Assembly: GCF_900104615.1 (NCBI RefSeq)
Contig: NZ_LT629939.1
Span: 2,438,928-2,502,927 of the forward strand
From: Merdimmobilis hominis
GTDB lineage: Bacteria > Bacillota > Clostridia > Oscillospirales > Ruminococcaceae
Length of the DNA stretch: 64,000 bases
Reading direction: 5' to 3'
Below, piece by piece: positions 1 to 64,000 of the stretch. The first letter of the stretch is position 1, and each line of letters begins with the position of its first letter. The notes under the pieces are model-generated. The model worked only from the letters and a program-made list of their open reading frames with translations. It searched no databases and was not told the DNA's origin. Made by a program: the position numbers and the translations under genes.

Positions 1-325
1 CCCCGCCGATCCGCCGGAAGTTCTCAAACACCCAGTTGTTTTTAAACCGCTGTTCCTCCTCGTAGGAGAGGTGGCGGAAACTGCATCCGCCGCAGCGGCG
101 GTAAACAGGACAGTCGTTTTCCACCCGGTTGGGAGAGGGGGAGAGGATCTCTTCCACCTTGCCAAAGCAGTAGTTTTTTAAAACCTTGACCACCCGGACT
201 TTCAACTGGTCCCCCACGGCGGTCATGGGGACAAAGACGGCGATCCCCTCGTGATGGCCCACCCCTTGGCCTTCGTGGGTGATGTCGGTGATGGTCAGGG
301 GGATGATCTGATTTTTTTGCAGCAT
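1..325 (-). CDS. 23S rRNA (uracil-5-)-methyltransferase, RlmD/RumA type, 5' part only
   Basis: The N-terminal 108 residues of a TrmA/RlmD-family RNA methyltransferase are present; the gene runs off the left edge. Residues 5-60 resemble a TRAM domain (pattern THEGQGVGHHEGIAVFVP), which in the family binds RNA. Cys72, Cys78 and Cys81 (CPVYRRCGGC) are the first three ligands expected for the family's 4Fe-4S cluster. The catalytic SAM-binding domain lies outside the window. The ATG at 323-325 has a GGAGG ribosome site five bases upstream on the minus strand. The product should methylate C5 of a uridine in 23S rRNA; Clostridia often carry several paralogues, so the exact target position is open. 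Confidence 0.85.
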   Translation of the reverse strand, partial: MLQKNQIIPLTITDITHEGQGVGHHEGIAVFVPMTAVGDQLKVRVVKVLKNYCFGKVEEILSPSPNRVENDCPVYRRCGGCSFRHLSYEEEQRFKNNWVFENFRRIGG

Positions 326-436
326 AGTTGCCTCCAGGAAAAAGGGGCAGCCCCCTTCTTTTGATGTAAATGGTAATATGGCCGAGAAAACTCCCGGTGA
401 AACGTGCCGCAAGCTCTGTTTGTAACATTGGGCGGC

Positions 437-583
437 AAATTTCTTCCCAATAATCACGTTGCGATTATTGCAGCATGAAGTCTGCACAAACAGGAAAAAT
501 TTCGGTGGGGCTTTGCCCCAGGAGGGCGCTTCGCCCGAAAGAAATTTCTTCCCCAATAATCGCGTTGCGATTATTGTAGCATA
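437..583. repeat. Two copies of a ~40-bp palindromic repeat
   Basis: Two near-identical copies (437-474 and 541-583) lie in the divergent gap between the rRNA methyltransferase and the ABC-F gene. Each holds a perfect or near-perfect palindrome with arms AATAATC and GATTATT (449-469 and 555-575) preceded by GAAATTTCTTCC. The 66 bases between them read like a short degenerate member of the intergenic repeats found elsewhere in the window. No coding potential is seen in 326-877. Confidence 0.7.
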
Positions 584-675
584 GTTAGACCCCAAACGCC
601 AGGGAAGAACGACAATATCTTTGCTTTGCACCGCCGGATACAAGGGAAAATCCGGGCTCCCAAGCGCCAGGGGAG

Positions 676-704
676 TGGACTTTTTGCCCGGAACAGGCTA
701 CAAT
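676..704 (+). promoter_or_regulatory. Probable promoter and ~170-nt leader of the ABC-F gene
   Basis: TGGACT (676-681) and TACAAT (699-704) are separated by 17 bp. The implied leader to 877 contains a perfect GGGGCT/AGCCCC stem (805-820). Some ABC-F genes are controlled by leader attenuation, but I see no clear leader peptide or terminator here. Confidence 0.45.
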
Positions 705-877
705 AAAAAGGACAGGCTCTTTTTCCATTCTGGGGGAAGCTGGCCCCCATCGCCTGCCAGTGCCGGAAAATCCTAATCGGTCCGGCCGTATCGGTTTGTC
801 CAGGGGCTGAGGAGCCCCGTCCGCGGCAAACTCTCTTTCATCCGTTTTAATCTGACATTTGCTATAGGAGAATACCA

Positions 878-2797
878 ATGCTGTTATCCCTGGAAAACGT
901 GACAAAATACTATGGCGGGACCTTGATTCTCGACCATGTGAATTTAAAATTGGAGGATTCCGATCGGGTTGGTCTCATCGGCGTCAATGGGGCGGGAAAA
1001 TCCACCCTGCTCAATATCATCGTGGGCGACCTGGATGCAGACGAAGGGGTCATCGCCCGGACCGGCGGCAAGACCTTTGGCTTTCTGCGGCAGAACAGCG
1101 GCCTCTCCCGGGGCAACACCATAGGGCAGGAGCTGCGAAGCGTCTTTTCCCATCTGCTCGCCTTGGAGGAGGAGATGCGCCGGGTGGAGGGGGAGATGGC
1201 CTCCCTTTCTGACCACAGCACCGGTGCCTACCATGACCTCGCCCAGCGGTACGCCGCCATGCAGGCGGAGTTTGAGGCGGGGGATGGGTACCAGATCGAC
1301 GTGAAGATCAACACCATCCTCAACGGCATGGGGTTTGCCGGCCGGGACCGGGACACTTTGATCGACAACCTCTCCGGCGGGGAAAAAACCCGCCTGGCTC
1401 TGTGCAAGCTGCTGCTGGAGGCCCCGGACCTGCTGATCCTGGACGAGCCCACCAACCATCTGGATTTTAAAACCCTCATCTGGCTGGAGGAATACCTGAA
1501 AACCTACAAAGGCGGCCTTTTGATCGTCTCCCACGACCGGTACTTCCTGGATAGCCTGGTGACCAGCGTCTGTGAGATCGAATACCACAAGCTCATCCGC
1601 TACCCAGGCAACTACACCAAGTACGTGGCCCTCAAGGACGAGCGGCTGGAGCGCCAGCAGAAGGAATACGACCAGCAGCAGGCGGAGATCGCCCGCTTGC
1701 AGGAGTATGTGGACAAGAACATCGTCCGGGCCACCACCGCAAAAAGCGCCAAAAGCAAGCGCAAGGCCATTGAGCACATGGAGCTGGTGGAGAAGCCCAA
1801 CCCCCCGGTGAAATCGGCTAAAATGCGGTTCACCTATGAGCTGGAGCCGGTGAAGGATGTGCTCCATGTTTCCGACCTCTCCATCGGCGTGGGCTGGGGG
1901 GAGAGCGCCAAGGTGCTGTTTGAAAGCCTCGATCTCGACGTGATGCGGGGGGAGAAAATCGCCCTCATCGGCGCCAACGGGGTGGGCAAGTCCTCCCTGC
2001 TCAAAGCGGTGCAGGGGCTGATCCCCGTCCGCCACGGCCGGGTGGAGTGGGGCAAAAACACCAAAATCGCCTACTATGAGCAGGAGGACATCCTCCTCAA
2101 CAGCCAAAAAACGGTGCTGGATGAGCTGTGGGACCGTTACCCCCACATGCTGGAGGTGGAGGTCCGCACCGTGCTGGGCAATGTGCTCATCCGGGGGGAG
2201 GACTGCTACAAACTGGTCTCTGACCTCTCCGGCGGGGAGAAAGCCAAGCTGAAATTCGCCATCATGATGCTCCAGCACGCCAATGTGCTGATCCTGGACG
2301 AGCCCACCAACCATCTGGATCTGATGAGCAAAGAGGTGCTGGACAAGGCCTTGGGGGAGTACACAGGCACGGTGATATTGGTCTCCCACGACCGGTACCT
2401 CCTCAACAAATTCCCCACAAAGATCATTGAGATGTTCCCCGACCGGCTGGTGTCCTACAGCGGCAGGTACGAGGAGTATGTGGAGAAAAAGCGGGAACAG
2501 GCAGCTTTTGCAGCAGCTTCCCGCCCGGTGGAGAAGAAAGAAGACAAACCGGAGACTTCTTATCACCGCACCAAGCGCCAGCGCAGCGAGGACGCCGCCC
2601 GCAAGCGGAAGATCGCCCAGCTGGAGGAGCGGATCGCCGCGGCGGAGGAGGAGATTGCCGCCCTGGAGGCGGGCCTTGCCGACCCGGAGATCGCAGGGGA
2701 TTACCAAAAGCTCCAGGAGCACTGCGCCCTGCTGGAGGAGAAGCGGGTCCAGTTGGCGGCGGATACCGACGCCTGGTGCGAACTGGTGGAAGGCTAA
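878..2797 (+). CDS. ABC-F family ATPase (YdiF/Uup-like)
   Basis: A soluble protein of 639 residues with two ABC ATPase domains and no membrane segment. Domain 1 has Walker A GVNGAGKST near residue 36, signature LSGGEKTRLAL and Walker B LLILDEPTNHLD. A linker of about 80 charged residues follows (the P-site-tRNA interaction motif region of ABC-F proteins). Domain 2 has Walker A GANGVGKSS, LSGGEKAKLKF and a second LILDEPTNHLD. The last 70 residues form a predicted coiled coil rich in E, A and L, as in Uup and YdiF. ABC-F proteins act on the ribosome as translation factors or, in some branches, protect it from antibiotics. The long C-terminal coiled coil favours a housekeeping Uup/YdiF role, but resistance cannot be excluded. 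The ATG follows AGGAG by nine bases. Confidence 0.93.
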   Translation: MLLSLENVTKYYGGTLILDHVNLKLEDSDRVGLIGVNGAGKSTLLNIIVGDLDADEGVIARTGGKTFGFLRQNSGLSRGNTIGQELRSVFSHLLALEEEMRRVEGEMASLSDHSTGAYHDLAQRYAAMQAEFEAGDGYQIDVKINTILNGMGFAGRDRDTLIDNLSGGEKTRLALCKLLLEAPDLLILDEPTNHLDFKTLIWLEEYLKTYKGGLLIVSHDRYFLDSLVTSVCEIEYHKLIRYPGNYTKYVALKDERLERQQKEYDQQQAEIARLQEYVDKNIVRATTAKSAKSKRKAIEHMELVEKPNPPVKSAKMRFTYELEPVKDVLHVSDLSIGVGWGESAKVLFESLDLDVMRGEKIALIGANGVGKSSLLKAVQGLIPVRHGRVEWGKNTKIAYYEQEDILLNSQKTVLDELWDRYPHMLEVEVRTVLGNVLIRGEDCYKLVSDLSGGEKAKLKFAIMMLQHANVLILDEPTNHLDLMSKEVLDKALGEYTGTVILVSHDRYLLNKFPTKIIEMFPDRLVSYSGRYEEYVEKKREQAAFAAASRPVEKKEDKPETSYHRTKRQRSEDAARKRKIAQLEERIAAAEEEIAALEAGLADPEIAGDYQKLQEHCALLEEKRVQLAADTDAWCELVEG

Positions 2798-2955
2798 GCA
2801 GCTGCATCCGATGGGATGGCTTCCCGATGTGCACTAAGGCGAGGCGGCGGTGTTTGTAAAGGAATAGCAAATTTTTTCCAATCCATCTGGCTTTTTTTCC
2901 CCAGATCGAGTATACTAAGACCGTACCGGCAATCTGTTGGGAAGGAGTCGTGAAG

Positions 2956-4152
2956 TTGAAAATTGAATGGAACCGGAAATACAACACCATAGCGGTCTAC
3001 GCCTTTTTGGTGGTGGTCGCCTCCATTGTCTTTTTGGCAGGGGTGTTGAATTTCCAATGGCTGATGGGGATGACGATGAAAATCATCAACCTGTTGATGC
3101 CGTTTATCTATGGCTTTGTTATGGCCTATATCCTGAACCCGGTGCTGCACTTCATTGAATCGAAGATCTTTCCCCCATTGTTTGGGGATCGAGGCAGTTA
3201 TAAACTGCGGCGGGCACTGTCCATTTTTTTAACCTATTTGTTTGCCTTTTTTACCATCGGCGTGTTCTTCAGCAGCGTGATCCCCCAGATTGTGGAGAGC
3301 GTCTACAACCTGGCCTCCCGCATTCCCTCCTATTTGGGTTCCATAGAGGGGATTATCCGTCAGATTGTGGCGGAAACCAACTCGGTGGATCTCCCCTCCG
3401 ATGTGGTGGACAGCTTGGTAATCAGCTTTGAAGATGCCCTCAATTCCCTGTATGCCGTCCTGCGGGCAACCCTGCCAGTGCTGATGGACTTCACCGTAAA
3501 ATTCTCAGCTGGGGTGCTCAACTGGGTGCTTGGCCTCATCATCTCGGTGTATATGTTTATGGGCAAGGAGCGGTTTTTCGCCCAGGCCAAAAAACTGCTG
3601 TACGCTTTGTTTGAAAAGGATACGGTGGATGAAATCCTCCGCCAGACCAGGGACAGCCACGCGATTTTCAGCGGGTTTATCACCGGCAAAATCCTGGATT
3701 CCCTGATCATCGGGCTGATCTGTTTTGCCTGCCTGAGCGTTTTCCGCATGCCCTATGCCATGCTGATCAGCGTCATCGTCGGGGTCACCAACGTGATCCC
3801 CTATTTCGGCCCGTTTATCGGGGCGATCCCCTCGGTGTTTATCATGCTGACGGTCAGCCCTATCAAGGCGCTGTTTTTGGCTTTGTTCATCCTGGTGCTG
3901 CAGCAGTTTGACGGCAACATCCTGGGCCCCAAAATCCTGGGACAGTCCACTGGGCTTTCCGCCTTTTGGGTGGTGTTTTCCATCATGCTGTTCGGCGGCT
4001 TGTTCGGGTTTGTAGGGATGTTTATCGGGGTGCCCACCTTCGCGGTGATTTACTCCAACATCCGTGCCTTTGCCGAGCGGCGGCTGCGCCGGAAGAACCT
4101 CCCCTTGGCTACCAGGGATTACGCCGTAGATGCCCACGACCTTGTGGATTGA
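2956..4152 (+). CDS. AI-2E family transporter (PF01594-type membrane protein)
   Basis: A polytopic membrane protein of about 398 residues with the AI-2E transporter layout: two N-terminal helices, a paired helix and amphipathic region (residues 60-170), then a C-terminal block with the family-typical stretch VGVTNVIPYFGPFIGAIP followed by LQQFDGNILGPKILG. Members are proposed exporters of autoinducer-2, sodium or other small solutes; the substrate here cannot be read. A GTG at 2950 sits only two bases after GGAG, whereas the TTG at 2956 in the same frame has an eight-base spacing, so the TTG is the better start. A strong terminator follows. Confidence 0.88.
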   Translation: MKIEWNRKYNTIAVYAFLVVVASIVFLAGVLNFQWLMGMTMKIINLLMPFIYGFVMAYILNPVLHFIESKIFPPLFGDRGSYKLRRALSIFLTYLFAFFTIGVFFSSVIPQIVESVYNLASRIPSYLGSIEGIIRQIVAETNSVDLPSDVVDSLVISFEDALNSLYAVLRATLPVLMDFTVKFSAGVLNWVLGLIISVYMFMGKERFFAQAKKLLYALFEKDTVDEILRQTRDSHAIFSGFITGKILDSLIIGLICFACLSVFRMPYAMLISVIVGVTNVIPYFGPFIGAIPSVFIMLTVSPIKALFLALFILVLQQFDGNILGPKILGQSTGLSAFWVVFSIMLFGGLFGFVGMFIGVPTFAVIYSNIRAFAERRLRRKNLPLATRDYAVDAHDLVD

Positions 4153-4167
4153 TACTGGAAAATAATA

Positions 4168-4211
4168 AAAAGAATCCCCTTCCTGACCCAGGTCAGGAAG
4201 GGGATTCTTTT
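4168..4211. terminator. Bidirectional intrinsic terminator
   Basis: A perfect inverted repeat of about 20 bp (AAAAGAATCCCCTTCCTGAC and its complement) with a very short loop and a T run on either strand ends the AI-2E gene and separates it from the convergent helicase gene. Confidence 0.9.
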
Positions 4212-4725
4212 GTGGAAGCAGATCCCTGCGCACCCACACGTCCTGTGAAAACAAGGGGCGCTGCACGCCCCTAAACCCCCGTGGTCCCTTTCTAGCGAGA
4301 GAAAGGGACGAAAGCTCGCCGGGGAGACCCCGGCCCCCCACATCGCCGCAATGGGTGCGCTCGGAAAATCTTTCTTAGAGGTTTCCCCACCTCGAGCGAA
4401 AGATTTTTCCGCTGCCGCGGATGCCCTCGCGGGGCTGCAAGAAGCCCACTTTTCAAAATAACCCCACCTAAGCAGAGGGGGAGTTTTGAGGGGGCACAGT
4501 CAGCTAACGCTGACCGTACTGACTTCGACTGTGCCGCGAGCAGTTCGGCCCCCCTTAAGTGTGCTTTTCGAGAGCACAACGCAGTTGGACAAGGGTTTCT
4601 TTCACACAAAAACCCTTGCGCGGGCGTGGGGGCGCGTGCCCCCACAAACCAATTTCAAGATGGAATCTTGTTGGGGTGCTAGGCGCCCTGCATATCCGGG
4701 TGCGGGGGTTGAAAGTCCTGGGCTT
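4212..4725 (+). repeat. Hairpin-mosaic intergenic repeat, copy 1
   Basis: No gene lies in this 500-bp gap. In order it holds: a GGGGCG-CTGCA-CGCCCC stem; a CCCTTTCT/AGAAAGGG stem; the core module GCTCGGAAAATCTTTC...GAAAGATTTTTCCGC (4357-4411); a GGGGGCACAG module with a CAGC/GCTG inversion; CGGCCCCCCTTAAGTGTGC; a CAAGGGTTT/AAACCCTTG stem; a GGGGGCGCG stem; and the terminal palindrome CAAGATGGAATCTTG (4656-4670). The same modules recur in the other copies listed in this annotation. Strand is given by the direction of the GCTCGGAAAATC core. Confidence 0.85.
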
Positions 4726-4730
4726 TCCTG

Positions 4731-6818
4731 TTAACTTTCCAGCAGTTTGCAGGTGTCGGGGTTTTCCAAAATATCCACCGTCAGGGTTTTGATCCCCAGT
4801 TTGGCAAACCGGGCGGTGAAGGTCCGCTTCTCAAAATCCAGGGCGGCGACCACCCCCAGCCCAAAATACCGGTGCATCACCCGGCGGCCCGCCTGTAATC
4901 CGTAATGCTCAAAGAGGGCGGCGCTGTCGTCGGGCTTTAGCATGGAGAGGAACCGGGAGGGGGAGAGGGATGATCCCCCCGCAGAGGCCGGGACCAGGAT
5001 TTCCAGTTGTTCCCGGGCCCGGGTGATGGCCACATAGAAGAGCCGGGTCTCCTCCTCCAGCAGTTCCGGGTCGCGGGAGAGGTGGCGCTCAATGGCCATG
5101 GTGGAGGGTAGCACCCCCTCCAATGGATCGATGATATAGACGTAGTCAAACTCCAATCCCTTGGCCGAATGGATGGTGGACAGGGTCACCGGGGCGTCCC
5201 GGTTTTGGGAGGCGGCAGAGATCACCCCATCGATGGCATCGATCCGGTCGAGGAATTCTTCGATGGTGGAGGTGGAGGCGGCCAGATGCTTAAGGGCCAT
5301 CAGCCGCTGCTGGTTCAGTTCTAGAAGGAAGCCGTTTTCGCTTTTTTCCAGAAAGGAGAAGTACCCCAGGTCGTAGAAGATGGCGTCCAAAATTTTGGAG
5401 GGGGTCATGGAGCCGAACCGGCCGATGGTGTATTTGGCGAACATCAGCCGGGCGGTGTTAACCCTCTGGGAATCGGGGAACTCCGCCAGCAGGTCGAAGA
5501 TGGTATCCCGGGTGCGGGGGTTGTCCATGGCGAATTGAACCATGGCGCGGGAGATGTAAGCTCCCAGTTTATAATACACCCGCTGGAAACTCTCCAAATC
5601 CCAGGGGGAGAAGTAGAGATTCAAGATGCACAAGACGTCCTGGGTTAGGGTCTGGCGGCGCAGGGTGGTTTTGTGGTCCTTGATGTAAAAAGGAAGGCCC
5701 TTGCGGTCAAAGAGGTCGATGAGCCCCACGGCGGAAGGATTGTTGCGGTAGAGGACCGCCGCCGTCTTGCCTGCGGGCAGCTGGGAGAGGGCGCCATAGA
5801 GATGGCGGGGCAGTTCCTCTGAGGAGGGGATTTGGGTAATTTTCACAGGGCCGGTATCCGGTCGGCGGGTGAACATCCCTTTGTCGTAGCGCAGGCGGTT
5901 GTGGCCGATGAGGCAGTTGGCGGCCTCCACCACAGAAGGAGGGCAGCGGAAATTCTGCTCCATCTTCAAAAGCTTAGCTCCGGGGTAGACCTTGGGGAAC
6001 TCCAAAAGGGCTTGAGGGTAAGCCCCCCGGAAGGAGTAGATGCTCTGGTCTTCATCCCCCACCAAAAAGAGGTTGCCCTGCTGGGTGCACAGCTGCAAGA
6101 GGATGGCGTGCTGTAATTTGGAGGTATCCTGCGCCTCGTCCACCAGCACATGGGAATACCGCCGCCGGAAGGCTTCCAGAAGGTCCGGCAGCTTGCGGAA
6201 GATGATGTGGACAAAGTCCAGCATATCGTCGTAATCCATAAGATGGTTTTCTTTTTTATAGGCTTGGTAGGCGGCGTAAATCCGCCCGATGGCCGGCATA
6301 CCCAGTTTGTCACCGTCCGCCTCCTGGGGCTTGACCATGGTGTTGATGAGTAGGCCGATGAGCCGTTGGGCCTCCTCCACCTGCTCTTCGTCGGCGTACT
6401 CCCCGGTGGCGGCGGAGACGATCTCCCGCAGGACCCGGGCCTTGCCTCCGGGCTCGGATTCCAGCAGGCTGGGCATAGGCTGGCCCCGCAGGGACGCATA
6501 TTGTTTGAGGACAGTGTAACAGAAGCTGTGGATGGTGGAAAACCGGGGCGTCTGGGAGATCAGTTCCCCAAACAGGGCCTGGAACCGGGCAGCCATGTCC
6601 TTGGCCGACTCCCGGTTGAAGGTGAGGATGAGAATATTCTGAGGTGCTACCCCCTCGTTGAGAACCAGGTGGGCCACCCGGCTGACCAGAACGGTGGTCT
6701 TGCCGCCGCCGGGCACTGCCAGCAGGAGGGCGGGCCCCTGGGTGGCCAGTAAAGCGGCGGTCTGCTGGGGATCCAAGGGGATGCCGCGGCGATCCAGCAG
6801 GTAGGCGGGGATGTCCAT
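4731..6818 (-). CDS. UvrD/PcrA-like superfamily 1 DNA helicase
   Basis: A helicase of 695 residues. The Q motif and Walker A (DPQQTAALLA, then AVPGGGKTT) lie near residues 18-40, VDEAQD gives Walker B near residue 225, and GDEDQSIYSFRGA, QNFRCP, TIHSAKGLEFDYV and VAITRARE are SF1A motifs III-VI. The C-terminal 60 residues (HRYFGLGVVAALD...) resemble the Tudor-like PcrA tail that contacts RNA polymerase. It should unwind DNA 3' to 5' in repair or in clearing recombination intermediates. The ATG at 6818 has AGGAGG nine bases upstream; a longer in-frame extension lacks a ribosome site. At about 700 residues it is close to PcrA length, but it starts with an unusual MDIPAYLLDRRG segment, so it may be a paralogue rather than PcrA itself. 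Confidence 0.9.
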   Translation of the reverse strand: MDIPAYLLDRRGIPLDPQQTAALLATQGPALLLAVPGGGKTTVLVSRVAHLVLNEGVAPQNILILTFNRESAKDMAARFQALFGELISQTPRFSTIHSFCYTVLKQYASLRGQPMPSLLESEPGGKARVLREIVSAATGEYADEEQVEEAQRLIGLLINTMVKPQEADGDKLGMPAIGRIYAAYQAYKKENHLMDYDDMLDFVHIIFRKLPDLLEAFRRRYSHVLVDEAQDTSKLQHAILLQLCTQQGNLFLVGDEDQSIYSFRGAYPQALLEFPKVYPGAKLLKMEQNFRCPPSVVEAANCLIGHNRLRYDKGMFTRRPDTGPVKITQIPSSEELPRHLYGALSQLPAGKTAAVLYRNNPSAVGLIDLFDRKGLPFYIKDHKTTLRRQTLTQDVLCILNLYFSPWDLESFQRVYYKLGAYISRAMVQFAMDNPRTRDTIFDLLAEFPDSQRVNTARLMFAKYTIGRFGSMTPSKILDAIFYDLGYFSFLEKSENGFLLELNQQRLMALKHLAASTSTIEEFLDRIDAIDGVISAASQNRDAPVTLSTIHSAKGLEFDYVYIIDPLEGVLPSTMAIERHLSRDPELLEEETRLFYVAITRAREQLEILVPASAGGSSLSPSRFLSMLKPDDSAALFEHYGLQAGRRVMHRYFGLGVVAALDFEKRTFTARFAKLGIKTLTVDILENPDTCKLLES

Positions 6819-7038
6819 GAGCAGAGACCTCCTTTCCCCTATAGGGCATATGGAACCACTTCCCCTATTATACCGGTTCCAAAGGGGGAAGGCAACCAAG
6901 GGCGGTCTCTTTTCATACCTTACAGAAACGGGGGTGAAGGAAAGAAGTTTACCGTAACGATAGAAACTCTTGTATTTATAGGGGAAAAAGGTTCATTTTA
7001 CTAGATGGTTTCTTAATAAATTCTGCCCCACTTTTCTG

Positions 7039-7521
7039 TCACTTTTGGAACATTACTTTGCAATCATTGCAGACCTCTTTTGTTAGAGGTATATTCCATG
7101 CATTCATTCTGCTATGCCATCTCTTGTGCTTTAAAAATACTTTCCAGTCCATTTCGAGTATTTCTTCCAATTCGTAGTCAGTATTAAACCTACATATTAT
7201 GACATATTCGAATTTCTGCTTGTCCGGCTCGGTCGAACCTTTTGGTTCCAATCCATAAAATACACCTGTAACATTACCACTTGTGGACTTAATACTATAA
7301 CGATCTCCTTTGCGGCTAATAGCATCAATATTTTCTGTGCCGACTGGAGCAACTGCTAAGGTCGGTAATCCAGCTGTATTGTTATAGTAGTCAATGGCCA
7401 AATATTTGCCCAAATCACCAATGACATTGTTTGTACGGATTACAGACCTATCTTTTAATTCTTTAATGACCGAGGAGTAGAGAGATACTAAATCTGATGT
7501 TTTTAATAGTTTTAAGTCCAT
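7039..7521 (-). CDS. Orphan restriction-endonuclease-like protein (DUF6998-like)
   Basis: A protein of 160 residues, visibly more AT-rich than its neighbours, starting at an ATG with ACCTCC (GGAGGT) nine bases upstream. The middle shows an acidic residue, a glycine turn and a lysine strand (ENIDAISRKGDRYSIKST), preceded by GDLGKYLA. That arrangement resembles a PD-(D/E)XK nuclease core in which the second acid is replaced (S-I-K). I associate it with small DUF6998-like proteins annotated as restriction endonuclease-like, but this is from memory of the pattern. No methyltransferase or partner is adjacent. Base composition and isolation suggest horizontal gain. Function unproven. Confidence 0.6.
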   Translation of the reverse strand: MDLKLLKTSDLVSLYSSVIKELKDRSVIRTNNVIGDLGKYLAIDYYNNTAGLPTLAVAPVGTENIDAISRKGDRYSIKSTSGNVTGVFYGLEPKGSTEPDKQKFEYVIICRFNTDYELEEILEMDWKVFLKHKRWHSRMNAWNIPLTKEVCNDCKVMFQK

Positions 7522-7688
7522 AAGGGGTAACCTCCGATTAATCAACATCTTAATTTTAGTATATCATATTTTGATGTTCCTTTCAATTTGAATAGCTATT
7601 TTGGCATGAGTTTAGCGAAATTGATAAAATGTAAAAATGAACCGGACCCTGTTGCTTTGGTTGGGAGGAAGAGGGGAGACTTAGACGC

Positions 7689-7727
7689 AGCAATCCCCGC
7701 CTCTCGTAGAAAAAGGCGGGGATTGCT
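7689..7727 (-). terminator. Hairpin after the large membrane-protein gene
   Basis: GCAATCCCCGCC pairs perfectly with GGCGGGGATTGC around a 14-base loop, 11 bp past the stop codon. The T run that follows on the minus strand is weak. Confidence 0.6.
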
Positions 7728-7737
7728 CCTGTAAAAG

Positions 7738-9411
7738 TTATGCGGCTGGCTCTGCCGGGACCACCGCATCCTCCCCAAAGGAGAAGTTGTCAAAGCTTTC
7801 ACCTTGGAAGATGGGGCCGCCCAAATCGTAGTAGGAGAGAGACACATGGTCCCCGGGCTGGGTGAGGGCCAGCTCTTGGCTGACACCGGCGGAGACAACG
7901 AAAATCTTGTCTTGGTCGCCGGAGAGAAGGATCTTGTACACAGTCTCAGAGCCGTTGTACTCGCTGGCAATGCGGAGCACAGTGCCCTGGACGTCGGTCA
8001 GCTCTCCGCCATCCTCAAAATCGGTGTTCATGCCGGCGCCGGACATCACCACCCGGTAATCCCGCATGGCGGCTTGGATGGTCTCGCCCACCCCAACCGA
8101 GGAGTAGTTGCTGACATTGACGAAAGCGTACTGTTTAATCAAGCCCTCTGCATCCTTCAAGGTCATGAAGTAGGTGGGCTGGCCGTCCACATTGATGATG
8201 ATGGGGAAGGACGCCTTATACCCCAGGTGCTGCACCTTGCCTTGGGCAGAGCTCTGGGCAGCCTCCTCGGTGGCGCCGTTCATCTGGTACAGGTGCGGCT
8301 CCTTGGTGACCATGTTGACCATGATAAAACCGATGGCGCTTTCGTCGCTGCCCACGCTGGTCAGGCCGGTGAACAGGTAGCAGTCGCCATTGTTATAGAT
8401 GATGTTGTGCCCCTCAGACGGGCGGTATTTGTCCTTGTCCGAGAAGTTGAAGATGCCGTTGACGTACTCGCCTTTGTTGGTAATCTGCCGCAGGATGAAG
8501 TCCTCCGGCTGGACCCGGTCCACCCATTCAGGCATCTCCTCAATGGAGTATTTTTCCATCTCGCCAGTGGTGGCGTTGACAATGATGGCGCCAGTGGTCT
8601 CCGGAAGGGCAAAGCCGCGGGTGTATTTGTAGGTGGAGACCACCCAGTAGGGCTGGCCGTTATCATCCAGCTCAAAGGAATCGTCGGTGATGCCCTCCAT
8701 CCACTCGCCTGACAGGCGGATGTGGCGGTTCAGGTCGTGAATCAGGTAGGAATTGGGGTGGTATTTGATCTTAAAATCCTCCACATACTGCACATCGTTG
8801 ACATTGGTAGCCGACACCACCACATAGCCGGGGGTGCCGCTCATGTTGGTCAGCCATTTAAACACACCGGAGTGGTGCAGCGGAACGACCCATACCAGCT
8901 TGTCATTGACCATCTGAATCACCGGTTCGCCGATGTATACCTGGCTGCCCAGGCTGGGTTTTTCACCCAATTTTTTGTCGGCCAGCTTGATGGCCAGGGC
9001 GCGGTCCACCACCGGGATCTGGTTGGTGTCCACCACCTGGATCTCACTGGAGAATTTTTTAACGATGGGCTCGCCCAGCTGATCCCGGTAGGCCTTCCAG
9101 TGGAAAAACACCGAGGAGCCGATTACCACGGCGAAAAAGAGGGCCCAAGGGGCGACCAGCAGGGCCTTCGGCAGTTTGGGGAGCTTCAGAAAAGGGATGA
9201 GCAGGGAAGGGGAGGTGGCCTGCTCCGCCGCCTGGGTGAACACCGACCCAAACCGGGCGATCACCCACACCAGGGTGAAGGCGGTGATCAGAACACACCA
9301 AAAAAAGGCGCCTTCCGGGTAGAGGGGGTTGATGTTGGGCGCTTTGACAAACATGTAGATCAAGGCGCCGACCACAATGGCGGCGCATGCGCCGAGCTTG
9401 AATTTTTTCAA
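7738..9411 (-). CDS. Large membrane-anchored protein, putative PadR target
   Basis: A protein of 557 residues with three hydrophobic segments (about residues 8-25, 33-53 and 90-110) followed by some 440 mostly polar residues likely outside the membrane. The polar part has repeating strand-rich patterns such as GAIIVNATTGEMEKY, reminiscent of PepSY-type domains, but I do not recognise a defined family. The start is a TTG at 9411 with a perfect AAGGAGG eight bases upstream. The promoter (TTGACA-17-TAGAGT) carries directly downstream the same inverted repeat found at the padR promoter 12 kb away, so it is probably repressed by that PadR protein. A role in membrane or envelope homeostasis is inferred from the nfeD and SPFH genes in the padR operon. 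Confidence 0.75.
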   Translation of the reverse strand: MKKFKLGACAAIVVGALIYMFVKAPNINPLYPEGAFFWCVLITAFTLVWVIARFGSVFTQAAEQATSPSLLIPFLKLPKLPKALLVAPWALFFAVVIGSSVFFHWKAYRDQLGEPIVKKFSSEIQVVDTNQIPVVDRALAIKLADKKLGEKPSLGSQVYIGEPVIQMVNDKLVWVVPLHHSGVFKWLTNMSGTPGYVVVSATNVNDVQYVEDFKIKYHPNSYLIHDLNRHIRLSGEWMEGITDDSFELDDNGQPYWVVSTYKYTRGFALPETTGAIIVNATTGEMEKYSIEEMPEWVDRVQPEDFILRQITNKGEYVNGIFNFSDKDKYRPSEGHNIIYNNGDCYLFTGLTSVGSDESAIGFIMVNMVTKEPHLYQMNGATEEAAQSSAQGKVQHLGYKASFPIIINVDGQPTYFMTLKDAEGLIKQYAFVNVSNYSSVGVGETIQAAMRDYRVVMSGAGMNTDFEDGGELTDVQGTVLRIASEYNGSETVYKILLSGDQDKIFVVSAGVSQELALTQPGDHVSLSYYDLGGPIFQGESFDNFSFGEDAVVPAEPAA

Positions 9412-9468
9412 CTGGGAAACCTCCTTGACATCTCACATAGATGCACGTTTACTGGTTTTATACAATGC

Positions 9469-9487
9469 TATATCGAATTCCGATATA
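9469..9487. promoter_or_regulatory. Putative PadR operator (TATATCG-N5-CGATATA)
   Basis: A perfect seven-base inverted repeat with a five-base spacer (AATTC), starting eight bases after the -10 box of the gene at 7738-9411. The arms and spacer length are identical to the site at 21841-21859 upstream of padR. Confidence 0.75.
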
Positions 9488-9495
9488 ATAATTCC

Positions 9496-9524
9496 ACTCT
9501 ACCATATCCCATTGGGAATGTCAA
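9496..9524 (-). promoter_or_regulatory. Sigma-A promoter of the large membrane-protein gene
   Basis: On the minus strand TTGACA (9519-9524) and TAGAGT (9496-9501) are 17 bp apart. The 5' leader of about 75 nt contains the operator. Confidence 0.8.
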
Positions 9525-9664
9525 GAAAAGTGGACATTAGGGCACTGTAAAATCGCGCCGGGCAAGGGCTTCCCCCCATCGGGCGAAGGCGGATTTTTTC
9601 CCAGAAAGGGGAGAATCCGCCCCCAAACGGCGCACACTAAGGGGGAAAGGAGGGGATTTCTGCC

Positions 9665-9817
9665 ATGATGCACATTGGTGTACCCCCATTGCCGGCCGCC
9701 GCCACCGGGGACGTGATGGGCCAGGGGGTTGTGGTCATTCTGACCGCATTTCTCCTGTTGGGCGCAGTGTTAATTGCATATTTTGTATGGATTGCTCGAA
9801 AAGGCAAGAAGAAATAG
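9665..9817 (+). CDS. Small single-span membrane protein (50 residues)
   Basis: A short ORF with a perfect AAAGGAGGGG ribosome site (about 9646-9655) nine bases before the ATG. It encodes an N-terminal polar/Pro-Ala stretch, one strongly hydrophobic helix (about residues 20-42, VVVILTAFLLLGAVLIAYFV) and a basic tail RKGKKK, giving an expected tail-inside topology. A second ATG follows immediately (9668). It lies between the PadR-controlled gene (divergent) and the transketolase genes. It is too short to assign to a family; the ribosome site, helix and basic tail argue that it is translated. Confidence 0.7.
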   Translation: MMHIGVPPLPAAATGDVMGQGVVVILTAFLLLGAVLIAYFVWIARKGKKK

Positions 9818-9903
9818 TTATTTTCACTTTCTTTTCCATGATTTAATGTTATAATAGGCTCCGTAAGGCTGATTTATCCAAAATTATGGAGGTGTGCCCA
9901 GCA

Positions 9904-10749
9904 ATGGATTTGAAACTCAAACAAGAGATGGAAGTCTTCGCCATACAGGCCAGGATCGAGACCCTAAAGGCACTTGGTCACCTGGGATTTGGCCATGTGG
10001 GCGGCGCGTTTTCCATCGCCGACCTAGTCGCTGTGCTGTATAACGGCGTGATGAAGGTCGACCCCAAAAACCCTGCCTGGAAAGACCGGGATTACCTGGT
10101 GTGCTCCAAAGGCCACGCAGGCCCCATCCTCTACTCCACCCTGGCGATGAAGGGCTATTTCCCCATGGAAAACCTGCTCACCATCAACAAGCCGGGCACC
10201 ACCCTGCCCAGCCACTGTGACCGCAACCTGACCCCCGGTATCGACATGACCACCGGCTCCCTGGGGCAGGGCTCCTCCATGGCAGTTGGCATCGCCCTTG
10301 GCAACCGGATGGACGGCCGGGATAACTACACCTACCTGATCCTGGGCGACGGAGAAATTCAGGAGGGCCAGGTCTGGGAGGCAGCTTCCTTTGCCGCCCA
10401 GAAGAAACTGAACCACCTGATCGCCTTTGTGGACTGGAACAAAAAACAGCTGGATGGCCCCATTGTGGAGATCAACGACTTCTCCAATGTTGCCCAGAGG
10501 TTTGAGGCCTTCGGCTGGAACGCCGTGACGGTAAACGGCCACGATGTAGAAGCCATTTACACCGCCATTGAAGAGGCCAAAAAGAGCGTGGATAAACCCA
10601 CCTGCATCGTTTTGGACACTGTGAAGGGAAAGGGCTGCTCCTTCGCGGAAAATGCCGCTTCCAACCATCACATCAACATCAGCCAGGAGCAGATGGCCGA
10701 GGGCCTCGCTGTGCTGGAAGAACAACTTGCAAAGGCGGTGGCGAAATAA
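9904..10749 (+). CDS. Transketolase, N-terminal (thiamine diphosphate-binding) subunit
   Basis: A protein of 281 residues corresponding to the N-terminal half of transketolase. The ThDP-binding motif GDGEIQEGQVWEAA...N near residues 148-180 and the GHxG motifs (LGHLGFGHVGGA, KGHAGP) are present. With the next gene it should move two-carbon units in the non-oxidative pentose phosphate pathway, as the split enzymes of Clostridia and Archaea do. The ATG at 9904 lies 11 bases after GGAGG; an ATG at 9886 overlaps that site and is less likely. The stop codon overlaps the next start by one base (TAATG), so the subunits are translationally coupled. A TATAAT at 9850-9855 may be the -10 box. Confidence 0.93.
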   Translation: MDLKLKQEMEVFAIQARIETLKALGHLGFGHVGGAFSIADLVAVLYNGVMKVDPKNPAWKDRDYLVCSKGHAGPILYSTLAMKGYFPMENLLTINKPGTTLPSHCDRNLTPGIDMTTGSLGQGSSMAVGIALGNRMDGRDNYTYLILGDGEIQEGQVWEAASFAAQKKLNHLIAFVDWNKKQLDGPIVEINDFSNVAQRFEAFGWNAVTVNGHDVEAIYTAIEEAKKSVDKPTCIVLDTVKGKGCSFAENAASNHHINISQEQMAEGLAVLEEQLAKAVAK

Positions 10750-11717
10750 TGGCAGTGATCGTTGCAAAAGAGATCGTGAAAGATACAAAAGAGATGCGCG
10801 GCGCCCTGAGCGAGGCGCTGATCGCCCGGGCCAAGGACAACAAAAACCTGGTGTACCTGGATGCGGACCTCTCCAGCTCCATGAGCATGAAGAACTTCGC
10901 CAAAGCATACCCCGACCGGTACCTCAACGTGGGCATCGCCGAGGCCAATATGGTGGGCATTGCCGCCGGTCTCTCCGCCACCGGAAAGATCCCCTTTACC
11001 CACACCTTCGGCCCCTTTGCCACCCGCCGCTGCTACGACCAGATCTTCCTCTCCTGCGCTTATGGCAAGAACAATGTGAAGGTCATCGGCTCTGACCCCG
11101 GCGTCACCGCGGCCTTCAACGGCGGCACTCACATGCCCTTTGAAGATGTGGCACTGATGCGCGCCATCCCCGGCTGCACCGTGGTGGAGCCTACCGACAC
11201 CACCATGATTGGCGGCATCATCGACCAGATCATCGACACCGACGGCCTGTTCTACATCCGCCTGAAACGGAAAACCGCCGTCAAGGTCTATGAGGAAGGC
11301 TCCACCTTCACCATCGGCAAAGCAGTCACCGCCCGGGAGGGCAGCGATGTAACCCTCATCGCCTGTGGCATCATGGTAGAGGAGGCCCTGAAAGCCGCCT
11401 CCCTGCTGGAGGCTGAGGGGATCAGCGCCCGGGTTCTGGATATGTTCACCATCAAGCCCATCGACCGGGAGGCTGTCCTGAAGGCTGCCGACGAAACCGG
11501 CGCCATCGTCACCTGTGAGAACCACAACGTCATCGGCGGACTGTATTCTGCGGTGGCGGATGTGATCGTCTCGGAGCGCCTGATCCCGGTGGAGCGGGTC
11601 GGCGTGGAGGAATCCTTCGGCGAAGTGGGCCCCGAGGATTACCTGCGCAAACGCTTCGGCCTCACCGCGGAGCACATTGTGGAGAAGGCTAAAAAGGCCA
11701 TCGTCCGCAAGAAGTAA
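10749..11717 (+). CDS. Transketolase, C-terminal subunit
   Basis: A protein of 322 residues, the partner of the preceding gene. It has the pyrimidine-binding domain of transketolase/DXS proteins (the conserved GIAEANMVGIAAGLSATG block near residue 60, then TFGPFATRRCYDQ) and a C-terminal transketolase domain (residues 195-315). The conserved Glu in GIAE activates the thiamine cofactor. One-base overlap with the N-terminal subunit predicts a stoichiometric complex. A terminator follows 18 bases later. Confidence 0.93.
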   Translation: MAVIVAKEIVKDTKEMRGALSEALIARAKDNKNLVYLDADLSSSMSMKNFAKAYPDRYLNVGIAEANMVGIAAGLSATGKIPFTHTFGPFATRRCYDQIFLSCAYGKNNVKVIGSDPGVTAAFNGGTHMPFEDVALMRAIPGCTVVEPTDTTMIGGIIDQIIDTDGLFYIRLKRKTAVKVYEEGSTFTIGKAVTAREGSDVTLIACGIMVEEALKAASLLEAEGISARVLDMFTIKPIDREAVLKAADETGAIVTCENHNVIGGLYSAVADVIVSERLIPVERVGVEESFGEVGPEDYLRKRFGLTAEHIVEKAKKAIVRKK

Positions 11718-11734
11718 ATATTTCCCGGATAGCA

Positions 11735-11771
11735 GGGGAGGGAACAGGTTCGCCTGGGCCCTCCCTTTTTA
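11735..11771 (+). terminator. Terminator of the transketolase operon
   Basis: GGGGAGGG pairs with CCCTCCC across a 20-base loop and is followed by TTTTTAGTTTT. Confidence 0.8.
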
Positions 11772-11775
11772 GTTT

Positions 11776-12440
11776 TGTGGGATTTCGCCCCCAAGCCCCC
11801 AGCCAGGGCTTTATATTTTTCAGGGGAAATCCCTGATAAGCCTAGTTCTGTGGGGCGTTACTCACTCCCACGCCCCCGAGGTTATGCAGGGTGCCTGGAA
11901 CCCCTGCACCCCGCAGGGATATAAGGGGGCCTCGTGCCGGCCCCTTGCACCCCCGGCACTTCCTTTTATGCGGATAAAAGGAAGCAAAACCCGCCGGGGA
12001 GACCCCGGTCCCCCTATCGGTGCGCCACAATGGGAACGCTCGGAAAATCTTTAGTAGGTGTGCTTGCACACCTGAGGCTCATCCACGCCTCGAGCGAAAG
12101 ATTTTTCCGCTGGCGCGGATGCCCTCGCGGGGCTGCAAAAGGTCTATTTTTCTTGGTAGCCCACCCAGGAGCAGGGGGAGTTTTGAGGGGGGCCGGACTT
12201 CACCAATTCCGCGAGCAGTTCGGCCCCCCTTAAATGTGCTTTTTGAGAGCACAACGCAGTTGGGCAAGGGTTTCTTTCACACAAAAACCCTTGCGCGGGT
12301 GTGGGGGCGCGTGCCCCCACAAGCCAACCTCAAGATGGAATCTTGAATAAGGGCCGGGGGCTTGGGGGCGTGCAGCGCCCCACAGAACTTGGGTTCCAGG
12401 GAATCTTCCCTGCCTCCAGCACAAAGGCCCTCTAAGCGGG
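11776..12440 (+). repeat. Hairpin-mosaic intergenic repeat, copy 2
   Basis: A gap of about 750 bp between convergent genes with no supported gene. It has the module order of copy 1 but a different insert inside the GCTCGGAAAATC core: a GTAGGTGTGCTTGCACAC arm followed by TGAGGCTCATCC (12043-12110), shared with copy 9. It also carries CCTTTTATGCGGATAAAAGG (11962-11981), GGGGCCGGACTTCACC, a CAAGGGTTT/AAACCCTTG stem and the palindrome CAAGATGGAATCTTG (12331-12345). Confidence 0.85.
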
Positions 12441-12453
12441 AATGGAAATGGAA

Positions 12454-12489
12454 AGAGGCTGTCCTCCAAATTCAAGGGGACAGCCTCTA
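12454..12489 (-). terminator. Terminator-like hairpin of the EEP nuclease gene
   Basis: AGAGGCTGTCC pairs perfectly with GGACAGCCTCT. It lies about 45 bases beyond the stop codon on the minus strand; the T run is short. Confidence 0.65.
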
Positions 12490-12535
12490 TCTTTTATTCT
12501 TGTGGTTTTGATGGGCTGGTGCAGCCGCTCCAGCT

Positions 12536-13447
12536 TTAATTGTGGGAAAAAACCGGCCGAGGGAATTCCCCCAAAACTTCCTGTTCCTGTTCTTGGGAGA
12601 GGGGGCGAGGGTCCTTGAGCCGCAGGGTGGCAACCAGGGGGTAATGGTCAGAGGGGTAGCGGCCATCCCGGTCCTCGGCCCAGATGTGGGATTCTACCAC
12701 CTCAAAATCATCGGAGACAAAGATGTAATCAATGGGGCCGCGGCCATGTTTCTGCTTGCCGGAGAAGTTGTGGAAAGTGTTGTAAATGGCATCTGGGTCA
12801 AAGAAGCTGTACACGTCGTTGAGATGAACCGTGCTGTAGTCGTGGAGGTTCTCCTTGAGGATCTTGACGGCGCGGCTGCCCGGGCGGGCGTTGAGATCCC
12901 CCATCAAAATGGTGGGGAGGGGTTCCCGCTGGTTGTAGGCATCCATGTATTTTAGGATGATTTGGGCGCCCAGGTTGCGGGCGAAGGAACAGATGTGGTC
13001 AAAGTGGGTGTTGAACACCCGGATGCGCCGGCCGGTGTCTTTTAAAGTGACCTCCACTACGGTGCAGATGCGGGGGAACACCGAAAAATAAGCGCGGCTG
13101 CCGTTCTTCTCCGGGTCCTTGGAGAGCCAAAAAGTCTTGCAGAACCGAACCTGGGCATCATCGTTTTTCACAATGATGTCCGAATGCTCATCATCTTCCG
13201 GGCGGACGCCGAAAAAGCGGCCATTGCCAAAGACGCTGTATTCCTGGGAGAGGAGGCGCTGGACATCCAGCTTCATCTCCGGCAGCAGCTCCTGCACCCC
13301 GATGATCGACGCGCCGGAAGCCCGGATCACATCCGAGACCAGCTGCCGGCGGCGCTCCCACCGGTTTTCCTTGTGGATGCTGAAGGCCATATCCCGTTTT
13401 ACATTGAAGGAAACCACCTTAATGGCTTGCCCTTGGAAATTTGCCAT
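12536..13447 (-). CDS. Endonuclease/exonuclease/phosphatase (EEP) family protein
   Basis: A protein of 303 residues with the EEP metal-dependent phosphodiesterase fold. VVSFNVKRD near residue 11 supplies the metal-binding Asn, IIGVQELLPE the Glu, NTHFDH near residue 147, GDLNARPGS near 183, and a C-terminal SDHYPLVATL holds the catalytic Asp-His pair. It has no signal peptide, so it is likely cytosolic. Family members cut DNA, RNA, sugar phosphates or phospholipids; the substrate cannot be chosen from sequence. The ATG at 13447 has a moderate AAGGTGAT ribosome site. Confidence 0.88.
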   Translation of the reverse strand: MANFQGQAIKVVSFNVKRDMAFSIHKENRWERRRQLVSDVIRASGASIIGVQELLPEMKLDVQRLLSQEYSVFGNGRFFGVRPEDDEHSDIIVKNDDAQVRFCKTFWLSKDPEKNGSRAYFSVFPRICTVVEVTLKDTGRRIRVFNTHFDHICSFARNLGAQIILKYMDAYNQREPLPTILMGDLNARPGSRAVKILKENLHDYSTVHLNDVYSFFDPDAIYNTFHNFSGKQKHGRGPIDYIFVSDDFEVVESHIWAEDRDGRYPSDHYPLVATLRLKDPRPLSQEQEQEVLGEFPRPVFSHN

Positions 13448-13631
13448 CGTTTCATCACCTTGGTTATAGGATATTCCGCAAAGGGAAGGGCGCCACAGCG
13501 CCAGAGGGGAAAAGGGGACAGTCCAGAAAAACGGAACATCCCCATAAGGTATGAGGGTATTATATCACAAAAACATTCATATGAATAGAAAGAATTTTTT
13601 TCAAATTTTGGTGAAAAAGGAGGGAGATCCC

Positions 13632-14408
13632 ATGGATCGGCAGGCGGTGACCGCATTCCTCATGTCCCTGATCGCCGGGCTTTCCACCGGGTTAGGCGGG
13701 CTGATCGTGGTCTTTTCCGACGGCGCCTCCACGGCTTTTCTGTCCTTTGCCCTGGCGTTTTCCGCCGGGATTATGGTGACGGTCTCCCTGGCCGACCTGC
13801 TTCCCACAGCGGCCGCCGCCTTTGTGGGGAGCTACGGGTCGGGGAAAGGGGCGGTGATGCTGCTCATCCCCATGGTGATGGGGATATTTTTTGCCCAGCT
13901 GATTGACGCCCTCACCCCTGAGGCCGCCCCTTCGCCCGGGGAGGGTATCGACCGCCGGAAGCTGGGACGGCTGGGGGTGATCTCGGCGGCGGCCATCCTT
14001 CTGCACAACCTGCCGGAGGGGATGGTCACCTTTATGGCCGGGTACACCGACCTTTCTTTGGGGCTTTCGATGATGGCGGCTATCGCCCTGCACAACATCC
14101 CCGAGGGGATGAGCGTCTCCATCCCTATTTACTATTCCACCAAAAGCCGCTGGAAAGCGGTACGGGCCGCCTTTCTCTCCGGGATGAGCGAACCCCTTGG
14201 GGCGCTGCTCACCTACTTTTTGCTGCGGCCCCTGCTTAGCGGGCTCGCCCTTTCGGCCCTGTTCTCTTTTGTGGCGGGGCTGATGGTCTGCATTGCCTTT
14301 GGAGAGCTGCTGCCCACCTCCCGGAACTACGGCCGGTCCGGCCTCTCCCTCTGGGGGACTTTGATGGGCATTTTGGTGATGATGCTGGGGGTGGTGCTGA
14401 TGGGATAG
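13632..14408 (+). CDS. ZIP family divalent metal transporter (ZupT-like)
   Basis: A membrane protein of 258 residues with about eight predicted helices. The two hallmark ZIP motifs are intact: HNLPEG near residue 125 in helix IV and HNIPEG near residue 154 in helix V, which form the binuclear metal site. Length and motif spacing match ZupT, which imports zinc, iron or manganese. The ATG at 13632 follows AAGGAGGGAG; an upstream in-frame start at 13551 has no ribosome site. It ends three bases from the convergent YdcF-type gene with no room for a terminator. Confidence 0.9.
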   Translation: MDRQAVTAFLMSLIAGLSTGLGGLIVVFSDGASTAFLSFALAFSAGIMVTVSLADLLPTAAAAFVGSYGSGKGAVMLLIPMVMGIFFAQLIDALTPEAAPSPGEGIDRRKLGRLGVISAAAILLHNLPEGMVTFMAGYTDLSLGLSMMAAIALHNIPEGMSVSIPIYYSTKSRWKAVRAAFLSGMSEPLGALLTYFLLRPLLSGLALSALFSFVAGLMVCIAFGELLPTSRNYGRSGLSLWGTLMGILVMMLGVVLMG

Positions 14409-14411
14409 CTT

Positions 14412-15155
14412 TTAATAAAAGAGCCAAGCCACCAAAAGGCCGAAAAATTCCCGCACCCAATAGCTAGGCAGCAGGCCCCAAGGGGTGGGGGAAGGAAGGG
14501 CGGAGATCTGGGTGAAGCCTGCGCTTTTCCCATAGTACCGGCCCCGCATCTGGTGGAAGCCGTCGGTGGCGATGGCGATGGGCCGGTCCTCACCACCCAG
14601 CAGATCCCAGGTGTAGAGGAGATTTTCCCGGGTGTCGGTGGAGCGGTTCTCCATGTGGATGCGGCTGGGGTCGATCCCCTGTTCCACCAGGTATTTTCGC
14701 ATCACATAGGCTTCGGTATAATCCTCATTCTCCCCTTGGCCCCCGGCGACGACACACTGGGCTTCCGGGTAACTTTGCAGGTAGGGGAGGGCGGCGTCCA
14801 GCCGGCGGCGGAGCATCAGGGAAGGGGAATCCCCTTCCACCTTGCAGCCCAGCACCACCACAGTGGCATTATCTCCAGGGGGATTGCCGTAAGCCGCATA
14901 GGCCATGGGGATGGAAAAGGCAGCACTCGCCGCGATGGATGCCCCGGCCGCCAAAAATAGGGCCCGCCGCATCAGAAGAAGAGGGCGGCTTTTTGCCAAC
15001 CGCTTCCATAGAAGGGGGAGGAGGACAAGCAATCCCCCCAGGATGAGCAGGGCCGCCACCCCCACGTGGAAAATGCCGTAGAACAACAAGGGGATCAGCC
15101 CAAAGAGAAGGCAGAACCCCCCAGCCAGGAGGGAGAGGGCGGGGATTATCCCCAT
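14412..15155 (-). CDS. YdcF/SanA-type (DUF218) membrane protein
   Basis: A protein of 247 residues. Three hydrophobic segments in the first 95 residues precede a DUF218 domain (about residues 97-235): VVVLGCKVEGDSPSLMLRRRLDAA, VAGGQGENEDYTEA, and ENRSTDTRENL followed by IATDGFHQMR. DUF218 proteins are linked to envelope maintenance (SanA, ElyC) and to polysaccharide or vancomycin tolerance phenotypes, with no settled enzymatic activity. The start follows AAGGAG. Confidence 0.87.
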   Translation of the reverse strand: MGIIPALSLLAGGFCLLFGLIPLLFYGIFHVGVAALLILGGLLVLLPLLWKRLAKSRPLLLMRRALFLAAGASIAASAAFSIPMAYAAYGNPPGDNATVVVLGCKVEGDSPSLMLRRRLDAALPYLQSYPEAQCVVAGGQGENEDYTEAYVMRKYLVEQGIDPSRIHMENRSTDTRENLLYTWDLLGGEDRPIAIATDGFHQMRGRYYGKSAGFTQISALPSPTPWGLLPSYWVREFFGLLVAWLFY

Positions 15156-15185
15156 AGAATCAGCTCCTTTCGATCAAAATTTCGT

Positions 15186-15740
15186 TTTGTGGGGCGTTGC
15201 ACGTTCCCAAACCCTGCGGAGGGGCCCTCCTGCCGGCCACAAACCCCCGAGGTTATGCAGGGCGTTACGCACCCCTGCACCCCACGCTCCCTTTTTTATG
15301 TGAAAAAAGGGAGGGAAAAGGCACATTTAAGGGGGGGCGAACTGCTCGCGACACAATTGAAGTCCGGCCCCCCTTAAAAATCCCCCTGCCCCTTGGTGTG
15401 GTCATTTCCTTTACTATTTTTCAAAATAAGTTGCCTTTTGTAGAGGGGGAGTTTTGAGGGGGAATAGGCTTTTCCTGTGTCGCGAGTTTGCCTATTCCCC
15501 CTTAAACACGCTTTGGGGTCCAGGGCCTTTTTCGTGTAAAAAGGCGCCTGGCCGGGGGCACGGGGGCTGGAGGCCCCAGACTACCGGGTATCAGGGAAAC
15601 TCCCCCTAGTGAAAAAACTTGCGCGGGCGTGGGGGGTAAGTAACGCCCCACACAACTTAGGTTATAGGGAAACCTTCCCTAAATTTGGCCGGGTGCAGGG
15701 CGAAGCGCCTGCAAGGCCAATTCCAAGATGGAATCTTGCT
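15186..15740. repeat. Hairpin-mosaic intergenic repeat, copy 3 (rearranged)
   Basis: A gap of 640 bp between two minus-strand genes with no supported gene. This copy lacks the GCTCGGAAAATC core and mixes orientations: the CACATTTAAGGGGG module reads backwards (15319-15370), while GAGGGGGAGTTTTGAGGGGG reads forwards. It shares about 80 bp with copy 5 (GTAACGCCCCACACAACTT ... AGGGAAACCTTCCCT ... GCGCCTGCA) and ends with the palindrome CAAGATGGAATCTTG (15724-15738). Confidence 0.8.
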
Positions 15741-15793
15741 TAAACCACCTGGCCGGGAGTGCAAGGGGCCCTCCTGTCGGCCCCTTACTACCG

Positions 15794-17155
15794 CTACCGC
15801 AGAAAGCAGCGGAGGATAGAGAAGGAGTGATCGGAATAGGGCGGGTACCGCACCGGCAGATCCAGCCGGAGGGAGGAGTGGAGCACCGATTTGGGGTGGC
15901 TGAACGCCTCAAACCCGGCTTTGCCATGGCAGGAACCCATGCCGCTGGCCCCCACGCCACCGAAGGGGAGGCCGGGGGAGGAGAGGTGGAGGACAGTGTC
16001 ATTGACACACCCGCCGCCGAACTGGGCCCGGGATAAGATCTCCCGCTCTCGGTCTTTATCCCGGGTAAAAAGGTAGAGGGCGAGGGGCTTGGGCCGGGCC
16101 TCCAGATAGGGGAGGATCTGTGCCGGGTCGTCATAGGTGACAACCGGCAGGATGGGGCCGAACACCTCTTCGGTGAGGAGAGGGGAATCCTCCGGAAGCT
16201 GGTCGATGAGGGTGGGGGCGACCTTTCTCTCCTCTTGGTTGACCCCTCCGCCACAGAGGAGGTTCCCCTGGGCGAGCAGGGCGGATATCCGTTCAAAATG
16301 GGCGTCGTTGATCAGTTTGGGATATTGGGGGTTCCGCTCTGGCCGGTCGCCGAAAAAGCTGTGGAGCTCCCTCTCGATCCCCTCCACCAGCTGACCTTTG
16401 ACCTTCCGGTCCACAAAGAGGTAATCGGGGGCCACGCAGGTTTGGCCGGCGCAAAGGCTCTTGCCCCAGGCGATCCGCCGGGCTGCCAAGGGGATGTCGG
16501 CGGTGGAATCCACAATACAGGGGCTTTTGCCCCCCAATTCCAGCACCACAGGGGTGAGATGCTCACTGGCTGCGGCCAGCACTTTTTTGCCCACCTGGCT
16601 GCTCCCAGTGAAAAAGATGAAGTCAAAGGGGAGCGCAGTGAGCCGGGCGGCAGTCTCCGCTCCCCCTTGGAGGACGGCGCAGAACCGCTTTTCAAAACAA
16701 GAATCAATCAGTTCCCCCAGGACCTCCGTGGTGCGGGGCGCCAGCTCAGAGGGTTTTATCACCGTGCAGTTTCCGGCGGCGATGGAGGACACCAAAGGCG
16801 CCACAGCCAGCTGGAAGGGGTAATTCCAAGGGGAGAGGATCAAGGCCGAGCCATAGGGGACCTGCTGAACCCTCCCCTTTGAGGGGAAGAGAAACAAAGG
16901 GGAGACTCTCCCCTTTGGCCTTGCCCAGCTTTTTAAATGGCGGATGGCGTGGGTGATCTCCGCCAAGACAAAACCGATCTCGGTTTCATAGCTTTCAAAT
17001 TGGGACTTGCCCAGGTCGGCCAAAAGGGCTTCCTGGATGGGTTCTTCCATAGCTAGAATGGTTTGATACAACGTTTTTAACTGCCGGATGCGGAATTCCA
17101 CCGGCAGGGTAGCTCCAGATTGGAAGTATTCCTTTTGGAGGGAAAGCAGTTCCAT
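15794..17155 (-). CDS. NAD(P)-dependent aldehyde dehydrogenase, class 3-like
   Basis: A protein of 453 residues, the length of class 3/fatty aldehyde dehydrogenases rather than the 490-500 of class 1/2. Residues 100-130 show LILSPWNYPFQLA, FTGSSQVGK lies near 180, VLELGGKSP near 205 supplies the catalytic Glu, and GQTCVAPDYLFV near 238 the nucleophilic Cys. C-terminal EVFGPILPV and PFGGVGASGMG also match. It should oxidise aliphatic or aromatic aldehydes to acids in the cytosol. The ATG at 17155 has GAGGTG upstream; the longer reading frame has no ribosome site. Confidence 0.9.
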   Translation of the reverse strand: MELLSLQKEYFQSGATLPVEFRIRQLKTLYQTILAMEEPIQEALLADLGKSQFESYETEIGFVLAEITHAIRHLKSWARPKGRVSPLFLFPSKGRVQQVPYGSALILSPWNYPFQLAVAPLVSSIAAGNCTVIKPSELAPRTTEVLGELIDSCFEKRFCAVLQGGAETAARLTALPFDFIFFTGSSQVGKKVLAAASEHLTPVVLELGGKSPCIVDSTADIPLAARRIAWGKSLCAGQTCVAPDYLFVDRKVKGQLVEGIERELHSFFGDRPERNPQYPKLINDAHFERISALLAQGNLLCGGGVNQEERKVAPTLIDQLPEDSPLLTEEVFGPILPVVTYDDPAQILPYLEARPKPLALYLFTRDKDREREILSRAQFGGGCVNDTVLHLSSPGLPFGGVGASGMGSCHGKAGFEAFSHPKSVLHSSLRLDLPVRYPPYSDHSFSILRCFLR

Positions 17156-17299
17156 AGCTGCACCTCGCTTTTTTTTCGATGCTATAACAGTGTAGAAAAA
17201 AGCTGTCATTTCTGCCCCGGATACAAAAATGACAGCAATTTGTAATATTTTAGGCAATTTTTGCACAGGCTTCCGGCTAGGTGGGATATTTGGGGGAAT

Positions 17300-17520
17300 T
17301 GGCTTCTTGCAGCCCCGCGAGGGAATCCGCGAAAGCGGAAAAATCTTTCGCTCGAGGTATGGAAACCTCTAAGAAAGATTTTCCGAGCGTACCCATTGCG
17401 ACCCACCGATAGGGGGCCGGGGTCTCCCCGGCGGGTTTTGCTTCCTTTTATCCGCATAAAAGGAAGTGCCGGGGGTGGCAAGGGGCCGGCAGGAGGGCCC
17501 CTCATTCCTGTCCGGTAGCA
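17300..17520 (-). repeat. Hairpin-mosaic intergenic repeat, copy 4 (short)
   Basis: A 220-bp fragment in reverse orientation holding the core (GAAAAATCTTTCGCTCGAGG to GAAAGATTTTCCGAGCG, 17336-17390), the CCGGGGTCTCCCCGG stem, CCTTTTATCCGCATAAAAGG (17446-17465) and the GGGGCCGGCAGGAGGGCCCC stem. It abuts the 3' end of the ROK kinase gene. The palindrome CAAGATTCCATCTTG is missing. Confidence 0.8.
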
Positions 17521-17525
17521 GGGAC

Positions 17526-18413
17526 TCAGCGGGAATTTGGGAGCTCCATCGCCAGATGGGCAGCCCCCAGCATCCCCGCCTGGTTGCCCAGCGCCGCCCC
17601 CAGGATAGGTACCCCCTGGTAGCTCTCCCGCAGGAAATGGGGAAGGCGGTTTTCGATCCGCCGGATGGTCTGCGGCGGGGACATGATCCCTCCGCCCAGC
17701 ACCACCAGCGGCGGGTCAAAGATGTGGATGAGGGAGGCAAGGCCGCAGGACACCTCGTCGATCCACTGGGAGAAAAGGCCCTCAACCACCGGGTCATCCA
17801 GCCGCTTTGTAATCTCCCGGCCAGAAAGGGCCTGCCCGGTCCTCTCCTCCACGAGGCGGGTGAGGGCAAAGGCAGAGGCGTAAGCTTCATAGCATCCCTG
17901 CTTGCCGCATTTGCAGACCCGACCTCCAAAATGGGTGACCATGTGGCCAAACTCCCCGGCGGAGTAACGGGAACCGTAATAGATCCGGCCGTTCTGCACC
18001 AGTGCCCCGCCAATGCCGGTCCCATACACCAGGCTGAGAAAGTCGGGATGGCCTTTGGCAGCACCGTAGGCGTATTCCCCCATGGCCATGCAGTTGGCGT
18101 CGTTGTCCACAGCCACCGGTATCCCGAGGGCGGCCTCAAAATAGGTTTTCAGGTTGGACCCTGTGTAGCCGGGGATGGAATCGGTGTACAGGATCACCTC
18201 CCCGGTGTGGGGGTTGATCTGCCCGGCAGTGCTGATGCCCAGGCGCTCATACCCACAGAATTCCTTGGCCAGGCGGACGACCCGCTCCATCACCGCGTCC
18301 GCGCCTTCCCCGGCAAAGGTGGGAGCCTCCCGGAATTCCAGGACCTGGGCGGATTCGTCTACCAGCCCGGCTTTGAGGGCGGTGCCGCCGATATCAATTG
18401 CGAGAATTTTCAT
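17526..18413 (-). CDS. ROK family sugar kinase (glucokinase-like)
   Basis: A protein of 295 residues with N-terminal ATP-binding motif AIDIGGTALKAGLVD, the DNDANCMAMGEY block near residue 103 containing the catalytic Asp, GTGIGGALV near 130, and the ROK zinc site HMVTHFGGRVCKCGKQGCYEA (one His, three Cys) near 155-175. It lacks the N-terminal winged helix of ROK repressors, so it is an enzyme: probably glucose or another hexose/N-acetylhexosamine is phosphorylated with ATP in the cytosol. The exact sugar is uncertain. Confidence 0.9.
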   Translation of the reverse strand: MKILAIDIGGTALKAGLVDESAQVLEFREAPTFAGEGADAVMERVVRLAKEFCGYERLGISTAGQINPHTGEVILYTDSIPGYTGSNLKTYFEAALGIPVAVDNDANCMAMGEYAYGAAKGHPDFLSLVYGTGIGGALVQNGRIYYGSRYSAGEFGHMVTHFGGRVCKCGKQGCYEAYASAFALTRLVEERTGQALSGREITKRLDDPVVEGLFSQWIDEVSCGLASLIHIFDPPLVVLGGGIMSPPQTIRRIENRLPHFLRESYQGVPILGAALGNQAGMLGAAHLAMELPNSR

Positions 18414-18590
18414 AGGATAACCCCTTTTTCCATAAGATTCTCTGGCGCCTTCGGGATGATTCGACCTCCGATGACCCCGCTGCTGGGGTAGGATAAGTCT
18501 GCGCGGAGAGGATTTTGTATGGATATTGTACTATAAATTGACAGGCAAGGGAAGGGAGGGGAAAGCATCCCGCTACAGGAGGTCTTTATT

Positions 18591-19165
18591 CAAGATTCCA
18601 TCTTGGGGTGGGCTTGCGGGGGTACGAATCCCTGCACCCCACAGGAATGAGGGGCCCTCCTGCCGGCCCTTCACACCCCCGGCACTTCCTTTTATGCGGA
18701 TAAAAGGAAGCAAAACCCGCCGGGGAGACCCCGGCTCCCCTATCGGTGCGCCACAATGGGTGCGCTCGGAAAATCCTCAGTAGGTGTGCTTGCACGCCTG
18801 GGCGCCCCTCGCTCCAAGGCAGAGGATTTTTCCGCTTCGCGGATGCCCGCGGGGCTGCAAGAAGCCCACTTTTCAAAATAACCCCGCCAAGGAGCAGGGG
18901 GAGCTTTCATGGGGGCACAGCCAACAAGTTGGCTGTTTGGGCTTTTCCTGTGACGCGAGGGTTGCCTATTCCCCCTTAAATGCGCTTTTCCAGTCCAATT
19001 TTATTGGACTGCGACTTCTTTCGCATAAAAAGTATGGCTCGGGGGCGTGGGGGTGAGTAACGCCCCACACAACTTCGGTTACAGGGAAACCTTCCCTGAA
19101 TTAGGCCGGGTACAGGGCGGAGCGTCTGCATAACCTTGTGGGGTGTGATGGCGTGCAGCGTCCCA
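18591..19165 (+). repeat. Hairpin-mosaic intergenic repeat, copy 5
   Basis: It fills most of the 900-bp divergent gap between the ROK kinase and groES, where no other gene is seen. It opens with CAAGATTCCATCTTG (18591-18605) and carries the CCTTTTATGCGGATAAAAGG stem and a core module with a third insert type (GTAGGTGTGCTTGCACGCC then GGGCGCCCC, 18780-18812). It closes with the ACGCCCCACACAACTT...AGGGAAACCTTCCCT...GTCTGCA module shared with copy 3. It ends about 60 bp before the groESL promoter. Confidence 0.85.
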
Positions 19166-19226
19166 GAAAACCGGCCCATTCTGCCAATAAAAATTGAATA
19201 TTTTGTTAAAAAATACTGCCTTCCCC

Positions 19227-19254
19227 TTGATTTTTCTGAAAAAGCGGGTAGAAT
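19227..19254 (+). promoter_or_regulatory. groESL promoter
   Basis: TTGATT (19227-19232) and TAGAAT (19249-19254) are separated by 16 bp, directly upstream of the CIRCE element. Confidence 0.8.
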
Positions 19255-19258
19255 AGTG

Positions 19259-19285
19259 TTAGCACTCAAAGAAAAAGAGTGCTAA
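19259..19285. promoter_or_regulatory. CIRCE operator (HrcA site)
   Basis: A perfect TTAGCACTC-N9-GAGTGCTAA element at the start of the groESL transcript. By established knowledge this is bound by the HrcA repressor and gives heat induction. hrcA itself is not in the window. Confidence 0.97.
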
Positions 19286-19312
19286 CAAATTTGTCAAAAC
19301 ATATTTTTATAA

Positions 19313-19612
<300 letters not shown>

Positions 19613-19643
19613 TTGGACCAATTTGGATTTGAGTAGGAGGTAA

Positions 19644-21275
<1,632 letters not shown>

Positions 21276-21338
21276 TAGCCACAGCAAAGCTGTGTCATTA
21301 AAAATTGGCTTCCTAGGGGATTTTCCCCGCCAGCTGCA

Positions 21339-21384
21339 GACCGTGCGCCTGTACCCCTTCGGGGGTGGGCGCACGGTCTTTTTT
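21339..21384 (+). terminator. groESL terminator
   Basis: GACCGTGCGCC pairs perfectly with GGCGCACGGTC and is followed by TTTTTT. Just after the stop codon a smaller CACAGC/GCTGTG hairpin (21280-21294) resembles those upstream of cdaA. Confidence 0.92.
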
Positions 21385-21388
21385 ATAG

Positions 21389-21775
21389 GCATTATGCATC
21401 CCTGCGCTTCACAGGGATAAGGGGCCCTTGTGCCAGCCGCAAACTTCCACTTCAAAGGCTTTGTGCACATCCCAGTTTATGGGGCGCTGCCCGCCCCCAA
21501 ACCCCCGTGGTCCCTTTCTGGCGAGAGAAAGGGACGAAAGCTCGCCGGGGAGACCTCGGCCCCCCTTAAATGCGCTTTTTCGTAGCCCAACTTTGTTGGG
21601 CTGGGCTTTCTTTCACATAAAAAAGGGAGCGCGGGGTGCAGGGGTGCGTAACGCCCTGCATAACCTTGGGGATTTGGGGGCGTGCAGCGCTCCATAAATC
21701 CCAATACCAAGACGGAATCTTGAATAAGGGCCGGGTGCAGGGCGGAGCGCCTGCATGGAGGCCCCTTGCACCTGT
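21389..21775 (+). repeat. Hairpin-mosaic intergenic repeat, copy 6 (core deleted)
   Basis: It contains the GGGGCGCTGCCCGCCCC stem, CCCTTTCTGGCGAGAGAAAGGG (21510-21531), then jumps from GGGGAGACCTCGGCCCCCC directly to CTTAAATGCGC, a junction that in copies 1, 2 and 11 is separated by about 230 bp of core. It then has the CCCAACTTTGTTGGG stem, a CCTTTTTT/AAAAAAGG-type stem and CAAGACGGAATCTTG (21708-21722). Confidence 0.85.
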
Positions 21776-21802
21776 GCGGCTGTGCTGCCGGTCAAAAACA
21801 GA

Positions 21803-21831
21803 TTGACACCGGGCCCGCGACATGGTATAGT
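21803..21831 (+). promoter_or_regulatory. padR operon promoter
   Basis: A perfect TTGACA (21803-21808) is 17 bp from TATAGT (21826-21831). The operator starts nine bases further on. Confidence 0.88.
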
Positions 21832-21840
21832 GAAAACAAA

Positions 21841-21859
21841 TATATCGAGTAACGATATA
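21841..21859. promoter_or_regulatory. Putative PadR operator (TATATCG-N5-CGATATA)
   Basis: A perfect inverted repeat with spacer AGTAA, placed at the expected transcription start of padR. It is identical in arms and spacing to the site at 9469-9487. This position fits negative autoregulation, which is usual for PadR repressors. Confidence 0.78.
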
Positions 21860-21885
21860 GAATAGGCGAGAAGGAGGGATTCACT

Positions 21886-22221
21886 ATGGCAGAGATAGAG
21901 CGGCTGATCAAAAGCTATCTTCCCATGTCTGAAGCAAGCTTTTTGCTGCTGTTCTGCCTGCAGCAGGAGAACCACGGCTATGGCATCATGCAGCAGGTGC
22001 AGGAGTTGACCGAGGGCAGGGTTGCTATGGGCGCTGGCACAGTGTACACAATCCTTTATAAGATGGAGAACGACGGCCTCATCGAGGTGACCCGCACCTT
22101 TGAGCGCCGCAAACTGTATAAAATCACCCCCGTAGGGGAGGCAATCTTGGAAAAGGAAACCGAACGAATCCGCCAGTTGGCGCGGATTGCCGACCAACGG
22201 GAACTGGTGGGCGCCCAATAA
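21886..22221 (+). CDS. PadR family transcriptional regulator
   Basis: A protein of 111 residues of the short PadR type (subfamily 2). A winged helix-turn-helix spans residues 13-85 (LLLFCLQQENHGYGIMQQVQEL, then MGAGTVYTILYKMENDGLIEV and RKLYKITPVG), followed by one C-terminal dimerisation helix (residues 86-111). PadR proteins repress promoters for membrane or detoxification genes and often their own. It is first in an operon with nfeD and an SPFH gene, and its promoter carries an inverted repeat also found at the promoter of the large membrane protein (7738-9411). The start ATG follows GAAGGAGGG. Confidence 0.92.
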   Translation: MAEIERLIKSYLPMSEASFLLLFCLQQENHGYGIMQQVQELTEGRVAMGAGTVYTILYKMENDGLIEVTRTFERRKLYKITPVGEAILEKETERIRQLARIADQRELVGAQ

Positions 22222-22275
22222 ACCGGCGGCGCAGCCGATAGAACGCCGCCTTGGATTGAGAGGAGTAATGAGGAT

Positions 22276-22716
22276 ATGGATGCATTGCAATGGATGCCCT
22301 TTGTTTGGCTGCTGATGGCGGTTCTGCTTGGGATCCTGGAGGCGGCCACCATCCAACTGGTGGCAATTTGGTTTGCCATTGGCAGCGTGGCGGCAGTTCC
22401 TGCGGCGTTGATGGGGCTTTCCTTTTTCTGGCAGGTTGTGGTGTTCCTGGCGGTATCGCTGTTCTGCCTGGTGCTGACCCGCCCGCTGATGAAAAAATTC
22501 CTGCGGGTGCGCCCCACCCGCACCAATGCGGACAGCTTGGTCGGCATGATCGGCGTGGTGGTGGAGGAAATTGACAACGATCGGGCCCAAGGCCGGGTCT
22601 ATGTCAACGGGTTGGATTGGTCCGCCCGCAGCGAAGAGGGAGAAATCCTTGAAAAAGGGGAAAAAGTCTTGATAAAAGCCATCGAAGGAGTTAAAGTATT
22701 GGTGGAGCGGATTTAA
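22276..22716 (+). CDS. NfeD-like membrane protein
   Basis: A protein of 146 residues. Two closely spaced helix groups (about residues 8-28 and 30-72) are followed by a soluble C-terminal OB-fold-like domain (residues 80-146, LVGMIGVVVEEIDNDRAQGRVYVNG...W). Short NfeD proteins lack the protease domain and partner SPFH/stomatin proteins in membrane microdomains; the SPFH gene follows by 150 bases. The ATG at 22276 is ten bases from GGAG; an earlier ATG at 22268 is too close to it. Confidence 0.88.
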   Translation: MDALQWMPFVWLLMAVLLGILEAATIQLVAIWFAIGSVAAVPAALMGLSFFWQVVVFLAVSLFCLVLTRPLMKKFLRVRPTRTNADSLVGMIGVVVEEIDNDRAQGRVYVNGLDWSARSEEGEILEKGEKVLIKAIEGVKVLVERI

Positions 22717-22865
22717 CACTTTTTGCAGACTGGCCCTTGGAGGGATGGTTCTTTTCCGGGAAGAAAAAGCCCGCCTCCTCCTGGCGTGGGACGCATTGGC
22801 TTTCGAAAACCGTTCCGGTATCTGCCGGTGACAATAGAGATCAATTTTTAGGAGGTACTCAATTT

Positions 22866-23792
22866 ATGCCGTATGTACTATTGCTGTTGTTCCTGATTTT
22901 AATGGTCATGGTAGTGCTCAACATCAAAATTGTCCCCCAAGCCACCGTGTTCGTTGTGGAGCGGATGGGCGCTTATCAGGCCACTTGGGAGACCGGCGTC
23001 CACTTCACCATCCCCTTTGTGGACCGGGTGGCCAAAAAAGTCTCCTTGAAGGAGCAGGTGGTAGACTTCAACCCCCAACCAGTGATCACCAAGGATAATG
23101 TCACCATGCAGATTGACACGGTGGTGTTCTACCAGATCACCGACGCCAAGCTGTTTGCCTACGGTGTGGAGCGCCCCATCGCCGCCATTGAACACCTGAC
23201 TGCCACCACCCTGCGGAATATCATCGGCGAGCTGGAATTGGATAACACCTTGACTTCCCGCGACGTGATCAACACCAAGATCACCGCCACTTTGGATGTG
23301 GCCACCGACAAATGGGGCATCAAAGTCAACCGGGTGGAGCTGAAAAACATCATCCCGCCCCGGGAGATTCAGGACGCGATGGAGCGCCAGATGAAAGCCG
23401 AGCGGGAAAAGAGAGAATCGGTGCTGCGCGCGGAAGGTGAGAAGCGCAGCCAGATCCTGGTGGCCGAAGGCGAGAAGGAATCGGCAATCCTGCGGGCAGA
23501 GGCTGTGCGGGAACAGAAGATCCGGGAGGCCCAAGGTGAGGCGGAGGCCATCATGATGGTTCAGAAGGCCCTGGCGGACAGCATTAAGCTGCTCAATGAG
23601 GCCAATCCATCTTCGGCGGTGCTGACCATCAAGGGCCTGGAAGCCTTCCAGAAGGCGGCTGACGGCAAGGCCACCAAGATCATCATCCCCAGCGAGATCC
23701 AGTCCCTGGCCGGTTTGGCCACCTCCTTTAAAGAGGTCATGACCGAGCCCCAGGCCGTGGAGCTGGAGGGGAACAAACCCTCCGAAATGTAG
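22866..23792 (+). CDS. SPFH domain / stomatin-prohibitin family protein (QmcA-like)
   Basis: A protein of 308 residues. One N-terminal membrane helix (residues 3-20) is followed by the SPFH/Band 7 domain (about 24-200; IVPQATVFVVERMGAY, GVHFTIPFVDRV) and a long Ala/Glu-rich coiled coil (about 175-245; MKAEREKRESVLRAEGEKR). It forms oligomeric scaffolds in the membrane and typically pairs with NfeD, as here. Co-transcription behind padR suggests the pair responds to a membrane stress sensed by PadR. The ATG at 22866 has TTAGGAGG upstream; a frame extension to 22737 lacks a ribosome site. Confidence 0.92.
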   Translation: MPYVLLLLFLILMVMVVLNIKIVPQATVFVVERMGAYQATWETGVHFTIPFVDRVAKKVSLKEQVVDFNPQPVITKDNVTMQIDTVVFYQITDAKLFAYGVERPIAAIEHLTATTLRNIIGELELDNTLTSRDVINTKITATLDVATDKWGIKVNRVELKNIIPPREIQDAMERQMKAEREKRESVLRAEGEKRSQILVAEGEKESAILRAEAVREQKIREAQGEAEAIMMVQKALADSIKLLNEANPSSAVLTIKGLEAFQKAADGKATKIIIPSEIQSLAGLATSFKEVMTEPQAVELEGNKPSEM

Positions 23793-23815
23793 CGCATTTC
23801 CCCTAGAAGGGAATC

Positions 23816-23856
23816 GGCGGCGCAGACCCATCAAAGGGTTTGCGCCGCTTTTTTTG
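23816..23856 (+). terminator. Terminator of the padR-nfeD-SPFH operon
   Basis: GCGGCGCAGACCC pairs with GGGTTTGCGCCGC (one G-T pair), followed by TTTTTTT. Confidence 0.92.
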
Positions 23857-23877
23857 TGGGGATGGCCCCCAACCTCA

Positions 23878-23930
23878 TTCAAGATTCCATCTTGCCGCAG
23901 GTTTTATGGGGCGCTGCAAACCCCATCGGT
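23878..23930 (+). repeat. Hairpin-mosaic intergenic repeat, copy 7 (minimal fragment)
   Basis: Only the terminal palindrome CAAGATTCCATCTTG (23880-23894) plus GCAGGTTTTATGGGGCGCTGC, which matches the left end of copies 11 and 12, is present. Confidence 0.7.
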
Positions 23931-24048
23931 AAGAGCGTTTTGCACAAGCATCCGGGGCAGCCCTTGATCGAATTATCTAAATCTTGACCGGTTTTTCCCC
24001 AGTATCTATGGGAAGTCACCAATTTTTGCCAGCGCCTGTCAAGGGCGA

Positions 24049-24077
24049 TTGAATTTTGTGGTGGAATAAGGTAAAAT
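24049..24077 (+). promoter_or_regulatory. pur operon promoter
   Basis: TTGAAT (24049-24054) is 17 bp from TAAAAT (24072-24077). Transcription would start about 200 bases before purE. Confidence 0.75.
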
Positions 24078-24083
24078 GAGGAT

Positions 24084-24287
24084 AGAACGCGGATGGAGGG
24101 CTGGCCAATGACTTTCTCAGTTTATGTTGAAGCAGGTCAAAGCAACCAGCCGAATTGCGTCAAAATTTCTTTCGGGGCCGCAGTGCGCGCGGTCGAACTG
24201 CATCAAAACAGAATCGGGTAAACCAATCATAAGCTGTGGCCTAATTGTGTCGCAGCTTCTTTTATTTGTTGCATGGAGGGAAAAATC
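24084..24287 (+). promoter_or_regulatory. Structured purE leader with attenuator-like hairpin
   Basis: The leader contains a GGGGCCGC/GCGCGGTC stem (about 24173-24195) and, just before the ribosome site, AAGCTGTG...CGCAGCTT followed by CTTTTATTTG (24231-24266), which looks like an intrinsic terminator. I looked for the purine riboswitch and the ykkC/PRPP core patterns and could not match them. Control by attenuation is inferred. Confidence 0.5.
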
Positions 24288-24782
24288 ATGAAGAAAAAAG
24301 TAGCGGTTATCATGGGGAGCGACAGCGACCTGCCGGTGGTCAAGGGGGCCATTGGCACCTTAAAATCCTTTGGGATTCCGGTGGAAGTCCATGTGATGAG
24401 CGCCCACCGCACCCCAGAACAGGCTTGCGCCTTTGCCCGGGATGCCCGGAAAAACGGTTTTGGCGCCATCATTGCGGCCGCGGGGAAGGCAGCCCATCTG
24501 GCCGGTGTTTTGGCGGCCCACACCGCCTTGCCGGTGATCGGTATCCCCATCAAATCCTCCACCCTGGATGGGTTGGATGCCCTGCTCGCCACGGTGCAGA
24601 TGCCCAAGGGCATCCCGGTTGCAACTGTTGCCATCGACGGCGCGGACAATGCGGGCATCCTGGCCGCCCAGATGCTGGCCCTCTCTGACGAGGAGATCGC
24701 CGCCCAGCTGGACGCCATGAAAGAAAAAATGACCCAGGATGTACTGGCCAAAGACGCCGCCATCCAAAGCGCAGAATTCTAA
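24288..24782 (+). CDS. purE: N5-carboxyaminoimidazole ribonucleotide mutase
   Basis: A protein of 164 residues, class I PurE length. The signature MGSDSDLPVVKGA (residues 9-21), VMSAHRTPE, IAAAGKAAHLAGVLAAHT and GIPIKSSTLDG are complete. It converts N5-CAIR to CAIR in purine synthesis; the usual partner PurK is not in the window. ATG 24288 is eight bases after GGAGGG; an ATG at 24273 overlaps the ribosome site. It is the first gene of a pur operon with purF 99 bases downstream. Confidence 0.96.
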   Translation: MKKKVAVIMGSDSDLPVVKGAIGTLKSFGIPVEVHVMSAHRTPEQACAFARDARKNGFGAIIAAAGKAAHLAGVLAAHTALPVIGIPIKSSTLDGLDALLATVQMPKGIPVATVAIDGADNAGILAAQMLALSDEEIAAQLDAMKEKMTQDVLAKDAAIQSAEF

Positions 24783-24881
24783 TTCCCAATTGTGTGACGA
24801 TGCAGGGGGAACCCCCAAGCCGGCTGCAGGATGGTGCGCCGGCCCACCCTTTTTTAAACAGGAAAGGCAGGAACAAATCCA

Positions 24882-26300
24882 ATGATCGAGAAGCTTCACG
24901 AAGAATGCGGCGTGTTCGGCATCTATGACACCACCGGCGGCGATGTGGCGGCCAGCACCTATTTTGCGCTATACGCCTTACAGCACCGGGGCCAGGAGAG
25001 CTGCGGCATCGCGGTCAACGACTGCGGGGTCATCTCCTCCTATAAGGACGTGGGCCTGGTGCCGGATGTGTTCACCCGGGATCACCTGGAAAAGGTGGGC
25101 TCCGGCCAGATCGCCGTGGGCCATGTGCGGTATTCCACCATCGGCATCCCCACCCGGGAGGATTCCCAGCCCTTGGTGATCCGCCATGTCAAGGGCCCCA
25201 TGGTGGTGGCCCACAACGGCAACCTGGTCAATGCAGAAGAGCTGAAAGAGGAGCTGGAGCTCAAGGGAGCTATCTTCCACACCAATTCCGATGCGGAGAT
25301 TATCGCCCATGTGGTCACTGAGGGCCGCTTGGCCACCGACTCCATTGAAAAGGGGATCGAGCTGGCCATGGACCGGCTCAAAGGCGCCTATTCCATGGTG
25401 ATGATGAGCGCCACCAAGCTGATTGCCGTCCGGGATCCCGAAGGGTTCCGGCCCCTGTGCATCGGCGAGAAGGAGGGCGCCATCATCTTCGCCTCCGAGA
25501 CCTGCGCCCTGGACAGCTTGGGGGCCAAATACCTGCGGGAAGTGGACCCCGGCGAGATTGTGGTGGTGGATAAGGCCGGTATGCGCTCCATCCGCACCCA
25601 CTGCAAGGGGAAAGGCCATGTCTGCGTCTTTGAATATGTGTACTTCGCCCGGCCCGACTCGGTGGTCGAGGGGGCCAGCGTCCATGAAGCCCGCCAGCGG
25701 GCCGGCGCTTTCCTGGCTTTGGAGAGCCCCGTCCAGGCGGACGTGGTCATCGGTGTGCCGGATTCCGGCCTGGATGCCGCCTTGGGCTTCTCCAAACAGT
25801 CCGGCATCCCCTACGGCGTGGGCTTTATCAAAAACCGGTATGTGGGCCGTACTTTCATCCAGCCCACCCAGGCTATGCGGGAAAACGCGGTGCGGATCAA
25901 GCTCAACGCCCTCTCCGCAACTGTCAAGGGCAAACGGGTGGTTTTGGTGGACGATTCCATCGTCCGGGGCACCACCAGCGCCCGGATTGTCAAGCTGCTG
26001 CGGGAGGCCGGCGCCACCGAAGTCCACATGCGGATCAGCTCCCCGCCCTTTATGCACCCCTGCTTCTTCGGCACCGATGTTGCCAGCCGGGATAAGCTGA
26101 TCGCCTGCCGCCTCAATTCGGTGGAGGAGATCGCCAAGGAGATCGGGGTGGACAGCCTCGCCTACATGAAGGTGGAGGACATGAAGAAGATCGCCCAGGT
26201 GACCACCGGCTGCGACTTCTGCGTGGGCTGCTTCACCGGGGAATACCCCATTGAGACCCCTTATGAAAAACCGGTCTGCAAATACGATCTTAAGATCTAA
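24882..26300 (+). CDS. purF: Amidophosphoribosyltransferase
   Basis: A protein of 472 residues, the Bacillus-type PurF with a short propeptide: the catalytic Cys is residue 9 (MIEKLHEECGVFGI) after removal of eight residues. The class II glutamine amidotransferase domain occupies residues 9-240, and the phosphoribosyltransferase domain carries VVLVDDSIVRGTTS near 350. The Cys pattern CDFCVGC near residues 445-450 together with other Cys would hold the 4Fe-4S cluster of this subtype. It makes phosphoribosylamine from PRPP and glutamine, the committed step of the pathway. Confidence 0.97.
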   Translation: MIEKLHEECGVFGIYDTTGGDVAASTYFALYALQHRGQESCGIAVNDCGVISSYKDVGLVPDVFTRDHLEKVGSGQIAVGHVRYSTIGIPTREDSQPLVIRHVKGPMVVAHNGNLVNAEELKEELELKGAIFHTNSDAEIIAHVVTEGRLATDSIEKGIELAMDRLKGAYSMVMMSATKLIAVRDPEGFRPLCIGEKEGAIIFASETCALDSLGAKYLREVDPGEIVVVDKAGMRSIRTHCKGKGHVCVFEYVYFARPDSVVEGASVHEARQRAGAFLALESPVQADVVIGVPDSGLDAALGFSKQSGIPYGVGFIKNRYVGRTFIQPTQAMRENAVRIKLNALSATVKGKRVVLVDDSIVRGTTSARIVKLLREAGATEVHMRISSPPFMHPCFFGTDVASRDKLIACRLNSVEEIAKEIGVDSLAYMKVEDMKKIAQVTTGCDFCVGCFTGEYPIETPYEKPVCKYDLKI

Positions 26301-26327
26301 CACAGACGGGAACGGATTTGCTTTTCA

Positions 26328-26365
26328 GGCTCCTTCCAACAAAACTTCGCGGGGAGGAGCCTTTC
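26328..26365 (+). terminator. Intra-operon terminator-like hairpin between purF and purM
   Basis: GGCTCCTTCC pairs with GGGGAGGAGCC and is followed by TTTC. It may tune expression of the downstream pur genes. Confidence 0.55.
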
Positions 26366-26404
26366 TAAAAATAAAACAGCCGGGGCGAAGCGGCGGAATG
26401 GAAG

Positions 26405-27448
26405 ATGAATATGAGCAAGAGCTTCAGCGACAGCTACAAAGCAGCAGGTGTAGATGTAACTGCCGGCTACAAGGCCGTGGAGTTGATGAAGGCCCATGTG
26501 GCCAAAACCATGACATCCGGCGTGGTCAGCGGGCTGGGCGGCTTTGGCGGCCTGTTTGAACTGGACCTCCAGGGGATCCAGAAACCGGTCCTGGTCTCCG
26601 GCACCGACGGTGTGGGCACCAAACTGAAATTGGCCATCCTCCAGGACAAGCACGATACAGTGGGCATTGACTGCGTGGCCATGTGCGTCAACGACGTGGT
26701 TTGCTGCGGCGCCAAGCCCCTCTTCTTCCTGGACTATGTGGCGGTGGGCAAAAACATCCCTGAAAAGGTGGCCAACATTGTCTCCGGCGTGGCGGAAGGC
26801 TGCGTCCAGTCGGGCTGCGCCCTCATCGGCGGCGAGACTGCGGAGATGCCCGGCTTCTATCCGGAGGATGAATATGACCTGGCCGGCTTTACCGTGGGCG
26901 TTGTGGACAAGGATAAGATCCTGGACCCCGCCAAGGTGGAAGCCGGGGATGTGATCATCGGCCTTGCCTCCTCCGGCGTCCATTCCAACGGCTTCTCGCT
27001 GGTGCGCAAGGTGTTCGATGTGGAAAATGCCGACCTGGGCGAGTACTATGACGAGCTGGGCTCCACCCTGGGGGAATGCCTCTTGACCCCCACCCGGATC
27101 TATGTAAAATCCATCCTCGCCCTGCTGGATGCGGTGCAGGTGAAATCCATCTCCCACATCACCGGCGGCGGTTTCTATGAGAACATCCCCCGCTGCCTGC
27201 CCGACGGCAAGCAGGCGGTCATCGACCGGGCCAGTGTGGATGTGCTGCCCATCTTCCAGCTGATCGCCAAAAAAGGCGGCATCAGCGAGCGGGATATGTT
27301 CAACACCTTCAACATGGGCGTCGGCATGTGCGTAGTGGTCAAGAAGGAGGATGCCGCCAAAGCGGTGGAAGTCCTCACCGCCTGCGGCGAGAAAGCCAAG
27401 GTCATCGGCCGTGTGGAGGACGGCGACCAAGGGGTTGTCATATGCTAA
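26405..27448 (+). CDS. purM: Phosphoribosylformylglycinamidine cyclo-ligase
   Basis: A protein of 347 residues with the AIR synthase fold. [20 protein letters not shown] lies at the start, [15 protein letters not shown] near 60, [23 protein letters not shown] near 90, [11 protein letters not shown] near 145 and [17 protein letters not shown] near 180. It closes the imidazole ring to AIR with ATP. The start is one of two nearby in-frame ATGs and has no strong ribosome site, only a purine-rich stretch after GCGGCGGAATGGAAG. The last seven bases overlap purN. Confidence 0.96.
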
Positions 27449-28035
27449 ACATCGCAGTGTTTGTCTCCGGCGGGGGGACCAATTTCCAGGCCCTCATCGA
27501 CGCCCAGAGGGCGGGGAAGTTCCCCGGGGGGGAGATCACCCTGTGCGTCTCCTCCTCCAAGAACGCTTACGCCCTGGAGCGGGCCCGGCAAAACGGCATT
27601 GAGACCGCCATCCTCCGCCGCCGGGATTACCCTTCCCAGGAGGAGCTGGACGGCGCCTTGCTGGATGTGCTGAAAACCCATGATATCGGCCTTATCGTTC
27701 TGGCCGGGTACCTGAGCATTTTGAGCGAGCGGGTAGTCCGGGCCTATGACCGGAAGATCATCAACGTTCACCCATCCCTGATCCCTTCCTTCTGCGGGGC
27801 GGGATACTATGGGCTCAAGGTCCATGAGGCGGCCCTCGCCTATGGGGTGAAGATCACCGGGGCCACCGTCCATTTTGTCAACGAAATCCCCGATGCAGGC
27901 AAAATCATCCTGCAAAAGGCGGTGGAGGTCCGGGAGGGGGACACCCCGGAAACCCTTCAGCGCCGGGTGATGGAAGAGGCTGAATGGCAGCTGCTGCCCC
28001 AGGCGGTGGCGATGTTCTGCCAAGGGGAGATATAG
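27442..28035 (+). CDS. purN: Phosphoribosylglycinamide formyltransferase
   Basis: A protein of 197 residues, standard PurN length, using 10-formyl-THF. The N-terminal [14 protein letters not shown], the catalytic Asn-His region [14 protein letters not shown] near 105, and [20 protein letters not shown] near 140 are intact. The ATG at 27442 lies inside the end of purM (7-base overlap), so the two are translationally coupled. The operon is then interrupted by 557 bp of repeat before purH. Confidence 0.95.
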
Positions 28036-28039
28036 AGGG

Positions 28040-28556
28040 GGTGCACGCCCTCAAGCTCCTGGCCTAGGCAAGATTCCATCTTGGAATTGGTTATATGGGG
28101 CGCTGCACGCCCCCTGCACCCCGCAGGAATGAGGGGCCCTCATGCCGGCCCCTTGCACCCCCGGCACTTCCTTTTATGCGGATAAAAGGAAGCAAAACCC
28201 GTCGGGGAGACCCCGGTCCCCCACTTCGCCACAAAGGGAACGCTCGGAAGATTCCCCTTAGAGGCTCCAAACGCCTCGAGCGGGAAATCTTTCCGCTGGC
28301 GCGGATGCCCTCGCGGGGTTGCAAGAGGCCCACTTTTCAAAGTAACCCTACTCAGGAGCAGGGGGATTTTTAAGGGGGCACAGTCAGCTGGCTCTGACCG
28401 TACTGACTTCAACTGTGCCGCGAATAGTTCGGCCCCTCTTAAATGTGCTTTTTCCCTCTCTTTTTTCACACAAAAAAGAGAGCACGGGGTGCAGGGTGTG
28501 CAACGCCCTGCTAGACCACTTGCAAGATGGCAGTCTTAAAATGGAGTCTTACTTAC
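28040..28556 (+). repeat. Hairpin-mosaic intergenic repeat, copy 8 (inside the pur operon)
   Basis: It occupies the purN-purH gap, where no gene is seen. It starts with CAAGATTCCATCTTG (28069-28083) and carries CCTTTTATGCGGATAAAAGG and a diverged core (GCTCGGAAGATTCCCC...GGGAAATCTTTCCGC). It then has the GGGGGCACAGTCAGCTGG module, a CTCTCTTTTTTCAC/AAAAAAGAGAG stem and a decayed terminal palindrome near 28522-28536. Confidence 0.85.
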
Positions 28557-28592
28557 TATGCCCGGTAGAAGGGCAAAACGGAGGAGATCGAC

Positions 28593-30146
28593 ATGGAGAA
28601 AAAAAGAAGAGCGATTTTAAGCGTTTCCGATAAAACAGGCATCGTGGAGTTTGCCAAAGCCCTGGAAGAGCTGGGGTATGAGGTGGTCTCCACCGGCGGC
28701 ACCGCCCGCACCCTCCAGGAGAACGGGGTGGCGGTCACTGGAATCAGCGAGATCACCGGCTTCCCGGAGTGCTTGGACGGCCGGGTGAAAACCCTTCATC
28801 CCATGGTCCATGCGGGCATTTTGGCCATGCGGGGCAACCCCGACCACATGCGCCAGGTGGAGGAGCTGGGGGTCACCCTCATCGATGTGGTGGCCATCAA
28901 CCTGTACCCTTTCAAGCAGACCATCCTGAAGCCGGATGTCACTTTGGAGGACGCCATTGAGAACATCGATATCGGCGGCCCCACCATGATCCGGGCTGCG
29001 GCGAAAAACTGGCAGGATGTGGCGGTCATCGTGGATCCCGCAGACTACGGCGCCGTCATTGAGGAGCTGAAAACCGGCGCTGTCTCCCGGGAGACAAAAT
29101 TCCGCCTGGCGGCCAAGGTGTTCGAGACCACCGCGGCTTACGACGCCCTCATCTCGGGTTACCTGCGCAAACAGATGGGCGCCGATCCCTTCCCGGAGAA
29201 GTTCACCGTGACCTATGAGAAGGTTCAGGATATGCGCTACGGCGAGAACCCCCACCAGGCCGCGGCTTTCTACAAAGAGATCGGCCGGGGGGACAACGTC
29301 CTGGCAAACGCCCGCCAGCTCCATGGCAAGGAGCTCTCCTACAACAACATCAACGACGCCAACGGCGCTCTGGACACCCTCAAGGAGTTCGGCTACGAGC
29401 TGCCCTGCGCAGTGGCGGTAAAACACGCCAACCCCTGCGGCGTCGGGGTAGGGGCGACCCTCCACGAGGCGTACCTCAAAGCCTATGAGGCAGACCCGGT
29501 CTCCATCTTCGGCGGCATTGTCGCCCTCAACCGGGAGGTGGACAAGGAGACTGCAGAGGAGCTCTCCAAGATCTTCCTGGAGATTATCCTGGCCCCCAGC
29601 TTCAGCGCCGAGGCCCTGGCCATCCTGGAAAAGAAAAAGAACATCCGCCTCTTGGAGCTGCCCGGCCTGTACAAAGCCAACGGCGGCGACATGCTGGATA
29701 TGAAAAAGGTGGCCGGCGGTCTGCTGGTCCAGGAACTGGACACCCAGCTCTTTGACGCTGACAACCTGAAGGTGGTCACCAAGCGGGCCCCCACCGAAGA
29801 GGAGATGCGCCAGCTGAAATTCGCCATGCGGGTGGTGAAGCACACCAAATCCAACGCCATTGTGCTGGCCAAGGACAACGCCACCGTTGGGGTGGGCCCT
29901 GGCCAGACCAACCGGATCACCGCCCTGGAGCTGGCCATCAAATACGGTGGGGAGAAGGTCAAAGGCTCGGTGATGGCCTCCGACGCATTCTTCCCCTTTG
30001 ACGACTGCGTCAAGGCCGCCCAGGCAGCTGGTATCACCGCCATCATCCAGCCCGGCGGCTCGGTGCGGGATGAGGACAGCATCAAAGCCTGCGATGAGGC
30101 TGGCATCGCCATGGTGTTCACCGGCATGCGCCATTTCAAACACTAA
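28593..30146 (+). CDS. purH: Bifunctional AICAR formyltransferase / IMP cyclohydrolase
   Basis: A protein of 517 residues, full PurH. The N-terminal IMP cyclohydrolase (MGS-like) domain spans about residues 1-150 ([45 protein letters not shown]). The AICAR formyltransferase domain follows ([13 protein letters not shown] near 212, [12 protein letters not shown] near 275). It performs the last two steps to IMP. It has its own GGAGGA ribosome site. I see no convincing promoter in the repeat upstream, so it is probably transcribed through the repeat from the purE promoter. Confidence 0.97.
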
Positions 30147-30157
30147 GATCAACAACA

Positions 30158-30195
30158 ATATCCGCCCCTGTCCGATGGATGATGGGGGCGGATAT
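30158..30195 (+). other. Inverted repeat between purH and purD
   Basis: ATATCCGCCCC pairs perfectly with GGGGCGGATAT around a short loop, without a T run. Possibly an RNA processing or stability element. Confidence 0.5.
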
Positions 30196-30222
30196 GCTGA
30201 CATAGGGAAGGAGCTGTGACCC

Positions 30223-31494
30223 TTGCAAATTTTGGTAATTGGTTCCGGCGGCCGGGAACACGCCGTCATCAAAGCCCTGAAAAAGAGCCCCAAGGTGGAC
30301 GCCCTCTACTGCTGCCCCGGCAACGGTGGCATCGCCGCCGACGCCACCTGCATCCCCATCAAGGCAACGGATATAGAGGGAGTGGTGGCTTTTGCCAAGG
30401 AAAAGGCCATCGACCTGGTGTTTGTCACCCCCGACGACCCGCTGGTGATGGGGATGGTGGACGCCCTGGAGGAGGCGGGAATCCGGGCCTTTGGGCCGCG
30501 GAAAAACGCCGCCATCCTGGAGGGGAGCAAGGTCTTTTCCAAAAACCTGATGAAGAAATACGGCATCCCCACCGCCGCCTACGAAACCTTTGACGACCCC
30601 CAGAAGGCCATCGCCTACATTGAGAACTTTAACCGCTATCCCATCGTCATCAAGGCGGATGGGCTGGCGTTGGGCAAAGGGGTGCTCATCGCCGGGAGCT
30701 TTGGGGAGGCCAGAGAGGCAGTCAAATCCATTATGGAGGATAAAGCCTTTGGCCAAAGCGGCAACCACATTGTGGTGGAGGAGTTTTTGGAAGGGGTGGA
30801 GGTTTCGGTCCTGGCCTTTACCGATTCCAAGACGGTCTGCCCCATGCCTTCCTCCATGGACCACAAGCGGGCTTTTGACGGCGACCAGGGCCTGAACACC
30901 GGGGGGATGGGCACCATCTGCCCCAACCCCCTGTATACGCCTGCGATCGCCCAGCGCTGCCAAAAGGAGATTTTTGAGCCCACCATTGCCGCCATGGCAA
31001 AGGAGGGCCGTCCCTTCCGGGGGGTGCTGTACTTCGGCCTGATGCTCACCGAAAAAGGCCCCTATGTCATCGAGTACAACTGCCGTTTTGGAGACCCGGA
31101 GACCCAGGTGATCCTTCCCCTCCTGAAAACCGATCTGGTGGAGATCATCGAGGCGGTGGAAAAGGGGACCCTCTCCCAGCTGGACATCCAGTGGGAGGAT
31201 GCAGCCGCAGCCTGTGTCATCCTGGCCAGCGGCGGCTATCCCCAGAGCTATGAAAAAGGGCTGCCCATCTCCGGCCTGGACGCCCATGGCCAGGCGGATG
31301 GGGTGACCATCTACCACGCGGGCACCGCCCTGGCGGACGGGGGATACAAGACTGCCGGAGGCCGGGTGCTGGGGGTCACGGCGGTGGCGCCCACCCTGCG
31401 GGAGGCCTTGGATGCCGCCTATGCCGCGGCGGGGAAGATCGACTTCCCCAAAAAGCAGTTCCGCACCGACATCGGCGCCAAGGCGCTGTCCTAG
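30223..31494 (+). CDS. purD: Phosphoribosylamine-glycine ligase
   Basis: A protein of 423 residues of the ATP-grasp superfamily. N-terminal ILVIGSGGREHAV, the ATP-grasp region (residues 105-290, with IKADGLALGKGV and VVEEFLEGVEVS), and EYNCRFGDPETQ near 285 carrying metal ligands are present. It ligates glycine to phosphoribosylamine. The start is a TTG at 30223, nine bases after AAGGAG. It is the last gene of the pur operon here; purC, purB, purL, purQ and purS are not in the window. Confidence 0.96.
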   Translation: MQILVIGSGGREHAVIKALKKSPKVDALYCCPGNGGIAADATCIPIKATDIEGVVAFAKEKAIDLVFVTPDDPLVMGMVDALEEAGIRAFGPRKNAAILEGSKVFSKNLMKKYGIPTAAYETFDDPQKAIAYIENFNRYPIVIKADGLALGKGVLIAGSFGEAREAVKSIMEDKAFGQSGNHIVVEEFLEGVEVSVLAFTDSKTVCPMPSSMDHKRAFDGDQGLNTGGMGTICPNPLYTPAIAQRCQKEIFEPTIAAMAKEGRPFRGVLYFGLMLTEKGPYVIEYNCRFGDPETQVILPLLKTDLVEIIEAVEKGTLSQLDIQWEDAAAACVILASGGYPQSYEKGLPISGLDAHGQADGVTIYHAGTALADGGYKTAGGRVLGVTAVAPTLREALDAAYAAAGKIDFPKKQFRTDIGAKALS

Positions 31495-31498
31495 GATA

Positions 31499-31547
31499 CA
31501 ACAACACCCCTTGGGGGAGCGAAGGCTCCTTCCAGGGGGTGTTGTTA
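31499..31547. terminator. Inverted repeat after purD
   Basis: AACAACACCCC pairs with GGGGTGTTGTT around a 24-base loop that itself contains GGGAGC/GCTCC. No T run, so it may be part of a two-hairpin end. Confidence 0.6.
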
Positions 31548-31567
31548 TGAAGTGGCCGACAAAAGAA

Positions 31568-31610
31568 AGAGAGGAAGCCTTTCCCCGTGGGGAGAGGCTT
31601 CCTCTTTTGG
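31568..31610. terminator. Bidirectional terminator between purD and serS
   Basis: AGAGGAAGCCT-TTCCCC pairs with GGGG-AGAGGCTTCCTCT and is followed by TTTT. It serves both convergent genes. Confidence 0.85.
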
Positions 31611-31615
31611 ATATG

Positions 31616-32896
31616 CTATTTGATAAACTCTTTGCCGCCCATATACATCCGAAGGGGTTCGGGGATGCGGATGCTGCCGTCGGCCTGGAGGTTGTTCTCC
31701 AAGAAGGCGATGAGCATACGGGGCGGAGCCACCACCGTGTTGTTGAGGGTGTGGGCAAAGTAGTTGCCTTTTTCCTTGTTCCGGACCCGGATACCCAGAC
31801 GGCGGGCCTGGGCGTCGCCCAGGTTGGAGCAGGAACCCACCTCGAAGTATTTCTTCTGGCGGGGGGACCAGGCCTCCACATCCAGGCTCTTGACCTTCAG
31901 GTCAGCCAGGTCGCCGGAGCAGCACTCCAGGGTGCGGACCGGGATGTCCAGGCTGCGGAAGAAGTCCACCGTGTTCTGCCACAGCTTGACAAACCACTGG
32001 GCGCTCTCGTCGGGATGGCAGACCACCACCATCTCCTGTTTTTCAAACTGATGGATGCGGTAAACGCCCCGCTCCTCGATGCCGTGGGCGCCCACCTCTT
32101 TGCGGAAACAGGGAGAATAGCTGGTCAGGGTCTGGGGCAGCTCGCTCTCCTCCAAGATGGTGTCGATGAATTTGCCGATCATCGAGTGCTCGCTGGTGCC
32201 GATGAGATAGAGGTCCTCGCCCTCGATCTTATACATCATGTTTTCCATCTCTGCAAAACTCATGACGCCGGTGACCACGTTGCTGCGGATCATGAAGGGG
32301 GGCACATAATAAGTGAAGCCCCGGTCGATCATGAAATCCCGGGCGTAGGAGAGGATGGCCGAATGGAGCCGGGCAATGTCCCCTTTCAGGTAGTAGAAGC
32401 CGTTGCCGCTGGTGCGCCGGGCGCTGTCCAGGTCGATGCCGTTCAGCCGCTCCATAATGTCGATGTGGTAGGGGACTTCAAAATCCGGGACCACCGGCTC
32501 GCCGAACTTTTCAATCTCCACATTTTCGCTGTCATCCTTGCCGATGGGAACCGAGGGGTCGATGATGTTGGGGATCACCAGCATCCGCTCCCGGATCTTG
32601 GCGGAGAGGTCGTCTTCCATAGCCTCCAGCTCTTCCATCTCCTTGGCCATGGCGGAGACTTTGGCTTTGGCTTCCTCTGCTTCCGCCTTCATCCCCTTGG
32701 CCATATAGCCGCCGATCTCTTTGCTGATGGCGTTCCGCTGGCCCCGCAGGGAATCGGCCCGTGTTTTGGCTTCCCGCAGCTTGGCGTCAAATTCCAGCAC
32801 CTCATCCACCAGGGGGAGCTTCTCGTCCTGGAATTTCTTTTTGATATTCTCCTTTACAAGGTCGGGGTTGGCTCGAACCAGTTTGATATCCAGCAT
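31616..32896 (-). CDS. serS: Seryl-tRNA synthetase
   Basis: A protein of 426 residues, class II. The N-terminal antiparallel coiled-coil arm that grips the long variable arm of tRNA-Ser occupies about residues 26-105. Motif 2 (SPCFRKEVGAHG) lies near 268 and a C-terminal motif 3-like region (LNNTVVAPPRMLIAFLE) near 385. It charges tRNA-Ser and tRNA-Sec precursors. It is preceded by a T-box leader on the same strand, so it is induced by uncharged tRNA-Ser. Confidence 0.96.
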   Translation of the reverse strand: MLDIKLVRANPDLVKENIKKKFQDEKLPLVDEVLEFDAKLREAKTRADSLRGQRNAISKEIGGYMAKGMKAEAEEAKAKVSAMAKEMEELEAMEDDLSAKIRERMLVIPNIIDPSVPIGKDDSENVEIEKFGEPVVPDFEVPYHIDIMERLNGIDLDSARRTSGNGFYYLKGDIARLHSAILSYARDFMIDRGFTYYVPPFMIRSNVVTGVMSFAEMENMMYKIEGEDLYLIGTSEHSMIGKFIDTILEESELPQTLTSYSPCFRKEVGAHGIEERGVYRIHQFEKQEMVVVCHPDESAQWFVKLWQNTVDFFRSLDIPVRTLECCSGDLADLKVKSLDVEAWSPRQKKYFEVGSCSNLGDAQARRLGIRVRNKEKGNYFAHTLNNTVVAPPRMLIAFLENNLQADGSIRIPEPLRMYMGGKEFIK

Positions 32897-32934
32897 AGCA
32901 ACTATCTCCTTTTGGTTTCATCGGACAGATGACG

Positions 32935-33227
32935 GCTTGGCGCCTTTTGTTTGGGGGAGTTCCGGGTACAAAAAAAGGACCCTGCCATCCCACGCGCACT
33001 GCATGGGACGGAAGAATCCGCGTTGCCACCCAAATTGCCGGAGGTCCATCAACCCCGCGGCCACTCGTTTGCGCTGTAACGGGCGCACCCTCCGGCTGTT
33101 CACCGGCAGCTCCAAAAGTGGACCAGGCCCATTCCCACCGGTTTGCACCTGCCACCGGCTCTCTGCAAGGTTTGGGAACCCTTTGCTTTTTTCCTCGCTG
33201 TATCTATCCGTGTATTTGAAAGATTTT
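32935..33227 (-). promoter_or_regulatory. T-box riboswitch leader of serS
   Basis: On the minus strand the leader contains the conserved T-box bulge GGGTGGCAACGCGG (about 33017-33031). The UGGC acceptor-binding sequence would pair with GCCA, the discriminator G plus CCA of tRNA-Ser. AGAGAG near the 5' part and GGAGCTG suggest Stem I. A CCGTCCCATGC/GCGTGGGATGG hairpin, then CAGGGTCC and seven T (32970-32976), forms the terminator. I could not place the specifier codon with confidence. Confidence 0.9.
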
Positions 33228-33233
33228 CTTTAT

Positions 33234-33262
33234 TATATCCCTCTTTGACCGGTTTTACAACC
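33234..33262 (-). promoter_or_regulatory. serS promoter
   Basis: On the minus strand TTGTAA (33257-33262) is 17 bp from a perfect TATAAT (33234-33239), directly upstream of the T-box leader. Confidence 0.85.
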
Positions 33263-33339
33263 CTTAATTCAAAAAAATTGCAGTTTTTTTCTGGATAGCC
33301 GTCATCCGGGGAAGAATTTTTGGGGGGAATGGTTCCCTG

Positions 33340-33890
33340 GCCCCAAGGCCTCCGGTTATGCAAGCGTCCCGCCCTGCACCGGCCCTTATTCAAGATTCCA
33401 TCTTGGGGTGGGCTTGTGGGGGCGCGCGCCCACACGCTCGCGCAAGGGTTTTTGTGTGAAAGAAACCCTTGCCCAACTGCGTTGTGCTCTCAAAAAGCAC
33501 ATTTAAGGGGGGCCGAACTACACGCGGCACAGGAAAAGCCCGAACGGCCAACTTGTTGGCTGTGCCCCCTCAAAACTCCCCTCTGCTTAGGGCAACTACC
33601 TAGAAAAATAGGCTCTTTGCAGCGCCGCGAGGGCATCCGCATTAGCGGAAAAATCTTTCGCTCGAGGTGTGGATGAGCCTCAGGTGTGCAAGCACACCTA
33701 CTAAAGATTTTCCGAGCGTTCCCATTGTGGCGCACGGATAGGGGGGACCGGGGTCTCCCCGGCGGGTTTTGCTTCCTTTTATCCGCATAAAAGGAAGTGC
33801 CGGGGGTACAAGGGGCCGGCATGAGGGCCCCTCATTCTTGCGGGGCGTGGGGGTGTGCAGTGCCCCATAAACTGAGATGTGCAAGGGCAA
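33340..33890 (-). repeat. Hairpin-mosaic intergenic repeat, copy 9
   Basis: It fills the divergent gap between serS and the PBP gene, in reverse orientation. It has CAAGATTCCATCTTG (33391-33405), the CAAGGGTTT/AAACCCTTG stem, CACATTTAAGGGGGGCCG, a CAACTTGTTGG inversion and the core (33648-33720) with the long insert of copy 2. Then come CCTTTTATCCGCATAAAAGG (33775-33794), GGGGCCGGCATGAGGGCCCC and a GGGGCG stem. It is almost an inverted copy of copy 2. Confidence 0.85.
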
Positions 33891-33987
33891 AGCCCTCGGA
33901 GTGAGGGTTTGGGGACAGTCTTTCCCATGCTGCATGAATCCCCCCAAGCCGTCCATACTTCCTAAAGAGAAAAAGGGGGATGAATCC

Positions 33988-35640
33988 ATGCGGATGCACA
34001 GACGGACAGTGGGGATCTTCAGCGCTATGGTGCTGGCCATGACCTTGCTTCTCTTTCGCCTGGGGGCGATTATCCAGGGGGACGGCCTCTCCCAGGCGGC
34101 CCTGCGGCAGAGCAGCTACCTTTTGGAGGTGGGCAGCACTAGGGGGATGATCTACGACCGGAATTTCCAGCCTTTGGTGGGGGAAACGGTGGAGGCAGTG
34201 GCAGCGGTGCTCCCTGGGGAGGAGTCGGCGGCGTTAGCGGGCAAACTCTCCGGGGAGGAGAGGGAGGCCTTCACCCAAAAACTGGCCCAGCGGCTGCCGT
34301 TTTTAACCCGGCTCCCCGGTGAACTGCGCTCCTTTCCCGCCGGGGTCACCCCTATGGAGCGGATTCTCCGCTACCGGAAAAGCGGCCAGTTGGCCCCCCA
34401 TGTCATCGGGTATTTGGATGGGGAAAACGGGGCGGCTGGCATCGAAAAAGCTTACGATTCCCTTTTGAAGCAATTCGGCGGGAGCCTTTGCCTGCGGTAT
34501 CAGATCAATGCAGCGGGAAGCCCCATTGGCGGGGAGCTCCCCCAAGAGGTGCAGGAGGGTTATGGCCGCCCCGGCGGGGTGGTTCTCACCTTGGACAAAG
34601 AGATCCAGTCCATCGCCCAAAGCGCGGCCAAACGCTGGATAGACAAAGGGGCGGTGGTGGTGATGGACGTCCGTTCCGGGGACCTGCTGGCGGTGGTGAG
34701 CCTGCCGGATTTCGACCCAAACAACCTCTCCAAAAGCATGACCCAAAAGGATTCCCCTTTCTTCAACCGTGCTTTCCACGGGGAATACAACGTTGGTTCC
34801 ACCTTTAAGCTGGTCACTGCATCCACCGCCTTGGAACAGGGGATCAGCCGGTTTCGCACCTTCGACTGCACCGGTGCTGTGGAGGTGGAGGACGTGACCT
34901 TCCACTGCCACAAGCTCTCTGGCCACGGGGTCTTGGATATGCAGGGGGCGATGGAGTGGTCCTGTAACCCTTATTTCATCACGTTGGGTCAAATGGCCGG
35001 CGGGGAAAACATCCTCAAAAAGGCCCAAGCCATCGGGTTTGGCAGCCCTAGCCAATTGGCCCCCGGCATCGCCACAGCCTCCGGGAGCCTCCCCGCCTTG
35101 GAGGCGATGGAAAGCCCCGCTGAGGTGGCAAACCTGTCCTTTGGGCAGGGCAAACTGACCGCCACCCCGGTGCAGATTGCCCAATTGGTATCCACAGTGG
35201 CCAATGGGGGCAAGAGCGTCCATCCCAGGCTGGTCTACGGGACCACCGAAGACGGGCTCTCGATCCAGAATCAGGAGGAGGGCTACGCCCAAAACCAAGT
35301 GATTTCCTCAGCGGCGGCCAAGCGGGTCGCTCAATTTATGGTGGATACCGTGGAGTATGGAAGCGGCCAAAAAGCCAAGCCCAAAGCCGGTGGAGCCGGC
35401 GGCAAAACCGCCTCTGCCCAGACGGGCATCTATGAGGATGGAGTAGAGATTGTCCACGCCTGGTTTGCCGGTTTTTATCCGGCCGAGGAACCGCGGTACA
35501 CCATCGTAGTGTTGGCTGAGGGGATGGAATCCGGCGGGGATTACGCCGCCCCTGTGTTCCAGGAGATCGCCGACGGCATCGCCGATTACAAGGGGATGGA
35601 TTTCCCCCAGCCGCCGGCCTCGGAAGAAGGGGAATCATGA
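33988..35640 (+). CDS. Class B penicillin-binding protein (PBP2/SpoVD-like transpeptidase)
   Basis: A protein of 550 residues. One N-terminal membrane anchor (about residues 9-30) is followed by a dimerisation region and a transpeptidase domain. The active-site SxxK is STFK near residue 271 (GSTFKLVTAS), SxN is SCN near 325, and the third box is KTASAQTG near 473 in place of the usual KTGTAQ. It cross-links peptidoglycan on the outer face of the membrane during division or sporulation. No PASTA domains are seen. The ATG at 33988 follows a G-rich AAAGGGGG stretch; the reading frame extends upstream into the repeat without a ribosome site. Confidence 0.88.
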   Translation: MRMHRRTVGIFSAMVLAMTLLLFRLGAIIQGDGLSQAALRQSSYLLEVGSTRGMIYDRNFQPLVGETVEAVAAVLPGEESAALAGKLSGEEREAFTQKLAQRLPFLTRLPGELRSFPAGVTPMERILRYRKSGQLAPHVIGYLDGENGAAGIEKAYDSLLKQFGGSLCLRYQINAAGSPIGGELPQEVQEGYGRPGGVVLTLDKEIQSIAQSAAKRWIDKGAVVVMDVRSGDLLAVVSLPDFDPNNLSKSMTQKDSPFFNRAFHGEYNVGSTFKLVTASTALEQGISRFRTFDCTGAVEVEDVTFHCHKLSGHGVLDMQGAMEWSCNPYFITLGQMAGGENILKKAQAIGFGSPSQLAPGIATASGSLPALEAMESPAEVANLSFGQGKLTATPVQIAQLVSTVANGGKSVHPRLVYGTTEDGLSIQNQEEGYAQNQVISSAAAKRVAQFMVDTVEYGSGQKAKPKAGGAGGKTASAQTGIYEDGVEIVHAWFAGFYPAEEPRYTIVVLAEGMESGGDYAAPVFQEIADGIADYKGMDFPQPPASEEGES

Positions 35641-35798
35641 GGAGGGATTGCCCCCAGCCTGTGCCCCGTTCCCGTCGGCTATGGAGGGCATCGGAACCCA
35701 TAGGGTTGCATTAGAGCAACCTAACAGAGGAAAGGGGTTAAAAATGGTGATTTTGAAAGAGTTGCAGGTAGATTCCACAAAAAGTTTTTTTGTTTGTA

Positions 35799-35827
35799 TT
35801 GAATAGCTGACAAAAAAATGTTATCAT
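35799..35827 (+). promoter_or_regulatory. Promoter of the DegV gene
   Basis: TTGAAT (35799-35804) is 17 bp from TATCAT (35822-35827), about 45 bases upstream of the start codon. Confidence 0.75.
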
Positions 35828-35876
35828 TGTTACATCTTTTGAGAGTGCGATTCAAACCGGAAGGTGGAACTGATTT

Positions 35877-36746
35877 ATGGAATATAAAAATTTTGTCATC
35901 ACAGCGGATACCACCTGCGACCTGCCCCAGCGGGTGGTGGAAGAGTTGGAACTGCGGCTTCTGCCGGTGTGCTGTACCATCGGCGGAGAAGATTTTACCT
36001 CAGGCGATCCCCAGGTGCTCAAGCGGTTTTTTGACCGGCTTCGGGCGGGGGAAATGGCCACAACCAGCCAGGCGACCCCTCAGCAGGCCCAGGAATTGTT
36101 TGAACCCATTTTGAAAGAGGGCAAACAAATCCTACATATTTCCTTTTCCTCAGGGCTTTCTGGCACTGCCGGCAGTGTCCAGATAGCCGCGGGCATCCTC
36201 AATGAGCTCTATGGGGAGGACAGTGTGATCGTGGTGGATTCTCTGTGCGCTTCGGTGGGGGAGGCCCTCCTCATCCAGCGGGCCTTTGCCATGAAGGAAG
36301 AGGGAAAATCCCGGGAGGAAATCCGCCAGTGGCTGGAGCAGAATAAAAATCAAGTGGTCCATCTGATTTTAGTGGACGACCTGGATCATCTATACCGGGG
36401 CGGCCGGATCAACAAAGCCACTGCGGTGGTAGGCGGCGCCTTGGGGATTAAACCCCTCCTCCACATGGATTTGGAAGGGAAGCTGAACACCTATGCAAAA
36501 GAGCGGGGACGGCGCAAAGCCCTCCAATCCATGGCCCAGGAGATGGCAAAACGCACTGGCGGCTACCAAAACCCCATCGCCTATATCTGCCATGGGGATT
36601 GCGAGGAGGACGCCAACCTCCTGGCGGATCTGGTCCATCAAAAAACCGGCGTCGGCCAGGTGATGGTCACCTCCATCGGGGCCACCATTGGAGCTCACAC
36701 TGGCCCCGGCGTCATTGGCTTGGTGTTTTTAGGAAATCCCAAATAA
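35877..36746 (+). CDS. DegV family fatty-acid-binding protein
   Basis: A protein of 289 residues with the two-lobed DegV fold. TADTTCDLPQRVVEEL lies near residue 8, ATTSQATPQQAQELFEPIL near 62 with the fatty acid-contacting Thr/Ser, ISFSSGLSGTAGSVQIAA near 88, and the C-terminal lobe is GATIGAHTGPGVIGLVFLG. In Firmicutes such proteins (FakB) deliver exogenous fatty acids to the kinase FakA. FakA is not in the window, so a FakB role is inferred. A terminator follows immediately. Confidence 0.92.
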   Translation: MEYKNFVITADTTCDLPQRVVEELELRLLPVCCTIGGEDFTSGDPQVLKRFFDRLRAGEMATTSQATPQQAQELFEPILKEGKQILHISFSSGLSGTAGSVQIAAGILNELYGEDSVIVVDSLCASVGEALLIQRAFAMKEEGKSREEIRQWLEQNKNQVVHLILVDDLDHLYRGGRINKATAVVGGALGIKPLLHMDLEGKLNTYAKERGRRKALQSMAQEMAKRTGGYQNPIAYICHGDCEEDANLLADLVHQKTGVGQVMVTSIGATIGAHTGPGVIGLVFLGNPK

Positions 36747-36750
36747 GCCC

Positions 36751-36787
36751 AAAGGGCGGAGACTTGTGCGGTCTTCGCCCTTTTTTG
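36751..36787 (+). terminator. Terminator of the DegV gene
   Basis: AAAGGGCGGAGAC pairs with GTCTTCGCCCTTT and is followed by TTTTTT. Confidence 0.9.
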
Positions 36788-36851
36788 TATGGCGTCTCTT
36801 TTGCTGGGAAAGACTAATCCCATAGATTTGATGAAATGGAGGGATTGTTTT

Positions 36852-37064
36852 TTGGAAAGCGGCGTTGTCATGATGGTCGCCGGTGCAGCCACCAAGGAGG
36901 CCCGGGACAAAGTGGTGGATACACTATCCAGCCTGCCAGGGGTGGAACTGGTGCAGATGTTCACCGAGACTGGGAAAATTGTAGTCTCCGGCGGGGATTT
37001 GGACCCCATGGAGCTCTCCGACCGGGTAGAGGGGCTGGGGTATACAGTGCTCCTTGCAGAATAA
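36852..37064 (+). CDS. Small HMA-fold-like protein lacking the metal Cys pair
   Basis: A protein of 70 residues if it starts at the TTG at 36852, eight bases after a clean GGAGGG. An ATG at 36789 in frame overlaps the upstream terminator. The pattern is strand, helix (TKEARDKVVDTLSSLPGV), two strands (ELVQMFTETGKIVVSGG), helix and strand, like a heavy-metal-associated domain, but without the CxxC motif. Function unknown; it could be a domain for protein contacts or a regulator. It sits alone between DegV and SRP RNA. Confidence 0.6.
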   Translation: MESGVVMMVAGAATKEARDKVVDTLSSLPGVELVQMFTETGKIVVSGGDLDPMELSDRVEGLGYTVLLAE

Positions 37065-37730
37065 ATAGGAGGGCCTCGCTGCTGGCCCCCAACCCCCAGG
37101 TTATGCAGGGGCTGCACCCAGCCCCATTTTCTATAGGGAAGTTTCCCTGTAACTCTGGTTTCCTGGGGCTTCCAGCCCCCGCACCCCCGGCCAGGGCCTT
37201 TTTGCACGAAAAAGGCCCTGGACCCAAAAGCGTGTTTAAGGGGGAATAGGCAAAGCTCGCGACACAGTGCAAGCCTATTCCCCCTCAAAACTCCCCCTGT
37301 GCCAAGGGTAGTCACCAAGAAAAATAGGCTTCTTACAGCGCCGCGAGGGAATCCGCGCAGCGGAAAAATCTTTCGCTCGAGGTGTGGAGAGCCTCTAAGA
37401 AAGATTTTCCGAGCGTGCCTATTGTGGCGCACAGATAGGGGGGCCGGGGTCTCCCCGGCGAGCTTTGGTTCCTTTCTCTCGCCAGAAAGGAACCACGGGG
37501 GTTTGGGGGTGTGCAACGCCCCATAATGCCCCACCCCAAGATGGAATCTTGAATAGGGATCGGATACAGGGCGCAACGCCCTGCATAACGAATTGTAAGA
37601 TGGAATCTTACCCTGTTCTGGGGGTTTGGGGGCGTGCAGCGCCCCATAAATCCCAATCCCAAGATGGAATCTATAAGGGCCGGGTGCAGGGCGGAGCGCC
37701 TGCATAGCCGGGGTTTGGGCGCCGGAAGCC
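37065..37730 (-). repeat. Hairpin-mosaic intergenic repeat, copy 10 (with tandem mini-units)
   Basis: The gap of 700 bp before the SRP RNA holds no gene. In reverse orientation it carries GGGAAGTTTCCC, a CCAGGGCCTTTTT/AAAAAGGCCCTGG stem (37193-37223), the GGGGGAATAGG/CCTATTCCCCC pair (37239-37284), the core (37364-37414) and the CCTTTCTCTCGCCAGAAAGG stem. It then has three successive palindromes (37537-37551, 37596-37610, and a truncated one near 37660) separated by ~60-bp hairpin units. Confidence 0.85.
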
Positions 37731-37770
37731 CTGGGGAAGTTTGAATCTTTTGTAAACTGCAAAAAAAGAG

Positions 37771-37799
37771 TTGAGTTTTTTTCTTTCCTATAGTATAAT
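37771..37799 (+). promoter_or_regulatory. SRP RNA promoter
   Basis: TTGAGT (37771-37776) is 17 bp from a perfect TATAAT (37794-37799). Confidence 0.85.
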
Positions 37800-37833
37800 A
37801 AATCGTGCTAGTTGAAAACAGGCGGCAGGACAG

Positions 37834-37976
37834 AGTGTATGCTCGGTCATGCGGATATGCGGGTCCTGTGCGACAGTGCACCGTGAACCATGTCAGGCGG
37901 GGAACCGAGCAGCATTAAGCGGTCAGCAGTGTGTGCCCCAGGCAAATCTGTGTATCCGTATGACCGAGCATATACC
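37834..37976 (+). ncRNA. ffs: Signal recognition particle RNA
   Basis: The conserved helix 8 core is present: GTGAACCATGTCAGG then GGAACCGAGCAGCATTAAG (37881-37920), the Ffh-binding region with the internal loop. Flanking arms GTATGCTCGGTCATGCGGATA-like (37837-37857) and TATCCGTATGACCGAGCATA (37953-37972) pair almost perfectly, giving a rod of about 143 nt. The position just upstream of dnaX is typical of Firmicutes. The exact ends are estimated from the pairing. Confidence 0.93.
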
Positions 37977-38031
37977 CCTAATGGGGGATGTTCCTGCCTT
38001 CTTTTTTTGTGGACAGCAAGGGGGGAAGGCC

Positions 38032-39633
38032 ATGTATCAAGCGTTATATCGAAAATACCGCCCCAAAACCTTTGAAGATGTCGTCGGGCAGGAGCATATC
38101 ACCACCACCCTCAAAAACGAGATCGCGGGGGGTAAGCCTTCCCATGCCTATCTGTTCACCGGCAGCCGGGGAACCGGCAAAACCACCTGTTCCAAAATCC
38201 TGGCCAAAGCGGTCAACTGCCCCAACCAAGCGGGGGGGAACCCCTGTGGGGTGTGCGACATCTGCCGGGGGATTGAGGACGGCTCTATCCTGGATGTGGT
38301 GGAGATTGACGCCGCCAGCAACAACGGGGTGGACAACATCCGCGACCTGCGGGACGAGGCCAACTTCACCCCGGCGGTGGCAAAGTACCGGGTGTATATC
38401 ATCGACGAGGCCCACATGCTCTCCACCGGGGCGTTCAACGCCCTTTTGAAGATCATGGAGGAGCCGCCGGAGCATGTCATCTTCATCCTGGCCACCACCG
38501 AGGTCCACAAGATTCCAGCCACGGTGCTCTCCCGGTGCCAGCGGTTTGACTTCAAGCGGATCAGCGGGGACGAGCTCTCCGGCCGGCTGCAATATGTGGC
38601 CCAGCAGGAGGGGTTTGCCCTGGCAGAGGACGCGGCGCTGCTCATCGCCCGGCTGTCGGATGGGGGCATGCGGGACGCCATCTCCCTTTTGGACTTGTGC
38701 TCCTCCTACAGCCACGACATCACCCTCTCCACCGTGGCGGACGCCGCCGGTGTGGTGGGGCAGGACCATCTCTTCTCCCTGGATGAGGCCATCGCCTCCC
38801 GGGACCCGGCTCAGGCTCTGGCCCAAATCGAGGCCTTGGGGGAGCGGTCGGTGGACCCGGAACGGCTCTGCGAACAGCTGATCGGCCACTTCCGGGATTT
38901 GATGATAGCCTCTTCCGTGGCCGATCCGGGGCCCCTCCTCACCTGTATGCCCAGCGAGCAGGAACAGCTGAAAACCCACGCCAAAGCTTTCCCCATGGGG
39001 GAAATCCTGTATATCCTCACCGTGCTTCAGGACTGCCTGGGCCGAATGGCCAAGACCACCCTGCGCAAAACCGAGCTGGAGATGGCGGCCATCCGGCTGT
39101 GCAGCCCCCAGCTCTCCACCTTGCCGGAGGGAATTCTCGCCCGGCTGGAGCGGTTGGAGCGGGCCCTCACCGCCGGGGCATTCCCCCAAGCCGGACAAGC
39201 GCCCGCCCCTCTTGCCAAGGAACCCGCCGGCTGCGGGGGAGAGGACCTGCCATCCCCGACGGCGGAAATCCCGCCGCCCCCAACCCCAAAAGAGGAGAAG
39301 GTGGCCGTCCCATTCGGCCCTTGGCAGCAGGTGCTGGAACGGCTGGAACAGCTCAACGGGGCTTTGTATGGAGCCCTTTGCGGCTCCAATGCCTATGAGT
39401 GCGAAGGGGTATTGCTCATCGACTGCAAAAACCCCATGTTCCTCTCCCTCATCCGGGACAACGACTACTCCCGCAAAAGCATCCGGCAGGCGGTGATGGA
39501 AGTCACCGGCCGAAAGCTCCGCTTGGGGCCTTACAAGCCGGAACAGTATCAGACAAAACCGTCACAACCCGATCCTTTGGAGGACTTTTTAAACAATCTG
39601 TCCCTGCCCCAGGAGTCGGTTGAAATATTGTAA
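38032..39633 (+). CDS. dnaX: DNA polymerase III subunits gamma and tau
   Basis: A protein of 533 residues. The AAA+ clamp-loader module occupies residues 1-220: MYQALYRKYRPKTFEDVVGQ, Walker A GSRGTGKTT near 45, a zinc-binding Cys cluster (CPNQAGGNPCGVCDIC) near 64-79, Walker B IIDEAHM near 124 and the sensor FILATTEVHKIP. Domain III reaches about 370, then a Pro/Ala-rich linker and a small C-terminal domain. It loads the sliding clamp and bridges the polymerase. The ATG at 38032 has GGGGGAAGG upstream; the frame upstream overlaps SRP RNA. It heads dnaX-ybaB-recR. Confidence 0.96.
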   Translation: MYQALYRKYRPKTFEDVVGQEHITTTLKNEIAGGKPSHAYLFTGSRGTGKTTCSKILAKAVNCPNQAGGNPCGVCDICRGIEDGSILDVVEIDAASNNGVDNIRDLRDEANFTPAVAKYRVYIIDEAHMLSTGAFNALLKIMEEPPEHVIFILATTEVHKIPATVLSRCQRFDFKRISGDELSGRLQYVAQQEGFALAEDAALLIARLSDGGMRDAISLLDLCSSYSHDITLSTVADAAGVVGQDHLFSLDEAIASRDPAQALAQIEALGERSVDPERLCEQLIGHFRDLMIASSVADPGPLLTCMPSEQEQLKTHAKAFPMGEILYILTVLQDCLGRMAKTTLRKTELEMAAIRLCSPQLSTLPEGILARLERLERALTAGAFPQAGQAPAPLAKEPAGCGGEDLPSPTAEIPPPPTPKEEKVAVPFGPWQQVLERLEQLNGALYGALCGSNAYECEGVLLIDCKNPMFLSLIRDNDYSRKSIRQAVMEVTGRKLRLGPYKPEQYQTKPSQPDPLEDFLNNLSLPQESVEIL

Positions 39634-39653
39634 AACATTGGAGGACTATCGAT

Positions 39654-40004
39654 ATGAAAGCAAGACTGCCCCAGGGCTATGGCAAAGCGCCGGCCAACAA
39701 CATGAACAGCATGATCAAACAAGCTCAGAAAATGCAGGAAGAACTGGCCAAAAAACAGGCCGAGCTGGATGAGATGGAGTTTTCCACCACTGCAGGCGGC
39801 GGCGTTGTCACCGTGGTGATGAACGGCAAAAAAGAGATGAAATCCCTGACCATCAAACCCGAGATCGTCAACGCCGACGACATCGAGATGCTCCAGGACC
39901 TGATTATGGCCGCCACCAATGAGGCGCTGCGCACCATCGAGGAAAAAACAGCCCAGGAGATGGACAAAATCACCGGCGGACTGAACATCCCCGGCTTGAT
40001 GTAA
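39654..40004 (+). CDS. YbaB/EbfC nucleoid-associated protein
   Basis: A protein of 116 residues with the YbaB fold: an N-terminal helix rich in Gln/Met/Lys ([24 protein letters not shown]), a central strand region with [20 protein letters not shown], and a C-terminal helix. It binds DNA as a tweezer-shaped dimer. Its place between dnaX and recR is a conserved gene order; recR starts seven bases after its stop. Confidence 0.95.
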
Positions 40005-40011
40005 CCTTCCC

Positions 40012-40611
40012 ATGGCATACAATGTCCTGCCCTTGACCCGGCTGATCGAACAGTTTGAACGGCTGCCGGGCATCGGCAAAAAGACGGCCCAGCGGCTGGC
40101 CTTTTATGTGCTGGGATTGCCCCAGGAAAAGGCCCAGGAGTTCGCCAACGCCATCCTGGACGCCAAGGAGAAGATCAAGCGGTGCGCGGTCTGCCAGAAC
40201 CTGACCGACGAGGAGCTTTGCCCCATCTGCCGCAGCGCTGACCGGGACCGCTCCATCCTCTGCGTGGTGGAGGACCCCCGGGACGTCATTGCCTTTGAGC
40301 GCACCAAGGAGTATCACGGCCTGTACCATGTGCTCCACGGGCTCATCTCCCCCATGGACGGCATCGGCCCTGAACAGCTGACCATTAAGGAACTGCTGGC
40401 CCGCCTCCAATCCGGAGAGGTGCAGGAGGTGGTCATGGCCACCAACCCCACGGTGGAAGGGGAAGCCACCGCCATGTATGTGGCCCGGCTCCTCAAGCCC
40501 CTGGGTATCAAGGTGACCCGCCTGGCCTATGGCATCCCAGTGGGCGGCAACCTGGAATATGCCGATGAGGTGACCCTGTACCGCGCCTTGGAGGGCAGAA
40601 GCGAAATTTAA
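40012..40611 (+). CDS. recR: Recombination mediator RecR
   Basis: A protein of 199 residues, standard length. An N-terminal helix-hairpin-helix ([17 protein letters not shown], residues 19-35) precedes a C4 zinc finger ([16 protein letters not shown], near 57-72). The Toprim domain follows, with [27 protein letters not shown] and the C-terminal Walker-like [16 protein letters not shown]. It acts with RecF/RecO in loading RecA at gaps. Confidence 0.97.
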
Positions 40612-40635
40612 AAGGGGCTTCCTGAGGCTTTCAGA

Positions 40636-41105
40636 CCCTAACCCCCCCATTCAAGATTCCATCTTGTGGCAGGTTTTATGGGGCGCTGCCCGCCCCCAAA
40701 CCCCCGTGGTCCCTATCTAGCGAGAGAAAGGAACCAAAGCTCGCCGGGGAGACCCTGGTCCCCCTATTTGTGCGCCACAATGGGAACGCTCGGAAAATCT
40801 TTCTTAGAGGTTTCCCCACCTCGGGCGAAAGATTTTTCCGCTGGCGCGGATTCCCTCGCGGGGCTGCAAAAGGTCTATTTTTCTTGGTAGCCCACCCAGG
40901 AACAGGGAGATTTTTAAGGGGGCACAGTCAGCTAACGCTGACCGTACTGACTTCAACTGTGCCGCGTGCTGTTCGGCCCCTCTTAAATGTGCTTTTTGGT
41001 AGCCCAACTTTGTTGGGCTGGGCTTTCTTTCACATAAAAAAGGGAGCGCGGGTGTGGGGGCGCGGGCCCCCACAAATCAATTCCAAGATGCAATCTTGAG
41101 GTCGG
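40636..41105 (+). repeat. Hairpin-mosaic intergenic repeat, copy 11 (best-bounded unit)
   Basis: A unit of 447 bp delimited by CAAGATTCCATCTTG (40652-40666) at the left and CAAGATGCAATCTTG (41084-41098) at the right. Between them in order: GGGGCGCTGCCCGCCCC; a partly decayed CCCTATCTAGCGAGAGAAAGG; the core GCTCGGAAAATCTTTC...GAAAGATTTTTCCGC (40788-40843); GGGGGCACAGTCAGC; CGGCCCCTCTTAAATGTGC; CCCAACTTTGTTGGG (41002-41016); a CTTTCTTTCACATAAAAAAGGGAG stem; and GGGGGCGCGGGCCCCC. No gene is seen. Confidence 0.88.
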
Positions 41106-41186
41106 CAGGAGAGCCTCTTACAAGAAAAAAGCCCTTTCTCCTTCGGCTTTTGGGCAGGGGAAGGGCGAAGGCGAGGCGATACCAGC

Positions 41187-41597
41187 ATGGAACAGATCAA
41201 GGCCCTCCTCCAGGGGGACAATCTGAAAAAGTTTTTGAAGTTTGCCCTCACCGGCGTGGGAAACACCTTAGTGGATTTGATCCTTTTTCGGGTGCTCTAT
41301 ACCTATTTGGGGGTGAACATCTATCTCTCCCAGGTGTGCAGCTATTCGGCGGGGATGCTCAACAGCTACGTGGTCAACCGCAGCTGGACCTTCCGCTCCA
41401 AGGAGAAGTTCTTTAGCGCCCAAATGGTCCGGTTTTTGGCCTTGGGCGGGTTGATGCTCGCTTTGAGCACCGGCTTGCTTTACCTGTTCACCGGCTGGGG
41501 CCTTTCTGGGATGGCCGCCAAGCTGTTGACCACCGGCCTTGTTTTGGTGGTCAATTTCCTCTTGAGCAAGCTGTGGGTCTTCCGCAGTGGGAAATAA
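41187..41597 (+). CDS. GtrA family membrane protein
   Basis: A protein of 136 residues with four predicted helices (about residues 15-35, 40-60, 75-97 and 105-125). FALTGVGNTLVDLILFRVLY and SYVVNRSWTFRSKEKFFSAQMVRFL are typical of GtrA, with a matching C-terminal LLSKLWVFRSGK. GtrA proteins are linked to flipping or transfer of lipid-linked sugars in cell-wall or O-antigen glycosylation. No glycosyltransferase is adjacent, so the substrate is unknown. Confidence 0.88.
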   Translation: MEQIKALLQGDNLKKFLKFALTGVGNTLVDLILFRVLYTYLGVNIYLSQVCSYSAGMLNSYVVNRSWTFRSKEKFFSAQMVRFLALGGLMLALSTGLLYLFTGWGLSGMAAKLLTTGLVLVVNFLLSKLWVFRSGK

Positions 41598-41610
41598 ACC
41601 CAAGCTCTGA

Positions 41611-41640
41611 AAAGGCCCCTTGCATGGGGAAGGGGCTTTG
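41611..41640 (+). terminator. Terminator-like hairpin after the GtrA gene
   Basis: AAAGGCCCCTT pairs with AAGGGGCTTT around GCATGGGG; the T run is short. Confidence 0.6.
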
Positions 41641-41708
41641 TGGTATACTCACAAAAGGGATTGCCACCCCATATTTGAGGCGATCTTTGGAAAGGAGTGG
41701 CTGGCTTC

Positions 41709-42170
41709 ATGGCCAAATTGGAAACCAAAACCATTGCCGTCAACAAAAAAGCCCGCCACGACTATTTCGTCGAGGAGAGCTTTGAAACCGGGATTGTCTT
41801 AGCTGGCACCGAGGTGAAATCCCTGCGGGCCGGCACGGTCAACCTGAAAGACAGCTGGTGCGATATCGAAAATGGCGAGATCTTTGTCAAACAGATGCAC
41901 ATCAGCCCTTATGAAAAAGGGAATATTTTCAATAAAGATCCTATGCGCACCCGCAAACTGCTGATGCACCGGCGGGAAATCCACCGGCTCCTGGGGCTGC
42001 TCAAACAGGAGGGGTATACCTTGATCCCCCTCTCCTTGTATTTCAAAGGCTCCCGGGTGAAATTGCAGCTGGGCTTGTGCAAGGGTAAAAAACTCTACGA
42101 CAAACGGGAAGACGCCGCCAAGCGGGATGCCAAACGGGATATTGACCGGGCTCTGAAACAGCGGCGCTGA
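41709..42170 (+). CDS. smpB: SsrA-binding protein SmpB
   Basis: A protein of 153 residues, standard length. N-terminal [31 protein letters not shown], central [14 protein letters not shown], and the basic C-terminal tail ([23 protein letters not shown]) that enters the ribosome are all present. It delivers tmRNA to stalled ribosomes; ssrA follows 44 bases later, a common arrangement. The ATG at 41709 is 11 bases after AAAGGAG; a GTG at 41697 overlaps that site. Confidence 0.96.
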
Positions 42171-42214
42171 CCAAACATTCAATTCCGGGGAGACAAGGGT
42201 TTCCCCTCATATTT

Positions 42215-42562
42215 GGGGGCGTAAAGGTTTCGACGAGGATTGTGCAGTGTGAGAAGCGAGTAGAGGCGCACGACCTCTATAAAACGTGACTTTTTAAAAA
42301 TAAACGCTAACGATAACGTTGCATTTGCTGCTTAATTAAGCAGCCGTCTTGCCCCGGAGTACCACGGCTGGGAACAAGGCGTCGATGAGTGGTGAACGAT
42401 CCGTCTGAGCTCCTCGTAAGACAGGATTGTATTAGGGGATACCAAAGCCTTTAGCCTGTTTGCCGGCGATTGGCTGCGGGAAACTTAAAAGACAAACTGC
42501 ACTCGGAGATGCTTGCATGAATCGGTTTTCGGACGGGGGTTCAATTCCCCCCGCCTCCACCA
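42215..42562 (+). ncRNA. ssrA: Transfer-messenger RNA (tmRNA)
   Basis: A molecule of 348 nt from GGGGGCGTAAAGGTTTCGAC to the encoded CCA. The acceptor arms (GGGGGCG / CGCCTCC-ACCA) and T arm (GGGGGTTCAATTCCCCC) are intact. The tag reading frame ends GCT-AAC-GAT-AAC-GTT-GCA-TTT-GCT-GCT-TAA (ANDNVAFAA), stopping at 42333-42335. The resume codon is likely GAC at 42288, which would make the tag DFLKINANDNVAFAA. It rescues stalled ribosomes with SmpB. Its 3' end is the boundary of the mobile island. Confidence 0.97.
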
Positions 42563-42641
42563 AATGGACATTACATGAACACCTACTTTTTCAAAGGCGG
42601 CTTTGCCGTCAGGGTGTGGCTGTGATGTCGAAACAGAAACT

Positions 42642-42682
42642 GAGGGTCAAGGTACGGATGTGCCTTGACCCTCGGTTTTTTG
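42642..42682 (+). terminator. Terminator downstream of ssrA
   Basis: GAGGGTCAAGG pairs perfectly with CCTTGACCCTC, flanked by AAC/GTT, and ends in TTTTTTG. It lies 80 bases into the island, so it may have replaced the original ssrA terminator. Confidence 0.85.
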
Positions 42683-42733
42683 TATCTCTACAGTGGTTAT
42701 TGAGCAGAAGATAAGCAGCAGAATATTTATCAA

Positions 42734-43516
42734 TCAAATTTTTCTTCTTGCGATTTTTTTCATCTTTGTGTACCCTTCACATCCAATAACAGAAATGGAA
42801 TTTAGTTTTTTCAATGCATTTTCTATGCTGATTCTAATTTGCATGGGAGTATATCTATCAAGAGCGCCCCGGTTGACCGCCATAATTATATCTTGCTTTT
42901 CTTTATTGTAAATACTCCAGAACTGATCATAATTTCTGTTTTGATTTGTAGTGCTGAAGTGTTTCAGCATATTTTCTACCGACCGCTTTTGTTCGCCATT
43001 CATACCATCTGGAATGGTTGCAACTAATCCCTTAACTGCCTCATTAACATCGACCGGATTTTGGCTGCACAAATTTAAGGATTGCAAGACAGCATTTCCT
43101 TCCATTTGCATAAGTGTTTGCTGCGTATAAAAGAAAAAGTTCTTCTGCAAATTTTTCATCAATTCCTGCTGTTCAAGAATCTCTGTAGCACAATTATAAA
43201 ATTCATCAAAGGTATTGAAGCTAAATGAATCCAGCTTGCGGATAAAATAGTGTTTGTATTGATCCCAGTAGTCTGTCTTAAAAAGAATTTGTGACTCATA
43301 AAAGGCAGAGTCATTCAGAACTCCTTCGGTAATATAGGAACCTATTTCTCTAATGCGTTTCTGTAAATCCTCAATTTGCAGAATGATCAATGAAGCTGCT
43401 TCTGAAACCTTCCGACGTTCCTGCGCCCAGTAGATAAAGAATGCAGATGCACCTACTAAAACAAGTAAAATATTAAGCCAATTAGAGCCAACAAATTCTC
43501 CTATTTTTTCCCACAT
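42734..43516 (-). CDS. Membrane-anchored coiled-coil protein of the RM operon
   Basis: A protein of 260 residues, AT-rich, of no family I recognise. One N-terminal membrane helix (about residues 13-30, WLNILLVLVGASAFFIYWA) is followed by an almost wholly helical cytoplasmic part with coiled-coil character (residues 35-110 and 115-150). Its start lies 16 bases inside the end of the HEPN gene, so the two are translationally coupled. This makes it the last gene of the hsdR-hsdM-hsdS-HEPN-membrane operon. A role as membrane partner, sensor or effector of the HEPN protein is inferred only from this coupling. Confidence 0.7.
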   Translation of the reverse strand: MWEKIGEFVGSNWLNILLVLVGASAFFIYWAQERRKVSEAASLIILQIEDLQKRIREIGSYITEGVLNDSAFYESQILFKTDYWDQYKHYFIRKLDSFSFNTFDEFYNCATEILEQQELMKNLQKNFFFYTQQTLMQMEGNAVLQSLNLCSQNPVDVNEAVKGLVATIPDGMNGEQKRSVENMLKHFSTTNQNRNYDQFWSIYNKEKQDIIMAVNRGALDRYTPMQIRISIENALKKLNSISVIGCEGYTKMKKIARRKI

Positions 43517-44250
43517 ATACTTTCACCATCTCTTTTCTTTTGTTTTTTGGAATATCGTATGTTCTTCTTGAGAAAACAGATTAGTTTCCAGCGATCGATT
43601 CGTTTGGGCATATTATTGTATATTTTTTGATAATCAACTTTTGACTGAATCCACCGCCCATTTTTTGTAATACTATGACCATCCAATAAATTTAGGAAGA
43701 AAGAAACTTCAATAATTATGGAAATAGTATTGCTAACCCCTGACCCAATGTGATTGTGTTGATAAAGATTTCTTGGGCCTTGAAAAAGGCCCATAAGCAT
43801 ATACCTGATGCCATCTTGTTCATTTCGATCTGACTCTGTTTTTAGTTCATTTATTGCAATTAAAGGAACTTTTTTTGTTTCTCCCGTTTTCTTATCTACC
43901 TCAAATGACAATGCTCTTGTTGCCAAATCAAATCCGTGTGAATCTAAACCAGATTTTTTCTTAAGATAGTTTTCTAAAACTACGAAGGCTTCTCGTGCGG
44001 ATGCTTCAAACTCAGATTTGTACATAAGGTTTATTGCTTTCTCAAGTGCAGGATGCGTATCGTAAATGTCAAAAAAACCTTTTAGTTTATCCAAAGATTC
44101 TGGCATTAAACTTCCACAACACGGGCAAAATTTGAAATCCCTATAGCCAAATCCGTAAGTTCCATTTTCAAACTCTTTAAGTTCTTTGCGTCTTGGCGGA
44201 AGATTACATTGATTCGGGCAAGAGTATTTTTTGCCTCTCAAGATTTTCAC
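43501..44250 (-). CDS. Zinc-ribbon plus HEPN-like (TIGR02391/Ymh-type) protein
   Basis: A protein of 249 residues. The N terminus has a CxxxC pair (CPNQC) and a CPCC motif near residues 10-45, a likely zinc ribbon. Residues 70-215 resemble the Ymh/TIGR02391 group of HEPN-like proteins: AREAFVVLENYLKKKSGL, then GLFQGPRNLYQHNH near 155-168, in which RNLYQH fits the Rx4-6H ribonuclease motif. It begins one base after the hsdS stop, with a GTG at 44250; a TTG 9 bases later has better spacing from GAGGTG. Position in an RM operon suggests an abortive-infection or RNA-cleaving accessory role. Catalysis is inferred from the motif only. Confidence 0.72.
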   Translation of the reverse strand: MKILRGKKYSCPNQCNLPPRRKELKEFENGTYGFGYRDFKFCPCCGSLMPESLDKLKGFFDIYDTHPALEKAINLMYKSEFEASAREAFVVLENYLKKKSGLDSHGFDLATRALSFEVDKKTGETKKVPLIAINELKTESDRNEQDGIRYMLMGLFQGPRNLYQHNHIGSGVSNTISIIIEVSFFLNLLDGHSITKNGRWIQSKVDYQKIYNNMPKRIDRWKLICFLKKNIRYSKKQKKRDGESICGKK

Positions 44251-44251
44251 C

Positions 44252-45676
44252 TCACTTCAACTGCTCACACAGCGGCAGCAGCTCTTCCAGTTTTTCGACG
44301 ATGCGTTTTTGTTCGGCAAGGGGTGGGAGGGGAACTGGAATAGAATTCATTTTTTCTTGGTTCATTTTAGGCTGCGCTGTCCCTGTTACATATTTTGCCA
44401 AACTGATAGCATTTACAAAATACATCATATACTCTAATGACAATGTACCTTCAACACAGTCCAAAACATGTGCGTGATTATTTACCCAATACTGCCCTTG
44501 AGCCAAGAATGCAATAGGCGTACTTCTGGTTAATAAATTAGCTCCATCTTCACCAATAAGCAGAAGTGTTTTATCAAACAGATACCGATCTACTTTATCA
44601 ATGACCCCTGATGCGCCATAGTAATCAAAATTTTTTTCGAGTTTACTTCTCTCTGCAACAGACAAAGGAATTCTTTCGGAATCTCTGTTGATCATAATGC
44701 TTCCAAAGCGAACCCATTTCCAAGTCGTTGGAATATCAAAGAGAATCTCATCCTCTTTGAATTCTCCATACTCACCTTTTTCTTTCTTGATCTTCTTCTC
44801 GGCAATCAGCCGCTGTTTTTCCGCCTGAATTTTTTGGAAGAGTTCCTCTGCGGTACCTTCTTCCGGGCGCTGTTCCACCAGTTTGCCCTGGATGGCGTAC
44901 TGCAAGAGAGATTTTTTCATATCCTCCGGGAATCGGCTGTTGAACTGCTCCAGTTTGCTCCACGCCTGTTCGTAGCGGTCAATATAGGGCAGCAGCTCCT
45001 CGATTTTGGCAACAATCCGCTTTTGCTCGGCAAGAGGTGGGAGAGAGATTAAAGCGTTTACAATTTTTTCTTTTGAAATATTAGGCTGTGCACCGCCTTC
45101 ACCCAGTTTAATAAAAGCTGTTCGAGAAGCCATCAAAAAATAAAATAAAAATTTGTTATAAATGCCTTCATAGGGGATACAGGCACAACAAGCCTGATTT
45201 GTGGTAGCTTCTATGCCCAAAATTCCAAGTTTTCCAATGGTTGCTCCATACATTGCCATTAACACAGAACCTATAGGGTTTAATCGTACCGAAGTTTTCT
45301 CAAGCGCCAGTTCCGTGATATACTCTGGAATTTCGGTTATAGTACCGTCGTTCAAATCACCAGTTTTTAACCAAGGAATTGTTCCACCATAATATTCCGA
45401 ATTTGTTCTGGATGGTGTTGCACCTGATCCCCAAGAACCACAATTTCCAAGCCTCACCCACTTCCAACTCTCCGGAATATCAAACGGCTTTTCGTCCTCG
45501 GTAATTTCGGGCAGCGGCTTTTCCTTTTTGATTTTCTTTTCAGCAATCAGCCGCTGTTTTTCCTCCTGAATTTTTTGGAAAAGTTCCTCGGCTGTGCCTT
45601 CCTCCGGCCGCTGTTCCACCAGCTTGCCCTGAATGGCCAGCTGCAAAATGCTGTTTTTCAGTTCCTGTGGGGTCAT
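44252..45676 (-). CDS. hsdS: Type I restriction-modification specificity subunit
   Basis: A protein of 474 residues with the two-TRD layout. Each half begins with a nearly identical segment (AIQGKLVEQRPEEGTAEELF) followed by a helical EKQRLIAEKKIKKEK spacer. TRD1 spans roughly residues 60-215 and TRD2 270-430, each ending in a conserved PLAEQKRIV..IEELLP helix. It chooses the bipartite DNA target of the HsdM/HsdR complex. The repeated segments are also similar at DNA level (about 44770-44900 and 45530-45645), which could allow TRD exchange. The start overlaps the hsdM stop (ATGA). Confidence 0.95.
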   Translation of the reverse strand: MTPQELKNSILQLAIQGKLVEQRPEEGTAEELFQKIQEEKQRLIAEKKIKKEKPLPEITEDEKPFDIPESWKWVRLGNCGSWGSGATPSRTNSEYYGGTIPWLKTGDLNDGTITEIPEYITELALEKTSVRLNPIGSVLMAMYGATIGKLGILGIEATTNQACCACIPYEGIYNKFLFYFLMASRTAFIKLGEGGAQPNISKEKIVNALISLPPLAEQKRIVAKIEELLPYIDRYEQAWSKLEQFNSRFPEDMKKSLLQYAIQGKLVEQRPEEGTAEELFQKIQAEKQRLIAEKKIKKEKGEYGEFKEDEILFDIPTTWKWVRFGSIMINRDSERIPLSVAERSKLEKNFDYYGASGVIDKVDRYLFDKTLLLIGEDGANLLTRSTPIAFLAQGQYWVNNHAHVLDCVEGTLSLEYMMYFVNAISLAKYVTGTAQPKMNQEKMNSIPVPLPPLAEQKRIVEKLEELLPLCEQLK

Positions 45677-47151
45677 TCGGCATTCCCTCCCAGCAAGTTG
45701 GTGATCTGTTCCAGCACCCGGTCAATCTCCGCATTGAGGGAGGCCCGCTGTTCCTCGTATCGCTGAATCAAGTCCATGGGGGCCAGGATTTCTTCTTCCT
45801 CATGAGGATAGCCGCACTGGTCCAGATTGTAGCCCAGCTCCTCGGTAAGCTGCTGGACGGTGAACGTTTTGGACTTATCAAAGCCGTCCTCGGTAATCTC
45901 CTGCCGGTCGTTCCACCAGTCCAGCACCGGCTGGAAATGCTCCGGCTTCATGGGCCTGGTTTTTGAGAAGTGCTTGTAGCCCTCCGGCATATCCAGACGG
46001 TAAAACCAGGTTTCCTCGGTGGGGTGGGTGTTGTCAAAGAACAGGATATTGGTGGTGATGGAGGTATAGGGGGAGAACACGCTGCCTGGTAGGCGGACGA
46101 TGGTATGCAGGTTGAACTCCCGCAGCAGCTTCTTTTTAATGTTCACCTTGGCGTTGTCGGTGCCAAACAGAAAGCCATCGGGCAGAATCACCGCCGCCCG
46201 GCCATTCTTTTTGAGTCGGTACATAATCACCGACATGAACAGGTCGGCGGTTTCGCTGCTGGCCAAATCGGTGGGAAAGTGATTTTTCACATCGGCCTTT
46301 TCGCTGCCGCCGTAGGGGGGATTCATCAGAATCACGTCCACCTTGTCGCCCTCGGTATAGTCCAGCACATCGTGAAGCAGGGTGTTGGCGTGGTACACCT
46401 GCGGCACATCCAGCCCATGCAGCAAAAGGTTGGTCACGCAGAGCATATAGGGGAACTGCTTTTTCTCAATGCCGTAGATGGAATTGCTGTACGCTTCTTC
46501 ATCCTCGGTGGTGTTCACCAGCTTTTTCAGCTCTTTCAGCCAGCTGACGATAAAGCCGCCGGTACCGCAGGCAAAGTCCGCCATGGTTTCGCCGATTTGG
46601 GGCTGAATGACCTGCGCCATAAAGTCAGTGACAGCCCGGGGCGTGTAAAACTCACCAGCAGAACCAGCGCTTTGCAGCTCTTTCAAAATCGTTTCGTAGA
46701 TTTCGCCAAAGGCGTGACTTTCCTCATAATCGCTGAAATCCAGCTCGTCAATGACGTTGATGACCTGACGGAGCAGAACGCCGTCTTTCATGTAGTTGTT
46801 GGCATCGGCGAAGGTGGTCTGCACAATGGCCTTTTTGATGGGGGTAGAAGCGTCTACCGGCAGATTTTTCAAGGTTGGAAACAGCGTATTGTTGACAAAA
46901 TCCAGCAGCTTGTCGCCGGTCATGGCAATGCCGGATTTATCATCGTGCGCCCAATTCTGCCAGCGGCATTCTTCCGGAATGATGGAGGTATAGTCCTCGT
47001 CATCCCATTCCCAGTCCTGCTCCTTGGCGTCATATACTTTCAAAAACAGCATCCAGGCGATCTGCTCGATGCGCTGGGCGTCGCCGTTGATGCCAGCGTC
47101 ATTGCGCATGATGTCCCGCAGCCGTTTTACAAATCCTGTTAAGTTGCTCAT
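45673..47151 (-). CDS. hsdM: Type I restriction-modification DNA methyltransferase subunit
   Basis: A protein of 492 residues. An N-terminal HsdM helical domain (residues 5-130) precedes an N6-adenine methyltransferase domain, with SAM motif FACGTGGF near residue 193 and catalytic NPPYGG near 277. It methylates adenine in the target set by HsdS. It begins two bases after the hsdR stop and ends with ATGA overlap to hsdS, so the core operon is tightly coupled. Confidence 0.96.
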   Translation of the reverse strand: MSNLTGFVKRLRDIMRNDAGINGDAQRIEQIAWMLFLKVYDAKEQDWEWDDEDYTSIIPEECRWQNWAHDDKSGIAMTGDKLLDFVNNTLFPTLKNLPVDASTPIKKAIVQTTFADANNYMKDGVLLRQVINVIDELDFSDYEESHAFGEIYETILKELQSAGSAGEFYTPRAVTDFMAQVIQPQIGETMADFACGTGGFIVSWLKELKKLVNTTEDEEAYSNSIYGIEKKQFPYMLCVTNLLLHGLDVPQVYHANTLLHDVLDYTEGDKVDVILMNPPYGGSEKADVKNHFPTDLASSETADLFMSVIMYRLKKNGRAAVILPDGFLFGTDNAKVNIKKKLLREFNLHTIVRLPGSVFSPYTSITTNILFFDNTHPTEETWFYRLDMPEGYKHFSKTRPMKPEHFQPVLDWWNDRQEITEDGFDKSKTFTVQQLTEELGYNLDQCGYPHEEEEILAPMDLIQRYEEQRASLNAEIDRVLEQITNLLGGNAE

Positions 47152-47152
47152 A

Positions 47153-49501
47153 TTAAATTACCTCGTCCATATAAATCGCCTGTTCCAGTTCCTGCACCGC
47201 TTTCAGATACCCGGCTTTTCCGCCGAAATATCCGGCGATTTTAGCTGGTTTTCCCAGCTTCAGGAACGGGTCGAGCTTCAAAATCTCGGTTTTCTCGATT
47301 TCGTAAATGCCCGTGTTCATGTACTTGTCCAGCAAAGCCTCCAGCACTTCCCGGGCAACGCCGCTGTATTTGCTGAAAAAGTCTCGCTTTTTCACATTGT
47401 TGGCCCGCTCTTTCCGGGTCAGCGGCTTTTTATCAAAGGCCACATGACAGATGAAATCAAAATCATCCACATCGGTCATCTTCTGGTCTGCTTTCAGCAG
47501 CTCCAGGTCAATCCCACGGTCATGGAGCAGGTCGCGGATCTGCTCTTTCTTCTCTTGGGCTGACCACTGGCGGATGAAATTGTCCAGAGAAGCGTATTCG
47601 CCCCGGATGTTTTCCTTGGTGTAGTCCACGATACTCTCCTGGCGCAGCAGCTTGCCGTTTGCATCATATACTGACACGGTTTTGTGAGTGATCTGCACCT
47701 TGCAGCCGTGCTTGTCCACAATGGGCTTTTGTTTCGGTTCTGGCGGAGTTTCCCGGTCTTCTTTTCCATCACCGTCCGGCGTGTCTTTGGGATCAGCCTG
47801 CTTTCCGCCCGGCGTAAAGCCCTCATCCATTTCAATGGGGCCATCCCAATCCGGGTCAGCAAACAGGCGGGTGACATTGCGGAAATCCATAACCACAAAA
47901 TGGGTCTTGCCCTCTTTTTCCCGCAGACGGGTTCCACGGCCAATGATCTGCTTGAACTCGGTCATGGAGCCGATCATCTCATCCAGCACGATCAACTTGG
48001 TCATTTTGCAGTCTGCACCGGTGGAAAGAAGTTTGGAAGTCGTGGCGATGACCGGATAGGGCGATGAAACCGAGATAAAATATTTCAGCTTTCCTTTGCC
48101 GTAGTCATCCCCACCGGTGATGCGCACCACATAGTCGGGATTTTCCTTCATCATATCGGCGTTGAGTTTTGCCAAGGCGTCCCGCATCCGCAGAGCGGCA
48201 TCCTCCGTGGCACAGAACACGATAGTCTTTGCCATGCGGTCGGTGCTTTTCAGGTATTTGGTGATTTCCTCGGCTACCTGCTGGATACGATCTTCTATGA
48301 TGATGTTGTAGTCGTAATCACTGTTGGTGTAAATCCGGTCCGGGATTTCTATGCCGTTGATGTCTTTTTGGCCTTTGCGAGGACGCCAGCCTTCCCCAAT
48401 ATCCGTCATAATATTGATGACCTTGAAGGGGGCCAGGAAGCCATCCTCGATGCCTTCTTTCAGGCTGTATGTATAAATCGGTTCCCCAAAGTAACTGAGG
48501 TTGGAAATATACTTGGTTTCCTTCGGCGTGGCCGTCATGCCGATCTGGGTGGCAGACTGGAAATATTCCAGAATTCTGCGCCAGCGGCTTTCTTCTTTCG
48601 CAGAACCTCTATGGCACTCGTCTACGATAATCAGGTCGAAGAAGTCGGGGGAAAACAGTTCGCTGAAATGCTCCTGGTCATCGTCACCCACCAACTGCTG
48701 ATACAAGGAGAAGTACACCTCATGAGAGGTAATGGTGCTTTTATCGTCTTTCGCCACATTGATTTTATGAGTCACTTTTTCCAGCGGGGCAAAATCCTGC
48801 TGGATAGACTGATCCACCAGAATATTACGGTCAGCAAGATAAAGGATTTTTCGTTTCATACCGCTTTGCAGCATCCGATAGACGATCTGGAAGGCAGTAT
48901 AGGTCTTGCCGGTGCCGGTGGCCATAACCAGCAGAATCCGCTGCTGTCCCCGTGCAATGGCGTCCACGGTACGGTTGATGGCATTACGCTGATAATATCG
49001 GGGCGGGTAGGTGTTCTGGCTGGTATAGTAGGGCTGCTCCAGTACGGTCTCTTGCTGAGGCGTCAGGCCGGATTCCTGCTTATACCGGGCGACCAGTTCC
49101 TGCTCTGTGGGGAACTCATCCAGACCAAATTCCCGCTCCTGTCCGGTCAAAAAATCATGTTCCACAAACCCATCCCCGTTGGAGCTGTACGCAAACGGCA
49201 CATCCAGCATTTTGGCATAGGTCATGGCCTGCTGCAAGCCGTGAGAAACGCTGTGGGTGTTATCTTTGGCTTCCACAACGGCAATGGGATTATTTACGCT
49301 GAGGTAGAGGATATAGTCCGCCCGTTTTGGCTTTTCACGGAATACAAAATTGCCTTTCAGGTTGATCTTTCCGTCTGTAATCCGGGTTTCCATGGTGATT
49401 TTCTCCCGGCTCCACTTGGAAGTGATGGACGGGGTAATATATTGAAGTTTAATATCTTCTTCGCTCATCTGATGCTTGGGTAAAATCGGACTCAAGTTCA
49501 T
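47153..49501 (-). CDS. hsdR: Type I restriction enzyme R subunit
   Basis: A protein of about 782 residues. The N-terminal PD-(D/E)XK nuclease core is ADYILYL...PIAVVEAKD near residues 58-80. The SF2 translocase follows with Walker A GTGTGKT near 193, DECHRG near 291, TATPKE, and the later GRGTRLREKEGKTHFVVMDF motif. A C-terminal domain (residues 560-780) contacts HsdM. It is shorter than EcoKI-type HsdR (over 1000 residues). The ATG at 49501 lies very close to its ribosome site, and a GTG at 49513 overlaps the XRE stop, so translation is probably coupled to the XRE gene; the exact start is uncertain. Confidence 0.93.
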   Translation of the reverse strand: MNLSPILPKHQMSEEDIKLQYITPSITSKWSREKITMETRITDGKINLKGNFVFREKPKRADYILYLSVNNPIAVVEAKDNTHSVSHGLQQAMTYAKMLDVPFAYSSNGDGFVEHDFLTGQEREFGLDEFPTEQELVARYKQESGLTPQQETVLEQPYYTSQNTYPPRYYQRNAINRTVDAIARGQQRILLVMATGTGKTYTAFQIVYRMLQSGMKRKILYLADRNILVDQSIQQDFAPLEKVTHKINVAKDDKSTITSHEVYFSLYQQLVGDDDQEHFSELFSPDFFDLIIVDECHRGSAKEESRWRRILEYFQSATQIGMTATPKETKYISNLSYFGEPIYTYSLKEGIEDGFLAPFKVINIMTDIGEGWRPRKGQKDINGIEIPDRIYTNSDYDYNIIIEDRIQQVAEEITKYLKSTDRMAKTIVFCATEDAALRMRDALAKLNADMMKENPDYVVRITGGDDYGKGKLKYFISVSSPYPVIATTSKLLSTGADCKMTKLIVLDEMIGSMTEFKQIIGRGTRLREKEGKTHFVVMDFRNVTRLFADPDWDGPIEMDEGFTPGGKQADPKDTPDGDGKEDRETPPEPKQKPIVDKHGCKVQITHKTVSVYDANGKLLRQESIVDYTKENIRGEYASLDNFIRQWSAQEKKEQIRDLLHDRGIDLELLKADQKMTDVDDFDFICHVAFDKKPLTRKERANNVKKRDFFSKYSGVAREVLEALLDKYMNTGIYEIEKTEILKLDPFLKLGKPAKIAGYFGGKAGYLKAVQELEQAIYMDEVI

Positions 49502-49509
49502 TCCTCCCT

Positions 49510-49725
49510 TCACTTTGCGGAATCATCTGGTAAAATATCTACAATATCATCCAATGTACAGTTCAGTGCCTGGCAGATTTTAACCAGTACTTCTACGCGC
49601 ACATCTTCGTTTTTTCCCAACTTTGCCATAGCATTGGTAGTGATTTTTGAGGCTCTGATTAAATCTGTCTTGCTCATCCCTTCGTCGATGAGAATTTTCC
49701 ATAGCTTATTGTAACAAACAGGCAT
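49510..49725 (-). CDS. XRE/Cro-type helix-turn-helix regulator (RM operon controller)
   Basis: A protein of 71 residues forming one HTH domain of the Cro/C1 type (HTH_26-like): LWKILIDEGMSKTDLIRASKITTNAMAKLGKNE, then VEVLVKICQALNCTLDDIVDILP. It is the first gene of the hsd operon, with AAGGAGG before its ATG, and its stop overlaps the possible hsdR start. Position and size suggest a C-protein-like controller that times restriction against methylation. The target would be the repeats at its promoter. Confidence 0.85.
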   Translation of the reverse strand: MPVCYNKLWKILIDEGMSKTDLIRASKITTNAMAKLGKNEDVRVEVLVKICQALNCTLDDIVDILPDDSAK

Positions 49726-49742
49726 AATCTTCCTCCTTGTTT

Positions 49743-49817
49743 TACCATTTTGTTATCTACCATTTTATCACAACATAAGAAGAATTTCAATTTATAATTG
49801 AATATCTCAATATTCAA
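49743..49817 (-). promoter_or_regulatory. hsd operon promoter with candidate operators
   Basis: On the minus strand TTGAAA (49785-49790) is 17 bp from TAAAAT (49762-49767). Two direct repeats, TACCATTTT on the plus strand at 49743-49751 and 49758-49766, overlap the -10 box and the leader. A perfect inverted repeat TTGAATAT-CTCA-ATATTCAA (49798-49817) lies seven bases upstream of the -35 box. Both are candidate sites for the XRE controller. Confidence 0.7.
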
Positions 49818-49927
49818 GTTAGCTTGTACCAAGCATAGAAATAGTAGTATAATTAGCATCTCTTGCCTATTTTACATCATGAAGGCTATGCATGTGTGGT
49901 GCGCATTGAAAAGGACTCATCTTGGAA

Positions 49928-50146
49928 GATGGGGTGGCAATATACCACCCCATCCGGCGATATAATTTCCCCAAAAAGGGGGTCCAAAGGGGTGCTCAAA
50001 TTTCGCACCCCTTTACTTCGTCAGGATAACTGCACCCTCAATCCCAACTGGTATGTCGCGAAATGCGACGTACCCCCATGGAGCAAACCATTCCTCCCCC
50101 ATTACTGCACCAAACAAAGGGATGCCCCGAAACAGGGCATCCCTTT
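49928..50146. repeat. Three perfect hairpins between hsd promoter and plasmid-relic genes
   Basis: GATGGGGTGG/CCACCCCATC (49928-49954), AAAGGGGTGC/GCACCCCTTT (49986-50014) and AAAGGGATGCCC/GGGCATCCCTTT (50117-50146). The last may end transcription of the small gene at 50170-50343. No gene is seen between 49863 and 50169. Confidence 0.7.
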
Positions 50147-50169
50147 GCATATTATCTTTGAAGTTCACT

Positions 50170-50343
50170 TCACTCCTCGCTTTTATCCGGATACTTCTTT
50201 TTCCATTCCTCCAACTCCTTTTGTCCCTCTTCACTCGTATATAGCTTTCGGATCTCGGGTACGAGGAATCGGGCAAAAGAATCAATGATGGACTGTGGTA
50301 GCTCGATGTCATACTGCTCCCGGTGCTTTTTCTGGCCGACCAT
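50170..50343 (-). CDS. Small basic/acidic helical protein of the island (57 residues)
   Basis: An ORF of 57 residues starting MVGQKKHREQYDIELPQSII and ending in a charged helix (EGQKELEEWKKKYPDKSEE). A GGGAG ribosome site lies ten bases upstream. It resembles short proteins that accompany plasmid or conjugative element genes in gut Clostridia, but I cannot name a family. A DNA-binding or relaxase-accessory role is a guess only. Confidence 0.55.
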   Translation of the reverse strand: MVGQKKHREQYDIELPQSIIDSFARFLVPEIRKLYTSEEGQKELEEWKKKYPDKSEE

Positions 50344-50381
50344 GGTGACTTACTCCCACGGCAAGACCTTCCTGGCTCAAC

Positions 50382-50483
50382 TCAGCTCTGTCCACACTCC
50401 TTTCCAGCCATGCACAGATACAGACCTCCAGCCTGCTGCTCAGCAGGGAGACAAACCATTCGTGGATTTACAGACTTTCTCAT
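50382..50483 (-). CDS. Possible small ORF (33 residues)
   Basis: MRKSVNPRMVCLPAEQQAGG... of 33 residues with AAAGGAG four bases upstream (short spacing). It lies between the 57-residue gene and the RepA_N relic on the same strand. It may be a real mini-gene of the element or a remnant of a longer one. Confidence 0.3.
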   Translation of the reverse strand: MRKSVNPRMVCLPAEQQAGGLYLCMAGKECGQS

Positions 50484-50599
50484 AGAACTCCTTTCCCATC
50501 CCTTCCCATCCGGGAGTTTCACCGGAAAATCCCGCACAAAATATCTCGGATAGGAATGGAATGAATCGAATTTACCTGAATAATTTTATCTTCTTCTTT

Positions 50600-51061
50600 T
50601 TATCTACCGTCCGATTTCCGTACTTCAAGAGGATTGGTTTCCGTACTTACAGGGCCTACTTTCCGCACCTCTGGCGTGCTTCAACCGGATTCCTTGAAGT
50701 CGGTGTGTGAAACCGCCTCGTAGCGTTTTGGGTATATCCGGTTGGGTTTTCCACACCCCTGTTTTTTGATGGACACCAGATCGGCATATTGCAGCTCCCG
50801 CAGGGTATCTACCGCCTTCTGGCGGCCACAGTGCAGCAGCCCGCACACCTCATTGATGGGGTAGTACAGATAAATTTTCCCATAATCATCTGCCCATCCA
50901 CTTTTCCGGGATAACTCTGTCCGGCGCAGGATCATCGCATACAAAATTTTCGCTTCGTTGGACAGAGCGCAAAAACTTGGAGCCTCGAACAGAAAGCTGG
51001 GCAGCTGGATAAAGCTCTGGGCTGGTGGCTTCTGGCGAATGTAAAAGGGTTTTGTTGGCAT
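50600..51061 (-). pseudogene. RepA_N-type replication initiator relic with in-frame stop
   Basis: The first 126 residues match the N-terminal domain of RepA_N replication initiators: PTKPFYIRQKPPAQSFIQLPSFLFEAPSF, LSNEAKILYAMILRR, and a winged-helix YPINEVCGLLHCGRQKAVDTLREL. A TGA (50681-50683) stops the frame, yet the same frame continues for 26 sensible residues (STPEVRKVGPVSTETNPLEVRKSDGR) to a TAA at 50600-50602. The EVRKS repeats are typical of the linker of such proteins. The C-terminal replication domain is missing. It starts at an ATG with GGAGG upstream. Probably a dead relic of plasmid or ICE replication, though the short form may still bind DNA. Confidence 0.7.
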
Positions 51062-51178
51062 GGTGTATTTACCTCCTTGCGGACAATTAGAACCTGATTT
51101 TGAGGGGTCAAGGATACCGCGTATTCACCTCCATAGGTGCCAGTTTTCAAATGGGGTATATATCCGCATGGGAGCACT

Positions 51179-51532
51179 CTATTTGTCGTTTCTCGACCTC
51201 CGTTTCCTGTCACTTGCTGTTTTCTGTCGGCGGTGAACCTGACAGGCACATTCTGCGCAATATTTGGCTCGATTGGACTTGGCCTGAAATAGAGCGCCGC
51301 ATTCCACACACCGCTTGACTCCCTTCACCTCCATGATTTCTGAATATAGAATTGGGGTTCCCGGCAGCACCCAATCCCGGAACCAGGTGCAGCAGAGTGT
51401 GTAGGAGATGCTCTGAACGCACACGCAAGGCTCGCCGTCATCCAGCGCGATGCAGTTGCCACGGTCATAATTGCAGCAGCTGGTTCGGATCAGCGCGTTG
51501 ACCTTTCTTCTTTGTCGGGGTGATAGATACAA
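51179..51532 (-). CDS. Cysteine-rich VLP-domain protein
   Basis: A protein of 117 residues with about 12 Cys. The N-terminal LSPRQRRKVNALIRTSCCNYDRGNCIALDDGE and SISYTLCCTWFRDWVLPGTP match the Cys-rich VLP family found in conjugative and mobilisable elements of Firmicutes. The C-terminal CVECGALFQAKSNRAKYCAEC is a zinc ribbon, and the tail is basic. The start is a TTG preceded by GAGGAGGTG. Its role in the elements is unknown. Confidence 0.8.
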   Translation of the reverse strand: MYLSPRQRRKVNALIRTSCCNYDRGNCIALDDGEPCVCVQSISYTLCCTWFRDWVLPGTPILYSEIMEVKGVKRCVECGALFQAKSNRAKYCAECACQVHRRQKTASDRKRRSRNDK

Positions 51533-51624
51533 GCTGCACCTCCTCTCACGGTTACATCGGTGGTTGGGACAATCTTTCCTCCATGGCCTCCCCCTGTTTT
51601 ATCTTTGAATTGCTTTTCCAGGTC

Positions 51625-51755
51625 TTTTAGTTTATAATTATCTTGTGTCATAAACTCTAATTGAATTATACCGCAGATACTGACTGTAAACGGTATATCA
51701 ACCAGAAATTATTTTAGTTTATAATATTTGATATATATAAATTATAGTTTAACCT
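51625..51755. promoter_or_regulatory. AT-rich operator region with TTTTAGTTTATAAT repeats
   Basis: An exact 14-bp direct repeat TTTTAGTTTATAAT occurs at 51625-51638 and 51712-51725, with further half-copies (CATAAACTCTA at 51649-51659, ATAGTTTAAC near 51744-51753). It lies in the divergent gap between the Cys-rich VLP gene and the XRE gene at 51774, a likely binding array for that XRE protein. Confidence 0.6.
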
Positions 51756-51773
51756 CGGCGGAGGGATTTTCTC

Positions 51774-52475
51774 ATGCTATATGACGAAAGCAGGATGACG
51801 CTGACCAAAGAGCGGCTGGAAGATTTGCGCAAAGAAAAAAAGCTGTCCTTTGAACAGCTTTCCAAACAGCTTGCGGAGCGCGGCGTCAGCATCAGCCACA
51901 CCAACTTGAAGAATTATGAGATCAACGATCCACTACACCCCCTGTATGGCCGTACCCGGAGCATGAGCATCGAATATCTGGTGGCTTTTGCAGATTTTTA
52001 TGATGTGTCAGTGGAGTATCTGCTGGGCTTGTCCGACTCCCGCAAGCGGGAATACCATGACATTTCTGAGCAGTTGGGCCTATGCGACGGAGCAATTAAA
52101 GAGTTGATCCAGTGTAAGGAGAACTCCAGTAATGAGCAAGAACCGCAGATGTATTTTACGAAAGATACTGCTGTGTTGAACGACTTTCTCACCAGCATGG
52201 AGTTTGAAATTGTGATGGAGAAAATCAAGCAGAGTATGTTCACCTATTATATGTATCGCTTGTCTCAGGACAGCATCTCAGCACAGATACGGAAAGAGCA
52301 TACTGAGCAAATGGCAGAGGCACAGAAAGTGCTGGATGCGTGTGGTTATTGCTCGGTCGAATATGACTTAATTTCTCAAGTCTACATGGAAAGAGCCATT
52401 GGTGCATTGAACGCCTACTTGCGTAAGTTGCCGGGACGGTTTTACGAAGAAAATAAAGAAAAAGTCGCTTGGTAA
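51774..52475 (+). CDS. XRE family regulator with long C-terminal domain
   Basis: A protein of 233 residues. An HTH domain spans residues 10-85 (LTKERLEDLRKEKKLSFEQLSKQLAERG, then SMSIEYLVAFADFYDVSVEYLLGLSD), followed by a helical C-terminal region (residues 95-230) of the type seen in ICE regulators. The RBS is GGCGGAGGG. It probably controls the mobile element, with candidate sites just upstream. Confidence 0.85.
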   Translation: MLYDESRMTLTKERLEDLRKEKKLSFEQLSKQLAERGVSISHTNLKNYEINDPLHPLYGRTRSMSIEYLVAFADFYDVSVEYLLGLSDSRKREYHDISEQLGLCDGAIKELIQCKENSSNEQEPQMYFTKDTAVLNDFLTSMEFEIVMEKIKQSMFTYYMYRLSQDSISAQIRKEHTEQMAEAQKVLDACGYCSVEYDLISQVYMERAIGALNAYLRKLPGRFYEENKEKVAW

Positions 52476-52521
52476 CTGATGGTTCCCACATGATCTCAGA
52501 CAGAGCGCAAGGGCACAAAAA

Positions 52522-52588
52522 GCGTTCGCAGAACGCGCAGCCGCAGAATGAAAATTCTGCGTTCAAAGGGGCTTGGGGGCGCTGCCCC
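52522..52588. repeat. Three consecutive hairpins
   Basis: GCGTTC-gca-GAACGC (52522-52536), CGCAGAAT-GAAA-ATTCTGCG (52542-52561) and GGGGGCGCTGCCCCC (52574-52588). Further short inversions (GAGTGT/ACACTC near 52613-52630, GTGTG/CACAC near 52660-52680) follow. No gene is seen in 52476-52810. Confidence 0.6.
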
Positions 52589-52762
52589 CAACAAGCAGAC
52601 GGCAGGAAATGTGAGTGTGTATTAACACTCGCATTGCTTGCCCGTCTTGTGTGTGGCTATCCACACGCATTGCTTGCGCCTATATGTTTGACTTCTGGGA
52701 CAGTATCGCATAGACCTGCGTTTCTTTCTGGTCTGACCCCATGATATTATGTTTATATAGGG

Positions 52763-52791
52763 TTGAATGTTATCCTTTTATCTGATATAAT
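52763..52791 (+). promoter_or_regulatory. Promoter of the XRE-recombinase operon
   Basis: TTGAAT (52763-52768) is 17 bp from a perfect TATAAT (52786-52791). Confidence 0.85.
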
Positions 52792-52818
52792 GAGATTGAC
52801 AGATAGGGGGTGTATCTC

Positions 52819-53175
52819 TTGAAAGAAGTAGCTGAAAGATTGCGGTATCTGCGGGAAAGCGTCAAGCTGTCCCAGGTAAAGATGGCTGAGATTGTCGGCG
52901 TCAAACAGTCCAGTCTGAACCGCTATGAGCTGAACCAGGCTTCGCCCACATTCGAGACGCTTACCCGGTATGCGGATTACTTCGATGTCTCCATGGACTA
53001 TATCTTTGGGCGCACCGACCATCCCCAGGGAAAGCTGTACGAGTACAAGCCCAAAATCGAGCAGAGCGATCCCCAGATGAAGAAGTTCGTGGATATGTGC
53101 TTTGACCCCGCATCCCCCATGAACGCGCGGCTCAAGGAGACCCTGCTGCAAATGCTCGGGGAGGTGAAAAAATGA
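52819..53175 (+). CDS. XRE family regulator coupled to the serine recombinase
   Basis: A protein of 118 residues from the TTG at 52819, six bases after AGGGGGTG (a GTG at 52810 overlaps that site). An HTH domain spans residues 1-65 (LRYLRESVKLSQVKMAEIVGVKQSSLNRYELNQASP, then FDVSMDYIFGRTD). Its stop overlaps the recombinase start (ATGA), so expression of both is linked. It is a likely regulator of excision or integration. Confidence 0.87.
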   Translation: MKEVAERLRYLRESVKLSQVKMAEIVGVKQSSLNRYELNQASPTFETLTRYADYFDVSMDYIFGRTDHPQGKLYEYKPKIEQSDPQMKKFVDMCFDPASPMNARLKETLLQMLGEVKK

Positions 53176-54710
53176 ATGTTGTCATCTACGCCCGTTACTC
53201 CAGCCACAGCCAGACGGAGCAGTCCATCGAGGGGCAGCTCCAGACCTGCTATGAGTACGCCAGAAACAACGGCTACATCGTCATTGGGGAATACATCGAC
53301 CGCGCCCAGAGCGGCATCAGCGACAGCCGCCTTGAGTTCCAGCGGATGATCTCCGACAGTGACAAGCACACCTTTGAGGGTGTTCTGGTTTATCAGCTTG
53401 ACCGCTTTGCCCGCAACCGCTATGACAGCGCCATCAACAAGGCGAAGCTGAAAAAGAACGGTGTCCGGGTCATCTCCGCTCGGGAGAATATCAGCGATGA
53501 CGCCAGCGGTATTCTGGTGGAAGGTGTGCTGGAGAGCATGGCCGAATACTACTCGGCGGAACTGTCCCAAAAGATCCGCCGGGGTATGGACATCAATGCC
53601 GAGAAGTGCCTGAGCAACGGCAGCAATCCGGGATTGGGCTACCGGGTGGATGAGGAGCGGCGGTTCCATGTTGACCCCGAGGGGGCTGCGGTCGTCCGGG
53701 AGATTTTTGAACAATATGCCAGCGGAAAGACTGTGACAGAAATCATCCAGTCCCTCAACGCCAGACAAATCAAAACCTCTCAGGGAAAAGCGTTCAACAA
53801 GAACAGTCTGCACCGCCTGCTGCGGAACCGGCGCTATATCGGTTACTATATCTACAAAGGGGTGAAGACCCCCAACGGGATGCCCCGGATTTTGGAGGAC
53901 GAGCTGTTTGAGCGGGTACAGCATATCCTGGACCGCAACAAGAAAGCGCCTGCCCGCACCAGAGGGCGGGACGAATATCTGCTCACCACCAAGCTGTTCT
54001 GCGGCTACTGCCGGGAGATGATGACCGGCTACGGCGGCACCGGGAAGTCCGGCAAGGTATATCACTACTATGCCTGCAATAATTTCAAGCGCCGCAAGTG
54101 CAAGAAGAAAGTGGTCAGCAAAGAAAAGATCGAGGACCGGGTTGTGCTGGAGTGCCGGAAGCTGCTGACTGACAGCAACATTGAGCGGATTGCCGCTTCG
54201 GTATCGGAAGCCTGCGAAGCCGACCGGGACACCGCCGCCATCAAGCGCATCAAGACCGCCATCCGGGAAGCGGATACGGCCATCGAAAACCTCTGGAAAG
54301 CACTGGAGGCAGGACAGGCGGCTGACATGATTACCCAGCGAATCGAGAAACGCCAGAAAGATAAAGAGGAGCTGCAAGCGCAGCTGGCCATTGAGATGGG
54401 CAAACAGGTCATGCTCAGCGCACCTGATGTCAGGGCGTATCTCTATGCCCTCAAGCATGGCGACAAGAACGATGAGAATGTCAAGCGGGGCATCATCAAT
54501 GTTTTCCTCCGGGCGGTCTATCTGTACGACGGGACATTCAACCTGATCCTGAACGGCAGTGACAAGCCGATTTCCATTGATAACATCCTGCTGGATGAGA
54601 TTGAGGAGGGGCTGGACGAGGACCTGGCCAACCACAATTTGAGTTCATCGTTGGTTGCAGACGCTCCACCACTTAAACCCGCATTAGAATGCGGGTTTTT
54701 CTTTTTGTAG
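53172..54710 (+). CDS. Large serine recombinase (site-specific)
   Basis: A protein of 512 residues. An N-terminal resolvase catalytic domain (residues 1-145; YARYSSHSQTEQSIEGQ with catalytic Ser near 10, and YQLDRFARNRYD) precedes a recombinase domain (about 160-260; GLGYRVDEERRFHVDPE, then LHRLLRNRRYIGYYIYKG). A zinc ribbon (FCGYCREMM...YACNNFKRRKC) lies near 276-312, and a coiled coil near 340-400. It would insert or excise the island at specific att sites. The last 18 residues read through CTCCACCA and the following hairpin, suggesting that its 3' end abuts or overlaps an attachment site and that the C terminus is altered. Confidence 0.93.
   Translation: MNVVIYARYSSHSQTEQSIEGQLQTCYEYARNNGYIVIGEYIDRAQSGISDSRLEFQRMISDSDKHTFEGVLVYQLDRFARNRYDSAINKAKLKKNGVRVISARENISDDASGILVEGVLESMAEYYSAELSQKIRRGMDINAEKCLSNGSNPGLGYRVDEERRFHVDPEGAAVVREIFEQYASGKTVTEIIQSLNARQIKTSQGKAFNKNSLHRLLRNRRYIGYYIYKGVKTPNGMPRILEDELFERVQHILDRNKKAPARTRGRDEYLLTTKLFCGYCREMMTGYGGTGKSGKVYHYYACNNFKRRKCKKKVVSKEKIEDRVVLECRKLLTDSNIERIAASVSEACEADRDTAAIKRIKTAIREADTAIENLWKALEAGQAADMITQRIEKRQKDKEELQAQLAIEMGKQVMLSAPDVRAYLYALKHGDKNDENVKRGIINVFLRAVYLYDGTFNLILNGSDKPISIDNILLDEIEEGLDEDLANHNLSSSLVADAPPLKPALECGFFFL
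54664..54671 (+). repeat. Candidate attachment-site copy (CTCCACCA)
   Basis: Identical to the last eight bases of ssrA (42555-42562) and in the same orientation. It is short and could be chance, but it is followed by a strong terminator and by an integrase relic, as expected for an ssrA/tRNA-type att site. Confidence 0.45.
54676..54707. terminator. Terminator at the right end of the island
   Basis: AAACCCGCATT pairs with AATGCGGGTTT around a tiny loop and is followed by TTCTTTTT. It lies within the last codons of the recombinase frame. Confidence 0.8.
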
Positions 54711-54711
54711 A

Positions 54712-54886
54712 GTGGTTTGCACCACGGGTTGCACCACACTTTTTCAGAGCTATCGGATGCATTTTTATAAAATTTAGGGCGGTGCAGCTTTCTTTTTGTT
54801 TGGATAATTTCTGAAAAGATGGCATCCAGATTTTCAGCGGTTTTCGCCATTTCACCCTGCATTTCATGGCCGTATACCCAAATGGG
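54712..54886 (-). pseudogene. 3' relic of a tyrosine integrase gene
   Basis: Directly after the ansA stop codon, the minus strand reads WVYGHEMQGEMAKTAENLDAIF and continues to WCNPWCKPLYKKK. The YGH...EM..TAENLDAIF pattern is the C-terminal end of phage/ICE tyrosine integrases, holding the catalytic Tyr region. No start or N-terminal domains remain. It ends next to the CTCCACCA copy, the usual place for an integrase that uses ssrA or a tRNA gene. Probably the remnant of a second element. The identification is by motif memory and should be treated as moderate. Confidence 0.45.
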
Positions 54887-55885
54887 TTACAGTAGAAGAT
54901 CGTCGTTGATGCGGGTGTACAAAAGCTCCTTGACCTGGGCATAGTCCTTGGTCTTGGCCAAAATCCACATCAACTTGGTCACTGCTGCCTCCACTGTCAT
55001 GTCATACGCCTGGAGCACATTATACTGGTTCAGCGCTTTAAAGCCCACCTCGTAGATGCTCATGTCGCTCCCCTCGGAGACCACCTGGGTTGCCACCACC
55101 ACAATCCTGCCCTTCTGGGTCAAGGTCTCCAGTTTGGAAAGAAAATTTCGCTGATCGGCAAAGGGGAGGCCGCCTACTCCATAGCTCTCGATGACCACCG
55201 CATCGTAGTGGTCACCGATGTAATCCAGAATATCCGGCTCCATGCCGGGGATGAGTTTGAGCAGGAACACGCGGGGATTGATGGCGTCGTAAAATCGCAC
55301 GGGACCCTTTTGTTCCTCCGGGCGGACATAGCGGACAATCCGCCGGTCGTCGATAAAGGCTGCAGAGGGGAAGTTGATGCTCTCAAAAGCACCGTAGCTT
55401 TTGGATTTGGTCTTTTTGGCCCGGGTTCCCACAATAGCTAGGCCGGAGAACACCAGGTACACCCCCCGCACCCCTTCTTCACAGGCAAAACGGAAGCTGT
55501 CCAGCAGGTTTTTGGCTGCGTCGGTGATGGGGTCGCTGATGGGCTTCTGGGCGCCGGTGAGGATGATGGGCTTGTCCGCATCCTGGATGAGGTAGGAGAG
55601 GGCAGCTGCCGTATAAGCCATGGTGTCGGTCCCATGGGAGAGGACAAACCCATCGTACTGGTCGTAGTTTTCCCGGATGGTTTTAGCCATTAACAGCCAG
55701 TATTCCGGCTGGATATTGGTGCTGTCAATACTCAAAATCTGTACCGCATCCACCTGGCAGATGGCTGCCACGCCGGGGATGTATTCCAAAAGCTCCTGGC
55801 AGTTGGTACCCGGGGAGAGGCCGTTTTCCGTCTGTTTGGAGGCAATGGTGCCGCCGGTGGTGATCAATAGGATTTTTTTATTCAT
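54887..55885 (-). CDS. ansA: L-asparaginase, type I (cytoplasmic)
   Basis: A protein of 332 residues without a signal peptide, matching type I asparaginases. The first catalytic motif TTGGTIAS (Thr near 13) and the second HGTDTMAYTAAALSYL (Thr and Asp near 87-88) are present, as is GAQKPIS. It hydrolyses asparagine to aspartate and ammonia. It is the first chromosomal gene beyond the island, with its stop fused to the integrase relic; its coding sequence looks intact. Confidence 0.93.
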   Translation of the reverse strand: MNKKILLITTGGTIASKQTENGLSPGTNCQELLEYIPGVAAICQVDAVQILSIDSTNIQPEYWLLMAKTIRENYDQYDGFVLSHGTDTMAYTAAALSYLIQDADKPIILTGAQKPISDPITDAAKNLLDSFRFACEEGVRGVYLVFSGLAIVGTRAKKTKSKSYGAFESINFPSAAFIDDRRIVRYVRPEEQKGPVRFYDAINPRVFLLKLIPGMEPDILDYIGDHYDAVVIESYGVGGLPFADQRNFLSKLETLTQKGRIVVVATQVVSEGSDMSIYEVGFKALNQYNVLQAYDMTVEAAVTKLMWILAKTKDYAQVKELLYTRINDDLLL

Positions 55886-56084
55886 GAAAGTGCGCTCCTT
55901 TTTTACTGTCTATTCCACTTTGAGATGGAAGGGGGAAACCAATTCTCAGTATACGGAAGGGGGCTCACGAATTCAACTGGAATTTCCTTTCTGCCGGATT
56001 TTTGGACAACTGCGACAGGAAAAGTCTGCCACACCAGGGGAATCTGTGCTACAATACTGGCAGAAGCCATTCTTGCGGGGAAGT

Positions 56085-56720
56085 CCAGCTCCCCCGCACC
56101 CGGCTAGGCGGTTTATCAAGATTGCATTTTACAGCAGGTTTTATGGGGCGCTGCACACCCCCAAACCCCCGTGGTCCCTTTCTGACGAGAGAAAGGAACC
56201 AAAGCTCGCCGGGGAGACCCCGGTCCCCCTATTTGTGCGCCACAATGGGTGCGCTCGGAAAATCTTTCTTAAAGGTTTCCCCACCTCGAGCAAAAGATTT
56301 TTCCGCTGCCGCGGATTCCCTCGCGGGGCTGCAAGAAGCCCACTTTTCGAAATAACCTCACCTAGGCCGAGGGGGATTTTTAAAGGGGCACAGCCAACTG
56401 GCGTTGGCCGTTCGGGATTTTCCTGTGTCGCTAGGGTTGCATTCCTCCTTAAATGCGCTTTGTGGCCGCAAGGAAAGCAAAGCTTTCCAGCGTGAGAATT
56501 GCAAAGCAATTCTCTGAAGCCCAACGGAGTTGGGCTAGGGCTTTATTTCGAAGAAAAAGCCTTGCTCGAGGTCGTAGGGGCGAGAGCGCCCTACATAGCC
56601 AACGAAAGATGGAATCTTGCCCTGAACTGGGAGTGCGGGGTCTGGAAGCCCCGAGAAGTCAAGATTCCATGGGAACTCCCTGGAGAAAGGGGGGACAACC
56701 CCCGTGAAATAAAACAATCG
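56085..56720 (+). repeat. Hairpin-mosaic intergenic repeat, copy 12
   Basis: It fills most of the 850-bp divergent gap between ansA and ispD; nothing recognisable is seen in 55886-56084. Order: a decayed palindrome (56117-56131), GGGGCGCTGCACACCCC, CCCTTTCTGACGAGAGAAAGG, the core (56251-56307), GGGGCACAGCCAACTGGCG, CCTTAAATGCGC, then extra stems GGAAAGCAAAGCTTTCC (56472-56488), GAGAATTGCAAAGCAATTCTC (56493-56513) and CCCAACGGAGTTGGG. AAAGATGGAATCTTG (56605-56619) and half a palindrome at 56659 close it. Confidence 0.83.
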
Positions 56721-56733
56721 GAGGTATCGGTTT

Positions 56734-57444
56734 ATGCTCTTTCAAAGGAAAAAACAACGGGGAATGGTCAGCGCCATTGTGGCGGCGGGAGGGAGCTCCC
56801 AGCGGATGGGGGAGAACAAGCTCCTGATGGAGCTTTACGGCATCCCGGTGCTGGCCCGCACCCTTTTGACCTTGGACGGCTGCCGGGAGATTGATGAAAT
56901 CATCCTGGTCTGCCGGGAGGAGGACATGGGGGATTACCTGGCCCTCACCGAAGATTATTCCATCCAGAAGATCAAGACTATCGCCGTAGGGGGGAAGACC
57001 CGCCAACAGTCGGTGTTTGCAGGGGTTCGGGCCGCCAGTGAAGACGCGGCTTACTATTGCATCCACGACGGGGCGCGGCCGCTGGCCTCCCGCCAGGTGA
57101 TCGCCGGGGTTTTGGAAGCCGCCCAGCGGGAAGGGGCCGCCACTGCCGCCGTCAAGGCGAAAGACACCATCAAGATCGCGGGGCCCGATGGGTTCATCCT
57201 TTCCACCCCAGACCGGGACAGCCTTTACCTGACACAAACCCCTCAGGTGTTTGAAGCCTCCCTGTACCGGGAGGCCATGGAGGCCGCCCTCGCCGCCGGA
57301 AAGGAGTACACCGACGACTGCCAATTGGTGGAGGCCATCGGCCGGCGGGTCTACCTGGCGGGAGGGGATTATGCCAACATCAAACTGACCACGCCGGAGG
57401 ACCAGATCGTTGCCGAAGCCCTTTTGGAATACGCTGGGGAGTAA
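56734..57444 (+). CDS. ispD: 2-C-methyl-D-erythritol 4-phosphate cytidylyltransferase
   Basis: A protein of 236 residues with the IspD fold. The CTP-binding SAIVAAGGSSQRMGENKLLMELYGIPVLA carries the catalytic Lys, and GKTRQQSVFAG, HDGARPL, and KDTIK with PQVF follow. TPEDQIVAEALL closes the protein. It adds CMP to methylerythritol phosphate in the non-mevalonate isoprenoid pathway. A short N-terminal extension (MLFQRKKQRG) precedes the core; GGAGG lies nine bases upstream of the ATG. ispF follows after 23 bases. Confidence 0.95.
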   Translation: MLFQRKKQRGMVSAIVAAGGSSQRMGENKLLMELYGIPVLARTLLTLDGCREIDEIILVCREEDMGDYLALTEDYSIQKIKTIAVGGKTRQQSVFAGVRAASEDAAYYCIHDGARPLASRQVIAGVLEAAQREGAATAAVKAKDTIKIAGPDGFILSTPDRDSLYLTQTPQVFEASLYREAMEAALAAGKEYTDDCQLVEAIGRRVYLAGGDYANIKLTTPEDQIVAEALLEYAGE

Positions 57445-57467
57445 CCCTTTGAAAGGAAGCGCATAGC

Positions 57468-57935
57468 ATGAGAATAGGACACGGATATGACGTACACCGG
57501 CTCAAACAAGGCCGGAAATTGATTTTGGGCGGGGTGGAGATCCCCTATGGATGGGGGCTGGACGGCCACTCCGATGCTGACGTCCTCACCCATGCGGTGA
57601 TGGACGCCCTCCTGGGGGCGGCAGCCTTGGGGGATATTGGCCAGCATTTCCCCGACACCGACCCCGCTTATCTGGGGGCGGACAGCATGGCCCTCCTCCG
57701 GGAAGTGATCCGCCTGCTGGAGGGGAAAGGATACCGGGTGGGGAACATCGACGCCACCCTTATCGCCCAAAAGCCCAAGCTCTCCCCCCATCTACCCCAG
57801 ATGGCGGAGAGGCTTGCCGCAGCCTGCAACATTTCTGCAAATCAGGTCAATGTCAAAGCGACCACCGAAGAAGGGCTGGGGTTTACCGGATCTTTGGAGG
57901 GAATCAGCGCCCACGCGGTCTGCCTCCTGGAATAG
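57468..57935 (+). CDS. ispF: 2-C-methyl-D-erythritol 2,4-cyclodiphosphate synthase
   Basis: A protein of 155 residues, standard length. [11 protein letters not shown] (metal ligands Asp and His), [36 protein letters not shown], and the C-terminal [20 protein letters not shown] are all present. It cyclises CDP-ME-2-phosphate in the same pathway as ispD. The AAAGGAAG site lies upstream. Confidence 0.97.
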
Positions 57936-58007
57936 GCGGATAGGCTGGTTGCTGTCAAACAGCCCCCTTCCCGCATAGGATGGTAAAAAACAGGAAGGGT
58001 GAATAAT

Positions 58008-58226
58008 ATGGGCAAGCCGATGTTAGTGGTGAGCTCCATTACCTATGCCATGAGAGGTCAAAAAATCTTGGAAAATCACGGAATTCCATCCAGCATTGAA
58101 CGGGATATCAAAGCGCTGGCCAAATATGGCTGCGGCTATGGCCTCCGGGTCAGCGTCGGAAGCGATCAAACGGCCAAGGATATTTTGACCAAAGGCGGCA
58201 TCAGGGTATTGGCTGTCATTGATTAA
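58008..58226 (+). CDS. DUF3343 protein, putative Se/S carrier
   Basis: A protein of 72 residues beginning MGKPMLVVSSITYAMRGQ, with a helix-strand pattern and one conserved Cys in KYGCGYGLRVSVG. This matches the DUF3343 (putative selenium/sulfur carrier-like) family, in which the Cys is thought to carry selenium or sulfur. The ATG at 58008 is about nine bases after AGGAAGGG; a GTG at 57999 is in frame. It lies upstream of a cysteine desulfurase of the class that often accompanies it. No selD or selA is in the window, so the selenium link is inferred. Confidence 0.8.
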   Translation: MGKPMLVVSSITYAMRGQKILENHGIPSSIERDIKALAKYGCGYGLRVSVGSDQTAKDILTKGGIRVLAVID

Positions 58227-58251
58227 CTGCCGAAAGGCTCCTTTTAGTCAT

Positions 58252-58297
58252 AAGGGACGTATCAGTTTTTTGAAATTGATACGTCCTTCTTTTATTC
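58252..58297 (+). terminator. Terminator after the DUF3343 gene
   Basis: AAGGGACGTATCA pairs with TGATACGTCCTT and is followed by CTTTTATT. It separates this gene from the cysteine desulfurase. Confidence 0.85.
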
Positions 58298-58370
58298 TTT
58301 CCGCCGGGCTGCCCGTCCTCAAAAGCAGCTGCCAAGACATACAACACCAAACACAAACAGGAGGGATTTC

Positions 58371-59504
58371 ATGGTTTACTTTGATAACGCCGCCACCACC
58401 TACCCCAAACCCAATGAGGTCATCAAGGCGGTGAACAACGCTTTTGTACATTATGGGGCCAACCCTGGCCGCAGCGGCCATAAGCTCTCGGTGGACACCG
58501 CCCGCCAGGTCTACGAATGCCGGGAGCTGGTGGCGGATTTCTTCGGCTGCAAAAACCCGGAACAGGTGGTTTTCACCCAGAACTGCACCCACGCCCTCAA
58601 CCTGGCCATCAAGGGGATACTTCGGGTGGGGGACCACGCCATCATCTCGGACATTGAGCACAACTCGGTGCTGCGGCCCATACACACCTTAAAGGAACGG
58701 GGAGCCATCGCCTACGACATCGCCCCTATCGATTTAAGCGACGACGTAACGGTGGAAAACTTCCGCCGCTTGATCAAGCCGAACACCAAGCTGATCGCCG
58801 TCTCCCACGGAAGCAATGTGTTTGGCATCCGCTCCCCCATCGAGAAGCTGGCCAAACTGGCCCATGAAAACGGCTGCTACTTTTTGGTGGACGCCGCCCA
58901 GACCGCCGGCGTGGTGGAGATCGACATGGAGAAGACCGGCATTGACTTTCTATGTGCAGCCGGCCACAAGAGCCTCTACGGCCCTATGGGAACCGGCATC
59001 CTGATCGCAGCAAAAGGGGAGGATTTGTGCACCATTATAGAAGGCGGATCCGGCAGCGCCTCCCTGGACTACAACCAGCCGGACTTTATGCCCGATAAGC
59101 TGGAGAGCGGCACCCTCAACGCCATCGGCATTGTGGGCCTCAAGGCGGGGATCAACTTTGTCAAATCCATGGGCATCCCGGCCATCTACAACCATGAGAT
59201 GAAAATCGCCCGGGAGATTTACTCCCGCATCGCCTGTGAAAAGAACGTACAGCTCTACACCCCTTACCCAGTGGATGGGGTCCACCTGCCGGTGATCTCT
59301 TTCAACATCATCGGCCGGGCAGGGGAGGAGACCGCCCAGCTCCTGGATGAAAAAGGGTACTGCCTGCGGGGCGGCTACCACTGCGCTCCCTTGGCCCACA
59401 AGAAGTTCGGCACCCTGGATACCGGCGCCGCCCGGATCAGCATTGGGGCGTTCAACAACCTGGCCCAGGCCGCTGGCCTGGCAAGTGAGATCAAAAAGCT
59501 GTAG
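58371..59504 (+). CDS. Cysteine desulfurase family protein (TIGR01977-like)
   Basis: A PLP enzyme of 377 residues with the class V aminotransferase fold. MVYFDNAATTYPKP opens it, HSD-type residues lie in ISDIEHNSV, DAAQTAGVVEIDM binds PLP, and AAGHKSLYGPMGTGIL supplies the Schiff-base Lys near 203. CLRGGYHCAPLAHKKFGT near 331-348 contains the persulfide Cys. It removes sulfur (or selenium) from cysteine for transfer. It is not IscS or SufS by motif; the subgroup next to DUF3343 suggests selenium or sulfur trafficking. GGAGGG lies upstream. Confidence 0.9.
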   Translation: MVYFDNAATTYPKPNEVIKAVNNAFVHYGANPGRSGHKLSVDTARQVYECRELVADFFGCKNPEQVVFTQNCTHALNLAIKGILRVGDHAIISDIEHNSVLRPIHTLKERGAIAYDIAPIDLSDDVTVENFRRLIKPNTKLIAVSHGSNVFGIRSPIEKLAKLAHENGCYFLVDAAQTAGVVEIDMEKTGIDFLCAAGHKSLYGPMGTGILIAAKGEDLCTIIEGGSGSASLDYNQPDFMPDKLESGTLNAIGIVGLKAGINFVKSMGIPAIYNHEMKIAREIYSRIACEKNVQLYTPYPVDGVHLPVISFNIIGRAGEETAQLLDEKGYCLRGGYHCAPLAHKKFGTLDTGAARISIGAFNNLAQAAGLASEIKKL

Positions 59505-59581
59505 CGGGATGGGTACTGCACCCGGGAAATGGGAAACCGAAAGAAAAAGTTTACCGTTTCCCGGTTGCAATCAACCGCAGT

Positions 59582-59743
59582 TATGGTACAATAGCTACAG
59601 CGGAGCTGTAGCATTCGAAGAATTGCTTGCAGGGCGAAGCCCTTTGCGGCAGGGCCGCACCGGGATTTTTCCAGTTTGTGCAGAAGCTATGGTATACCGG
59701 CCACAGCGAAGCTGTGCCATTCGAAGAATTGCTTGCAGGGCGA
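59582..59743 (+). repeat. Two 56-bp direct repeats upstream of cdaA
   Basis: Copies at 59582-59637 and 59688-59743 share TATGGTA, a CACAGC/GCTGTG-type stem (GCTACAGCGGAGCTGTAGC in the first) and an identical ATTCGAAGAATTGCTTGC tail followed by AGGGCGA. The two arms vary in a compensating way (CTACAG/CTGTAG against CCACAG/CTGTGC), so pairing is mostly kept. The gap 59505-59914 has no gene. Confidence 0.8.
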
Positions 59744-59914
59744 TGATTGGGGAAGAAGCCTCCGGCCCATGGTAAAAAAGCAGCCTCCCATCGCGCCCGC
59801 CGGGAAGTGGGGGGACTGTGTGCGTTTTTAGAGGGGGTTCCCGGCGGATCCAAAACAAAACTGCATCCCGTGCCCGTAAATCGGGGCAGGATGGACAATA
59901 GAGGAAGTAGATCA

Positions 59915-60772
59915 ATGAATCTTTGGGAATATGTTCCGAATTTTATCAAAGCGTCCACCCCCATGGACTTGGTGGATATTTTGGTGGTGGCCTTCCTTGT
60001 ATACCAGGGCATCAAACTAGTGCGGGAGACCCGGGCCAACCAGTTGATCAAAGGTTTGGGGGCGCTGCTCCTTTTGTACTTTGTGGCCAGCCAGCTGAAA
60101 CTGAAAACCCTCAGCTTTTTGATGGGCAACGTGCTGCAGATCGGTGCGGTTGCCCTTTTGGTGGTGTTTCAGCCGGAACTCCGGCGGGCGCTGGAACAGG
60201 TGGGCCGCACCAAAATCCACGGCCTGAGCCTCTTCGGCGGCCCGTCGGACCAGGAGGATGAACAGTCCCGGTGGAAGACTGCCATCATGGCCATCTGCGA
60301 AGGGTGTGCCTCCCTTTCCCGCCAGAAGGTGGGTGCTCTGATCGTCCTGGAGCGGGAGACCCGCTTGGGGGAGATCATCAAAACCGGCACCATCGTGGAT
60401 GCCGCCCCATCGGCGGAACTCTTTGGGAACCTGTTTTTCACCAATTCCCCCCTCCACGATGGAGCGGTGGTGATGCGGGGCGGCAGGGTGTATGCGGCCG
60501 GGTGCTTCTTGCCCCTCTCCCAAAATTATGAGATCAGCCGGGAGATGGGCACCCGCCACCGGGCGGCCCTTGGCATGAGCGAGAATTCCGATGCAATGGT
60601 AGTTGTGGTCTCGGAGGAGACCGGCGTCATCACCGTGGCCCAGAACGGCAGGCTGGAGCGCAACTTCACCATTGACCGTCTGGAAAAGGTGCTCTGCGAT
60701 GGGATACTCCGCGATTCTTCTGAGGATTCCTCTCCCCGCAAGCCCATCTTCTGGAAGGTGAAAAAATCATGA
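59915..60772 (+). CDS. cdaA: Diadenylate cyclase CdaA
   Basis: A protein of 285 residues. Three N-terminal membrane helices (about residues 18-35, 42-62 and 66-85) are followed by a linker and the DAC domain (about 105-245), with catalytic LHDGAVV near 180 and GTRHRAALG near 212. It makes cyclic di-AMP from two ATP. The ATG at 59915 follows AGAGGAAG. It overlaps cdaR by four bases (ATGA), the conserved cdaA-cdaR pair. Confidence 0.96.
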   Translation: MNLWEYVPNFIKASTPMDLVDILVVAFLVYQGIKLVRETRANQLIKGLGALLLLYFVASQLKLKTLSFLMGNVLQIGAVALLVVFQPELRRALEQVGRTKIHGLSLFGGPSDQEDEQSRWKTAIMAICEGCASLSRQKVGALIVLERETRLGEIIKTGTIVDAAPSAELFGNLFFTNSPLHDGAVVMRGGRVYAAGCFLPLSQNYEISREMGTRHRAALGMSENSDAMVVVVSEETGVITVAQNGRLERNFTIDRLEKVLCDGILRDSSEDSSPRKPIFWKVKKS

Positions 60773-62034
60773 AATTCAACTTCAAAAACATCAATTTAAA
60801 AAAATTGTTTGATAACGACCAGTTTGTCCGCATTTTATCCCTGGTGGTGGCAGTTTTTCTGTGGATGTTCACCGTCAACGCGGTGGATTCTGACTCTACC
60901 TTGACGGTCCACAATGTCCCAGTGGAGGTTAATGTGGAGGAGAGCGCCCTGGGAAGCATGGGGCTTGACACCATCAATGGCCGGGATTACAAGGCCAATG
61001 TCACCATCCGGGGCGAGCGCAACGTCATCGGCGGGGTGGAGCCGGAGGACATCCAGGTGTACGCAGTCCTCTCCAACCTATCGGGCCCAGGCAACTACGA
61101 TATCCGCCTAGAGGCCCGGGACCGCAACGGCATGGGGTTCACCATCAAATCGGTGGAGCCGAACACTGTCAAGATGCAGTTTGACCGGCTGGTCACTAAA
61201 AAACTGCCGGTGCAGGTGGAACTCACCGGGGTATCCATCCCCGACGGATACCTGCTGGAAAGCGAATCGGTCAACCCCAGGGAGGTCACCGTCACCGGGC
61301 CGGAAGCGGATATGCTCCGGGTGTACCGGTGCGTAGTCAAGGCCGAGGTAAATCGGGAACTGAGCAAAACCGAGACCATCCGGACGAAAATCGAGCTCCA
61401 GGACCAGGATGGCAAGGTGGTGGAATCCAAGTACATCAACCTGGACACCTCCACGGCGGAGGTCACCATCCCGGTGCTGAAAAAGAAGGAAGTGCCGGTG
61501 AAGGTGGAATTCCTCAACGTCCCGCCGGAGTTCCCCTTGGATGAACTGCAATACACCTATTCCCAGGAGACCATTGAGATCGCCGGGCCCGAGGAGGACA
61601 TCGACAATCTGTCGGAAATCCACCTGGGGTACATCGATATGAAGGAGCTGGGGGAATCGGGGGCGTATCCCTTTGATGTGGAGCTGCCCTCCGGGTTCAT
61701 CAATGTGGAGAACATCGAGACGGTGGTGGTGGAGTTTGAGGACCACAACCTGACCACCAAGAACTTTATCATCCGCAACATCACCGTGATCAACGAACCG
61801 GTCAACTACGATATCACCGTCGCCACCCGCAGCATCAGCGGGGTGAAGATGGTGGGCCGCAAGAGCGTCCTCGGCTCCATGTCCGCCCAGGACATTGTGG
61901 CGGAGATCGACGTCTCCGACCGGGAGATCACCAGCGGGCAGATCAAAGTCCCAGTGCGCATCTACGCCCCCACCAAAGGGCTTGTCTGGGCCAGCGGAAG
62001 CTACGAGGCGATCATCACCATCAAAGAAAAATAA
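60769..62034 (+). CDS. cdaR: CdaR/YbbR-domain protein, regulator of CdaA
   Basis: A protein of 421 residues. One N-terminal membrane helix (about residues 20-40, FVRILSLVVAVFLWMFTVN) is followed by about four YbbR domains outside the membrane, seen as repeated VPVEV/LPVQVEL/VPVKVEF strands near 50, 145, 245 and 330. It is thought to control CdaA activity from the cell surface. No glmM follows in this window, unlike Bacillus. Confidence 0.92.
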   Translation: MKFNFKNINLKKLFDNDQFVRILSLVVAVFLWMFTVNAVDSDSTLTVHNVPVEVNVEESALGSMGLDTINGRDYKANVTIRGERNVIGGVEPEDIQVYAVLSNLSGPGNYDIRLEARDRNGMGFTIKSVEPNTVKMQFDRLVTKKLPVQVELTGVSIPDGYLLESESVNPREVTVTGPEADMLRVYRCVVKAEVNRELSKTETIRTKIELQDQDGKVVESKYINLDTSTAEVTIPVLKKKEVPVKVEFLNVPPEFPLDELQYTYSQETIEIAGPEEDIDNLSEIHLGYIDMKELGESGAYPFDVELPSGFINVENIETVVVEFEDHNLTTKNFIIRNITVINEPVNYDITVATRSISGVKMVGRKSVLGSMSAQDIVAEIDVSDREITSGQIKVPVRIYAPTKGLVWASGSYEAIITIKEK

Positions 62035-62042
62035 ACATCCGC

Positions 62043-62071
62043 GAGCCTGTCAGAACAATTTTGGCAGGCTC
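62043..62071 (+). terminator. Hairpin after cdaR
   Basis: GAGCCTG pairs with CAGGCTC around a 15-base loop; the T content after it is low. Confidence 0.5.
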
Positions 62072-62212
62072 GTCCTTGTATGTGGGGGGATGGCGGCTCC
62101 GCCCGCTTTGCCCAGCCCTTAAACGGGCGGAATCATCTTATCATTTCTCGGCTTCGCGTGATAAGATCCCTACCCTTACCTCAATATGTGCCGGCGCGGA
62201 GCGGCGGAATGG

Positions 62213-63817
62213 ATGATTGGTATGGCCATTGTTGTCACAGGAATCAAAACAGGCATCGGCGACCCCAAGGACGCCGCCCTACAGGAGGCCCTGCGCCGAC
62301 TGAAGCTGGGCAGGGGGGAGGCCGAAGCCCATATCCACAAAGTGTCGGTGGACGCCCGCAAGCGGGGGGAGATCCACTTTGTCTCCTCGGTATTGGTGGA
62401 CCTTTATGATCCAGGCCGGGAAAAATCCCTGGTGGAGCGGCTTCACAACCCCCAGGTCACCTACCGGGAGAGCTTCCGGCTGGAGGTCCACCATGGGGAC
62501 AAACCCCTCTTCTCCCGGCCGGTGGTGGTGGGCTTCGGCCCAGCGGGGATGTTCGCCGCCCTTCTCCTGGCCCGGGAGGGCTTTCGCCCCATCGTCTTGG
62601 AGCGGGGCGGCAGCGTGGAGGAACGGGTTCCAGCAGTGGAGGGATTCTGGGCAGGCGGCCTTTTGGACCCGGTGAGCAACGTCCAGTTTGGAGAAGGGGG
62701 TGCCGGCACCTTCTCCGACGGCAAATTGACCACCCGCATCGGCGACCCCCGGTGCGAGTTTATCCTCCGGGAACTGGCTGCCCATGGCGCGCCGGAGGAG
62801 ATTTTAAAACAGGCCAAGCCCCACATCGGCACCGACAAGCTGCGGCTGGTGGTCCGGTCCATCCGGGAGGAGATCCTCCGGCTGGGCGGGGAGATCCGCT
62901 TCCGGGAGCAGGCCACCGACTTTATTTTAGAAAAGGGTGCCCTCAAAGGGGTGGTCACCTCCCGGGAAACCATCCCGACCCAGGCTGTGGTGCTGGCCTT
63001 GGGTCACAGCGCCAGGGATACCTTTGCATCCCTCCATCAAAAAGGGGTGACGCTGATCCCCAAGGCCTTTTCGGTGGGGGTGCGGGCAGAGCAGCTCCAG
63101 TCGGTGATCGACCAGGGGCTGTACGGCGACCTGGCCGGCCATCCCGCTTTGCCGGTGGGGGAATACCAGCTCTCCCACCGCAGGGGGGAACGGGGGGTGT
63201 ACACTTTCTGCATGTGCCCCGGCGGCCTGGTGGTGCCCTCCTCTTCCGAGGAAGGGGGTATCGTCACCAACGGGATGAGCGAATACGCCCGGGACCGGCA
63301 GAACGCCAATGCGGCGCTGGTTGTATCGGTGGACGGGGCGGATTTTGGCCGGGAGTGGGACGCGGGCATCCGGTTCCAGCGGGAGCTGGAGCAAAAAGCC
63401 TATGCCATAACCGGCAGTTACCGGGCCCCCGCCCAGACTGCTGGCCGGTTCCTGGCGGGGAAGCCGGGTTTGGAACTGGGGGCGGTGGAACCCTCCTACG
63501 CCATCGGGGTGGAGGGGGCAGATTTCGACCGTCTGTTCCCCCCGGTGGTGACCGCCATGCTGCGGGAAGGGCTCGCCCTCTTCCAGCGCAAACTCCCCGG
63601 TTTTGGGGCGGCGGATGTGGTGCTCACCGGCCCGGAGACCCGGACCTCCTCCCCGGTGCGGATTCCCCGAGGGGAATCCTTGGAAGCGGAAGGGATCTTG
63701 GGCCTGTATCCCTGCGGGGAGGGGGCGGGCTACGCCGGGGGGATCGTCTCGGCAGCGGTGGACGGCCTGCGGGTCGCCCAGCAGATCATTGCAGTCTACA
63801 AACCTATGTGGGAGTAA
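62213..63817 (+). CDS. FAD-dependent oxidoreductase (COG2509-like)
   Basis: A protein of about 534 residues. A small N-terminal domain (residues 1-95) with an RNA-binding-like alpha/beta pattern precedes an FAD Rossmann motif (VVGFGPAGMFAALLLAREGF near 104). GGAGTFSDGKLTTR near 168 and the C-terminal YPCGEGAGYAGGIVSAAVDGLRVA bind the FAD. This is the layout of the uncharacterised NAD(FAD)-dependent dehydrogenase family found in many anaerobes. The substrate is unknown. Possible starts are ATG 62213 and ATG 62222; GGAG at 62198 favours 62213. Confidence 0.85.
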   Translation: MIGMAIVVTGIKTGIGDPKDAALQEALRRLKLGRGEAEAHIHKVSVDARKRGEIHFVSSVLVDLYDPGREKSLVERLHNPQVTYRESFRLEVHHGDKPLFSRPVVVGFGPAGMFAALLLAREGFRPIVLERGGSVEERVPAVEGFWAGGLLDPVSNVQFGEGGAGTFSDGKLTTRIGDPRCEFILRELAAHGAPEEILKQAKPHIGTDKLRLVVRSIREEILRLGGEIRFREQATDFILEKGALKGVVTSRETIPTQAVVLALGHSARDTFASLHQKGVTLIPKAFSVGVRAEQLQSVIDQGLYGDLAGHPALPVGEYQLSHRRGERGVYTFCMCPGGLVVPSSSEEGGIVTNGMSEYARDRQNANAALVVSVDGADFGREWDAGIRFQRELEQKAYAITGSYRAPAQTAGRFLAGKPGLELGAVEPSYAIGVEGADFDRLFPPVVTAMLREGLALFQRKLPGFGAADVVLTGPETRTSSPVRIPRGESLEAEGILGLYPCGEGAGYAGGIVSAAVDGLRVAQQIIAVYKPMWE

Positions 63818-63827
63818 GGAGGCGGCT

Positions 63828-64000
63828 ATGGAACTGGAACTCATCCGATTCATCCAGCAGTTCAGGAGCCCAGTGCTGGATGCTATTTTCACTGCGGTCA
63901 CCATGGTGGGGGAGCCCTACTTTGCAGCGGCCGTCCTCACCTGGATTTATTGGAATGTGGACAAGGGGAGGGGACGTTTTATCGCCTATGGGGTATTCAC
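63828..64000 (+). CDS. PAP2 superfamily phosphatase, 5' part only
   Basis: The first 57 residues are present (MELELIRFIQQFRSPVLDAIF...), running off the right edge. The FRSPVLDAIFTAVTMVGEPYF opening and the start of a membrane helix are typical of membrane PAP2 proteins, in which the catalytic KX6RP and later motifs lie further on. It likely acts on lipid pyrophosphates such as undecaprenyl pyrophosphate. An AAGGAGG site lies five bases before the ATG. Confidence 0.75.
   Translation, partial: MELELIRFIQQFRSPVLDAIFTAVTMVGEPYFAAAVLTWIYWNVDKGRGRFIAYGVF

Follow-up and report, generated by a model that had tools for sequence, protein, structure and literature searches.

The question raised by this locus is what delimits the repeat to which copy 11 belongs, and whether the 15-bp palindrome found near each of its ends is the site that defines the unit. 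An earlier note on the 64,000-nucleotide stretch of Merdimmobilis hominis DNA analysed here, hereafter the window, had suggested that it could be. The 447-bp unit of copy 11 does have a palindrome at each end, and the remarks in that note on the palindromes of copies 1, 2, 3, 8, and 12 agree with the sequences of those copies. A search of the window for the pattern CAAGATNNNATCTTG with up to 2 mismatches returned 17 places, 10 of them exact palindromes, compared to a mean of 2.45 and a maximum of 7 in 100 shuffles. The whole genome held 21 exact palindromes and 30 with at most 1 mismatch; a backwards-pattern control gave 2. The spacer of the palindrome is asymmetric, reading TCC on the left and, on the right, GGA (GCA in copy 11); within one element, the two palindromes are therefore also inverted relative to each other. 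Those of copy 11 form an inverted pair of 16 nt at 94%.

Genome-wide, the palindrome (up to 3 mismatches, within the span searched) accompanied 13 of the 22 left modules and 13 of the 24 right ones and was absent from 9 and 11, respectively; these counts leave unscored the palindrome of element 3 and, in copy 8, the decayed one on the right. Five copies (A, F1, L, 11, and 12) have it at both ends. The outer 60 bp of 31 of 34 oriented palindromes were similar to other such flanks at scores above the 99% point of the null (26, with a maximum of 28), which was drawn from approximately 300 random genomic 60-mers and may be lenient for C-rich intergenic DNA because such 60-mers are probably mostly coding. 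These 34 sites were kept from 42 palindrome sites found; six omitted places (L054:1916, L055:590, L057:2420, L061:2249, L062:2110, and window position 43804) were without element sequence and had no BLAST hits on either side. For copy 11, the left outer flank scored 31 and the right one 27, the latter barely over the cut-off and under the null maximum, so that the test is weak for the right edge; no BLAST hit was obtained for the outer flank on either side. Farther out, at 120 to 180 bp from the palindromes, BLAST hits occurred at 3 of the 34 sites (row count). No target-site duplication was seen by eye at the palindrome edges, which are uncertain. Because family-like sequence continues outward and many modules have no palindrome, the palindrome is an optional module inside the end region rather than what delimits the unit. 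The genome-wide comparison of flanks does not support the palindrome as the unit edge, whereas the observation that palindromes lie near both ends, as an inverted pair, stands.

Table 1. Features of copy 11 and its flanks, and the other copies in the window (positions are those of the window)
Feature	Position	Strand	Remarks
Outer left flank, family-like	40612..40651	+	From the recR stop codon to the palindrome; decayed hairpin module by eye
Left palindrome CAAGATTCCATCTTG	40652..40666	.	Optional end-region module
Spacer with G+C-rich hairpin GGGGCG...CGCCCC near 40680-40697	40667..40707	+	From sequence; recurs in other copies
Left pseudoknot module, stem 40708-40718/40725-40735	40708..40745	+	Pairs kept in 18 copies
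Left pseudoknot, loop and loop partner (GCGAG/CTCGC)	40719..40724; 40740..40744	+	Two stem mismatches in copy 11
G+C-rich hairpin adjoining the pseudoknot, CCGGGGAGACCC(T)GG	40744..40758	+	Helix 3 of the 18-copy analysis
Long stem 40791-40803/40827-40840, one-base bulge	40791..40840	+	Helix 4; two-sided change at 5 of 12 pairs
Central stem of the right half, 40913-40923/40976-40987	40913..40987	+	By eye, 18-copy alignment
Right pseudoknot module, same plan on the other strand	40987..41046	-	By eye in copy 11; stem imperfect
Right pseudoknot, tail (ATGTG) and hairpin loop (CACAT)	40987..40991; 41031..41035	-	By eye
Right palindrome CAAGATGCAATCTTG	41084..41098	.	Inverted relative to the left palindrome
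Outer right flank, weakly family-like	41099..41125	+	
Copy 1	4255..4670	+	Ends approximate
Copy 2	11959..12345	+	Ends approximate
Copy 3	15268..15738	-	Rearranged, inner segment inverted; ends approximate
Copy 4	17307..17466	-	Left half only; ends approximate
Copy 5	18591..19053	+	Ends approximate
Copy 6	21476..21722	+	Inner part deleted; ends approximate
Copy 7	23880..23917	+	Solo left end; ends approximate
Copy 8	28069..28538	+	Ends approximate
Copy 9	33391..33797	-	Ends approximate
Copy 10	37191..37674	-	Three left ends in tandem; ends approximate
Copy 12	56117..56619	+	Ends approximate

What the ends have in common is a predicted fold. On the left, the loop of an 11-bp hairpin can pair with bases 4 to 7 letters behind the stem, which is the plan of an H-type pseudoknot, and the loop and tail change together among copies (GCGAG/CTCGC, GCGAA/TTCGC, GCGG/CCGC, and CAG/CTG). 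The right end has the same plan on the other strand (ATGTG/CACAT, ATGCG/CGCAT, and ACACG/CGTGT) and was recognised automatically in 11 copies. Copy 11 was missed by the strict pseudoknot scan because of its stem mismatches. Each of its strands folds better than shuffles (z of -5.63 and -7.90). Across 18 copies, 95.1% of cells pair compared to 88.2% when shuffled, and 69 cells show two-sided change compared to 26.5 (s.d. 3.7) when shuffled and at most 22 when slid; in the pseudoknot helix, 3 of 4 pairs show such change. The number of pairs with two-sided change, 14, lies within the shuffles (12.5; equalled or exceeded in 91 of 500), and there are fewer pair types than in the shuffles. Since stem variants are few, recombination between variants, rather than stepwise compensation, may give much of the covariation signal. 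Assignment of the folding strand from G-T versus A-C mismatches was abandoned, the cells being too few and some of them spurious stem extensions.

The unit gave 45 BLAST pieces in the 2.58-Mb genome, and a left-module covariance model built from the 18 copies gave 23 matches there. The best in-genome BLAST match to copy 11 was 85% over most of its length, so recent movement is not evident in this genome, and no DNA match to the unit was found in the 20 other genomes compared. Copies grouped by hand made 27 element loci, of which 12 fall inside the 64-kb window compared to 0.67 expected (binomial P of 6.6e-13, with copies treated as independent). Their make-up is mosaic, with an inner deletion (copy 6), a solo end (copy 7), tandem ends spaced approximately 58-64 bp apart (copy 10, A, and M), and inverted inner segments (copy 3, K, and L). 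Element K carries a module of the right type on its left, a sign that either end can stand in for the other.

The covariance model matched 3 of 197 genomes of the family (this genome, G147, and G036), 11 of 394 genomes of the order (this genome and 10 others, from families f1, f13, f14, and f18), and 3 of 391 genomes of the class (this genome, G209, and G829, the last from another order). Among 24 unique matches of the 29 foreign ones, 21 had at least 4 loop-tail pairs, compared to a mean of 5.7 and a maximum of 13 loci in 2000 trials with re-dealt tails. This test used 24 of 25 rows of one match set (a partial, overlapping row was omitted) and 4 of 4 and 1 of 6 rows of two further sets, the omitted rows of which had E of at least 0.19. 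The misses were G473 and G036, with no pairing, and one G382 locus, with 3 bp. By eye, the G829 match shows only 3 loop-tail pairs; that of G473 has no such pairing and adjoins tmRNA-like sequence. Both matches may therefore be weak. An exact-pattern scan of the named genomes found nothing, its gap range being too short for the G147 form. A link to phages was rejected: the pattern matched 13 and 4 times in viral contigs, and 0 of the 17 loci matched the model.

In the related genus g139, the 24 loci selected for their matches contained 15 pairs of facing pseudoknots; 13 pairs were spaced at 425-434 bp and 2 at 476-477 bp, and two of the 15 represent the same place in G209 and G315. Further facing pairs were spaced at 263 bp in G479, 597 bp in G501, 581 bp in G507, and 292 and 297 bp in the M. 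hominis genome; those called at L056 and at window 18685/19011 are doubtful. The same scan of 226,619 sampled bases of the M. hominis genome (19 of 20 samples used) gave 2 pseudoknots and no facing pair. The consensus fold of 13 g139 elements (of 17 listed) reached -111.8 kcal/mol; of its 106 pairs, 21 show two-sided change. The mean for 20 column shuffles was -47.7, and the covariation term was small (-3.32). A common edge, GCTCCGC(T)GGG, adjoins the pseudoknot at 30 of 38 g139 ends. Outside this edge, at 11 of the 38 ends, lies a palindrome of other sequence, in its fullest form CTTGCCAGNCTGGCAAG, and some copies with unrelated flanks are without it. Edge and palindrome are related in the same way in the window.

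The earlier note had called for empty sites in related strains, and one was found in g139. An intergenic place that carries an element in G315 and element-like sequence in G209 has no element in G382, in which the matching flanks lie 54 bp apart; these flanks are too diverged for the breakpoint to be read. A second place is occupied in all three species, with the elements of G209 and G315 lying in the opposite orientation to that of G382 and with similar outer sequence on both sides. The simple reading is an inversion in place, the other being independent insertion. Inverted ends may therefore explain the occurrence of both orientations, as had been proposed for the palindrome, although inverted end modules alone would suffice.

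We consider it probable, at roughly 60%, that copy 11 is a copy of a mostly non-coding element resembling MITEs and BOX elements, with inverted end modules that may fold as H-type pseudoknots. The sequences show that both ends can pair and that this pairing persists although the letters change; they also show the inverted arrangement, the mosaics, and, between species of g139, the presence, absence, and opposite orientation of elements. Such elements would spread by means of an enzyme supplied in trans, which would recognise the ends in their folded state, whether single-stranded DNA or RNA, and recombination would exchange end modules among copies. A more tentative extension, which we think rather less probable than its opposite, is that these repeats represent a class of mobile element whose terminal inverted repeats are conserved as an H-type pseudoknot fold and not as sequence, read by an enzyme as a folded single strand of DNA or RNA, and spanning at least 4 families of one order with a match in another order.

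The palindrome might still be where a simple MITE truly ends and is recombined or cut, with the repeats outside it being debris of earlier insertions or tandem ends. The inverted pair with asymmetric spacers, the tandem ends of A, M, and copy 10 at a spacing of approximately 58-64 bp, the absence of BLAST hits in the outer flanks of copy 11, and the recurrence of a different palindrome near g139 ends would all suit that explanation. We regard it as unlikely, given the family-like sequence outside 31 of 34 sites, the modules of both kinds that have no palindrome, and the g139 copies that, without a palindrome, share the common edge adjoining the pseudoknot. Somewhat less likely again is that the repeats are not mobile elements but are kept as cis-acting RNA elements (terminators, attenuators, or stability elements), multiplied through gene conversion and duplication. 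A conserved fold, an intergenic position as read from the flanks, and the strong clustering of 12 of 27 loci in 64 kb would fit such a role, as would the preference for one strand in folding (16 of 18 left modules here favour the reverse strand, and 12 of 13 g139 elements the given strand). However, the g139 consensus folds equally well on the two strands (-111.8 and -113.3), both orientations occur, one of three species has an empty site, and no constant relation to neighbouring genes emerged, the orientation result of a simple ORF caller having been discarded because strands were mis-assigned (e.g. that of recR).

Small ORFs that we take to be Arc-like lie inside elements A and F and within approximately 200 bp of C and D, and these are all 4 of the protein matches in the genome at E of 0.001 or less. 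This association in the M. hominis genome is striking, and a CopG-like ORF in element L, with Pfam matches under the curated cut-offs, adds to it. Such proteins could bind the palindrome as part of the movement system, which we consider very improbable. Most copies are without an ORF, and CAAGAT or ATCTTG occurs upstream of related genes in 9 of 79 loci (of 80) compared to a background of 3 of 79, so weak an enrichment that the palindrome was rejected as an operator of these proteins. For proteins A and F, no Pfam match rose above cut-off, so the name Arc-like is one of recognition. The Flavonifractor relatives occupy a fixed place, before a gene that is presumably comF. The strict scan found a pseudoknot of this plan just upstream of the gene in 2 of 80 Arc-like-gene loci (L082 and L088). 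In the Flavonifractor group, repeats containing a hairpin built on this plan precede the small Arc-like genes of L082, L084, and L088 and are missing from that position in L083, L085, and L091.

Elements of the kind favoured above can be compared with three known systems. BOX elements of Streptococcus pneumoniae are characterised, in the accessible part of their description, as composite, interspersed, non-autonomous intergenic repeats with variable inner modules and extensive predicted folding (PMC3049150). The elements here resemble them in each of these respects, the variable inner modules being seen as mosaics. They differ in modules and taxon, and that part of the BOX description mentions neither a pseudoknot nor an inverted pair of end folds. 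Prokaryotic MITEs, from the accessible text of their description, are short, intergenic, and mostly geneless, with terminal inverted repeats, a predicted stable folded transcript, direct repeats, and a high A+T content that is typical but not strictly defining (PMC10969869). As far as that text allows the comparison, the likeness extends to size, inverted ends (here the end modules and palindromes), intergenic position, predicted stable folding, and the usual lack of a gene. Unlike A+T-rich MITEs, the foreign matches have a G+C content of 0.52-0.77; no duplication was seen by eye, and the ends agree more as a fold than as sequence. REP and BIME repeats, mobilised with RAYT transposases, offer in the accessible portion of their description a precedent for hairpin units, mosaics, and recognition of a single-stranded hairpin (PMC3733652); set against that portion, the unit here is longer and has pseudoknots. 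Identity with the REP/RAYT system was rejected on the absence of a Y1 (IS200-type) transposase: PF01797 had 0 matches in the M. hominis genome, compared to matches in 5 of 14 control genomes. No autonomous parent or transposase was met in the search, which covered the Y1_Tnp family. A known RNA family was also rejected, since Rfam 15 gave no match within an element at the gathering score in the window, in six loci searched at a relaxed E-value, or in seven loci of other genomes. A T-box leader-like match on the minus strand at window 33001-33204 (L007) scored 80.7 bits, below its gathering score of 93.

As a rule, what is recognised at the end of a transposable element is double-stranded sequence or a simple hairpin. 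A pseudoknot kept through about a dozen loop sequences would point instead to a recogniser of folded nucleic acid, and with a conserved end fold one could connect repeats that remain separate when compared by sequence. This would likewise account for a group of G+C-rich repeats found between genes in gut Clostridia, of which our searches returned no description. Among the titles and abstract openings returned by literature searches, whose coverage leaves out most subscription journals, none described such elements, and novelty is claimed solely relative to that literature and Rfam 15.

The 12 element loci of the window lie between positions 4255 and 56619, the others being elsewhere on the chromosome. 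Sampled GC skew suggested an origin near 1.2-1.3 Mb, with the window towards the other side of the chromosome; samples of G147 gave no clear pattern matching this picture. Window positions 40001-52000 have a G+C content of 0.48 compared to 0.52-0.61 elsewhere in the window, the fall beginning at about the tmRNA gene (42215-42562), and this stretch looks like an island integrated at the tmRNA. Most repeat pieces of G147 lie in two regions of some 350-450 kb, and its contigs C5 and C6 (L246-L257) carry long nested mosaics of related and other repeats, with 134 BLAST pieces. At L306 (G209:C50), the right end hairpin of an element holds a second insertion with inverted ends of its own, AGGAACGTCCGATTCCC and GGGAATCGGAGGTTCCT.
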